Both the position numbers and the translations under genes were made by a program. A stretch of DNA of 37,708 nucleotides from Clostridia bacterium (lineage in GTDB: Bacteria > Bacillota > DSM-521 > Neomoorellales > JACIYF01): contig JACIYF010000015.1 of assembly GCA_014360065.1 (NCBI GenBank), positions 1 to 37,708 on the forward strand. The letters run 5' to 3'. The notes beneath the pieces were generated by a model. It saw nothing but the letters and a program-made list of their open reading frames with translations. It did no database searches and was not told the DNA's origin. Shown here in pieces: positions 1 through 37,708 of this stretch. Position 1 is the first letter of the stretch. Every line of letters starts with the position of its first letter.

Positions 1-233
1 CCCCACCTTGCCAGGCTCTCCAGCTTGCTCCTGGCTTTTCCCTGGGGCAGTTTGCTAATCCATTGAAAATAGTCTCCCTCTTCCATAACCATAACGGGCG
101 ACAAACAATCAACCACTCCTATATGGTGACCAATGGCCAAGGCATAATACTCCAGCTGCTTAACCTCAGGCGGGGCGTCTTTTTCGTCCACAAACCTCTT
201 GCACAGCTTAAAGAATTTTACCTTACCCGGCAT
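1..233 (-). CDS. hycH: HycH-type hydrogenase maturation/assembly protein (3'-truncated by window edge)
   Basis: The first 77 codons of a protein whose C-terminus lies beyond position 1. The visible part carries the signature of the formate hydrogenlyase maturation family HycH/HyfJ: a KxxxFxKLCKRFVDE-like start followed by YYALAIGHHIGVVDCL and a FQWI segment, at the same spacing as in E. coli HycH (about 136 residues). The family is needed for assembly or processing of the HycE-type large subunit, but its exact chemistry is unsettled. The ATG at 231-233 overlaps the end of the small-subunit gene by 11 bases, so translation is probably coupled. This is the most distal gene of the cooS-cooF-hyf operon seen here. 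A HycI-type protease gene, if present, would be further downstream and outside the window. Confidence 0.85.
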   Translation of the reverse strand, partial: MPGKVKFFKLCKRFVDEKDAPPEVKQLEYYALAIGHHIGVVDCLSPVMVMEEGDYFQWISKLPQGKARSKLESLARW

Positions 234-975
234 TACGGCCTACCCTCTCCACCTTCTGCATATAAATTTTGTGCAAGCTCAAAAAAATTTCGGCCAGTCG
301 CGGATCTTTCTCCTGCTTGATCAGCTCTTTGATCTTCCGGTCGACTGCCAGCGGGTCTCCTTCCCTGACGAACTCGAGATATTGGGCGGCTATGCGCCGG
401 CCATGCAGGTAACCGCTCAAACGGCGGGCCTCCCGCTCGATGTCTCTGGCCAGGTCGGGGCAAACTCCCTTGTATCTCGGAACAACCCGGGTAACCTCCC
501 TTTCTACAAACTGCTCTCCTTTAATCTTTTGTTGGAGTAAATCCAGGGCTATAGCCATGCCGTACAACGTCGCTGCCGGAGTTGGAGGACAACCGGGAAT
601 ATATACATCTATAGGGAAAATGCTGTCAGCCCCTCCCCACACACTGTAACAGTCGTGAAAGATACCGCCGCTACAGCCACACGCGCCGTAGGCTACCACG
701 ATTTTGGGATCGGGTGCCGCTTGATACGCCCGTATGGCCGGCAGCCGCATGGCCCTGGTCATGGGGCCGGTGTAAAGAAGAACATCGGCATGCCGGGGAG
801 AGGACACCACCTTCATCCCCAGCCTCTCCGGGTCGTAAACAGGAGAGATAGCAGCAAAAATTTCAATCTCACATCCATTACACCCTCCACAGTCCACCCG
901 GTAGATATAGACAGATCGCTTGATGACTTTCTTAAGCCTTGCCTTCAGCTCTGCCAGCTTTAACTCCTGGTCCAT
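223..975 (-). CDS. hyfI: Group 4 [NiFe] hydrogenase small subunit (HyfI/HycG, NuoB-like)
   Basis: 250 residues, the usual length for HycG/HyfI. It is the small electron-transfer subunit that carries the proximal [4Fe-4S] cluster next to the NiFe site, on the cytoplasmic face of the membrane complex. Visible cluster ligands are in VDCGGCNGCE (C29, C32, C35), GACGCSGG (C99) and PGCPPTP (C129). These fit a NuoB/PSST-type fold without the long C-terminal clusters of uptake hydrogenases. The start is one base after the ferredoxin subunit stop at 977, and the 3' end overlaps hycH. The C-terminus is a charged helical tail beyond the conserved core. Family assignment is firm; the hyf rather than hyc name is chosen from the surrounding subunit set. 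Confidence 0.93.
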   Translation of the reverse strand: MDQELKLAELKARLKKVIKRSVYIYRVDCGGCNGCEIEIFAAISPVYDPERLGMKVVSSPRHADVLLYTGPMTRAMRLPAIRAYQAAPDPKIVVAYGACGCSGGIFHDCYSVWGGADSIFPIDVYIPGCPPTPAATLYGMAIALDLLQQKIKGEQFVEREVTRVVPRYKGVCPDLARDIEREARRLSGYLHGRRIAAQYLEFVREGDPLAVDRKIKELIKQEKDPRLAEIFLSLHKIYMQKVERVGRNAG

Positions 976-976
976 A

Positions 977-1531
977 TCACTGTCTCCCTCCCGGCACCCT
1001 ACCCGTGCCCCCGAGGGCTCCGGCTGCGCTCACCGCTGCCTTGCGGCGCCGGCACTCCGGGCATACCTTCAGGAGCTGCTTCCAGCCTTCGTGGCCGCTC
1101 TCCGACAATCCCGCCTGCTCCAGGCTTGCCAGCACGTATTCCAGTTCGCGGCAGGGTGCAAAGTATTCGCCACAGGAGATACATTTACAAAGCTGGATCT
1201 TAGCCTGGCAGTACAGGTCCTCCTTTCTGGCGGCGGCCAATTCAAACTCTTCTGAAAGAGCGATGGCGCCCGTAGGGCACACCTCATCGCAGCGGCCGCA
1301 GAAAATGCAGCGGCCGTAGTTTAGATTCCAGGATTTAATCCCCCGCTCTAAATCGCAGTCCATAGTAATGGCATTGGGCGGGCAAGCGGTAGCACAGGCG
1401 CCGCACGCTATACAGCGGCTAAAGTCGTAAACCGGTTTGCCACGAAAGCCAGGTGCTACTTCCATCGGCTTAAAGGGGTACTCAACCGTGGCTTCCCCGA
1501 CCTGTAGCGCTTTTCTAAGCAATTTTAGCAT
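977..1531 (-). CDS. hyfH: Hydrogenase ferredoxin-like subunit (HyfH/HycF, NuoI-like)
   Basis: 184 residues with two classical [4Fe-4S] motifs, C40-x2-C43-x2-C46-x3-C50 followed by Pro, and C75-x2-C78-x2-C81-x3-C85 followed by Pro. It would pass electrons from CooF to the small subunit. After the clusters there is a second Cys-rich part (C115, C117, C120, C127, then CPEC at C157-C160). This resembles the zinc-ribbon-like tail seen in HycF and HyfH and helps separate it from respiratory complex I NuoI. It lies between the large subunit gene (39-base gap, with a purine-rich stretch before the ATG) and the small subunit gene (1-base gap). The last 20 residues are low-complexity Gly/Ala/Arg and probably disordered. 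Confidence 0.92.
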   Translation of the reverse strand: MLKLLRKALQVGEATVEYPFKPMEVAPGFRGKPVYDFSRCIACGACATACPPNAITMDCDLERGIKSWNLNYGRCIFCGRCDEVCPTGAIALSEEFELAAARKEDLYCQAKIQLCKCISCGEYFAPCRELEYVLASLEQAGLSESGHEGWKQLLKVCPECRRRKAAVSAAGALGGTGRVPGGRQ

Positions 1532-1570
1532 GCTGGGAATCCCCCTTCCTTTTGCTCGCTTACGGCCGAG

Positions 1571-3304
1571 CTAAAGTTTTAGCGGCGAGTATTTCCTTTC
1601 CCGGCAGTACTGTTCCAGCTCTTTGTAGGCGATCGTCCTCGCCTTCTTTTTACGCACATCGACCACGGTAACCCTTTCAGTGCAGGAATAGCAGGGGTCG
1701 ATGCTGGCCACGATGAGGGGGGCATCGGACACCGTGTTACCCCGAAACATGTACCTGAGGGACGGCCAGTTGTTGTAGGTAGAAGCTCGCGGCCTCCATC
1801 GGTACACCCTCTGGTTGTTTCCTGTCATTACCCAGTGAACATTTTCTCCCCTGGGGGCTTCAGTATATCCGAGGGCGAAGGTGTACGGTTTATAAGCAAA
1901 CCCTTCCACGAGGACCGGGCCGGGAGGCATTTCGGCCAGACACCTCTCAATGATTTTAAAGGACTCATATAGCTCTGCCGCCCGCACCAGTTCCCTGGAA
2001 AGAACATCGCATCCATCCTTGGAAATGACATCCCAGGGTACCTGGTCGTAGGCTCCATACGGATGGTCCGCCCGCGTATCCCGCACATACCCGGAACCCC
2101 GTAGATTAGGACCCACCGGGCTAAAGTCCCGGGCTACCTTGGGGTCTAGGCAGCCTACTCCTTGGGTTCGCGAGATAAAGTTGGTGGTATTTAGCAGCAA
2201 GTCAATCAGTTCATCCAGTTCGACTCGGATCTCTGAGATCAGCCGCCAGACCTGGTCCCTCTCATCTTTTAAAATATCCCGGCGTACGCCGCCAATAAGG
2301 TTCATGCCGTAGGTTTTTCGGCCTCCAGTAAGAATTTCGGCCATTTGCATAGCCTTCTCCCGTACCCGGAAGAAATGCATAAAACCCGAATCGAAACCCA
2401 CCAGGTGAGCCGCCAGCCCCAGATTCAGGAGGTGGCTGTGTATTCTCTCCACCTCTAGCAGGATGGTGCGGATATACTGGGCCCGCGGCGGTACCTCAAT
2501 CCCGTTGGCAGTTTCCACTGCCGAAGCATAGGCCACGCTGTGGGCGTAACCGCAGATGCCGCAAATCCGCTCGGCCAGGAAGGTAACCTGGTCGTAGTCC
2601 ATGCGGCTTTCGGCCAGTTTCTCTATACCCCGGTGCACGTAGAAAAGGCGATAGTCAGCGTCCACTATATACTCGCCATCGACAAAGAGCCGGAAGTGCC
2701 CGGGCTCGTCGGAAGTAATGTGTAGTGGCCCCAGAGGTACCTCGACAATACCCTCCCCTTCTACCTCGATAAACTTGTAGTTTTCTTCCTCTGCTACCGG
2801 GTCAGGACGAAAACGATAATCCATGGCGTCCTTCCGCAGGGGATATAGGTTATCTGGCCAGTCATCGGGCAATACCAGTCTCCGCGCATCCGGGAGGCCT
2901 ACCGGCTCCAGCCCAAGCATATCCCGCACTTCCCGTTCGTACCATACGGCCGCCGGTACCCGCGGAGTTACTGAGGGAAACTCCGGTTTATGGGAAGGAA
3001 CCAAGGCCTTTACTGTTAACCAAAGGTTTTTATGGGGATCCCGCTCTTCCTCGATGGATAAAACGTAGTATACCGCAAAGTGTCCGTTCAAGCTGCGCTC
3101 ATCATTCCCGACAACATTAGAAAGCCACCCGCCCTGCCGGTAATATGTCTCTTCCACAACTTCCGGGAGGGAGTTGAGTTCAACCGTCAGGGTTACTTGA
3201 TCCGGTGCTTGCCAGCTCTCTTCAAGGATGACCGCTCCAAACTTAGACCGCAAGGCCTCCACGTATTTTTTCTCGCCCTGTTGGGATTTCATTTTATTCT
3301 GCAT
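1571..3304 (-). CDS. hyfG: Group 4a [NiFe] hydrogenase large subunit (HyfG/HycE; NuoC-NuoD fusion)
   Basis: 577 residues from the ATG at 3304, chosen because AGGAGG lies ten bases upstream. A longer in-frame ATG at 3409 would overlap the previous gene by 82 bases and lacks that support. The N-terminal ~180 residues are the 30-kDa (NuoC-like) domain and the rest the 49-kDa (NuoD-like) catalytic domain. Both NiFe-binding pairs are intact: RICGIC (C248, C251) and DPCYSC (C538, C541), so this is a true hydrogenase and not complex I. After CTER there is a 33-residue tail beginning VTVVDVRKKK. In E. coli HycE the equivalent tail, which starts with a very similar sequence, is removed by the protease HycI after Ni insertion, so this subunit should be made as a precursor. 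It is the proton-reducing catalytic subunit of the complex. Confidence 0.95.
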   Translation of the reverse strand: MQNKMKSQQGEKKYVEALRSKFGAVILEESWQAPDQVTLTVELNSLPEVVEETYYRQGGWLSNVVGNDERSLNGHFAVYYVLSIEEERDPHKNLWLTVKALVPSHKPEFPSVTPRVPAAVWYEREVRDMLGLEPVGLPDARRLVLPDDWPDNLYPLRKDAMDYRFRPDPVAEEENYKFIEVEGEGIVEVPLGPLHITSDEPGHFRLFVDGEYIVDADYRLFYVHRGIEKLAESRMDYDQVTFLAERICGICGYAHSVAYASAVETANGIEVPPRAQYIRTILLEVERIHSHLLNLGLAAHLVGFDSGFMHFFRVREKAMQMAEILTGGRKTYGMNLIGGVRRDILKDERDQVWRLISEIRVELDELIDLLLNTTNFISRTQGVGCLDPKVARDFSPVGPNLRGSGYVRDTRADHPYGAYDQVPWDVISKDGCDVLSRELVRAAELYESFKIIERCLAEMPPGPVLVEGFAYKPYTFALGYTEAPRGENVHWVMTGNNQRVYRWRPRASTYNNWPSLRYMFRGNTVSDAPLIVASIDPCYSCTERVTVVDVRKKKARTIAYKELEQYCRERKYSPLKL

Positions 3305-3327
3305 GCTATGCCAACCTCCTGTTGTCT

Positions 3328-4767
3328 CTAGCTTAACAAGATCAAAGCAATGTACTGGGAAATCAGCGTCATAATCATAAGAATGGCGAGAACAAACTTG
3401 ATCGCCCAAGGAGGTTTAGCCGCAGTGGCAACTACATCCGAGGGTGTACCCAAGACGTTTGTGCCCATCCACTTCAGGAACCAGATGAAACTTCCAACAG
3501 ATTCAACAATTGCAACCATAATCAGGGCAAGGATCAGCGGATAGTGCTTACCAATCTCAAAACCGCCAATTATGATCATGAATTTGCTGAAAAAACCATT
3601 GAAGGGAGGAACGCCCGTAACGGCCATAACTGCGGCGATAAAACCTAAGCCTACCACTGGAAGTTTATTCAGAATCCCCTTGAGTATCGAGAGCTGGCGG
3701 GTACCGGTGGTATAGGATAGCGCACCTGCAACCAGGAAGAACAGCCCCTTAGCAAAAGCGTGGTTAAATATGTGGGACACCGCTCCGTTAAAGGCCATGC
3801 TTGAGCCGTAGATAGAAATGGAGATGGCCAGGAAAATATAAGAGAGTTGGGTGATCGTCGAGTAGGCGAGCAGTCGCTTCATATCATCCTGGGGGAAATA
3901 CATGAGAAAACCGTAAATCATGGTGACTACCGCCATGATGGCCCCGACCTGGCCGATCACTTGGGGAACCGCCTCGGTTGCCAGGATGGCTCGGGCAAAA
4001 ATGTAGACCCCAACCTTCACCATCGAAGCGGCATGCAAATAGGCACTCACCGGTGTCGGCGCCACCATGGCCCGGGGGAGCCAGGACTGGAAGGGAAACT
4101 GAGCGGACTTGCCCCAGCAGGCGATCAGGATTCCGATAAAGGCAATGGTTTTTCCAGCTTCCGTTAGTTTATTGAGGGCAGCCACAGAGAAGCTGCCAGC
4201 GTTTACATAAAGATAGGCAGTAGCCACATAGAGTCCCAACCCGGCGGCGTGAGTGAGTACGATGGCCATGAGTGCGGATCTTCGGGATTCTTGATCCCCG
4301 TAAAATCCGATTAAACCCCACGAGCAGAGACCGGTCATTTCAAAGAAGAACAGGAGCCCGAGGAGCGTGGAAGAGAAGACCACCCCTGCCATAGAGCCGA
4401 TAAAAAGCAGCATGAGCGCATAAAACCTGGGAATCCCTTCTTTAATGGGATGCTCCCTGTTGTCAGGACTCATGTACCCGGCCGAGTAGGTGCAGATCAG
4501 CCAGCCGATGAAAACTACCATGAAGTTGGCCAAGGCGCTGAGACTATCTATAGTTACACCATATAAGGTGATACCGCTTATAGTCACCAGTTCCCGGGTG
4601 AAGCTTACGCGGTTGACCGCAAAAGCGATCAGTAAAAGCAAACCGCTGACAAAAGCCAAGAGGGAGAAAAACTGACTCACCTTTTTCACGTGTCGCTCCG
4701 GCAAAAATAGCACAAGGGAACTTCCCAATACCGGCAGCAAGATGCTTCCTAGGGCATACCAAACCAT
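3328..4767 (-). CDS. hyfD: Hydrogenase-4 membrane subunit HyfD (antiporter-like)
   Basis: 479 residues, the same length as E. coli HyfD, hydrophobic throughout with many membrane segments. It belongs to the Mrp/NuoLMN antiporter-like family that forms the ion-translocating arm. Clear HyfD signatures include AGYMSPDNREHPIKEG, GKSAQFPFQSWLP, APTPVSAYLHAASMVKVG and GVPPFNGFFSKF. The Lys in GKSAQ and in SMVKVG correspond to the buried lysines used for proton movement in this family. The start codon abuts the stop of the preceding antiporter subunit (4767/4768). HyfD is absent from the smaller Hyc complex, so its presence shows an Hyf-like, larger proton- or sodium-pumping arm. Confidence 0.92.
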   Translation of the reverse strand: MVWYALGSILLPVLGSSLVLFLPERHVKKVSQFFSLLAFVSGLLLLIAFAVNRVSFTRELVTISGITLYGVTIDSLSALANFMVVFIGWLICTYSAGYMSPDNREHPIKEGIPRFYALMLLFIGSMAGVVFSSTLLGLLFFFEMTGLCSWGLIGFYGDQESRRSALMAIVLTHAAGLGLYVATAYLYVNAGSFSVAALNKLTEAGKTIAFIGILIACWGKSAQFPFQSWLPRAMVAPTPVSAYLHAASMVKVGVYIFARAILATEAVPQVIGQVGAIMAVVTMIYGFLMYFPQDDMKRLLAYSTITQLSYIFLAISISIYGSSMAFNGAVSHIFNHAFAKGLFFLVAGALSYTTGTRQLSILKGILNKLPVVGLGFIAAVMAVTGVPPFNGFFSKFMIIIGGFEIGKHYPLILALIMVAIVESVGSFIWFLKWMGTNVLGTPSDVVATAAKPPWAIKFVLAILMIMTLISQYIALILLS

Positions 4768-6258
4768 CTAAATCTCACCTCCCAGGACAACGCTGACTGC
4801 GCTCTGCAACAATTGATTCAACGGGGCAGGTAAATGTACCCCCAGCCCGGCCATGAGCACGAGCAGGATCCCAAGAGGCAACAAGGTCAGCCAACCGGCG
4901 TCACCCCGGGGCAGGTCCTCCGGAGGAAAACCGAGAGCCGCCTCGCCTATAAGGATAAAAAAGGCGACAAAGACGATGACCAGGAAGATAAGAAAGAGTA
5001 TCATCGGCCAGAAATGCCCAGCTTGCAGGCCAGCCATCAGGGTCATAAACTCGCTTGCGAAGATGTTGAAAGGCGGTGAACCGGCCACAGCCAGAAGCCC
5101 GGTCGTGAACAGAAATGCAGTAACGGGTGCCACCTTGAACATACCCCTAATCTTTTGGGAGTCCCTGCTACCATACTTGAGAGCCACATTTCCCACCGTA
5201 CAAAACAAAAGGGATTTAGTGATGCTATGGTTGATAGCGTGAAAGAGCGCTGCAAGCACTCCCAGCGTCCCTCCTGCGCCCAGGCCGGTGGCGATGATGC
5301 CTACATGCTCAACACTACTGTAAGCCAGCTTCCTCTTAACATCAGGCTGCACTAGTATGAAGAAGGCCGAGACTCCCACAGAAAGCAGGCCAAAGATGAG
5401 AAGCAGAGTCTGCGGGAACTCCTTGCCAACTGCCTGCAAAGCAATGGTATAATACCTTAGTATCGCAAATAACGCGCATTTCATCAGTACACCCGACAGC
5501 AAGGCGCTCACCGGGCTCGGAGATTCGCTGTAAGTATCAGGCAGCCATGTGTGCATAGGAACCAGGCCCACCTTGGCGCCGAAACCGATCAAAATGAAGA
5601 CAAAGGCCAGTTTCATCACTTGCGGGTCGAGACCCCGAGCCATCCCTACCAACTCGGTCCATAGCATCGCCCTGTGAGCATCCTGCACCATGGCAAAGGC
5701 ATTGGAGTAGGTCAGGATGGTCCCGTACAGGGCAAAAGCCAGGCCGACGCTACAGATCAGGACATACTTCCAGGCAGCTTCCGCCGATGTCTTGTATTTA
5801 TAGAACCCGACCAGGAAGGCCGAACCCAAGGTGGTTGCCTCCACCGCCACCCACATAAGGGCGATATTGTTGGATAGGGCAGAAAGAATCATGGTCAACA
5901 AGAGTATGTGGTAAAAACCGTAATAGGAGCAGACGCCCCTCTCATCTACCTCGCCATGCGCTAGGTTATATCGCATATATCCTATAGAGTAAAAGCCGTC
6001 CAGAAACCCCACTACCCCGATGATAAGAACTAGGACCGCCGTCAGGCTATCGGCGTAAAGCATTCCATTAAGGGCGAGCAGTGTTTGTCCGCTCAATACG
6101 TACTGCGCCAGCAGCAAGGAGAGAAGAGCCACGATACTGCTCCCAGCAAAGTGCACAACCTCCACCATACGCCGGGACCTTAGCCCAAAAGCCAACAGGG
6201 ATGTTCCCAGCGGTACCGCGGGCAGGTAGAATAAAATATTCTCCCCCACTTCTATCAC
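4768..6258 (-). CDS. hyfF: Hydrogenase-4 membrane subunit HyfF (antiporter-like)
   Basis: 496 residues, a polytopic membrane protein of the NuoL/M/N-MrpA/D family. It has GFGAKVGLVPMHTWLPD and SPSPVSALLSGVLMKCA, each with a conserved lysine, and GSPPFNIFASEF near the C-terminus. The set of three antiporter-like proteins (HyfB, HyfD, HyfF) is diagnostic for Hyf-type group 4a hydrogenases. Translation starts with GTG at 6258, directly after the TAG of hyfE, so ribosome re-initiation is likely. The order here is B-C-E-F-D, unlike B-C-D-E-F in E. coli, so HyfD has moved behind HyfF. The membrane location and ion pumping are family knowledge; the ion (proton or sodium) cannot be read from the sequence. 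Confidence 0.9.
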   Translation of the reverse strand: MIEVGENILFYLPAVPLGTSLLAFGLRSRRMVEVVHFAGSSIVALLSLLLAQYVLSGQTLLALNGMLYADSLTAVLVLIIGVVGFLDGFYSIGYMRYNLAHGEVDERGVCSYYGFYHILLLTMILSALSNNIALMWVAVEATTLGSAFLVGFYKYKTSAEAAWKYVLICSVGLAFALYGTILTYSNAFAMVQDAHRAMLWTELVGMARGLDPQVMKLAFVFILIGFGAKVGLVPMHTWLPDTYSESPSPVSALLSGVLMKCALFAILRYYTIALQAVGKEFPQTLLLIFGLLSVGVSAFFILVQPDVKRKLAYSSVEHVGIIATGLGAGGTLGVLAALFHAINHSITKSLLFCTVGNVALKYGSRDSQKIRGMFKVAPVTAFLFTTGLLAVAGSPPFNIFASEFMTLMAGLQAGHFWPMILFLIFLVIVFVAFFILIGEAALGFPPEDLPRGDAGWLTLLPLGILLVLMAGLGVHLPAPLNQLLQSAVSVVLGGEI

Positions 6259-6936
6259 CTAACCCTTTAGTAGTGTGAGCTTATCCGTGTCCAGGGTGCC
6301 GAAATCTTTGAAGAGGCGCCTGGCAATAATTGTCATGATCAGTACGGCAAAGATAGCGTCAGTCAGGATACCGATCTCTACGGTTTCGGGAGCATTGTAG
6401 GCCATGATGGCCAGGGTCAAATGCGACCCGTTTTCCATCAGGCAATAGCCCAATATCTGCTTAAGGGCATTTCTTCTAGCAAGAATGCAGAGCAACCCGA
6501 GGAGAAAATGAGCTATAGAAACCGCCAGCGCAACCTTCAACTTTAATACCGCATGCATATGAAAAGGCTCGACTACCACAAACGATAAAGCCACCAGGCC
6601 CACCGCCAGAAAAATAGACGAGCTTGTCTCCAGTGCCGGCCCCTCCTCTTGGATCCCTACCTTTTTGAGGGTTCTGAGGATGAGATAGGGTACCAGGAAG
6701 GTCTTGGTAATGAGGGCAGTAATGGACCAGATGTACAGCGGTTCTGCTTCCATAAATACGGCCAGGGACAGAAAAATCGCCACCAGGACCAAGGATTGGA
6801 TGCTGTACATGTACGCCGCCGTCTGGAGCTTTCGGGTTTCCACTACCAGCATCGAGGTCAGGATGAGCAGCACAGCCAGGGCGTTGACTACGCTAGTACC
6901 GGACACTATCTTATCCCCTCCCGCACCTTTAAACAT
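6259..6936 (-). CDS. hyfE: Hydrogenase-4 membrane subunit HyfE (NuoK-like)
   Basis: 225 residues (E. coli HyfE has 216), hydrophobic, with several membrane helices. The segment GYCLMENGSHLTLAIMAYNAPETVEIGILTDA is split here only to note its core GYCLMENG and VEIGILTDA, which fit the NuoK-like C-terminal half typical of HyfE. Acidic residues inside these membrane helices are part of the conserved polar path in the family. HyfE links the antiporter-like subunits to the HyfC membrane anchor and has no counterpart in the smaller Hyc complex. The ATG at 6936 overlaps the stop of hyfC by 8 bases. Confidence 0.88.
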   Translation of the reverse strand: MFKGAGGDKIVSGTSVVNALAVLLILTSMLVVETRKLQTAAYMYSIQSLVLVAIFLSLAVFMEAEPLYIWSITALITKTFLVPYLILRTLKKVGIQEEGPALETSSSIFLAVGLVALSFVVVEPFHMHAVLKLKVALAVSIAHFLLGLLCILARRNALKQILGYCLMENGSHLTLAIMAYNAPETVEIGILTDAIFAVLIMTIIARRLFKDFGTLDTDKLTLLKG

Positions 6937-7870
6937 TGGCCAGGTAGAAAACGAAGGACAGCAAGGCTATGCCGAAAGCCACCCAGGTTACTGTGGGGGC
7001 CTTAAAAAGGAGCAATCTGGCCATGCTGTTTTCCAGCAGCGCAGCGATCACGTAAAAACCGGTAACCTTCAACAAGAAGGTAGCCATGGAGACCAGAAGG
7101 GAGGAAGTGCTAACCACCGCCGCGCTCCCAAACGGGAAGAAAACGGCCAGAAACAGGGCGATAACCACAACCTGCTTCATGTACAAACTCCACTTCAGGA
7201 CAGCCAGGGAGCGCCCGGAATATTCTGTAAGGGGTCCCTCCTGAATTTCCTGTTCTGCTTCCGCCAGGTCAAAGGGGAGCTTGCCGGTCTCGATGAAGGT
7301 GGCAACAGCAAAGGAAGCCATGCCCAGCCAGACTGCCGGGCTATAATATGATATCTCACCGGCCGCCACCTTCTGGCTGATTATTCCCAGGTCGGTCGAC
7401 CCGGCGAGAAGGGCAACCAGGAACAGCACCAGGATAATAGTTGGCTCCACGAGAACGGCCAGGGCCATCTCCCGGCTGGCGCCTATCCCGCCGAACCCGC
7501 TACCGGAATCCAGACCTGCAAGGGCAAAGAAGAAGCGGACCACGGCAAGCAGGTAGACGACAGCGATGAGATCACCGGCTATCCCCAAGGGTGACTGCAG
7601 GGTTAAAATCGGAATCACCATGGCAATGAGCAGGGTGGTTGCCATCACTATAGAAGGGGTAAGCCGGAAGACCCAGCTGGCCTGGGCAGGTACCACTTCT
7701 TGCCTTTTTATGAGTTTAAATATATCCCGGTAGTTCTGAAAGATATCGGGACCTTTCCTAGAGTGGAGCTTCGCCCTCAAAGTGCGGGAAAGGCCCGTAA
7801 AAATAGGGGCTACTAGCAGGACAAACAAGGCCTGCACCAGACCGATGAGGAGCAACTGGTTACCGGGCAT
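6929..7870 (-). CDS. hyfC: Hydrogenase-4 membrane anchor HyfC/HycD (NuoH-like)
   Basis: 313 residues, matching HyfC (315 in E. coli). It is the NuoH-like protein that docks the catalytic large and small subunits onto the membrane. Visible family features are the early cytoplasmic loop HSRKGPDIFQNYRDIFKL, the acidic loop ETGKLPFDLAEAEQEI with its conserved Glu/Asp residues (coupling site in NuoH and HycD), and LTEYSGRSLAVLKWS. Eight or so hydrophobic stretches are evident. It begins 12 bases after the stop of hyfB and overlaps the start of hyfE, consistent with a polycistronic message. Confidence 0.92.
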   Translation of the reverse strand: MPGNQLLLIGLVQALFVLLVAPIFTGLSRTLRAKLHSRKGPDIFQNYRDIFKLIKRQEVVPAQASWVFRLTPSIVMATTLLIAMVIPILTLQSPLGIAGDLIAVVYLLAVVRFFFALAGLDSGSGFGGIGASREMALAVLVEPTIILVLFLVALLAGSTDLGIISQKVAAGEISYYSPAVWLGMASFAVATFIETGKLPFDLAEAEQEIQEGPLTEYSGRSLAVLKWSLYMKQVVVIALFLAVFFPFGSAAVVSTSSLLVSMATFLLKVTGFYVIAALLENSMARLLLFKAPTVTWVAFGIALLSFVFYLANV

Positions 7871-7882
7871 CTTTTTCTCCTC

Positions 7883-9904
7883 CTATCTGACCGTCGCTAT
7901 CAGTAGGACTACCAGCGTTACGATTATATATAGGCAATACAGCCGTACATTCCCTATCTGGAGGGCTTGCACCCGTTTGCCCAGATACACTGTACCCCGT
8001 ACCAGGGGCCTGTAGACGTAATGTTCCCACATCGCCTCCACGCGGGCGACGTAGACCACTGCTCCCTTGAAATATAACGCAATGATATAGCCTGGCCTCG
8101 CGAGGGTAGCCCTGAGCAAATAGGCCGGGCGGAAAAGCACGCGCAATGGTTGGGCAAAGGCAGAAGATGCGTACACCATCCGCGGCGAATACTTATATCC
8201 GCATGCCCACGGCTCAGAATCGATACGCCGCCCGGCCTGCATTCCAGCTTGCATGCCAACAATTAACAGGGGTAGCGTGACCAGCCCCACGAGGAGAAGG
8301 GCAATGAGCGGGGTGGAGAGCATGGCCCGGGCGCTACTTACCGGAAATACTAGCAGGCCGTCACTTACCCGGACCGGGGAGGTGCTTAGCAGCGCCGAGG
8401 CCACATTGCCAATATAAGGAGCAACAACCGGCGCACCCAGCCCGAGGGCAATGCAGCCAGCTGCCAGAATCGCCATCCCGGTAAGCATCGGCACCGGCAC
8501 TTCCCTGGCCTCCCGCGCGGGATCGCTGCGCAAAGGACCGGTAAAAGTGGCCCCGTAGGCTTTTACAAAACCCATCGCCGCCAAGGCGCCCGTTAGAGCC
8601 AGCAGGGTAGCAGAAAAAGGCGATAGCACCTTGATCGTGAGGATACTGCTGGTGCTCGCCATGAACAGCGATTGATAGATAAACCATTCACTAACAAAAC
8701 CGTTGAGGGGAGGAATAGCTGAGATGCCCAAGGCGCCGGTCAGAAAAGCCAACCCGGTCCACGGCATTCGCCTAGCCAATCCGCCCATCTCCTCCATGTT
8801 TTTCGTGTGGATGCGATAGATTACCGAACCAGCCCCGAGAAAAAGCAAGCCTTTGAAGACAGCATGGTTTATCAGGTGATAGAGCCCCGCCAGCATACCG
8901 AGCACTCCCAGAGCGGGCTGTCCACTGGCTGCGCCAATCATCCCAACACCGGCGCCCATCAGGATGATTCCCACGTTTTCGATACTGCAATAGGCTAGCA
9001 GCCGCTTGAGATCATTTTCACTTATAGCGTAAAGCACACCCAGAACCGCCGAGATGGCTCCGAAGGCCAGTACCATAAGACCCCACCACCAAACGGAAGC
9101 CCCAAGGAAATCGACACTAACCCTGATGAGGCCATAGATAGCGGTTTTAATCATCACACCCGACATGAGGGCGGAAACGTTGGAAGGAGCCACCGGGTGA
9201 GCCCGTGGCAGCCAGATATGGAGTGGCATAATGCCGGCCTTGACCCCGAACCCGAAGAAGGCCAGCAGGAAGATCAAATTCTTGGTCGCTGGTGAAAGGT
9301 TCGCGCTACGGAAGGAGGCAAAATCAAAGGTGCCTGTATAAAGAAAAAATAGGATAAACGAAAGCATAATCATTGCTGTCCCAGCATGGGCCATCAAGAA
9401 ATAGATAAATCCGGCATTGACAACCTCCTGGTTTTCCTGGTCAAAACTAACCAGGAAATAGGAAACCAGGGTCATCAGCTCCCAAAAAATGAGAAAATAG
9501 AAGGCATTGCCGCTGGTAACTACCAAAACCATGGACGCAATGAAAATGTTATTTAAAAAGCCCAGTACCCCAGCGCCCTTCCCGACATACTCCTCCTGAT
9601 AAGCAAGGGAGTAAATAGCTGTAGCGGCGGCCAGCAGCGAAATGACCAGCACCATAAAGGCAGAAAAGAGATCGACCTGGATAATAAAGCGCGCAAAGGG
9701 AATAAAGTCCGTCGCTTCCATCGTAAAGCCCGTTCCACGAGCGAAGACCTGAATGGCCGAAGCCATCCCGGCGCTTGCTGCCACAAAGGCGCTTATTCCT
9801 GAAGCATAGTTGGCAATTTTACCGGCTCTATTCAGCGCCAGGGAGGCAACTGCTCCGGCAGCATACAGGAGAATGGACAGCAGAAATAGCTGCTGAACGA
9901 GCAT
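7883..9904 (-). CDS. hyfB: Hydrogenase-4 membrane subunit HyfB/HycC (large antiporter-like)
   Basis: 673 residues, essentially the length of E. coli HyfB (672). It is the antiporter-like subunit with the long C-terminal extension. The core has GFGVKAGIMPLHIWLP and APSNVSALMSGVMIKTA with the two key lysines, NHAVFKGLLFLGAGS, and IPPLNGFVSEW. The C-terminal part carries WACGYKYSPRMVYASSAF followed by QPLRVLFRPAY, a motif found in HycC/HyfB but not in NuoL. The gap to cooF upstream is 176 bases, the only large gap in the operon. A GGAGG-type site lies just before the ATG. No separate promoter was recognised in the gap, so co-transcription with cooS-cooF is likely but not proven. Confidence 0.93.
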   Translation of the reverse strand: MLVQQLFLLSILLYAAGAVASLALNRAGKIANYASGISAFVAASAGMASAIQVFARGTGFTMEATDFIPFARFIIQVDLFSAFMVLVISLLAAATAIYSLAYQEEYVGKGAGVLGFLNNIFIASMVLVVTSGNAFYFLIFWELMTLVSYFLVSFDQENQEVVNAGFIYFLMAHAGTAMIMLSFILFFLYTGTFDFASFRSANLSPATKNLIFLLAFFGFGVKAGIMPLHIWLPRAHPVAPSNVSALMSGVMIKTAIYGLIRVSVDFLGASVWWWGLMVLAFGAISAVLGVLYAISENDLKRLLAYCSIENVGIILMGAGVGMIGAASGQPALGVLGMLAGLYHLINHAVFKGLLFLGAGSVIYRIHTKNMEEMGGLARRMPWTGLAFLTGALGISAIPPLNGFVSEWFIYQSLFMASTSSILTIKVLSPFSATLLALTGALAAMGFVKAYGATFTGPLRSDPAREAREVPVPMLTGMAILAAGCIALGLGAPVVAPYIGNVASALLSTSPVRVSDGLLVFPVSSARAMLSTPLIALLLVGLVTLPLLIVGMQAGMQAGRRIDSEPWACGYKYSPRMVYASSAFAQPLRVLFRPAYLLRATLARPGYIIALYFKGAVVYVARVEAMWEHYVYRPLVRGTVYLGKRVQALQIGNVRLYCLYIIVTLVVLLIATVR

Positions 9905-10041
9905 TTAGACTTACCTCCAGCTCCTCAAAATAGACACTACATTAGCAGCAGCACTTCTTTTGAGCTTGCTCAATTTTGAGCCACGAGGCGGGGGAGGGGC
10001 CTCCTTCACCCCGCCCCTGCCCTAAACCGCTATCTGGTAAT

Positions 10042-10148
10042 GAAGTGGCGGTTGCCAGGCGCCGCCCGGTTTCAAACCTTTACTGCGGTCCTGAATACCC
10101 TTTAACCCCGACGGAAGTGGCGGCTGCCAGGCGCCGCCCAGTTTCAAA
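10042..10148 (-). repeat. 72-bp-period duplication at the 3' end of cooF
   Basis: Two 35-base copies lie at 10042-10076 and 10114-10148 with only two mismatches. The upstream copy encodes the last part of CooF (FETGRRLAAATS). The other lies just past the cooF stop and, in the same frame, would read FETGRRLATATS. The period is 72 bases, a multiple of three. This looks like a tandem duplication of the cooF tail in which a stop codon now separates the two copies. Confidence 0.75.
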
Positions 10149-10589
10149 TTCCTCCACGGTCTGGAAGACCAGGGCCCCGGTGGGGCAGGCCCGGACGCAA
10201 GCCGGTACACCCTCCTCATCCACGCACTCCTGGTCGCACTTTATAGCCTTGCCCTCGCCCCGCCCCACCGCACCAAAGGGGCAGGCCATGGCACACATCC
10301 AGCAACCGATGCACTGGGTCAAGTTAACCACATTAACGCCATCTTCCCGGCTGTGCATCGCACCCGTCATACAGACAGCCACACAAGGGGCATCTTCACA
10401 TTGCCGGCAGACGGCCGGGGCTTTCACCTGACCTACCTGGTCCACGTAAATGCGCTTCTGCGGCTTTTCGCCCCCCAGGAGAGCCCCAAACAAGTCTCGG
10501 GCTGCGGTGTGGCTTATGGCGCAGGCCAGCTCACAGGAATGGCAGCCCATACACCGGTCATAACGGACGAAGATCTCCTTCCGTATCAT
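10080..10589 (-). CDS. cooF: CooF-type polyferredoxin, electron carrier between CODH and hydrogenase
   Basis: 169 residues with sixteen cysteines arranged for four [4Fe-4S] clusters: C13/16/19/23 with a partner group at C118/122/131/135, C61/64/69/73 and C93/96/99/103. This is the HycB/HyfA/CooF family of four-cluster ferredoxins. Here it occupies the place that HyfA or HycB takes in formate hydrogenlyase operons, next to the CO dehydrogenase instead of a formate dehydrogenase. The role inferred is to accept electrons from CooS cluster B/D and hand them to HyfH. The ATG overlaps the cooS stop by four bases (ATGA), a strong sign of coupled translation. The C-terminal 20 residues are duplicated just downstream of the stop. 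Confidence 0.93.
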   Translation of the reverse strand: MIRKEIFVRYDRCMGCHSCELACAISHTAARDLFGALLGGEKPQKRIYVDQVGQVKAPAVCRQCEDAPCVAVCMTGAMHSREDGVNVVNLTQCIGCWMCAMACPFGAVGRGEGKAIKCDQECVDEEGVPACVRACPTGALVFQTVEEFETGRRLAAATSVGVKGYSGPQ

Positions 10590-12514
10590 CGCCGCCCACC
10601 TCCCGGAACGCTGAGCCCCAGAGCAGCCCGGCGCTCATCGATGGCCGCCAGGAGCTTTTGGGCCGCGGAGTCGGGATCGAGGTCCACGATGAAGTAACCA
10701 CCCGTCAACTCCCGGACTTTGTCCGTCAGCACCTTGGTGACCAGGGGGCCCCCCAGGACCGGCAGCATGACCCCCACGTGGGTGGGCAGGCCCAGAGCCA
10801 CGGCATAGGTCCCGATGGAGACCGCCTTCTCCGAAACCGCTTCGGGCGCCGAGGCCACCACCGGGAGCTGATCCGTATCTACGCCCAGCCGGTCGGCTAC
10901 CGCCACGGCCACGGCCACCGCCCGCGAGTTGTCTACGCAGGAGCCCACGTGCAGCACCGCCGGCAGAGGCCCACCCAGGCCGTTGGCCTCGCCGATGGCT
11001 GTCAGGACCGCCTTCAAGCCCTCTCCGCACAGCTCGCCCACGTTGGCCGGATCCAGGAACCCGTGGCGCATGAGCGCACCCGCCCCGCAGCCGGTAGCCA
11101 GGACCAGCACGTTTTCTTTCAGGAGCCTGCGAGCAACTGCGGTAAAGTTCTGGTCCTGCGGGACCTTGACGTTGTTGCACCCGGCGAAGAGGCAGACACC
11201 CCGAATATTGCCGGAGGCGATCTGGTCGAGCAGGGGCTTCAAAGGATCCTCGGCGTTTAGCTTGGAGAGGGCTGCTACGATGGCCTCCACGGAGAAACCT
11301 GCGACCACCTTGGTCTTATATGGCGGTATGTCCACCGGCTTACCCCGGCGACGGGAGAAGGATTCGATGGCCAGGCGGATGATCTGTCTGGCGTTCTCCC
11401 CGGCTGTCTCCTCTGAAAACTCGATGTGGATGGCCCCGGGGATCTTGGTGATCTCCATGGTAGTGATCAGCTTAGTGCCCATGCATTCCGCCACCGTAGC
11501 CAGGGAGGGCATGATGCACTGGTAATCTATCACCACAGCATCCAGCGCACCGGTTACCAGGGCCATCTCCTGGCTCACCGAGTGGGTGCAGGCCGGAATG
11601 CCATGCCGCATCATCACCTCGTTGCCGGTGCAGCAGATGCCCACCACATTGATGCCGGAGGCGCCGGCCGCCTTGGCCTCGCCCTCCATCTCCTTGGCCA
11701 CTGCCACGATCACCTCAGAAAGGACCGGGTTGTGGCCGTGGACTGCCACGTTGACGGCGTCGGCCTTCAGCACACCCATATTGGCCTCGGTCACCACTGG
11801 CTGGGGAGTGCCGAAGAGGATATCGGCCAGGTCAGTGCCCATATAGCAGCCGGCCAGGTCCGCCACGCCGCAGCGCAACCCGCCCAGAAGCAGGTTCACG
11901 GGGTCCGCGTCCACGCCGTAGAGGGTGCGGTGCATGATATCGGATACCTCGTAGTCTATGCCCTTGGGGAGCAAACCTTTTTCCGCAAAGAGTTTGGCCC
12001 GCTTCTTAGTCACTGTGGTGGCTGCCCACATGACCGGCGTCTCTTTCTCGTGAAAGTCCGCCAGGGCCGCCTCCGCCAGGTCCAAGGCGATCTCGGCGAT
12101 ACTCTTCCCCTCGGTGGGGATGCCGAGGCGCCCAGCCACAGAGCGCAGCTTAGCTTTGTCCTTAATAGTATAGTCACGTGCCTTGCCCTTTGCCGCCAGC
12201 TTCAGGGTGTGGGCCAGGTGTCTGGCATGGCCGGAGTGGGCCGCCGACCCGGCCGCGATGGCCCGGTCGAGGCCCCGGGCTACCATCACATCCGCGGTGG
12301 CCCCGCAGATGCCGGTCTTGGGCTCGCCGCCGAAGGGATCAATGCGGCAGGGGCCCTGCAGGCAGTGCCGGCAGCAAAGCCCGGTTTCACCAAAGCCGCA
12401 CTGGGGAAGCATGGCCTGGTAGCGGTCCCAGACCGTCTCCACCTCCAGGCGCCTGGCCTTTTCCGCCATTTCGCAAACCGCCGGGTCCAGAGAAACGTTA
12501 CATGACTTGGCCAT
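10586..12514 (-). CDS. cooS: Ni-dependent carbon monoxide dehydrogenase catalytic subunit (CooS)
   Basis: 642 residues from the ATG at 12514, which has AGGAGG nine bases upstream. CooS interconverts CO + H2O and CO2 + 2 H+ + 2 electrons in the cytoplasm. With this start the key residues fall at the very numbers known from Carboxydothermus CODH-II: D-cluster C39 and C47; B-cluster C48, C51, C56 and C70; C-cluster ligands H261, C295, C333, C446, C476 and C526; and catalytic K563. No key residue is missing, so the enzyme should be competent if nickel is inserted. It is a monofunctional CODH, not the acetyl-CoA synthase-associated AcsA by context, since cooF and a hydrogenase follow. It is directly preceded by a decayed cooC. 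Confidence 0.97.
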   Translation of the reverse strand: MAKSCNVSLDPAVCEMAEKARRLEVETVWDRYQAMLPQCGFGETGLCCRHCLQGPCRIDPFGGEPKTGICGATADVMVARGLDRAIAAGSAAHSGHARHLAHTLKLAAKGKARDYTIKDKAKLRSVAGRLGIPTEGKSIAEIALDLAEAALADFHEKETPVMWAATTVTKKRAKLFAEKGLLPKGIDYEVSDIMHRTLYGVDADPVNLLLGGLRCGVADLAGCYMGTDLADILFGTPQPVVTEANMGVLKADAVNVAVHGHNPVLSEVIVAVAKEMEGEAKAAGASGINVVGICCTGNEVMMRHGIPACTHSVSQEMALVTGALDAVVIDYQCIMPSLATVAECMGTKLITTMEITKIPGAIHIEFSEETAGENARQIIRLAIESFSRRRGKPVDIPPYKTKVVAGFSVEAIVAALSKLNAEDPLKPLLDQIASGNIRGVCLFAGCNNVKVPQDQNFTAVARRLLKENVLVLATGCGAGALMRHGFLDPANVGELCGEGLKAVLTAIGEANGLGGPLPAVLHVGSCVDNSRAVAVAVAVADRLGVDTDQLPVVASAPEAVSEKAVSIGTYAVALGLPTHVGVMLPVLGGPLVTKVLTDKVRELTGGYFIVDLDPDSAAQKLLAAIDERRAALGLSVPGGGRR

Positions 12515-12519
12515 CAGCA

Positions 12520-12807
12520 TCAACCTCCTTGAAGAATATGCTTGAAGAATATGCGGCAACGCCGCAGGCTTTTAAACTTTGGCTCCGGCTGCCCAATCAC
12601 AGCTAGGCCTCCTGTCTGGTCTTCCAGTAGCCAGCGAAGGCTAGGTACCGGCCTTTCCTCGGAGAGCCCCAGGACCATTCCCGGGCTACTGTCAGCATCG
12701 GCATCAACGGCATATACCTGGTAACCTTGCTAGGCAAAATGCTTGATTAAACCGGCAGCGATGGTGGTTTTGCCGACGCCACCTTTCCCGGAAATGGCCA
12801 GCTTCAC
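12520..12807 (-). pseudogene. cooC: Decayed cooC (CODH nickel-insertion ATPase) remnant
   Basis: From the GTG at 12807 the frame reads a start typical of CooC, including the Walker A P-loop SGKGGVGKTT at residues 6-15. It is then interrupted by an in-frame TAG at 12730-12732 (codon 26). After the stop the same frame goes on with GYQVYAVDADADSSPGMVLG, which matches the CooC region that normally follows, up to a WLLEDQTGG segment. The similarity then fades and the frame ends in TGA at 12520-12522, inside the cooS ribosome-binding region. CooC is normally about 250 residues; only about 65 are recognisable here, so both a nonsense mutation and loss of the C-terminal two thirds are seen. An AAGGTG site precedes the GTG, so a 25-residue peptide could still be made. 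Confidence 0.8.
12528..12553. repeat. Tandem duplication of a 13-base unit before cooS
   Basis: The 13-base unit cttgaagaatatg (plus strand) occurs twice in a row at 12528-12540 and 12541-12553. It lies between the recognisable cooC remnant and the cooS Shine-Dalgarno site, and half of the Shine-Dalgarno neighbourhood is part of the unit. It may mark the scar of the deletion that removed most of cooC. Confidence 0.85.
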
Positions 12808-12912
12808 ATGAACACCTTCTCTGTTCAGCTAAAAGGTTAAAAGGTGTAAAATTAGGTTATAAATCAAGTTTTCAATAAACATGTAATAGCGAAACAGCTC
12901 TTTTTGGCTTAC

Positions 12913-12928
12913 AGCAAAAAGCGTGCCA
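12913..12928 (-). promoter_or_regulatory. Sigma-54 (-24/-12) promoter of the cooS-cooF-hyf operon
   Basis: On the minus strand the sequence TGGCACGCTTTTTGCT matches the sigma-54 consensus TGGCACG-N4-TTGCW at every fixed position, with GG and GC elements at the correct ten-base offset. Transcription would start near 12902, about 95 bases before the cooC remnant start and about 390 before cooS. The gene just upstream encodes a sigma-54 activator on the same strand, so a local control circuit is likely. Confidence 0.88.
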
Positions 12929-12960
12929 AAAGAAAAAGGCCGCCAGGGCTAGGCGGCTTA
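12925..12960 (-). terminator. Rho-independent terminator after the sigma-54 activator gene
   Basis: On the minus strand a GCCGCC / GGCGGC stem (12952-12957 with 12939-12944, seven-base loop) is followed by CTTTTTCTTTT. It would end the transcript of the activator gene that stops at 13007. Its T-run directly abuts and partly overlaps the -24 element of the sigma-54 promoter. Confidence 0.75.
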
Positions 12961-12970
12961 ACTATTTCAA

Positions 12971-13006
12971 TGTCAGTGTGGGTTTACACGTTAAGAAGAG
13001 TTGACA
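12971..13006. promoter_or_regulatory. Possible activator-binding site (nested inverted repeats)
   Basis: Between the activator stop codon and the sigma-54 promoter there are two inverted repeats: GTGT-N6-ACAC at 12976-12989, and an outer TGTCA (12971-12975) with TGACA (13002-13006). They lie 45-80 bases upstream of the -24 element, where an enhancer for the activator could be. The repeats are short, so this is only a candidate. Confidence 0.35.
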
Positions 13007-14833
13007 TTATTTTTTAAGCAGGCCATAGCTGACCATTTTAGCATAAAGGGCCTGGCGGGAGAGGCCTAGTGCTTTGGCGGTCCGTGTTTTTTCTCCTCCA
13101 AAAGCTTCCAAAGCCTGGATGATGGCTTCCTTTTCGGCTTCTATCCGTACCTTATAAAGTGGAGAAATCTCCCTCACTTTATTTTTTCCTGTACAACCTA
13201 TGGCGAGGTGATGGGGATGGATTTCCTGGTCCTCAGCCAAGATGGCCGCCCTCTCCAGGACATTTTCTAACTCTCGGACGTTGCCCGGCCAAGAATAGCC
13301 TAAAAGGCACTCCATAGCAGCCGGAGTAAGCCATAACTTTTTGCCATATTCTTTGCTTAGCCTTTGTAAAATGCTCTCTGCCAGGAGAGGTATGTCTTCC
13401 AGCCGCTCTTTAAGGGGTGGGAGCACCAGCTTAACCACATTTAAGCGGTAAAAAAGATCTTCCCGGAAACGCCCTTCCCGCACCATTTTTTCTAAGTCCT
13501 TATTGGTAGCTGCTATCACTCGCACATCTATTTTTCTAGTGCGGATGCTCCCCAGCCGTTCAATCTCTTTATCTTGCAATACCCTTAAAAGCTTGGCTTG
13601 CATATTAAGAGGCATATCCCCGATTTCATCTAAAAAAATGGTTCCTCCATCAGCCAGTTCAAACTTGCCAGGTTTGCCGCCCTTTTTAGCGCCAGTAAAG
13701 GCGCCTTCCTCGTAACCGAATAGTTCGGATTCTAGAAGTTCTGGGGGGATGGCTGCTAAGTCTACTTTTATTAAAGGCGCGTTACGGCGGGGGCTTTCTT
13801 CATGGATAGCCTGGGCCAAGACCCCTTTTCCGGTGCCGCTCTCGCCCTGGATGAGTATAGTGGCATTGCTCCAGGCCGCTTTTTGGGCCAGGCTTAAAAC
13901 GTTCCTAAAATAGCGATTTAAGGTCCGGATGTGGCGGAAATTGAAGAGGAACCCAGCAGGCTTTAAGTTCTCAGGGTTATGGCTAACTCTGGCTTCTTGT
14001 CTTTTAAGCTGTTCCAGGAGAAGGCGTACAAGCTCGCTTTCGTCGGAGAAAAACTGGCACAGCACACCCTCTATTTTAGCCGGGGTCCAAAAAGGCGTTC
14101 CTATGACGATGATAGTGTTCCCATTGGTTTTCTGGAATTCCCATACCTGGGGTTTGCCGGACTGGATTATTTCAGAGTATTTGGCTAAAGGGAATATCTC
14201 TTCTAGCAGGCGGCCTCGCGCCCTTTGACCTGTAATACCCAGTATTTGAGTACCGGCTTTATTTATCCCTACCACTCTCCCCTGGTTATCGACAATTACC
14301 AGGCCCAGGGGAATTGCGTGGAAGATGGCTTCCCAGATGCTTAAAGGGAGCTCTTCTGCCTCTGTTGCGGACCCAAGGGTAGCCTGGCGGTAGCTTCTGG
14401 TTGCTTGCACAGCCTGGAAGGTGAGATCTATGAGCAATCTGTTGGTTTCTTCGGGGAGGAAGAAGGAATAGGGCTCATCAAGACCAGAAACAGGGGATAT
14501 GGTGGCTTCCATCTGGCAATAATGTTCCCCTGTCCCCCAGCATTTGGTTTCTTCTACCTCTATTCTTTTTCTAAGGAGTTTGTTGAGGGCCCCAGCTAGC
14601 AGGCCCCCTTCCAAATAGCATAACGGCTGGCCCACAGGCGGGAAGTGAGAACAGGTGAAACATTCGTACCATTTGACGGTGATTTTGTCGCCTTTTACAC
14701 TTTGCAATTTAAGGTTTCCTACTCCCAGTGCGCTTATTTTATCCGGTATTTCTTCCAGGTCATCTACAGGAAGCTGCCTGCCAATAGAATAGCCTGCCTG
14801 GTAAACTGTCTTCTCCGGGGCACTGGTTAGCAT
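13007..14833 (-). CDS. Sigma-54-dependent transcriptional activator with V4R and PAS sensor domains
   Basis: About 608 residues from the ATG at 14833, which has a GGGGGAG site seven bases upstream; an ATG at 14857 would add eight residues. The N-terminal ~110 residues are a V4R-like domain with clustered cysteines (ECFTC, PLCYLEGG, TKCWGTGEHYC), a fold known for small-molecule sensing in XylR/DmpR relatives. A PAS domain (about residues 170-270) follows, then an AAA+ domain with Walker A GESGTGKG, the sigma-54 contact motif GAFTGA, Walker B GGTIFLDEIGD, and a Fis-type HTH at the extreme C-terminus (TRTAKALGLSRQALYAKM). There is no phosphoreceiver domain, so control is by ligand or redox state rather than a kinase. 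Its position next to a perfect sigma-54 promoter makes it the likely activator of the CODH-hydrogenase operon; the signal (CO, metal, redox) is unknown. Confidence 0.9.
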   Translation of the reverse strand: MLTSAPEKTVYQAGYSIGRQLPVDDLEEIPDKISALGVGNLKLQSVKGDKITVKWYECFTCSHFPPVGQPLCYLEGGLLAGALNKLLRKRIEVEETKCWGTGEHYCQMEATISPVSGLDEPYSFFLPEETNRLLIDLTFQAVQATRSYRQATLGSATEAEELPLSIWEAIFHAIPLGLVIVDNQGRVVGINKAGTQILGITGQRARGRLLEEIFPLAKYSEIIQSGKPQVWEFQKTNGNTIIVIGTPFWTPAKIEGVLCQFFSDESELVRLLLEQLKRQEARVSHNPENLKPAGFLFNFRHIRTLNRYFRNVLSLAQKAAWSNATILIQGESGTGKGVLAQAIHEESPRRNAPLIKVDLAAIPPELLESELFGYEEGAFTGAKKGGKPGKFELADGGTIFLDEIGDMPLNMQAKLLRVLQDKEIERLGSIRTRKIDVRVIAATNKDLEKMVREGRFREDLFYRLNVVKLVLPPLKERLEDIPLLAESILQRLSKEYGKKLWLTPAAMECLLGYSWPGNVRELENVLERAAILAEDQEIHPHHLAIGCTGKNKVREISPLYKVRIEAEKEAIIQALEAFGGEKTRTAKALGLSRQALYAKMVSYGLLKK

Positions 14834-14857
14834 ACCTTGTCTCCCCCCAGCGTTCAT

Positions 14858-15510
14858 TTGATGCTTCCACCCGATTCCATTCTAGGCTATAAGATATAAA
14901 AAGTAAAGAATGGTTCTGTCCGGAAACTCCCTGCCACTGGCCCGGAGGTATTTGCACACCGGCTTTTCTCCCCAAAAGTAGTCGAGTTCGGACGTACTTC
15001 CCACCCCTCACGCTGGATTCTAGGTAGTAGCGGCAGTTCGTGCAGTTGGCTCTGGCTGCCATAGGCACTACCTCCCCAGTCGTAGTAGTCGTATGGGCAG
15101 CAGCTTCGCTGTGATACAATTTTGATGCCGGCGGGCCCTGACAGGGTAGGTGGCCACGCCAGGGAAGGAGGATACGATAATGAAACTTGATCGCATCGCG
15201 GTGGACCCGAAATCTGCCTAGGCCACCCTTGATGAATCCGGAAAGGAAAGACGCGGCCTCCTCCTCGGGTCGCAGGCATGTGCTTCTCGCAGGTCCCGGC
15301 CTCGATCTGGGGACCGTACCGCCTGTGCTCCGCCCAGCGGCCCGAGACCGAAACCTCGCCGGCCCTCCATGACGCCGACGAAGCAGCGGGTGACCGTGAC
15401 CGGCTCTGCGCTTTTTCCTTCGGGAATGATGGAAAGGACACTCCAGCTGTCGGAGGGTGAGTTGATGCTCCCAAAAGCCCTTTTCAGCGAACACCTTACG
15501 TAAAAAGCAA
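14858..15510. other. Gene-poor region with no confident gene
   Basis: Open frames here are mutually overlapping and have atypical composition, so none is called. On the plus strand a good site (GGAAGGAGG) precedes an ATG near 15180 that reads MKLDRIAVDPKSA and then hits TAG. This start resembles the opening of DUF433-type antitoxin-like proteins, so it may be a dead remnant. Further on, a 44-codon frame from about 15369 ends at TAA just before the terminator hairpin (MTPTKQRVTVTGSALF at its start). It overlaps a preceding short frame by ATGA. I do not recognise it. Confidence 0.4.
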
Positions 15511-15532
15511 ACGCCGCAAATCCTTGCGGCGT
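15511..15532. terminator. Bidirectional terminator at the end of the tRNA operon
   Basis: A perfect nine-base stem ACGCCGCAA / TTGCGGCGT with a four-base loop. T-rich stretches follow on both strands (CTGGTTTTT on plus, TTGCTTTTT on minus), so it can end the minus-strand tRNA transcript and anything read from the left. Confidence 0.85.
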
Positions 15533-15546
15533 CTGGTTTTTCGCGG

Positions 15547-15621
15547 TGCGCCCGAGAGGACTCGAACCTCCGACACGCGGTTTAGGAAACCGCTGCTCTG
15601 TCCGTGCTGAGCTACGGGCGC
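15547..15621 (-). tRNA. tRNA-Arg (anticodon CCT)
   Basis: Full cloverleaf: acceptor GCGCCCG pairs with CGGGCGC, D-arm GCTCAGCACGGACAGAGC, anticodon stem GCGGT/ACCGC with loop TTCCTAA (anticodon CCT, reads AGG), and T-arm with GTTCGAGTC. The CCA end is not encoded (CCG follows the discriminator A). Confidence 0.96.
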
Positions 15622-15726
15622 AAAACCTTAAGACCACACCCTGGAAAAGTTGATTAGCTGCTGATCAACTCTCAGCCCTTACTCAGCCCTTGCTGCCGGC
15701 TGTTCAGCTTGATCCTGCAGCTTTCC

Positions 15727-15803
15727 TGGCGCGCCCGGAGGGAATCGAACCCCCAACCTCCTGATTCGTAGTCAGTTACTCTATCCGATTGAGCTACGGG
15801 CGC
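15727..15803 (-). tRNA. tRNA-Arg (anticodon ACG)
   Basis: Cloverleaf with acceptor GCGCCCG/CGGGCGC, D-arm GCTCAATCGGATAGAGT, anticodon loop CTACGAA (ACG, becomes ICG after deamination), and T-loop GTTCGATTC. Discriminator G and an encoded CCA (15727-15729) are included. It starts six bases downstream of tRNA-Ser(GCT). Confidence 0.96.
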
Positions 15804-15809
15804 TTCCGG

Positions 15810-15901
15810 CGGAGAGAGTGGGATTCGAACCCACGGTACAGGTTTTAGCCCGTACAATCGCTTAGCAGGCGATCGCCTTAGACCTACTCGGCCATCTCTC
15901 C
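15810..15901 (-). tRNA. tRNA-Ser (anticodon GCT)
   Basis: A class II tRNA with a long variable arm (TTGTACGGGCTAAAACCTGT region). Acceptor GGAGAGA/TCTCTCC, anticodon loop CTGCTAA (GCT), T-loop GTTCGAATC. CCA is not encoded. It is the first gene of the three-tRNA transcript. Confidence 0.96.
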
Positions 15902-15995
15902 GTACGCTATCTGGTGCCTTAACGTCGATTAGCCAAGGCTTACCTGAGTCAGACACAGCCACGTTCAACCAGGTACGCCTTGCCGACGCAACTTT

Positions 15996-16024
15996 ATTAT
16001 AACCAAAACTTAAGGCTAACGCAA
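15996..16024 (-). promoter_or_regulatory. Sigma-70 promoter of the tRNA operon
   Basis: On the minus strand TTGCGT, a 17-base spacer and a perfect TATAAT. Transcription would begin near 15989, about 90 bases before tRNA-Ser(GCT). It lies just after the end of the GntR-type regulator gene. Confidence 0.85.
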
Positions 16025-16042
16025 ACCCTTTTTGCCCAGCCC

Positions 16043-16801
16043 TCACCGACCGCCCGGGGCTTGGGCATCATCACCGTTCTCTTCTTCCTGCCATTTCTTT
16101 TTCAATTCCCGCTCCACAAAGGCCAAGTGATCGGCCATGGCCTTTCGCGCCTCCTTGGGCTTTTTGGCCGCTACCGCCTTTAAAATCGCGTAATGCTGGC
16201 GAAAAAGCTCCTCGGCATGGCCAGGAGTGGTATAGAGCACCTGGCGGCTGGTGCGTAAGCTCTGCTGCATGGTATCGGAGACCGCGCTGATCAATCGCTG
16301 TAGGATGGAGTTTCCAGCCGCTCCGGCCAAGGCGAGGTGGAAGGCTAAGTCGGCCTCTTCGCCCAGCACTCCCTGGTCAAGATCGGTCCGCATATCGGAA
16401 ATGATGGCGGAAAGCTTATCCAAGTCCTCCTGGTCCGCCCTTTCCGCGGCCAGGCCCGCCGCCTCTACCTCCACCATCTTTCGGACCTCCAACAGTTCCA
16501 GAGTGGTTCCCCGGTCCATCAGCAGGGCTACCGTCAGCGGCTCAGCTATGGCCTCGGCATTGACCTGGCGGACAAAGGTCCCTTCCCCTGGGCGCACGTC
16601 CACCACGCCCATGGCTGCCAGCGCCGTGAGCGCCTCGCGCACCGACGAGCGGCTCACCTGCAGCCGGTCGGCCAGTTCCCGTTCTGACAGCAGGCGATCT
16701 CCGGGCTTGAGATTACCTTGGCTAATCAGTTCTGTGATCTGCTCCACGATATGCTCATAAATCTTCTTGGTCCGTACGGGACGGAGTTCCAATGTTCTCA
16801 C
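16043..16801 (-). CDS. GntR-family (FadR subgroup) transcriptional regulator
   Basis: 252 residues. The N-terminal winged HTH (about residues 10-75) has the GntR signature GDRLLSERELADRLQVSRSS followed by VREALTALAAMGVV and RPGEGTFV. The C-terminal FCD all-helical ligand domain (about 85-235) contains the acidic and His residues typical of metal-dependent effector sites (DLAFHLALAGAAGN, HYAILKAV). FadR-type regulators usually sense organic acids or their CoA esters. It is the last gene of an operon with two CoA-enzyme activase genes (20-base gap), so it probably controls that operon or the pathway it serves. The C-terminal ~15 residues are charged and likely disordered. Confidence 0.9.
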   Translation of the reverse strand: MRTLELRPVRTKKIYEHIVEQITELISQGNLKPGDRLLSERELADRLQVSRSSVREALTALAAMGVVDVRPGEGTFVRQVNAEAIAEPLTVALLMDRGTTLELLEVRKMVEVEAAGLAAERADQEDLDKLSAIISDMRTDLDQGVLGEEADLAFHLALAGAAGNSILQRLISAVSDTMQQSLRTSRQVLYTTPGHAEELFRQHYAILKAVAAKKPKEARKAMADHLAFVERELKKKWQEEENGDDAQAPGGR

Positions 16802-16820
16802 CTGCTCTTTGGGTCGCTAA

Positions 16821-17873
16821 CTATTTCCCCGCCCCAGCCTCGCGAGGGTAAGCCGTAGGGCAGGTGTCTCCCAGTACTATCGTTTCCCGAAGTTCGCGCC
16901 GCTGGCCGCTGGATACCTTTAAGTTCTCCCATTTCCCACAGCGGCTGCCCCAGCGGCTGGCCAGTTCGCCGCCCACGTAAAGCTCATTGATCTCGCAGTC
17001 GTTAGCGCAATCGCCGCAAATGAAGCTCCGGGGAGTAAATTCCAGGTCGGCCATGGCATCCAGGCCCCGAAACCGCGTAGGTTGGTGGGTCTTCATCCAC
17101 CGGGACCGGGCTAGCAAAGCCGCCCCCAGCGCCCCCATGACATCATAATGCTCAGGCACAATGATTTCCAGACCTAAGAGCTTTTCAAAGGCGGCACGGA
17201 TGCCAACGTTGGCCGCTACCCCGCCTTGAAACAATACCTTGGGCTTGATCTCTTTGCCCCTAGCCACGTTGGTAAGGTAGTTGCGCGCCAAGGCCAGGCA
17301 CAAACCGGCAATCAAGTCTTCCTTGCGATAACCCATCTGCTGCTTATGGATGAGGTCGGACTCGGCAAACACTCCGCACCGACCGGCGATGCGCACCGGG
17401 TGCTTCGACTTAAGGGCTAGCTCCCCAAACTGCTCGATGGGGATATTGAGGCGCTGGGCCTGGTGATCGAGGAAGGAACCGGTGCCGGCCGCGCAGACTG
17501 TATTCATGTTGAAGCCCCGCGAAACCCCGTCCTTGATAAAAATGATCTTGGAATCCTGGCCCCCAATATCGATCACAGTGCGCACCTGGGGCTCCACCTC
17601 ACGAGCAGCCACTGCGTGGGCGGTAATTTCGTTTTTGACCGTGTCCGCCCCCACCATTACCGCTGCCAAATGCCGCCCGGAGCCGGTAGTGCCCACCGCC
17701 GCTACATCCAATTGACCAACCTGCTCCCGCAGCTGCCGGAACCCATTCTGGATGGCCTCCATAGGCCCGCCATAAGTCCGCAAGTAAGCGTGAAAGAGCA
17801 TTTCCTTTTTTTCATTGATGGCCACAACTTTGCTGGTGACGCTTCCTACATCAATACCCAAAAAGCAAGGCAC
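16821..17873 (-). CDS. BadF/BadG/BcrA/HgdC-type ATPase (2-hydroxyacyl-CoA dehydratase activase)
   Basis: 350 residues of the ASKHA ATPase fold: phosphate-1 motif FLGIDVGSVTSK, phosphate-2/metal motif VIDIGGQDSK, and adenosine motif QGGVAANVG. The two cysteines that hold the single [4Fe-4S] cluster between the monomers of HgdC are here at exactly the same positions, C127 (NTVCAAGTGSF) and C166 (GRCGVFAESD). Such proteins use ATP to push electrons at very low potential into a dehydratase or CoA reductase. A C-terminal Cys set (CGDCANDC at 286-293, and C312) may carry a further metal. The GTG/ATG start region overlaps the 3' end of the fused activase-related gene by 23 bases. The actual client enzyme is not in the window. 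Confidence 0.9.
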   Translation of the reverse strand: MPCFLGIDVGSVTSKVVAINEKKEMLFHAYLRTYGGPMEAIQNGFRQLREQVGQLDVAAVGTTGSGRHLAAVMVGADTVKNEITAHAVAAREVEPQVRTVIDIGGQDSKIIFIKDGVSRGFNMNTVCAAGTGSFLDHQAQRLNIPIEQFGELALKSKHPVRIAGRCGVFAESDLIHKQQMGYRKEDLIAGLCLALARNYLTNVARGKEIKPKVLFQGGVAANVGIRAAFEKLLGLEIIVPEHYDVMGALGAALLARSRWMKTHQPTRFRGLDAMADLEFTPRSFICGDCANDCEINELYVGGELASRWGSRCGKWENLKVSSGQRRELRETIVLGDTCPTAYPREAGAGK

Positions 17874-20133
17874 CTTTTTCTCCTCCTCGACTGGCGTAGC
17901 GCCGCTCCTCCAAAACCTCCAAGAAGGCTTCGATGCGAGTGATAAAGCCAGCCTCCCCGGTCTGCTCGCTGATAACCAGCGACAAAACCGGCAAATCGAT
18001 TTCTTCCGATAGCTTAACCAAAACGTTTTGGGCTACAATCTCCGGCATACAGGTGAAGGGCAATAGGTGAATCACCCCATCCACCCCGTCCCGCTTGGCC
18101 AGTACCGTGAGGCCTATGCTCTCTTGGCCGTGCCCCCCAACTGAGGTATTAAGGTAAGGGGCCGCCGCCCGGATCACTTCCTCGTGGCGCCGCTTTAAGC
18201 TCCTCCGCCCCAGAATATGCTGGTCAAACCAGGAAGTAGCGCTGAGCTCCCGTTCCACCAGCACCCGGGGCGATTCCCTAGATGCCAACAGGCGCTCGAT
18301 GTTTTGGTTGACAAAGGGTTCTAGCAGACAATAAATTTCTCCTACCAGGCGCACTCGCAATGGATTGGTATCCTCTCGCTCCAACGACCCCAGCTCTTCA
18401 GCCAATTCCTGCCGGAGGCGCTTAACCTCCCTGACGCTAGCTGCCTTATCCATCTTGGCCAAAAAGCGCTTAAAGGCGCGATCGGCGCTGCCAATTTTTC
18501 GCTCGTAAGCCCGCGCTTCCCGGACCCAAGCTTCCCCAGCATCCAAGGCCTCCATCTTGTGGTAACCCAAGTACAAGCCCGCTAAGATCTTTTTCAACGG
18601 CGCTCCCCGGGTTACCCAACGAATGGTCTCCTTGAAAGGCTTCCAATTAGTTTTCAGGGGAACTGGTGAATCGATAATGGCCAGATCAAACTGGTAGCCT
18701 AGCCGCTGCAGCAATATCTGCTGCACCTGGGCGTACCACCCCAACCGACAGCGGCCCTTGCCCCCCACCATCAGAATTAGATTGGCACCTTTTTCCAGGG
18801 CCTCCCGCATCTGCCCTACGGTAGTAACCAAGGGGTAACACATAAACTCCGGCGCTATCTCTTTGCCCAGCTCTACCGAGCGTTGGGTCATGGGGGGCGT
18901 GCGCACCGCTCTTACCCCGCACTCCTGAAAAACGGCTCTTAGGGCAATATCCAAGTAGCCCATAGAGGGGGTGCCGATCACTATATCTTGGTCGGCAGGG
19001 CGAGGCCCCGGTATAGGTGTAGAGGTCGATGAGCCGAGCTGATCTAAATGATGAATGGCAGGGCGATTGCCGACATCCGACCTGGGGTCGGGTTCAACTA
19101 CTGCAGCGCCAGCCCGACCCTCAACTTCCGGCGCTGCCGCCCTAGCTTGGCCGGCAGTAGTGTCCACAAAAGCTTCCAGGCGGGTTACCACCCCCGCTTC
19201 CCCCGTATGCTCATCTAGGGTTAGCAACAAAAACGGAATCCCTTGGCGCTCCGCCTCCCGCTCGATAAAGGCTTCCAGCACCGACTCGGGGCCACACTCA
19301 AAAGCTCCCACCAGGATAAGCTTATCTACCAGGTGACGGCGCAAAAGATAGTAAGAAGCTCCGAGAATGCGAGCCTCATAGGTCCACATCTTGTGCCCCT
19401 CAAAGACCGTGGCCAGTTCCTGGTGCACCGCCTCCAGGGGCACCATCTCAAAGGTTATTACCTGTCCGTACTCTCGGAGCCGCTCCACCGTGTTCTGTCC
19501 CACCAGATCATAAAGCAAATAGGGGTGCCCCATGACGCCAATTCTCTGGTTGGGGTCAAATTCCGCCGCCCGGTCAAAGCGCCGGGGCTGGGCCTGGGGG
19601 CGCCCATCTAAACGGCGAAAGGCCTCCACGGTAGTAATTTTGGCCTGGCGGGTGAGAGCCTCAAACTGCTTCTGGAGCTCAAGCCCCCTCTCCAAGGCCT
19701 TCCAGGCCTGACGTTTGGCGGCTCCCAGGCGTTGGGCACAAGCCACAAACGATTGTCGCCACATACCAGGCTTTTCCTTTTCGTTTATTTCCGGGGCCAA
19801 GATCATGTTTTCAGGCAGGTCCAATCCTTCCTTAATCATAGCCGGGCAACCAATCAGCTTGGGGCAGCAATAATTGTCAGGCTCAAGGCTGGATAGCACA
19901 GGCAGAAAGAGGAAATCCACACCCTTCTCCAGCACCGCTTTGGCATGGGCAAACAGAAGCTTCACTGATACGCAAGGCTCATCGGTGGGGCAATAGCGCA
20001 TATCATCCAAAGTCCGAGGGCCGGAAGGCGGCGAGAGTACCACCTCTACCCCCAGGCTCTCCAGGAAACCTTTCATGAAGGGATAAACGTAATAATAGGC
20101 CAACGCCCTAGGGATACCAACCCGGTAGCCCAT
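17851..20133 (-). CDS. Acyl-CoA dehydratase activase-related protein, fused two-module form (DUF2229/HgdB-like)
   Basis: 760 residues from the ATG at 20133 (GGAG ten bases upstream); a GTG at 20142 is too close to that site. The N-terminal module (about 1-330) is DUF2229-like: YYYVYPFMKGFLESLG, CPTDEPCVSVK, DNYCCPKLIGCP, and ends with TGEAGVVTRLEAF. An Ala/Pro/Asp-rich linker (about 330-390) follows. The second module ends with the same element, TGEAGFITRIEAF, so the protein carries two related halves. In many anaerobes these halves are separate neighbouring genes next to a BadF-type activase. Cysteines in both halves suggest [4Fe-4S] binding as in dehydratase subunits. The substrate is unknown. 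It is the promoter-proximal gene of the activase operon. Confidence 0.85.
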   Translation of the reverse strand: MGYRVGIPRALAYYYVYPFMKGFLESLGVEVVLSPPSGPRTLDDMRYCPTDEPCVSVKLLFAHAKAVLEKGVDFLFLPVLSSLEPDNYCCPKLIGCPAMIKEGLDLPENMILAPEINEKEKPGMWRQSFVACAQRLGAAKRQAWKALERGLELQKQFEALTRQAKITTVEAFRRLDGRPQAQPRRFDRAAEFDPNQRIGVMGHPYLLYDLVGQNTVERLREYGQVITFEMVPLEAVHQELATVFEGHKMWTYEARILGASYYLLRRHLVDKLILVGAFECGPESVLEAFIEREAERQGIPFLLLTLDEHTGEAGVVTRLEAFVDTTAGQARAAAPEVEGRAGAAVVEPDPRSDVGNRPAIHHLDQLGSSTSTPIPGPRPADQDIVIGTPSMGYLDIALRAVFQECGVRAVRTPPMTQRSVELGKEIAPEFMCYPLVTTVGQMREALEKGANLILMVGGKGRCRLGWYAQVQQILLQRLGYQFDLAIIDSPVPLKTNWKPFKETIRWVTRGAPLKKILAGLYLGYHKMEALDAGEAWVREARAYERKIGSADRAFKRFLAKMDKAASVREVKRLRQELAEELGSLEREDTNPLRVRLVGEIYCLLEPFVNQNIERLLASRESPRVLVERELSATSWFDQHILGRRSLKRRHEEVIRAAAPYLNTSVGGHGQESIGLTVLAKRDGVDGVIHLLPFTCMPEIVAQNVLVKLSEEIDLPVLSLVISEQTGEAGFITRIEAFLEVLEERRYASRGGEKGALLFGY

Positions 20134-20249
20134 ATCAATCACGCTCCGTCAGAACGGGAGAGTACACCTAGACCAGGAACCTCTATAAATATTATCACCC
20201 ATAATTGTAACCTTTTTGCTGGTTAAGGCATATAATGGATGCCATTTCA

Positions 20250-20277
20250 ATCATATTCTTATGCTAGTTTTTGTCAA
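20250..20277 (-). promoter_or_regulatory. Sigma-70 promoter of the activase-GntR operon
   Basis: On the minus strand a perfect -35 TTGACA, a 16-base spacer and TATGAT. The predicted start is near 20243, about 110 bases before the ATG at 20133. The region around it is AT-rich. Confidence 0.75.
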
Positions 20278-20521
20278 GCTTGACCAAGTTAAGCCGGAGA
20301 GCTGATTGGGAGTTGCATAAGTTTTGTAGCCGTCGCATAATGGAGTTAGGTAGCTGAATTGCAAGGTGGGGGGTGAGATGATGCTGAGAAGGCGTTGGAT
20401 GCTGCGGGCGGTTGCCCACTGCGAGAAGGGCTGCAGTACTTAGTCCTGGGCATGACGTTAAACTGCCCCGGGTTGGCACCACGACAATGCCTCCCGATCA
20501 ACGGTGATTGACCCATGATGC

Positions 20522-20600
20522 CTCCGCCACCCAGCACTCAGCCGGCGGGAAGCTAGGTAGCAGGCCTTATAGCCAGCGCCAGGGTGAGTGCTGGGCGGAG
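20522..20600. repeat. Long inverted repeat / hairpin
   Basis: The left arm at 20522-20540 and right arm at 20585-20600 (TGAGTGCTGGGCGGAG) pair over 16 bases with a three-base bulge on the left. The loop is 44 bases and itself contains smaller pairings such as AGGCCT/GCC. The core CAGCACTCA also occurs at 25159-25175 (minus) and 30053-30069 (plus). No T-run follows, so it is not a standard terminator. Confidence 0.65.
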
Positions 20601-20692
20601 CCCGAGATGGAGCGTTAAGTGGTTCCGTGAAGGCTTTCCAAGCGAACGATTAGCGGGCCACCCAGTAAAGAGCAAAATTCCCGGAAGGTGGG

Positions 20693-21145
20693 TTGGGTTT
20701 GCAACTAGTGCCAAGGCGGATTAGGGCCTGGGGAAAGGTGCTGGGCCTGGTGTGCCTAAGCTCCCTAATGGCGCTGGGCTTAACCGGAGACATACCCTGC
20801 GGCTTCGGAACCCCAAGTCCCACCCCAGATCTGGAGACTTGGGTGGAGAAGCTTAAAAGCCAAGAAGGGGTATTCGTCCGGGAGGAATCCAATTGTCGGA
20901 TAGTGCTAGTAACCATGGGCGCAAGGCCCACCGGGGGCTACAGCATCAAGGTCGAGAAGGTCCGCCGCACTCAGGATGCATGGATAATAGAGGTAACCAC
21001 TCACGTCCCTGGTCCCCACGATGTGGTTACCCAGGTCATCACCTACCCATACCAGCTGATCCGGATTCCCAAGGATGGGCTAAAAATTGAAGTGTACGAA
21101 AAAACCGAGCGGGGATTAATTATGAAGGGCCTCTCCCGAAGCTGA
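20693..21145 (+). CDS. Secreted PrcB-type domain protein
   Basis: About 150 residues. Residues 9-32 look like an export signal: basic RRIRAW then a hydrophobic LGLVCLSSLMALGLTG core. The mature part (about 60-135) shows the PrcB C-terminal domain pattern: an ESNCRIVLVTMGARPTGGYS-type strand, then VTTHVPGPHDVVTQVITYPYQLIRIPK. In treponemes this domain occurs in the PrcB subunit of an outer-membrane protease complex; in Firmicutes it is a common stand-alone secreted domain of unknown job. Start choice is uncertain: TTG at 20693, TTG at 20699 (best spaced from the GGAAGGTGG site) or GTG at 20708. No gene partner is evident. Confidence 0.75.
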   Translation: MGLQLVPRRIRAWGKVLGLVCLSSLMALGLTGDIPCGFGTPSPTPDLETWVEKLKSQEGVFVREESNCRIVLVTMGARPTGGYSIKVEKVRRTQDAWIIEVTTHVPGPHDVVTQVITYPYQLIRIPKDGLKIEVYEKTERGLIMKGLSRS

Positions 21146-21271
21146 GGAAGCATAAACGGGTCCGCCTCGCTTGCGGCCTCCCTAAGTTTGGCCAGCCGCT
21201 CAAGAAAAGTCGCTCGCTTCGCAGCTTGGGGCAGAGGGGAGCGCAATTCCTTGCAACTCCTGGCTCCCATC

Positions 21272-21359
21272 TGGCGGAGGGGGTGGGATTCGAACCCACG
21301 GAACCTTGCGGTTCAACGGTTTTCAAGACCGCCTCCTTCAACCGCTCGGACACCCCTCC
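21272..21359 (-). tRNA. tRNA-Ser (anticodon TGA)
   Basis: Class II cloverleaf: acceptor GGAGGGG/CCCCTCC, D-arm GTCCGAGCGGTTGAAGGA, anticodon loop CTTGAAA (TGA), long variable arm (TTGAACCGCAAGGTTCC), T-loop GTTCGAATC, discriminator G and encoded CCA (21272-21274). A possible promoter (TTTACT-17-TAATAT) lies just upstream. Confidence 0.96.
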
Positions 21360-21426
21360 AAGCCATCATATTAACACGCTTCCCAAGCCAAGTAAAGATC
21401 GAGGCGATGCCAGGCCTAAAGCCGGC

Positions 21427-21621
21427 CTATTTGGAGTGGACACGCACAAAGCGGGCAATAGAGCGATCATAAGTTCTTTCCACTTCAGGCGGGAAGAAGC
21501 ATCCCGGCAGCTCCCCGTGGCGCCGGTGATAAGTTACGCACTCACAGCATTTTCCCTTACGCGGACAAGGCTCGTAGGTGCAGGTACAGCTAGCCTGGTT
21601 CTTCTCCAAACTGCAATCCAT
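21427..21621 (-). CDS. Small Cys-rich protein, DUF6485-like
   Basis: 64 residues from the ATG at 21621, preceded by GAGGG seven bases upstream; the longer frame to 21714 lacks such a site. The sequence has ten cysteines in a compact pattern ([19 protein letters not shown], then [16 protein letters not shown], and PGCFF). It ends with [12 protein letters not shown]. This agrees with the conserved small anaerobe protein family DUF6485. The cysteines suggest a zinc or Fe-S site; the function is unknown. It stands alone between a tRNA and a divergent Cys-cluster gene. Confidence 0.8.
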
Positions 21622-21882
21622 ATAACATCCCTCACCAAGTCTAAAGGTGCTTTTGAAACGTTCCCCATGCCGGGGCACTGGCGCCGGCTCCAAATGGGCT
21701 TGCCAGCGACTCATTCAGAAGTCTGGACTCTGTGATTTGCTCCAACTAATTTTATCAACCAGATAACCGATTGACTAGGGGGAAGCAGGAGCTAGCTTGA
21801 CCATGTCTAATGTTTACGCTAGGTTAGGCCAGGATTAGGGTAATACGGGATAGACGGGTAGGAACGATAGGAAGGATAGGTC

Positions 21883-22659
21883 GTGACAGTTGATAGGGCA
21901 GTAGTTGGCGATGGCGTGAGCATAAAGTTAATAACCATAGGTCAAACCCATGGTCCCAAGAGGGAGCCGCTCCGCGGTTACGATGTGGTGGTCACCAACC
22001 CTCAGGCCACCGTACAGGACTACTTGACCGCGCTTAACCTGGCTATCGAGACGCTTCCGCTTACCCGCCGGCGCCTTTTGCCACCTCCTGGCCAGGGCCA
22101 GATCCCGTCTGACCAAAGGCTTTATTGCCGGGGTTGCGACCGCTGCTGCCGGGAAAGGGTGCCTCTCACCTATATAGATGCCCTAAAACTTATCCAAGCT
22201 ACCTCCTCCCCCAGCTTAGGCTTGTTCCTGCGCCGCTATGGCTACATCTGGGTGCAGGGAAGAGCTGTAGATATTAGCCTGGCCTGGGAAAAGCAGGCTC
22301 AAGGGGCATCGGCCCATCCAGACCGGCGCTGTGTATTCCTCAACCCGGAGACACAAACCTGCCAAGTCTATAGAGCCAGGCCCTTAGTGTGCCAGACTTT
22401 TATCTGCTGCCCCCAAACCAGGCGGGCCCGGCGCCTGCGGGAAGTGATCGTCAATCAGGGCGAGGATGAGCTAGTACGGCAGTGGCTGGCCGAGGCTGCC
22501 GCTACCGGCAGGGAGCCAGAATTCCATGAGGGATACAACCCCCGCCCTCGGGAGGAGGACTGGCCGCCCACACCCTTTAGCGGCCGAACCGATTACCAGG
22601 AGGTGCGGCTCAAAGAGATTTGCTCGCCCCGGCTATGGGAAAAATTGCTGGGGCCTTGA
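21883..22659 (+). CDS. YkgJ-family cysteine cluster protein
   Basis: 258 residues from a GTG start with a purine-rich AGGAAGG site upstream. The core motif is CRGCDRCCRERVPLT (about residues 84-98), then RRCVFLNPETQTCQVYRARP with a later CQTFICCP. This is the YkgJ/Fe-Zn-chelating Cys-cluster pattern. The family binds metal (Zn or Fe-S) and is widespread in anaerobes; its activity is unknown. The first 80 residues are not conserved to my eye, and the last 50 are Pro/Arg-rich. It converges with rtcB (8-base gap), with no clear terminator between them. Confidence 0.8.
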   Translation: MTVDRAVVGDGVSIKLITIGQTHGPKREPLRGYDVVVTNPQATVQDYLTALNLAIETLPLTRRRLLPPPGQGQIPSDQRLYCRGCDRCCRERVPLTYIDALKLIQATSSPSLGLFLRRYGYIWVQGRAVDISLAWEKQAQGASAHPDRRCVFLNPETQTCQVYRARPLVCQTFICCPQTRRARRLREVIVNQGEDELVRQWLAEAAATGREPEFHEGYNPRPREEDWPPTPFSGRTDYQEVRLKEICSPRLWEKLLGP

Positions 22660-22667
22660 AGCCGACC

Positions 22668-24149
22668 CTAGGCTTCGTCGCCCTCGCCCTTAATGACCGC
22701 TAAGGGCACCAGCCGGGCTACCGGCCGAGTAAGGCCACACTCCACCAAGGTATTCACTACGGCATCGATGTCCTTGTAGGCACCAGGAGCCTCGTCGGCC
22801 AGAGTCTTGAGGTTGCGAGCGTTGACCAGGACTGGCCCTAGGGAAGCCACTAGCTCCCCCTCTGATACCGTGCTCCTAGCTTGTTTGCGGGACATTACCC
22901 GCCCGGCTCCATGATTCACCGAGTTGAAAGTCTCGCCAATAGCCGGAGTGCCCAGTACCACGTAGGAGGCGGTACCCATGCTTCCGGGAATGATGGCCGG
23001 GTGCCCCGTCGCCAGGTAGCGCTTCGGGTTTTCGCCATGGCCGGGGGGTAAAGCCCGGGTGGCCCCCTTGCGGTGCACCAACAATTTTCGGCCCCGGTGC
23101 TCCTCCACCTTAGCGATATTATGGGCTACGTCATAAACCAGCTCCAAGCCGATTTCCGAAAGCGGCAAGCCCAAAACCTCACCAAAAGCCTCCCGCACCC
23201 CATGAGCAATCAGCTGGCGGTTGGCAAAAGCAAAATTAGCGGCACAGGCCATGGCGGCAAGGTACTTGCGGCCCTCAGGAGAATCAATAGGAGCACAAGC
23301 TAAGCCTTTGGTAGGAGCCTTGATGCCATATTTTTCCGAAGCCTGAGCCATCAGGGAGGAATAATCGGTACAGATCTGGTGTCCGAATCCTCGGCTGCCA
23401 GTATGGATGAGGACGGTCAGATGGCCCTCCTGAAGCCCTATTAGTTCCGCCGGATCTGGGCGCCCTGCTGCCTCGCCGCCAGGACTAGGAACCGTCGGGT
23501 ACACCCGTTCCACCCGGCCTAGCTCAATAAAGTGGTTACCGCCGCCGATGGTGGCCAATTGGTCGGCCCGGTCGATGGCGGCCCGGCTCACTGCCCCTAA
23601 ATCGGCCCCGGGCAGGCAACCTCCCGCCTCGATGGCTTCCCCATCCTCCCCATAACCATAGCCTTGCTCAATGAAGTAGCGCGCCCCCAGGCCTGCCACC
23701 GCTTCCAGGTCCGGGTGGCGCAGCTCCGGTTGCTTGCTCTTCTTGCCCACCCCGGCAGGGATCCTTTTCTCAATGGCAATCAAAAGCTGACGAAGCTGGC
23801 TGCGGCTGAGTTCGTCCGCCTTAAGATTGGTCCGGAGCAAGCGGACCCCGCAATTGATGTCCATGCCTACCGCTCCAGCTGAAACCACCCCGGTTTCCCA
23901 ATCGGTGGCCATTACCCCGCCGATAGGCAAACCAAAGCCTGTGTGAATGTCGGGAAGCCCGATTACCGGCTCCACCACCCCAGGGAGGCTAGCCGCATCG
24001 GCTAGCTGCTTCAAAGCTTCTTCTTCCACCAGCTGCTGAAAGAGGACCGGGGCCAGGTAGACTACAGCCGCTACCCGCTCCTCGCCCCTTCCTATCAGCC
24101 GATAACGATTGCGCCCCCAGGGCTCTAGCCTCAATTCTCGCTTGCTCAT
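22668..24149 (-). CDS. rtcB: RtcB RNA-splicing ligase (3'-phosphate RNA ligase)
   Basis: 493 residues from the ATG at 24149 (GAGGG upstream); the frame opens earlier at 24188. RtcB joins 2',3'-cyclic phosphate or 3'-phosphate RNA ends to 5'-OH ends with GTP and Mn2+. Visible motifs: GLPDIHTGFGLPIGG, GAVGMDINCGVRLL (metal Asp and Cys), GGGNHFIELG, HTGSRGFGHQICTDY, VYDVAHNIAKVEEH, RKGATRA, PGSMGTASYV and the guanylated-His motif SVNHGAGRVMSR. All active-site elements are intact. The protein is soluble. In bacteria it serves RNA repair, for example after ribonuclease toxin damage. No archease or RtcA gene is adjacent. Confidence 0.96.
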   Translation of the reverse strand: MSKRELRLEPWGRNRYRLIGRGEERVAAVVYLAPVLFQQLVEEEALKQLADAASLPGVVEPVIGLPDIHTGFGLPIGGVMATDWETGVVSAGAVGMDINCGVRLLRTNLKADELSRSQLRQLLIAIEKRIPAGVGKKSKQPELRHPDLEAVAGLGARYFIEQGYGYGEDGEAIEAGGCLPGADLGAVSRAAIDRADQLATIGGGNHFIELGRVERVYPTVPSPGGEAAGRPDPAELIGLQEGHLTVLIHTGSRGFGHQICTDYSSLMAQASEKYGIKAPTKGLACAPIDSPEGRKYLAAMACAANFAFANRQLIAHGVREAFGEVLGLPLSEIGLELVYDVAHNIAKVEEHRGRKLLVHRKGATRALPPGHGENPKRYLATGHPAIIPGSMGTASYVVLGTPAIGETFNSVNHGAGRVMSRKQARSTVSEGELVASLGPVLVNARNLKTLADEAPGAYKDIDAVVNTLVECGLTRPVARLVPLAVIKGEGDEA

Positions 24150-24310
24150 CTCACCAACCCTCACACCCACCAACTGCCGCCGGGTCACTGCTGCTTTTTG
24201 CTGCTTCAGGGCTACTGCATCCTCAAGGTCATGTTTCTACCTTATTTTAACAGGGAAGGGCGTAGCTGACAAACCTGACAAACGCTTAGCTCACCATGCC
24301 CCGCCGAGGT

Positions 24311-25117
24311 TTAATCAGGCTGATAATCCAGCTTAACTGGGATCGGGTGCAAAAGGCTGATGGAGCTAGGGGTCACCTGACAGCCATAGGCCCAGATCTT
24401 GACCCCGCTGGCATTGGCCTGCCGCAAGGCCCAACCAAAGGCGGGGTCCATCTGGTCATGGGGAGAAAACTCATCCGCGTCGGCCCTTTGGATGATGAAC
24501 ATTACTGCTGCCCTCAGGCCCTGCTGGCAAGCTAAGGATAGCGCCTCCATGTGGCGGGCACCCCTTACGGTAGGAGCATCAGGAAAAAGGGCCCGCCCGC
24601 CCTGCACTAAAGTAACCGACTTTACTTCCAGAAAAAAGTCAGGAGCGCCTGGAGCTCCCGTCAACCGAAAATCAAGCCGGCTGTGCCCCGATTGGGTCTC
24701 GGGCCATACCTGGGAATAGCTGGCAAGCTCAGGAAAATAGCCCATCTCCAGAGCTTTCCGTACCAACCGGTTGGGGGCCTGAGAATCGAGGGACACTAGG
24801 ACTCCGTCCACATCAGCCATAACTAAGCTAAAGGCGGTCTTGCGGGCTGGCCCCTTTGGTCCGCCCCTTCCCACCTTGGTCATCTTGACGAATACCGGGC
24901 GGCCCGGAACCAATATCTCCTTCAGCCGCCCCGGGTCGCCAAGGTGGGCCTCGACTACCGGGCCAGGCCTTCTGGACCTTACAGGCCAACTGCTACTAAC
25001 AGGAGCCATAGGCTCCTGCAACCTGACCAAGGTAAGAAATCGGTTTAGGCGCGTAAGGAAAAATGCTGGCAATAGTTTCTGCCCCCAGCTTAGGCTGGGG
25101 GGCGGTGGGCCCTGCAT
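24311..25117 (-). CDS. sfsA: SfsA-family sugar fermentation stimulation protein / nuclease-like
   Basis: 268 residues from the ATG at 25117, which is preceded by GGAGGAGG at ideal distance; an earlier ATG at 25156 is not. SfsA proteins have an OB-like N-terminal domain and a PD-(D/E)xK-like C-terminal nuclease fold. Seen here are EAHLGDPGRLKEIL, SLDSQAPNRLVRKAL, SRLDFRL, DFFLEVKSVTL (the Glu-x-Lys nuclease-like core), FPDAPTVRGARHMEAL, and FIIQRADADEFSPHDQMDP. Length is slightly more than the usual ~235, from an extra N-terminal Pro-rich stretch. The biological role is poorly known. Confidence 0.9.
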   Translation of the reverse strand: MQGPPPPSLSWGQKLLPAFFLTRLNRFLTLVRLQEPMAPVSSSWPVRSRRPGPVVEAHLGDPGRLKEILVPGRPVFVKMTKVGRGGPKGPARKTAFSLVMADVDGVLVSLDSQAPNRLVRKALEMGYFPELASYSQVWPETQSGHSRLDFRLTGAPGAPDFFLEVKSVTLVQGGRALFPDAPTVRGARHMEALSLACQQGLRAAVMFIIQRADADEFSPHDQMDPAFGWALRQANASGVKIWAYGCQVTPSSISLLHPIPVKLDYQPD

Positions 25118-25401
25118 GTCAAGCCTCCTCCAAAGATAAATCAACCCTTTGCCCATGACCCCGAACTGAGTGCTGGGCGCGACCCCCCCTAGAGCTCCGC
25201 CCTGCCTCCCGCAACGGGTGAAGCAGCTGGCGCAAGCTCCGGTATTCCCCGGCTAGCCAACTAGGGCTCGGGCTAAGGTACGCGCCCCGCTAACAACATC
25301 TGGCATGGCTGTGCCACCCGGGAACTGTAACCCCGTCTAAGGCTTAACCATAGGATGAATAGGCAGTGCTTACCCAGAACCACAAGGGAGGAAAGCAGCC
25401 G

Positions 25402-25857
25402 ATGACAACCTACTTTGGCTATCCTGGGTCAGAATCATCCTTCATCGAAGGTGTGCGCAAGGCGCTCATGGATGAGCGCAAGGCCTATGAATTCTACGGG
25501 GAACTCTGGCGCTACGCCCCCAACCGGGCCATTGCCGACCGCATCCGCGATATTCGCATGGACGAACATCACCATTATGCGCTATTCAGCCAGATGCTCA
25601 AGCGGCAAATTGACCCTTGGGAGGAAGTGCTGGAAGGACAGCCTGCCGCCACCTCCATACCCCAATTCTTTAAAGGCGTCCGGCGCGCCTACCAGGACGA
25701 GGTGGAGGCCATCATGACTTATGCTAACCTGTCCCTGCTCGCCCCCGATTATGCCATTGCCGCCCGAGTGCGGGACATTATGCGCGATGAGGTTATCCAT
25801 GCCGAGTTCTTTGCCGAGCTTTTGGCGGTAGCCGGCTTGATCGATATGGAGGCTTAA
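25402..25857 (+). CDS. Ferritin-like/rubrerythrin-like diiron protein
   Basis: 151 residues from the ATG at 25402 with GGGAGG ten bases upstream; the frame opens earlier at 25366. The four-helix bundle has two half-sites, each an E(K/A)xxY...DExxH set: DERKAYEFY with DEHHHYAL, and DEVEAIMTY with DEVIHAEFF. This gives the carboxylate-bridged diiron centre of rubrerythrins and related oxygen/peroxide-protection proteins. The C-terminal rubredoxin domain of true rubrerythrin is absent. Role inferred: oxidative stress or iron handling in an anaerobe. A very strong terminator follows 30 bases after the stop. Confidence 0.85.
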   Translation: MTTYFGYPGSESSFIEGVRKALMDERKAYEFYGELWRYAPNRAIADRIRDIRMDEHHHYALFSQMLKRQIDPWEEVLEGQPAATSIPQFFKGVRRAYQDEVEAIMTYANLSLLAPDYAIAARVRDIMRDEVIHAEFFAELLAVAGLIDMEA

Positions 25858-25886
25858 GATGCAGCCAAAAGCTGGGGGAGGATGCT

Positions 25887-25930
25887 GCCGCCTGGCCGGC
25901 CCGGTGGCCGGCCAGGCGGCCCAGGTTTTT
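25887..25930. terminator. Strong terminator shared by converging genes
   Basis: A perfect 15-base stem (25887-25901 with 25906-25920) and a CGGT tetraloop, followed on plus by CCAGGTTTTT. It ends the ferritin-like transcript. On the minus strand it sits just past the chemoreceptor stop but has only a weak T-run. Confidence 0.9.
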
Positions 25931-25936
25931 CCCCGG

Positions 25937-27367
25937 CTAGACCGCCATCGCCTTCACCTTGGCCACCTGCTGCCCAAGGTCAGTTAGCAGCCCTAAAAGC
26001 GTTTCCGAGGTAGCCTCCATTTCCGCAAGAAGCTTACGGGCCCGGTTCAAATCCTTGCCTTGGTAGGCCAAAACGATCTCCTTTCCCAGCTCATGGATGC
26101 GCCGGTGGGGCTCCTCCATAGCCCGGTAAGCCGGCAGATTCCTTAAACCTTCTTTGGCCGGACCGTAATACCACTTGCCCAAGCGGCACTCCCGGTCGGA
26201 GGCGACGCTCTCCGCCGAGAATTGCTCCCGGCCGTTGATCAGGTTGTGCATCTTTTGTTTCCAGAGAAGATGATCGGTCTTGGCCAGCTCCAGCACATCG
26301 GCGTCGGCAAGCCTCATTTGCACCGTATCAAAAAGCTGGCGCAGTTCCTGGGCCGTTTGGGCAGTCTCGGCCACCCGCCGACCGGCCGCCTCAGCCCTAT
26401 CTTTGAGCTCTTCGGTGACGTCAGCAATGGTCTGCACGGTCACGGCCATTTCCTGGGTAGCAGCCGACTGCTGGCTGGCAGCTACTGCCACTTCCTCCAC
26501 CCGACCTTCAGCGCTCTGGACATCGGCCACCATGGCTTCTAGAAGCCGACTGGCTTCCTCAGCCAGGGACGCCCCTCGAGCAGCTTGGCCGGCGGCCTCC
26601 CGGGTGAGCTCGGCCACCCGGGCGTTGTTGGCGTGTAAGGCTTGAATTTTGGGAGCGATGTCCTTAACCGCATCCTTAGTGAAAGCGGCCAGGCGCCCCA
26701 CCTCGCTAGCCACCACTCCGAAGCCCTTGCCGTATTCGCCAGCCCGGGCGGCTTCAATCTTGGCGTTTAAGGCCAGTAGCCCTACCTGGTCGGAAATAGT
26801 CTGGATAGTCTTCAGCACCTCGGAGATCTGGCTGCAGTGGGAAGTGGTCATCTCCACCTCCTGGCGGAGGTGGTCCAGGGATTGGTTGATACCCCGCATA
26901 TTGTTCAGGGCCTCAGCGATAGCCTGCTGATTGGCGGCAGAACGCTCTCCCACTCGGGCTAGCTCTTCCTTGGTAGTCTGGGCCATGCTGGCGATCTGTT
27001 GGGCTGATGCCGCCATCTCCTCCACCGTGGCGGCCACTTGAGTCAGCTGGTAGGATTGGTCGGCAACACCGTTGACCATGGCATGGGTTTGGATGTTCAT
27101 CTCCGCCGCCAATCCCACCACCTGGGAAACGTGGTGAAACACCTTTAGCATCAAATCATTTACCGCTGAAACCACCCGGCCGATAATTCGGGACAGAAAG
27201 GATGGCATTCTTCCTTCGAGAAGCATCTCCTCCGCCCCCACCAAGTTATAGGCTCCCAGCTGTTCCAGTGGCGGCTCCACCAAAGCCTGCACCTGGTCCC
27301 AACTGCAAGTGCCTTGGTATTCGGATTCGGGCTCGTTTCTCCCCTTTTTCCCCCACCCGATGGCCAT
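25937..27367 (-). CDS. Soluble methyl-accepting chemotaxis protein with C-terminal CZB domain
   Basis: 476 residues with no transmembrane segment, so it is cytoplasmic. Residues ~90-350 are the coiled-coil signalling domain, with the hairpin tip [17 protein letters not shown] and [10 protein letters not shown] that binds CheA/CheW. The last ~110 residues are a chemoreceptor zinc-binding (CZB) domain: [25 protein letters not shown] and [14 protein letters not shown] provide the His/Cys/His/His ligand pattern. CZB receptors respond to zinc, and in some species to oxidants or pH. The N-terminal 60 residues are not recognised and could be a small sensor or docking segment. GGAGGAG precedes the ATG. 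It is a single gene with its own promoter. Confidence 0.9.
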
Positions 27368-27498
27368 GAGCTCTCCTCCTTGGGCGATGATCGGTGTTTG
27401 CCTGTGGTTGCCTGTCGCTTTTTAGCTTTTGGCTTCGGTTCCTTAAAAACGGCAAGCACCCACCGTCTGGCACCATTGGTACCGTCCTGGTAATTCTT

Positions 27499-27527
27499 AT
27501 TGTACAATGATTACTAATAAGATACAA
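27499..27527 (-). promoter_or_regulatory. Sigma-70-like promoter of the chemoreceptor gene
   Basis: Minus strand TTGTAT, 17-base spacer, TACAAT. The predicted start near 27492 leaves a 125-base leader before the ATG at 27367. Confidence 0.6.
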
Positions 27528-27579
27528 GTAAAACTGCAGTTATTTTTCAATAATCGTCTCTGGCCTTGTAGCTGGCCGC

Positions 27580-29448
27580 CTACTTCTGGACTAGCTCCTC
27601 CATCTCCTGCAATATTTGCCCGAAGAAGTCCAGGGCCTCCTGTACTGGTTCCGGCCTAGTCATGTCCACGCCGGCCACTTTTAGGAGCTCAATCGGGGTG
27701 TTGGAGCTTCCCAGGCTGAGGAACTTGAGATACCTTTCTCGGGCCGGATCCCCTTCCTTCAATATTTGCTGGCAAAGGGCGGTAGCGGCCGAGAAGCCGG
27801 TGGCGTACTTGTAAACATAGAAGGCGCTGTAGAAGTGGGGTATGCGAGCCCATTCCACATCTAGCAAAGGATCGATTTGTACCTGGGGGCCAAAGTAATC
27901 AGCGTTGAGCTGGTGATAGGTTTGTTTCAGCCAGTCCACGGTAAGCGCTCCCCCGCGTTCCGCCTCTTGGTGAGCTAGGCGCTCAAATTCGGCAAACATG
28001 GTCTGCCGAAATACCGTGGCCCGAAACTCCTCCAAGTAATGGTTCAAGAGGTACAGGCGCCGGTGCCGAAGCTGGCTGGTTTTATCTCCCTGGGCCTGCA
28101 TCTCTTCCTTGGTTTGGGCCAAAAGATGCTGCATCAAGAGGGACTCGTTGACCGTGGACGCCACCTCAGCTACAAAAATGCTGTACCCAGAATAGACATA
28201 GGGCTGGTGGGCAAAGGAGTAAAAGGTATGCATGGCATGACCCATCTCGTGGGCTAAAGTAAAGACGCTGTCTAGGTCCCCCTGAAAATTGAGCAGCACG
28301 TAGGGATGTACCGGATAAGCGCCGGTGGAGTAAGCTCCCGAAGCCTTGCCACGGGTCTCCATAACATCCACCCAACCCCCGGTCATCCCCCGCCTAAGCT
28401 CCTCCACGTAATCATCGCCCAAAGGGGTAAGTCCGCGGGCCACAATCTCGCAGGCCTCCTCATAGGTGTATTTCTCCTCCGGAGGTTCAACCAACGGCAC
28501 ATAAAGATCGTAGGGGGCAAGCACGGGCAGATCCAGCATCCGCCGGCGCAGCTCTAGGTAACGGTGCAAAAGAGGTAGGTTTTTCCGCACTACCTCTACC
28601 AGCCGGTCATAGACTTCTAGAGGAATATTGTCCCCATCCAAGGCCGCCGCCAGCACCGAAGGGTAATGTCGCACCCGGGCAAAATAGATATCTTTCTTGA
28701 CGCTGGTGGCATATAAAGTGGACAGGGTGTTAATCTGATCGGAATAAGCTTGGTGCAGGGCTTTAAAAGCCTCCTCGCGCACCTTTCGCTCCCGGCGGCG
28801 GATGAATTGCTGGTAGTTGCCTTTGGTCAGCTGCACCTCCCGACCCTCCTGGTCGTGAATGCGGGGGAGCTTGAGGTCGGCGTCGTTGAGCATACGGAAG
28901 ACCTGGCCCGGACCAGCGGCTATTTCCCCCATGCCTGCAAGCAGCTTCTCTTGCTCCGGCGGCAGGATGTGTTCCCGGAGGCGAACCGTCTCCTGGATAT
29001 CATGGCGGTAAAGTTCAAGCTCCGGCTCGTCTTGGAAATACTGTTCTAGCCGCTCCGGCTCCAGGCTTACCAATTCCGGAACCAAGAATGATTGGGCTGT
29101 GCTGGCTTCCGTGGCCAAGCTAATGATACGCTGGGACAAAGCCTGGCTTTTGGAGTTAGTGGTATCCTGGTCTAACTGCAAGTGGGCGTAGACGTAGAGC
29201 CGCTCCAGCAGCTGATCCAGTTGGTCGCGGCTTTTAAGCACCTCTTTCAGGCCAGCGGCTGACTCCTTAATTTTACCTTGCAGGCGAGGGAATTCCTGGA
29301 TCAGCTTCTCGGCTTTCTTGAAATCCCGCTCCCATGCCCCGGCGGTAGAATACAGGTCCTCCAAACGCCAGCGGTACTTTTTCGGTATTCTGCGGCGGTC
29401 GGGAAGCTCAGTTTGCGTTGGTGAGCCAGCTTTTCGGTTCTTGGCCAT
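27580..29448 (-). CDS. pepF: Oligoendopeptidase F (M3 zinc metallopeptidase)
   Basis: 622 residues, normal for PepF. It hydrolyses peptides of about 7-17 residues in the cytoplasm. The zinc site is H400-E401-M-G-H404 in LAHEMGHAMHTFYSF, with the downstream Glu in EVASTVNESLL as third ligand. The N-terminal lobe (about 20-200) is the usual helical oligopeptidase F domain. GGAGG lies eight bases before the ATG. It stands alone, with a large gap upstream. No signal peptide is present. Assignment is firm. Confidence 0.95.
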   Translation of the reverse strand: MAKNRKAGSPTQTELPDRRRIPKKYRWRLEDLYSTAGAWERDFKKAEKLIQEFPRLQGKIKESAAGLKEVLKSRDQLDQLLERLYVYAHLQLDQDTTNSKSQALSQRIISLATEASTAQSFLVPELVSLEPERLEQYFQDEPELELYRHDIQETVRLREHILPPEQEKLLAGMGEIAAGPGQVFRMLNDADLKLPRIHDQEGREVQLTKGNYQQFIRRRERKVREEAFKALHQAYSDQINTLSTLYATSVKKDIYFARVRHYPSVLAAALDGDNIPLEVYDRLVEVVRKNLPLLHRYLELRRRMLDLPVLAPYDLYVPLVEPPEEKYTYEEACEIVARGLTPLGDDYVEELRRGMTGGWVDVMETRGKASGAYSTGAYPVHPYVLLNFQGDLDSVFTLAHEMGHAMHTFYSFAHQPYVYSGYSIFVAEVASTVNESLLMQHLLAQTKEEMQAQGDKTSQLRHRRLYLLNHYLEEFRATVFRQTMFAEFERLAHQEAERGGALTVDWLKQTYHQLNADYFGPQVQIDPLLDVEWARIPHFYSAFYVYKYATGFSAATALCQQILKEGDPARERYLKFLSLGSSNTPIELLKVAGVDMTRPEPVQEALDFFGQILQEMEELVQK

Positions 29449-29842
29449 GCTCTAACCTCCATCTGCTTACCTTCACCATAATTATCATTCCCGGTCTGGG
29501 CGCTTGCTTCCATGGCAGCAATTACCTCATCCTATTCGTTATTCGCCCGCACATCTCCTGTATCGACAACTATTTTTGCCTTAACTAGCCCTGCCGGCTA
29601 TACGGGGCCGCTCCATCTTTCCCTTCCCCGCCGTAGCCAGCTTTTCTAGACGATCCATCCCCACCCATACCCGTGTTCACCGCATGACCTAATGCCGGGT
29701 GAACGCCGACTTGGGTAGACATCGCTCCCACGGTTGCCGAGTGCCTGATCTAACCCGCCCTGTTAGCCAGGGATTGTACTGAAAATTGGAATGACCAGCC
29801 ATTTCAAGAAAACACTTACTTCAACAACATCTCTATTTCCCC
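29449..29842. other. Intergenic region, nothing recognised
   Basis: About 390 bases between the pepF start and the divergent plus-strand promoter. No frame with a ribosome-binding site, no tRNA-like fold and no clear pepF promoter were seen. It must hold the pepF promoter by position. Confidence 0.4.
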
Positions 29843-29871
29843 TTGACAACCTCTCCCTAGGGAAATACGAT
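29843..29871 (+). promoter_or_regulatory. Sigma-70 promoter of the small-ORF/receiver-like unit
   Basis: Perfect -35 TTGACA (29843-29848), 17-base spacer, -10 TACGAT (29866-29871). Transcription from about 29878 would give a leader of about 320 bases before the first ATG at 30202. Confidence 0.75.
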
Positions 29872-29907
29872 GACCATGGAAAATGTGAATGAAATCACAA
29901 TCACAGA

Positions 29908-29966
29908 AGAACTAGGCAAATAGAAATAGTCCAAATAGTTATTGCAACCAATAGAACTAGTCCAAA
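29908..29966 (+). repeat. Direct repeats in the leader (possible operator or RNA element)
   Basis: Two 16-base copies, ATAGAAATAGTCCAAA at 29920-29935 and ATAGAACTAGTCCAAA at 29951-29966, differ at one base and are 31 bases apart (three helical turns). A more degenerate partial copy, AGAACTAGGCAAA, is at 29908-29920. They lie 40-90 bases after the predicted transcription start. Confidence 0.55.
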
Positions 29967-30054
29967 CGAACTACAACATGGCCAACCAGTTTTACAGGCA
30001 GCACGGTAGTCGGCCAAACCACCTAACCAGATGATGAGAAAACCAAGCAACTCA

Positions 30055-30139
30055 GCACTCAGCTCGGGACGTAGCCGGAAAACTCACCTACGCTAAATTG
30101 CCGGGACTTGGCAAATCCTACTGAACCAAAGCTGAGCGC
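30055..30139 (+). ncRNA. Candidate structured leader RNA (three-way junction), class not recognised
   Basis: The stretch folds by eye into a closing stem P1 (30055-30064 with 30130-30139, nine pairs with one A-C mismatch) around two hairpins. P2 is CGTAG/CTACG (30070-30074, 30088-30092) with a 13-base loop containing GGAAAA. P3 is TTGCC/GGCAA (30098-30102, 30110-30114) with loop GGGACTT. It is 62 bases upstream of a small ORF in a long leader. The layout resembles a riboswitch aptamer, but I could not match it to a known class, including c-di-GMP-I. The fold was done by eye only. Confidence 0.45.
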
Positions 30140-30201
30140 AGGGCGGTGGGGAAAATCGATAGCCGGGCCGGAAGAAACTAGTTCCTAGGGGGGTGAAAAG
30201 G

Positions 30202-30345
30202 ATGGTCGGTTACTTCTTAGGCGAAGGTGCATGGGCAAACGTAGTTGAGGCTAGGATGGTTGGCGACACTGGTTGCTGGCCCAAATGGGTGTTCCTAGAC
30301 GAAGAAGCTGGCTGGTTCATGAACTTTGGTTTTCCACGGCCTTAG
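30202..30345 (+). CDS. 47-residue Trp-rich small protein, unknown
   Basis: An ATG at 30202 follows a GGGGGGTG ribosome-binding site and ends at TAG 30343-30345. It starts MVGYFLGEGAWANVVEA and ends WFMNFGFPRP. Four Trp, several Gly and one Cys give an unusual aromatic composition with no membrane segment. The spacing to the next gene is 33 bases, and that gene has its own AAAGGAGG site, so the two are probably co-transcribed. I do not recognise a family. It could be a real small protein or a leader peptide. Confidence 0.55.
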   Translation: MVGYFLGEGAWANVVEARMVGDTGCWPKWVFLDEEAGWFMNFGFPRP

Positions 30346-30378
30346 CAGGTTCACCAGTCCAGAAAGGAGGCTGCCAAA

Positions 30379-30873
30379 ATGGTCGCCAGCAAAAAGGTCC
30401 TTCTGGCCGAAGGTGATCGAACCTCGGCGGAGCAAATAATTGCTCGCGTCGAAGCATCCGGAAACCGCGTAGCACTGATGGGCAAAGTTGACGCGGCTAG
30501 CGTGGTGGAGGCCGCTAAAAGAATTAAGCCCCATGTTATCGTCCTCGGGGACATGAGCGACCATACCCAGGCTGCCGCCGCTGTCCGGATGCTCAAGTCT
30601 GACCCAGTCACTGCCGAAATACCAGTGATCGTCATAGACCAAAGGCCCCGGCGCCACGGCTGTACTGGCATCACCAGGTTGGAGGGGCTCCAACTGGAGA
30701 GCGAGGATTACTTTACCAAGCCTTTGGAGATGGCTAGCTTTGTCGCCAGGCTAGATCAACTGCTGGAAGAGACTTCTAAGCCATCCGTGCCGGCCACTCC
30801 TAGTGGTGCTCCAGCCCAGATCGACACCCCCATAGCCGGCGGGGCAGGTTGGCCACAAGTAGCCGGTGCTTAA
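30379..30873 (+). CDS. Response-regulator receiver-like protein with degenerate active site
   Basis: 164 residues with an AAAGGAGG site eight bases before the ATG. Residues ~5-125 follow the CheY-like pattern: KVLLAEGDRTSAEQI (acidic pocket), RIKPHVIVLGDMSD (strand 3), IPVIVID, and EDYFTKPLEMASFVARL (conserved Lys-Pro). In the place of the phospho-acceptor Asp the alignment has Gly, with an Asp one position later. The usual acidic pair near the start is E-G-D, and helix 3 after strand 3 lacks the normal P-x-M-D-G. The C-terminal 40 residues are Pro/Ala/Gly-rich. There is no output domain. It may be a pseudo-receiver acting by protein-protein contact. Confidence 0.75.
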   Translation: MVASKKVLLAEGDRTSAEQIIARVEASGNRVALMGKVDAASVVEAAKRIKPHVIVLGDMSDHTQAAAAVRMLKSDPVTAEIPVIVIDQRPRRHGCTGITRLEGLQLESEDYFTKPLEMASFVARLDQLLEETSKPSVPATPSGAPAQIDTPIAGGAGWPQVAGA

Positions 30874-30957
30874 AGACAGGTGCCTAGGAATAACAACCGA
30901 GCCCAACGTTCTGCACCAAACGCGGAAACATTTAGGTCAAAGCTCAGTCCAAATTTG

Positions 30958-30988
30958 AGCCGTAGTTGCGTACGGCTTCTTTCTTTTC
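30958..30988 (+). terminator. Rho-independent terminator after the receiver-like gene
   Basis: AGCCGTA (30958-30964), six-base loop, TACGGCT (30971-30977), then TCTTTCTTTTCTC. The stem is 85 bases past the stop. Confidence 0.75.
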
Positions 30989-31047
30989 TCTTCCCTTGTT
31001 TTTTCTTTCCCTGGTCCTGTCCTTTACCCTGAATGCAGCCTAGCTCA

Positions 31048-32178
31048 TCAGCAGCTGCGCTCTGCTGTTCTAGGGGTACCAGTGGCGCTCCCGGTACTGG
31101 TCGCCTTGGTAGCGCTGGCGGCGCTGGTCCCTCCACCCTCATACCCAGCCCGACCTCGAGCCTCCTTCAAGCCCTTTCCCTGGCCCCGACGGAAAAGCAT
31201 AGCAAGCAAAGAAGCCAAGGGTTGCTGATAGAGCATCCCCAGGATCACCGTCAGCCCAACCAAGGGCGGAAAGTATCCGGTGGCAATGACCGTCCCGGCA
31301 CAGAGATTGCGCATGCCCACATTGTAGGTCAAGGTAACTCGCATGGCCCTATTGCCGCCCGAGACCAGCCGGGAGCTCTCGTAGCCCACCGCATAACTCA
31401 AGGCGCACATAAAGAAGATGATCACCAGCAGCCGAGCATAGGGTACCTGGGGCGATAGCAAAGGAGCAATTTTGGCAGCGTTAATGGCAATCACCAAGTA
31501 TAAGCCCAGCTTGGAAGTAGGCCCGGCTACCGGGCGCAGGTAGCTTTGGGCCTTGCCATGGCTGAACTCGCAAACGGCAATGCCGGCCAAGGTGGGCAGA
31601 ACTATCATTTCCACTAAGCCGACCACAATGCTGGAGAAGGAATACTCGATCTGGGTACCGAAAAAGGTACGGACCGTGGCCGGAACAATCAAGGGGCTGA
31701 TTAGAGTATCCAAGACCACAATGGCCAAGGCCAAGGGCAGATCCCCATCCATCATCTGGGTCCAGATAACCGTGGTTACCCCGATGGGAACTGCCATGGT
31801 CAGGACTAGGCCAATCCGGTAGGGCTCCATTCCTGCCCCCGGAAAGACTGCGTGCCCAATGATAAAGGCCAGGACAGGCATGACTATATGCAGTAGTAGT
31901 AAAGCGTAGAAAATGGGAAAGGGCCGGTGGACCAACTCTCGAAAGTCGCTAATCCTAGTACCAATGGAGGTCATGAAGGTCAAATAAGCAAAAAGAGGTG
32001 TAATTAAAAAGGAATACTGGTTGAGGTGACCATGGCCAAAAAAGCCGATGGCTAAAGCCGAGAGCACTCCTACGAACAAAGTCCGCTCTAGGACATGATT
32101 GACCTTGAGTCCAACCTCGCTCAGCCGACCCCAAAGCCTGAAAACAGGTGCTGGATTTGTTGCTACCACGATGAGCAC
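31048..32178 (-). CDS. Bile acid:sodium symporter family (BASS/SBF) membrane transporter
   Basis: 376 residues, about nine to ten membrane helices. The family features include LTFMTSIGTRISDF, the first-repeat ending VPIGVTTVIWTQMMDGDLPLALAIVV (core GDLPLALAI), and the second-repeat YNVGMRNLCAGTVIATGYFPP (core NVGMRNLCAG). BASS proteins move organic anions with sodium; the substrate is not clear from sequence. The last 45 residues (after LFRRGQGKG) are a cytoplasmic low-complexity tail of Gly, Ser, Thr and Ala. The GTG at 32178 has AAAGG only three bases upstream, and the GTG at 32169 is an alternative start. It lies downstream of cas6 on the same strand but with a 227-base gap, so probably not part of the CRISPR operon. 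Confidence 0.85.
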   Translation of the reverse strand: MLIVVATNPAPVFRLWGRLSEVGLKVNHVLERTLFVGVLSALAIGFFGHGHLNQYSFLITPLFAYLTFMTSIGTRISDFRELVHRPFPIFYALLLLHIVMPVLAFIIGHAVFPGAGMEPYRIGLVLTMAVPIGVTTVIWTQMMDGDLPLALAIVVLDTLISPLIVPATVRTFFGTQIEYSFSSIVVGLVEMIVLPTLAGIAVCEFSHGKAQSYLRPVAGPTSKLGLYLVIAINAAKIAPLLSPQVPYARLLVIIFFMCALSYAVGYESSRLVSGGNRAMRVTLTYNVGMRNLCAGTVIATGYFPPLVGLTVILGMLYQQPLASLLAMLFRRGQGKGLKEARGRAGYEGGGTSAASATKATSTGSATGTPRTAERSC

Positions 32179-32338
32179 GACCTTTCAAAGATACAGTGCA
32201 AGTACGGCGCATAAGGAGTACCTTCTGCGAGACGCCGTCCAACTTGGGATTTGACTTTCCTTTTATACTAGCACCACCAGCAACCAAGGACAACACCCCA
32301 GCCGCGAGCTTTTGCTGCAGGAGAAAAATACTCGTAGA

Positions 32339-32362
32339 GCAAGCCTACAGCAGATAGCTTGC
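32339..32362 (-). terminator. Possible weak terminator downstream of cas6
   Basis: GCAAGC / GCTTGC six-base stem with a 12-base loop, followed (minus strand) by TCTACGAGTATTTTT. The T-run is some distance from the stem, so this is a weak call. Confidence 0.35.
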
Positions 32363-32386
32363 CAATCAGGGAACTAAAATTACTAG

Positions 32387-32420
32387 ATGTCCCTATCGGT
32401 CCCTCTTAGGGGCAAGAAAC
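32387..32420 (+). repeat. Single CRISPR-repeat-like sequence at the 3' end of cas6
   Basis: The plus-strand stretch ending TCCCTCTTAGGGGCAAGAAAC has two marks of type I/III CRISPR repeats: a short palindromic stem (CCCT-CTT-AGGG) and a GAAAC 3' end. Only one copy is in the window and no spacer-repeat unit follows. It overlaps the last codons and stop of cas6. Confidence 0.35.
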
Positions 32421-33209
32421 GCTAGAGTTGCCATCTGCGCTATGGCCGGCAGCGATCATCCCAAAGCCAAAGGAATTCTTTTCGCCCAGGCCACACTCGT
32501 AGGCAAAACGAATCAGCTCGGGATTTCCGCTCAATGAAAAGGGAGCCATGTAGCCAAGGATCCTTTGATCCCGATAGGTTACCAGTCGGCTGATTTTGCC
32601 CTGGTGGCGCTCTATATAGCCATTGTCAAAGGCAAACTCGAAACTCGTATCTTCCGGCAAGTCCGGACTTAACGCAAGGTATTTACGGAGGAGATTCTCC
32701 CTGAGGCGATGCGAAAACTCAGGATCTTGGTAGCGCAAATAGTAAGCTGGCCGCCCCAGCTCTGGAGCCGCCCGGCTCACCGTGATCGGGGACAGGCAGA
32801 TAAAGCGCATAGGCGAGGCAAAGCTAGGCGGAGAAACAATTTCCGCTCCAGTCACCGCAAAAGTAAGCTGCCCCACTTGAATAGTCTCTTGATCCAGCAA
32901 CCCATCGGCCAGGTACTTGACAAAGTCCCTGACCGGCGAGGAAACCTGCCAGCTGGCTTCAGCACCTAGAAACTCGATGCCTCGACTGGTCACTTTCCGC
33001 TTTCTAATTTCCAGCTGAGAAAAGGTGAAGAGGCGAAACTGCTTCTCTCCGCTCTCATAGCCCCGATCGTGAAGATAAGTAGCATAGTCTGTAGAGGACT
33101 GGGCCAAAAGCCGGTAAACCAGCGCAGTCAAATAGTATTGATACTCAAAAGGTAGATAGGGCTTGGGGCCAACATGTTTTACCAGCTCTAAATGTATGCG
33201 CACTCGCAA
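32406..33209 (-). CDS. cas6: Cas6 CRISPR RNA endoribonuclease
   Basis: 267 residues. Cas6 cuts the CRISPR precursor transcript within the repeat. The N-terminal ferredoxin-like half begins RVRIHLEL and continues with PFEYQYYLTALVYRLL, containing the usual early aromatic/helix pattern. The C-terminal half ends with the Gly-rich RNA-binding loop ECGLGEKNSFGFGMI, the diagnostic motif. Possible catalytic His residues are near the N-terminal helix (H47-like region LHDRG), but I cannot fix them. The start appears to be TTG at 33209 with AGGTG seven bases upstream; a GTG two codons later is an alternative. It is the last gene of the RAMP operon (6-base gap). Confidence 0.9.
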   Translation of the reverse strand: MRVRIHLELVKHVGPKPYLPFEYQYYLTALVYRLLAQSSTDYATYLHDRGYESGEKQFRLFTFSQLEIRKRKVTSRGIEFLGAEASWQVSSPVRDFVKYLADGLLDQETIQVGQLTFAVTGAEIVSPPSFASPMRFICLSPITVSRAAPELGRPAYYLRYQDPEFSHRLRENLLRKYLALSPDLPEDTSFEFAFDNGYIERHQGKISRLVTYRDQRILGYMAPFSLSGNPELIRFAYECGLGEKNSFGFGMIAAGHSADGNSSVSCP

Positions 33210-33215
33210 AACTTT

Positions 33216-34301
33216 TCACCTACCCAGCCCACTTTGCTTGACCAGATCCGCCAGGGAAACCTGGCCGTGACCCCTAAACCATTCTCTCGACGGATAGGCA
33301 AAGGAAACCTTTCTCGACGGGTCAAAACAAAGTATTTGGCGCACATCCTGCAGGTTAATAGCCTGGCTCTCGCGCCAAGGCTCGGTAAGCTTGGCAATAT
33401 ACTCGCTCAAGGCCTCGCCCTCGAGGCGATTGGCGGTTAGCACCCCTTTAGACCACGAGGTGTAACGGCGATGCATCTCGCATAGGTGGGCCGCTACCGG
33501 GCTGATAGAAACGCTACCAAGCCCAAGCGGCTTCCCCATTCCCAGCTTATGCTTAAGTCCAGGTTCCAGGAACAGAGCATAAAAGAGCAGTCCCAGCTCC
33601 TCTTGGTCTAGCCCCCAGAACTTGACCCTAAACTCAAAGATCGATCCGGGGCCGATCAGGTGCACAGTCTTGTTAAGGGGGCTTTTTTCCGCTGAAGCCA
33701 GCCTGACACCAGGCTGGTGATAGTAAAACTTCCTTCCTGCCACTTGCTGGTTAGGGAAATACCACACGGCATGGCGGGGTTTGGGAACCATAAGGGGAGG
33801 CAAAGTAACCCAGCCCCCGTCTTCTACCTTAACCGGGAGGCCGTCGCCAAAGCTCACCTTACCGGTGAGCATAGCTTTCCTGCCTGCCCCGAACATGCGG
33901 CAAGTAATGCAGAGGGCACCCCTGTCATGGCAAGGCCGAAATTCAGCTGGGATTTTGCTCAAAATGTCGTTGGCAGGATTCCGACTGTTTTCGGTAGCCA
34001 CAGCCAGGCAGGAATTGGCTGCCGCTTCCGCTATCGAACGGATGGCCCCTTTAAGCGATGTGCCCGGGATAAAGGGCTTTCCATTTCGCAATAAATAATC
34101 CATATACTTGTGGTCTTTATCTTCCCGGGTAATATTACTCCCGATAAACAATGGCGTCAGCGTCTCCAGGCGGCAATCTGTGCTGCCCCATAGACCAAAT
34201 ATCCAGTTTAGGCCTTCATTCTTGATCCTACGGCCATCGCGCTGGGGCGGGCGGCTTAAATCCAGGCGTACGAAGTTATACGGGTTCATGGCAATCGCCA
34301 T
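33216..34301 (-). CDS. Type III CRISPR RAMP protein (TIGR03986-like)
   Basis: 361 residues from the ATG at 34301, which has GGGAGGGG seven bases upstream; an in-frame ATG at 34322 lacks it. It begins NPYNFVRLDLSRPPQ, as in TIGR03986-type RAMPs of type III-D loci. The RAMP core follows: LTPLFIGSN, KPFIPGTSLKGAIRSI, a CHDRGALCITCRMFG four-Cys-like zinc site, and a late Gly-rich GMGKPLGLGSVS. Such proteins form part of the backbone that holds crRNA. The start overlaps the previous gene by 26 bases. An exact subtype name cannot be given without a profile search. Confidence 0.8.
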   Translation of the reverse strand: MAIAMNPYNFVRLDLSRPPQRDGRRIKNEGLNWIFGLWGSTDCRLETLTPLFIGSNITREDKDHKYMDYLLRNGKPFIPGTSLKGAIRSIAEAAANSCLAVATENSRNPANDILSKIPAEFRPCHDRGALCITCRMFGAGRKAMLTGKVSFGDGLPVKVEDGGWVTLPPLMVPKPRHAVWYFPNQQVAGRKFYYHQPGVRLASAEKSPLNKTVHLIGPGSIFEFRVKFWGLDQEELGLLFYALFLEPGLKHKLGMGKPLGLGSVSISPVAAHLCEMHRRYTSWSKGVLTANRLEGEALSEYIAKLTEPWRESQAINLQDVRQILCFDPSRKVSFAYPSREWFRGHGQVSLADLVKQSGLGR

Positions 34302-34833
34302 CAGGTTCCCCTCCCAATCCATGCCAATAAATGAAATCAGGGTAGGGCTGGCCTTTGCGCCGGTACTCGCTTACCTTAAGTACCAGGTCCTGGCCCTGGC
34401 TGGGCATCTCGACTCCATCGACTGGATATTCCAGGCTGCGGGGAATGCGGGCTTCCTGGCTGCTCCACAAGTAGTAGGAGCACTGCCGGCAAACATAACC
34501 TTGGTCCTCTCGAACTGCCAAGGAGCGACCCAGCTTGGTTCTCAGGTCCTGGATCCCCTCCTCTGCCTGAGCCAAAGCAACCACTCGGAAGACCCCCTGA
34601 TCCAGCTCTCGCCAAATTAGGTTTAGCCCTGGCTCAATCACCCTGCCCAGCTTCCAGGGAAACTTACCCTCATCCCCTTCCCAGGTCCAATCACCAGCTG
34701 GCCAGTCCTTGCCCCGCACCAGAGCGATTTTGTCGGCTGCCTCTGCTAAAACCAAAGTTGCTCGGGAAATGTGGGTACGAGCTAATTCCAAAAAGTCATT
34801 CAGAGCCAGATCCCCTGCCTGCACGTAGAGCAT
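34276..34833 (-). CDS. CRISPR-associated protein of unknown family (possibly Csx19-like)
   Basis: 185 residues from an ATG with GAGGTG eight bases upstream. It sits between two RAMP genes and overlaps the next. Size and position next to a TIGR03986-like RAMP suggest the Csx19 (TIGR03984) family of type III-D systems, with segments such as PGLNLIWRELDQGVFRVVAL. I see no decisive motif. A YVCRQCSYYL region supplies a CxxC that could bind metal. The C-terminal 50 residues are Tyr/Pro/Gly-rich (YPDFIYWHGLGGEP). No membrane segment or nuclease motif is seen. Confidence 0.5.
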   Translation of the reverse strand: MLYVQAGDLALNDFLELARTHISRATLVLAEAADKIALVRGKDWPAGDWTWEGDEGKFPWKLGRVIEPGLNLIWRELDQGVFRVVALAQAEEGIQDLRTKLGRSLAVREDQGYVCRQCSYYLWSSQEARIPRSLEYPVDGVEMPSQGQDLVLKVSEYRRKGQPYPDFIYWHGLGGEPDGDCHEPV

Positions 34834-34849
34834 AGCCGGCGCACCTCAC

Positions 34850-35755
34850 TTAAGCAGACTTGCGAGCCACATAGCCGTCCCAGGCCGGACCCAAGCTATC
34901 CCAAAAACGATACAACCCTTCTGCATCGGCAATCCGCCCCACCCACCGAATGCCGCGGCGCTCCATGGTCAACGGCGAGGAAAGTTCCACCCAATCATCG
35001 GAGTCTAGGCCATACCTCTCGGCCCCTTGGGCGAAAGCACCGATGCCCCAGAGCTTCTGTAGCTCGGGTGGCGACCAGCCAGCCGGGGTACCAAAGTAGT
35101 GGATTTCAAGCGATGTTACCCGCCCAGTCACCCAGCCTAACCCCCGGGACTTGCCGCTTCCAATCTGGACTATGCCATCAGCCAAATCCCGCAGCAAATA
35201 GGCCAATAGCCCGAGCTGCCAGGTTTCGAAATTATCCACCACGATTTCAGTATCAAAAATACCGGAGGTGATGACTTGAAAATCGAACTTAGCTCCCCGG
35301 GAGCTGCCGCCAGTAACCCGGTCTATGCCCACTCCATCCCGAGTCTCAGGGGTAGGGGCCGGCGTTCCTGGTCGCAAATAGGCATCCCTGATAGCCAGGC
35401 GCCCGCGCATGGCACTAGAACCAAACAGCCTACAGATAGGACAGGAATCTCGATAAGCCTGGGGAGGAGCGTCGCTTTGCAGCCTTCTACCACAGGAAGT
35501 CTGGCTAAAAGGGTCGCAGGCCAAGGCTGGATTTAAGGTACGAGCTATCCGCTCGGCGTGGCTCCGGAATACCCCCTTGAGAGAAGAACCGGGCATGAAT
35601 ACTTGGGGTTGGCCGGTAGGCCCGGCGCCATACTTGGTGGTCACAAAAGCATCATCCGGGCCGGTCACGCTGGCCGCTCCCGATTTAATTAACACCGGCC
35701 CTTGCGGTTCAATAGCTACGGCTACGCGACATTGGTTGACGGCTTGCCTAAACAT
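34850..35755 (-). CDS. Csm3/Csx7-like type III RAMP (Cas7 backbone subunit), copy 2
   Basis: 301 residues from the ATG at 35755, which overlaps the stop of the previous RAMP (ATGTTTAG) and follows AGGAGG; a GTG at 35782 is the alternative. RAMP features: PQGPVLIKSG, VFMPGSSLKGVFRSHAERIA, and a Gly-rich SGKSRGLGWVTG loop. A four-Cys site is likely: CDPFSQTSC plus SCPICRLFG. The acidic pair PDDAFV (D34/D35) aligns with the target-RNA-cleaving Asp33 of Csm3. SSO1426/Csx7-like members of this family usually occur in several copies per type III complex, as here. It binds crRNA and probably cuts target RNA at 6-nt steps (family knowledge). Confidence 0.85.
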   Translation of the reverse strand: MFRQAVNQCRVAVAIEPQGPVLIKSGAASVTGPDDAFVTTKYGAGPTGQPQVFMPGSSLKGVFRSHAERIARTLNPALACDPFSQTSCGRRLQSDAPPQAYRDSCPICRLFGSSAMRGRLAIRDAYLRPGTPAPTPETRDGVGIDRVTGGSSRGAKFDFQVITSGIFDTEIVVDNFETWQLGLLAYLLRDLADGIVQIGSGKSRGLGWVTGRVTSLEIHYFGTPAGWSPPELQKLWGIGAFAQGAERYGLDSDDWVELSSPLTMERRGIRWVGRIADAEGLYRFWDSLGPAWDGYVARKSA

Positions 35756-36578
35756 GCTCCCTTGCCACCTCCTGTTGGCCACTAGTAAGCATATCCAAGA
35801 AACTGATTTGTTGGCTAAGAAACGATTCTGGATCTAGTTCCCGCATCTTCCCAGTTCGTAAGTAGGCAATTAGCTCATCTGCCTTGGTGAAATCTACTGC
35901 CTTAACCGACTCCAGCTGCAAGGAGATACCGCCCAGGCCCCTGGAGCTAAGGCCGCCCAGCCGCATGTACCCGCTCACCATTTCCCTCAATCCCACGGCC
36001 ACCAGGAACAGATCTTTGGAAGTGGGATTTTCCAAGGTAGCTCGAAAATCGAAGCGGCTCAGGGAAGGCACTACCTCGTAATCAAATTTGATGTTGGTGG
36101 CGGCTCTGCCGCTATCGCGGTCAATGCCTACCCCATCCCTCACTTCCACCTCTCCTAGCTCGGGATTAAGCATGGGAGCGTCTTCGAAAAGGATTTTTGA
36201 GCGGGAAAAAGGCGAGCCAAAAAGCTTACAGGTATCGCATAAGTGCTGCTGTAGAAAGTCGGCCAGTTCTTTTTCGGGCGCTTGATTTTTTTGCTTCTCT
36301 CGATAAATCGTAGCTGTACGCTCGTTTGCTGTTGGGCATTGGTTGTCCAGCTCTCCCCAGATTTGACAGCTTCTCAGGCCCAAGGTAACGGCTATGCGCT
36401 CCACCGTGGAGCGAAAAGCTCCTTTGATCGAAGATCCGGGAATAAAGGGCTCTCCGCTCATGGTTTTTATCACCGGCGAGTCGGTATAGTTTAAGTCCCG
36501 GCCACCGCCCACATGGAGCCCGGTGGTGGTAACCAGCACTCCCTTGAAAACATAGCGCTCTCTCAGCCCTGCTTCCAA
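35748..36578 (-). CDS. Csm3/Csx7-like type III RAMP (Cas7 backbone subunit), copy 1
   Basis: 276 residues from TTG at 36578, with AAGGAGG eight bases upstream. It is the most Csm3-like of the RAMPs: TTGLHVGGGRDLNYTDSPVI places an Asp at residue 33, the same number as the catalytic Asp33 of Streptococcus Csm3. PFIPGSSIKGAFRSTVERIA is the classic Cas7 loop, and GGLSSRGLGGISL is the Gly-rich loop. Cysteines at SCQIWGELDNQC and CDTCKLFGSP probably hold zinc, unlike the zinc-free Csm3 of type III-A. It would form the repeating backbone on crRNA. Confidence 0.87.
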   Translation of the reverse strand: MEAGLRERYVFKGVLVTTTGLHVGGGRDLNYTDSPVIKTMSGEPFIPGSSIKGAFRSTVERIAVTLGLRSCQIWGELDNQCPTANERTATIYREKQKNQAPEKELADFLQQHLCDTCKLFGSPFSRSKILFEDAPMLNPELGEVEVRDGVGIDRDSGRAATNIKFDYEVVPSLSRFDFRATLENPTSKDLFLVAVGLREMVSGYMRLGGLSSRGLGGISLQLESVKAVDFTKADELIAYLRTGKMRELDPESFLSQQISFLDMLTSGQQEVAREHV

Positions 36579-36615
36579 TACTCTCGCCTCCTTGGCAATC
36601 TGCTCCCCAGTGACC

Positions 36616-37110
36616 CTAACGCCCTGAGCTCGTGGTCGCCAGATACTCGGCTACCAGATGCTGAAGATAGCGGCGGTAGAGCCATAGCTGCACTTCGCCC
36701 GCTGAAGACCCGGCTGGCCCAAAGCCAGCTACGTTCCCTTCCCTACTTATTTCAGCCAGCTCCTTTCCTTCTTGCCTCATCTTCTGCAGGCGAGCTTCGA
36801 CCTGGGTCCAGAATTCCGCCGCCCCCGCTTCCGGGCTAGACCGCTCGCTTTGACCTTGGGCAGCCCTCTGGTGACCGGTCCGAGCCTCTTCGTCCTGACT
36901 GCGGCGGATGGCCAGCTCCTTTTTGTGGCGTATATACTTGCCTATGTCCTCGGGCTCTTGCGCCCAATCGGCAGCTTGAATCAAGCCCCCCAGCTGGCTT
37001 TTGCTAACTCCCACTTGCTTAAACTGTTGCCGTAACTGGTGCACAAGCTGGACTGCTTCCTGGTAAAGGTTGGCATCGATCTCCAACAAGGATATCGATT
37101 GGCTACTCAA
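36616..37110 (-). CDS. Unrecognised 164-residue protein in type III CRISPR operon (Cas11-like candidate)
   Basis: Starts with TTG at 37110 (GGAGGGG seven bases upstream). The sequence looks all-helical: a leading LYQEAVQLVHQLRQQFKQVG helix, then SQLGGLIQAADWAQEPEDIG and KYIRHKKELAIRR, a Gln/Ser/Glu-rich linker, then two helices (FWTQVEARLQKMRQEG; LWLYRRYLQHLVAEYL). No catalytic motif was found. Small helical subunits (Csm2/Cmr5, Cas11) are normal in type III effectors and precede csm3-like genes, so this is a candidate small subunit by size, helix content and position. That is an inference, not a match. Confidence 0.5.
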   Translation of the reverse strand: MSSQSISLLEIDANLYQEAVQLVHQLRQQFKQVGVSKSQLGGLIQAADWAQEPEDIGKYIRHKKELAIRRSQDEEARTGHQRAAQGQSERSSPEAGAAEFWTQVEARLQKMRQEGKELAEISREGNVAGFGPAGSSAGEVQLWLYRRYLQHLVAEYLATTSSGR

Positions 37111-37125
37111 GTTGCCACCCCTCCA

Positions 37126-37680
37126 TTAGCGCCGCCGCGAGCGCGAGGGCGAATTGTCATGGCGCTGGTGAAGCTGGTTGGACCGGGAACGCTCCTCGCC
37201 CATATCCAATTTAGGAGCAGCCTTAGGCTCTACCAAAAAGTAAAGATAATTGGATACCATCTGGCCAATAAATTCCCGGGCAAGCAAAAGGTGCATCTCC
37301 CGCTTGACCGCCGACAGGTCTCGGGTCAAAGGATTAAGGTCGACCAGCTCCTTAGCCTTGGCTTCAGCCTTGGCCTCAAGACCTTCTAGTTCTAGAAGCA
37401 GCTTACGGCCAAAATCCAAGTGACGCCACTTTTTGCCAGATTCGCTCCTGCCCACCCGGAGCTTTATGTAGTCGTAAATATCGGTTATCGCCATGGTGCT
37501 GATGGCCTGCCGCTCCAACTTCATAAGCTGCGATTTGTTGCTTTCGGACAAAGCTTGGACAGCATAGGCAGCCATCTCTCGGGCCCGGGGAAGCATCTCA
37601 TCCCGGCACTCCTTAACTGCTTTGGCTAGACCCATCCGGTAGGCGGACTCCTCCAGCTTTTCTTTCCATACGGCCTCCAA
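37126..37680 (-). CDS. Unrecognised 184-residue helical protein in type III CRISPR operon
   Basis: Starts with TTG at 37680, directly after the TGA of the gene upstream, with a GGGAGGTGG site. It is rich in helix-forming charged residues. Ala/Glu/Lys-rich LLLELEGLEAKAEAKAKELV suggests a coiled coil around residues 90-112, and a hydrophobic helix follows near REFIGQMVSNYLYFLVEP. The last 20 residues are Arg/Ser-rich and basic (NSPSRSRRR), which could bind RNA. No known motif is seen. It may be a second small subunit or an accessory protein. Confidence 0.5.
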   Translation of the reverse strand: MEAVWKEKLEESAYRMGLAKAVKECRDEMLPRAREMAAYAVQALSESNKSQLMKLERQAISTMAITDIYDYIKLRVGRSESGKKWRHLDFGRKLLLELEGLEAKAEAKAKELVDLNPLTRDLSAVKREMHLLLAREFIGQMVSNYLYFLVEPKAAPKLDMGEERSRSNQLHQRHDNSPSRSRRR

Positions 37681-37708
37681 TCACTCCACCTCCCAATGAA
37701 AAGCATCA
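37681..37708 (-). CDS. C-terminus of an upstream gene (partial, window edge)
   Basis: On the minus strand the frame reads DAFHWEVE and then TGA at 37681-37683, immediately abutting the TTG start of the next gene. This tight junction implies an upstream gene in the same operon, perhaps cas10 or another effector subunit. Too little is visible to identify it. Confidence 0.35.

Follow-up and report, generated by a model that had tools for sequence, protein, structure and literature searches.

The window, a stretch of 37,708 nucleotides covering contig JACIYF010000015.1 of a Clostridia bacterium (assembly GCA_014360065.1), harbours a cooC pseudogene at positions 12807-12520 of the minus strand, directly 5' of an intact cooS, as a preliminary description of this DNA had proposed. 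The locus is a sigma-54-controlled CODH/energy-converting-hydrogenase (ECH) operon of the water-gas-shift type, whose first gene, cooC, is now a pseudogene. Indeed, cooS and cooF are followed by a Hyf-type [NiFe]-hydrogenase set, as in other CODH/ECH operons (cooCSF-phc or ech1), and only the intact cooC as first gene is missing, an exception shared with Moorella (Neomoorella) caeni. The features of the locus are:

223-9904, minus strand: hyfBCEFDGHI-type group 4 [NiFe]-hydrogenase genes, the ECH partner (HyfG retains two CxxC motifs)
10080-10589, minus strand: CooF/HydN-like 4Fe-4S protein
10586-12514, minus strand: intact cooS, a monofunctional Ni-CODH of CODH-II type (TIGR01702, 737 bits; gapless to 1su6; ligands; dN/dS)
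12524-12530, minus strand: ribosome-binding site of cooS, AAGGAGG
12542-12554, minus strand: 13-bp tandem duplication, GCATATTCTTCAA, just 5' of the cooS ribosome-binding site and in none of the relatives compared
12552-12566, minus strand: short hairpin TGCGGC-GTT-GCCGCA (TGCGGCGTTGCCGCA), directly 5' of the cooS ribosome-binding site
12568-12654, minus strand: in-frame 3'-end remnant of a FAD/NAD(P) oxidoreductase (FNOR) gene, apparently fused to the cooC remnant by deletion (tblastn, DNA score)
12652-12807, minus strand: cooC 5' remnant, codons 1-52 (GTG start, deviant Walker A motif GKGGVGKTT, homology to CooC)
12730-12732, minus strand: in-frame TAG at codon 26 (CGG, CAG or CAA in intact orthologues)
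12913-12928, minus strand: sigma-54-type -24/-12 promoter, TGGCACG-CTTT-TTGCT (exact consensus match)
12939-12957, minus strand: terminator-like hairpin 3' of the regulator gene
13007-14857, minus strand: sigma-54-dependent activator, upstream of the operon

The promoter is the sole exact sigma-54 site in the window and is conserved in relatives, the cooC-less one included. CooS aligns without gaps over 634 residues with CODH-II of Carboxydothermus hydrogenoformans (1su6), and the preliminary claim that it keeps every catalytic residue holds for the B-, C- and D-clusters as well as for the acid-base residues: in CODH-II numbering, C39, 47, 48, 51, 56 and 70, H261, C295, 333, 446, 476 and 526, and H93, 96, 99, 102 and K563 are all present. 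By the Nei-Gojobori method, pairwise dN/dS of cooS ranges from 0.14 to 0.17 in comparisons with Moorella-type relatives and falls to 0.08 with L015, and it is low in the regulator and hyf genes too; on these ratios (about 0.08-0.17) cooS evolves under purifying selection. Since cooS has its own ribosome-binding site, it is independent of cooC translation. The leader hairpin is kept in close relatives, including the cooC-less G014, where one base differs, and a search of the leader for a nickel riboswitch or other RNA gave no Rfam match above the gathering score. In-frame TAGs were also considered in three CooS paralogues; the one inspected (L082) has no internal stop before its C-terminal end, and its TAG is most likely its own terminator. 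A further peculiarity is that cooS and most of cooF (10114-12580) form a mosaic segment, with dS to L015 of 0.46 in cooS against about 2 in the flanking genes, while in comparison with G009, G011 and G014 the same segment falls to 81% identity between flanks of 87-89%. This looks like replacement of the cooS allele by recombination, and the right breakpoint of the segment adjoins the cooC/FNOR junction.

Similarity to Moorellaceae coo-hyf loci extends from position 1 to 14,910 of the window, mostly at 86-89% DNA identity, and then ends sharply, whereas this genome's GroEL and RtcB proteins share only about 82-83% and 64-75% identity, respectively, with those of Moorellaceae-type genomes. The coo-hyf block therefore looks horizontally acquired, with 14910 as its likely edge, in line with the reported transfer of CODH-ECH clusters (PMC6687684). 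This edge lies about 640 bp from a tRNA-Arg/tRNA-Arg/tRNA-Ser cluster. A second Moorellaceae-like segment occurs on contig C10 (about 37-47 kb; L121/L145), where a partial groEL is followed by a module of FNOR and a CooF-like gene, itself preceded by a nearly identical version of the coo sigma-54 promoter; its order and orientation are those found beside hyf in G017, so that C10 may join the contig of the window (C15). Outside the coo locus, at 16821-20142, a BadF/BcrA-type ATPase and a DUF2229/HGD-D gene form a pair of the CoA-dehydratase activase type that adjoins a GntR regulator.

Lesions of cooC and the FNOR junction

The minus-strand frame that opens with GTG at 12807 reads VKLAISGKGGVGKTTIAAGLIKHFA, TAG (12732-12730), QGYQVYAVDADADSSPGMVLGLSEER, and continues to a TGA at 12522-12520 (codon 96). 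The match to Carboxydothermus CooC1 (3kje; E 4e-13) is confined to residues 1-53, and the remnant is 58-64% identical to the intact cooC genes that occupy exactly the same position in close relatives and encode proteins of 248-271 aa. The P-loop (deviant Walker A) is kept, as had been noted before, and the stop at codon 26 falls within the cooC-derived part of the frame. Instead of a full-length frame of about 250 aa, however, cooC sequence ends at codon 52, and ~195 codons are missing, among them those of the CxC metal site (C112/C114 in CooC1); with this site deleted, the locus is a CooC (COG3640) pseudogene and not a CooC. The stop and the loss of most of the C-terminal part are two distinct lesions, as the preliminary description had recognised.

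By contrast, its statement that CooC-like sequence continues beyond the TAG stands only as far as codon 52, and the C-terminal stretch is an FNOR remnant rather than degraded CooC. Compared with the remaining part of cooC, the stretch 12651-12560 scores 10, at shuffle level (mean 9.2; 677 of 2000 shuffles as high), whereas against the 3' end of the FNOR gene it scores 21, which none of 2000 shuffles reached. The FNOR match is in frame (tblastn: RPVPSLRWLLEDQTGGLAVIGQPEPKFKS versus RPAWSLRHQLLEGQVGGLVLNGRPVERLRA), and the FNOR-derived stretch is 79% identical over 86 nt to the cooC-cooS spacer of G008. An intact FNOR homologue with Pyr_redox_2 and Rubredoxin_C domains is present in the same genome (C10, ~40.2 kb). 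In relatives the cooC-cooS spacer contains 5' and 3' scraps of the same FNOR, and cooS-cooF-FNOR without cooC is a standing module in most Desulfobacterota-type relatives; the simplest history would therefore start from the order regulator-cooC-FNOR-cooS-cooF-hyf. FNOR would have decayed in the lineage, and in the window a deletion that took ~195 codons of cooC together with most of the adjoining FNOR remnant would have joined the FNOR 3' end to codon 52. Among the Moorella-type loci compared (L083-L088), the FNOR between cooC and cooS shows differing degrees of decay. Two candidates were dropped: a one-base frameshift at about 12650, suggested by comparison with M. stamsii, because the downstream frame is that of FNOR, and a conserved Cys-rich small ORF in the spacer of relatives, which is the wrong frame of the FNOR 5' remnant.

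The nearest intact cooC, that of G008, has CGG at codon 26 and five synonymous differences over the 52 codons. Changes found only in the window are R26stop, which requires two bases, P38A, T40S, L42P, P49S and a few silent ones, and P38, T40, L42 and P49 are invariant in the intact copies compared. Such non-synonymous changes at invariant residues, all located after the stop, are expected of a pseudogene and indicate that the decay is not brand new, contrary to the earlier impression of a recent stop one base away from a sense codon. All ten window-only base changes of the remnant (12652-12807) fall in codons 26-52 and none in codons 1-25 (post hoc P ~0.001), a skew that could reflect residual selection on a leader of 25 codons or else gene conversion.

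Distribution of cooC and other nickel-insertion genes

Our survey took in 40 loci from GTDB genomes, each with flanks of at most 6 kb, which were shorter in some ten cases. A cooC lies beside this type of cooS in L015, L016, L018, L019, L022 and L023, and in two distant matches (L045, L049). Of the 37 CODH-II-type cooS rows in the tree, 25 lack a neighbouring cooC; Carboxydothermus islandicus, Desulfofundulus and Desulfobacterota are among those with no cooC inside the survey flanks. The rows with cooC group together in the CooS tree, in a single clade that also holds the window and L017. In this hydrogenase-linked Firmicute clade cooC is kept in 10 of 12 rows, with dN/dS of 0.04-0.17 indicating strong purifying selection, and is missing only in the window and in M. 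caeni DSM 21394 (L017; G014). The latter retains a scrap of ~40 bp from the middle of the gene (score 25; 0 of 2000 shuffles). Because this differs from the scrap in the window, the breakpoints differ as well, and the two losses are, judged by their sequences, independent. The absence of cooC at this place in M. caeni had been noted in the literature (PMC11328732), and the window is a second case in the clade. One surveyed locus, L016 (NZ_ATXI01000032.1), is filed as Thermodesulfobacterium thermophilum, and its CooC is identical to that of Thermoanaerobacter sp. Bu09, with the same arrangement; a contaminated assembly or a recent transfer is possible.

The preliminary description had proposed a search of the genome (3.04 Mb, 99% complete, 242 contigs, 3.28% contamination) for other cooC copies, and two related genes were found in the acs cluster. 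The first, C5:34283, encodes a full-length CooC with P-loop, DADPD and CYC motifs (3kje match, E 5e-59) that is 59% identical to the lost hydrogenase-linked type. The second, C5:25010, encodes an ATPase that we call AcsF-type because of where it lies and because it groups with the second acs-linked ATPase of Moorella, rather than by comparison with a characterised reference. CooT and two HypB are also encoded, whereas no second hydrogenase-type cooC was found in this 99%-complete genome. Given a bin of 242 contigs with 3.28% contamination, C5 and C15 are likely, but no more than likely, to derive from one cell. At least one other CooC-type gene is present in every genome examined that has this locus. 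In the CooC tree the hydrogenase-linked and acs-linked genes of Moorellaceae interleave, with weak support, which suggests that cooC may have been exchanged between the two positions and fits redundancy.

Loss of cooC and maturation of CooS

Taken together, we consider it probable that cooC was lost because it was redundant, and that the CODH-II-type CooS is matured in trans, or is intrinsically independent of CooC, or both. The nonsense mutation at codon 26 and the large deletion disabled cooC and left cooS untouched, a loss that could be tolerated because CooS of this type would need no dedicated neighbouring maturase. Nickel would be inserted in trans by the acs-cluster CooC (C5:34283), possibly aided by CooT and HypB, and/or be bound by CooS without CooC. 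We infer both that CooS is active in this organism and which maturase acts on it; cross-maturation by C5:34283 is short of proven, as this protein is just 59% identical to the lost type. The preliminary description had argued that nickel must come from another CooC, from high nickel or not at all; it is right in that either another CooC acts or none is needed, and the existence of C5:34283 and the frequent lack of a local cooC beside CODH-II-type genes refine this view. M. caeni DSM 21394, without cooC upstream of cooS, is reported to use the water-gas shift for growth on CO, with production of H2 (PMC11328732). With cooS under selection, a cooC-less relative growing on CO and spare helper genes in the genome, the case would be one of ordinary, repeatedly seen gene loss, for which the arrival of a new operon in a host that already has a CooC would provide a natural setting. 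Similarly, Eubacterium limosum lost cooC2 by a frameshift while evolving on CO with added Ni (PMC7079680).

A narrower reading, which we hold to be possible but doubtful, is that in the native host no CooC takes part in supplying CooS with nickel, the acs CooC serving the acs CODH alone. The CODH-II and CODH-IV operons lack cooC, and at high nickel E. coli produces both enzymes in active form without CooC, while C. acetobutylicum has a CODH and no cooC; the CODHs of R. rubrum and D. vulgaris, on the other hand, depend on CooC (PMC6006190). The predominance of cooC-less loci in our survey agrees with nickel binding without CooC, but with another CooC-type gene in each genome examined, trans action is always possible, and the retention of cooC under strong purifying selection in most of the hydrogenase-linked clade suggests that the gene usually pays. 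Somewhat less credible still is the general form of this idea, namely that no CooC-type ATPase acts on the native hydrogenase-linked CODH and that repeated cooC loss marks CODHs that bind nickel unaided.

Alternatively, cooC could be the first casualty of a coo-hyf locus that is decaying as a whole, with CooS on its way out. In relatives, the FNOR that occupied this position has decayed already, and just one genome of the species was compared; yet no frame is truncated or interrupted in cooS, cooF, the regulator or any hyf gene, dN/dS is low throughout, the sigma-54 promoter is exact and M. caeni grows on CO without cooC (PMC11328732), so we regard general decay as improbable. In a draft of 242 contigs, a fault of sequencing or assembly is conceivable, as is a second, intact copy that was collapsed or missed. 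Two separate lesions make such an error very unlikely, however, as a nonsense codon two bases from G008, a large deletion whose junction derives from FNOR, a duplication of 13 bp and four substitutions at invariant residues coexist, and a missed copy is at odds with the lack of any other hydrogenase-type cooC in the 99%-complete genome. Least plausible of all is readthrough or recoding of the TAG to give a functional short CooC. Although no further stop interrupts the frame between the TAG and the TGA at codon 96, the fused product would be missing most of the ATPase fold as well as the CxC site, its C-terminal part would derive from FNOR, and invariant P38, T40, L42 and P49 are lost after the stop. 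Pyrrolysine recoding was rejected because a search of the genome for PylS gave nothing above cut-off; with no pyrrolysyl-tRNA synthetase found, the TAG is a stop.

Comparison with known systems

What makes some CODHs, but not others, dependent on CooC has been described as an unsolved problem of the field (PMC6006190). The window locus and M. caeni represent two independent natural losses of cooC in otherwise conserved operons. Moreover, CooS of M. stamsii (with cooC) and of M. caeni (without it) differ at only 4 of 639 residues, which makes them a ready-made natural pair for comparing maturation in trans with CooC-free maturation.

The closest solved CooS is CODH-II of C. hydrogenoformans, which shares all cluster ligands and the gapless alignment, and whose operon likewise lacks cooC. 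To our knowledge, that operon has no linked Hyf/Phc-type hydrogenase, unlike the window. The cooCSF-phc operon of Parageobacillus thermoglucosidasius shows the same arrangement of cooC-cooS-cooF and a group 4a hydrogenase (PMC6036681), but its cooC is intact and, unlike the present genome, that of P. thermoglucosidasius has no second CODH (PMC7734403). The cooC-cooS-ech1 locus of M. stamsii DSM 26217 (L018/L086) is fully syntenic with the window, at 87-89% DNA identity outside cooS, and differs in its intact cooC. Finally, the cooS-ech1 locus of M. caeni DSM 21394 (L017/L087) shares with the window the regulator, the sigma-54 promoter, cooS, cooF, the hyf order and the loss of cooC, but it retains a mid-gene scrap and no 5' remnant, and carries a divergent cooS allele whose product is 81% identical to CooS of the window.
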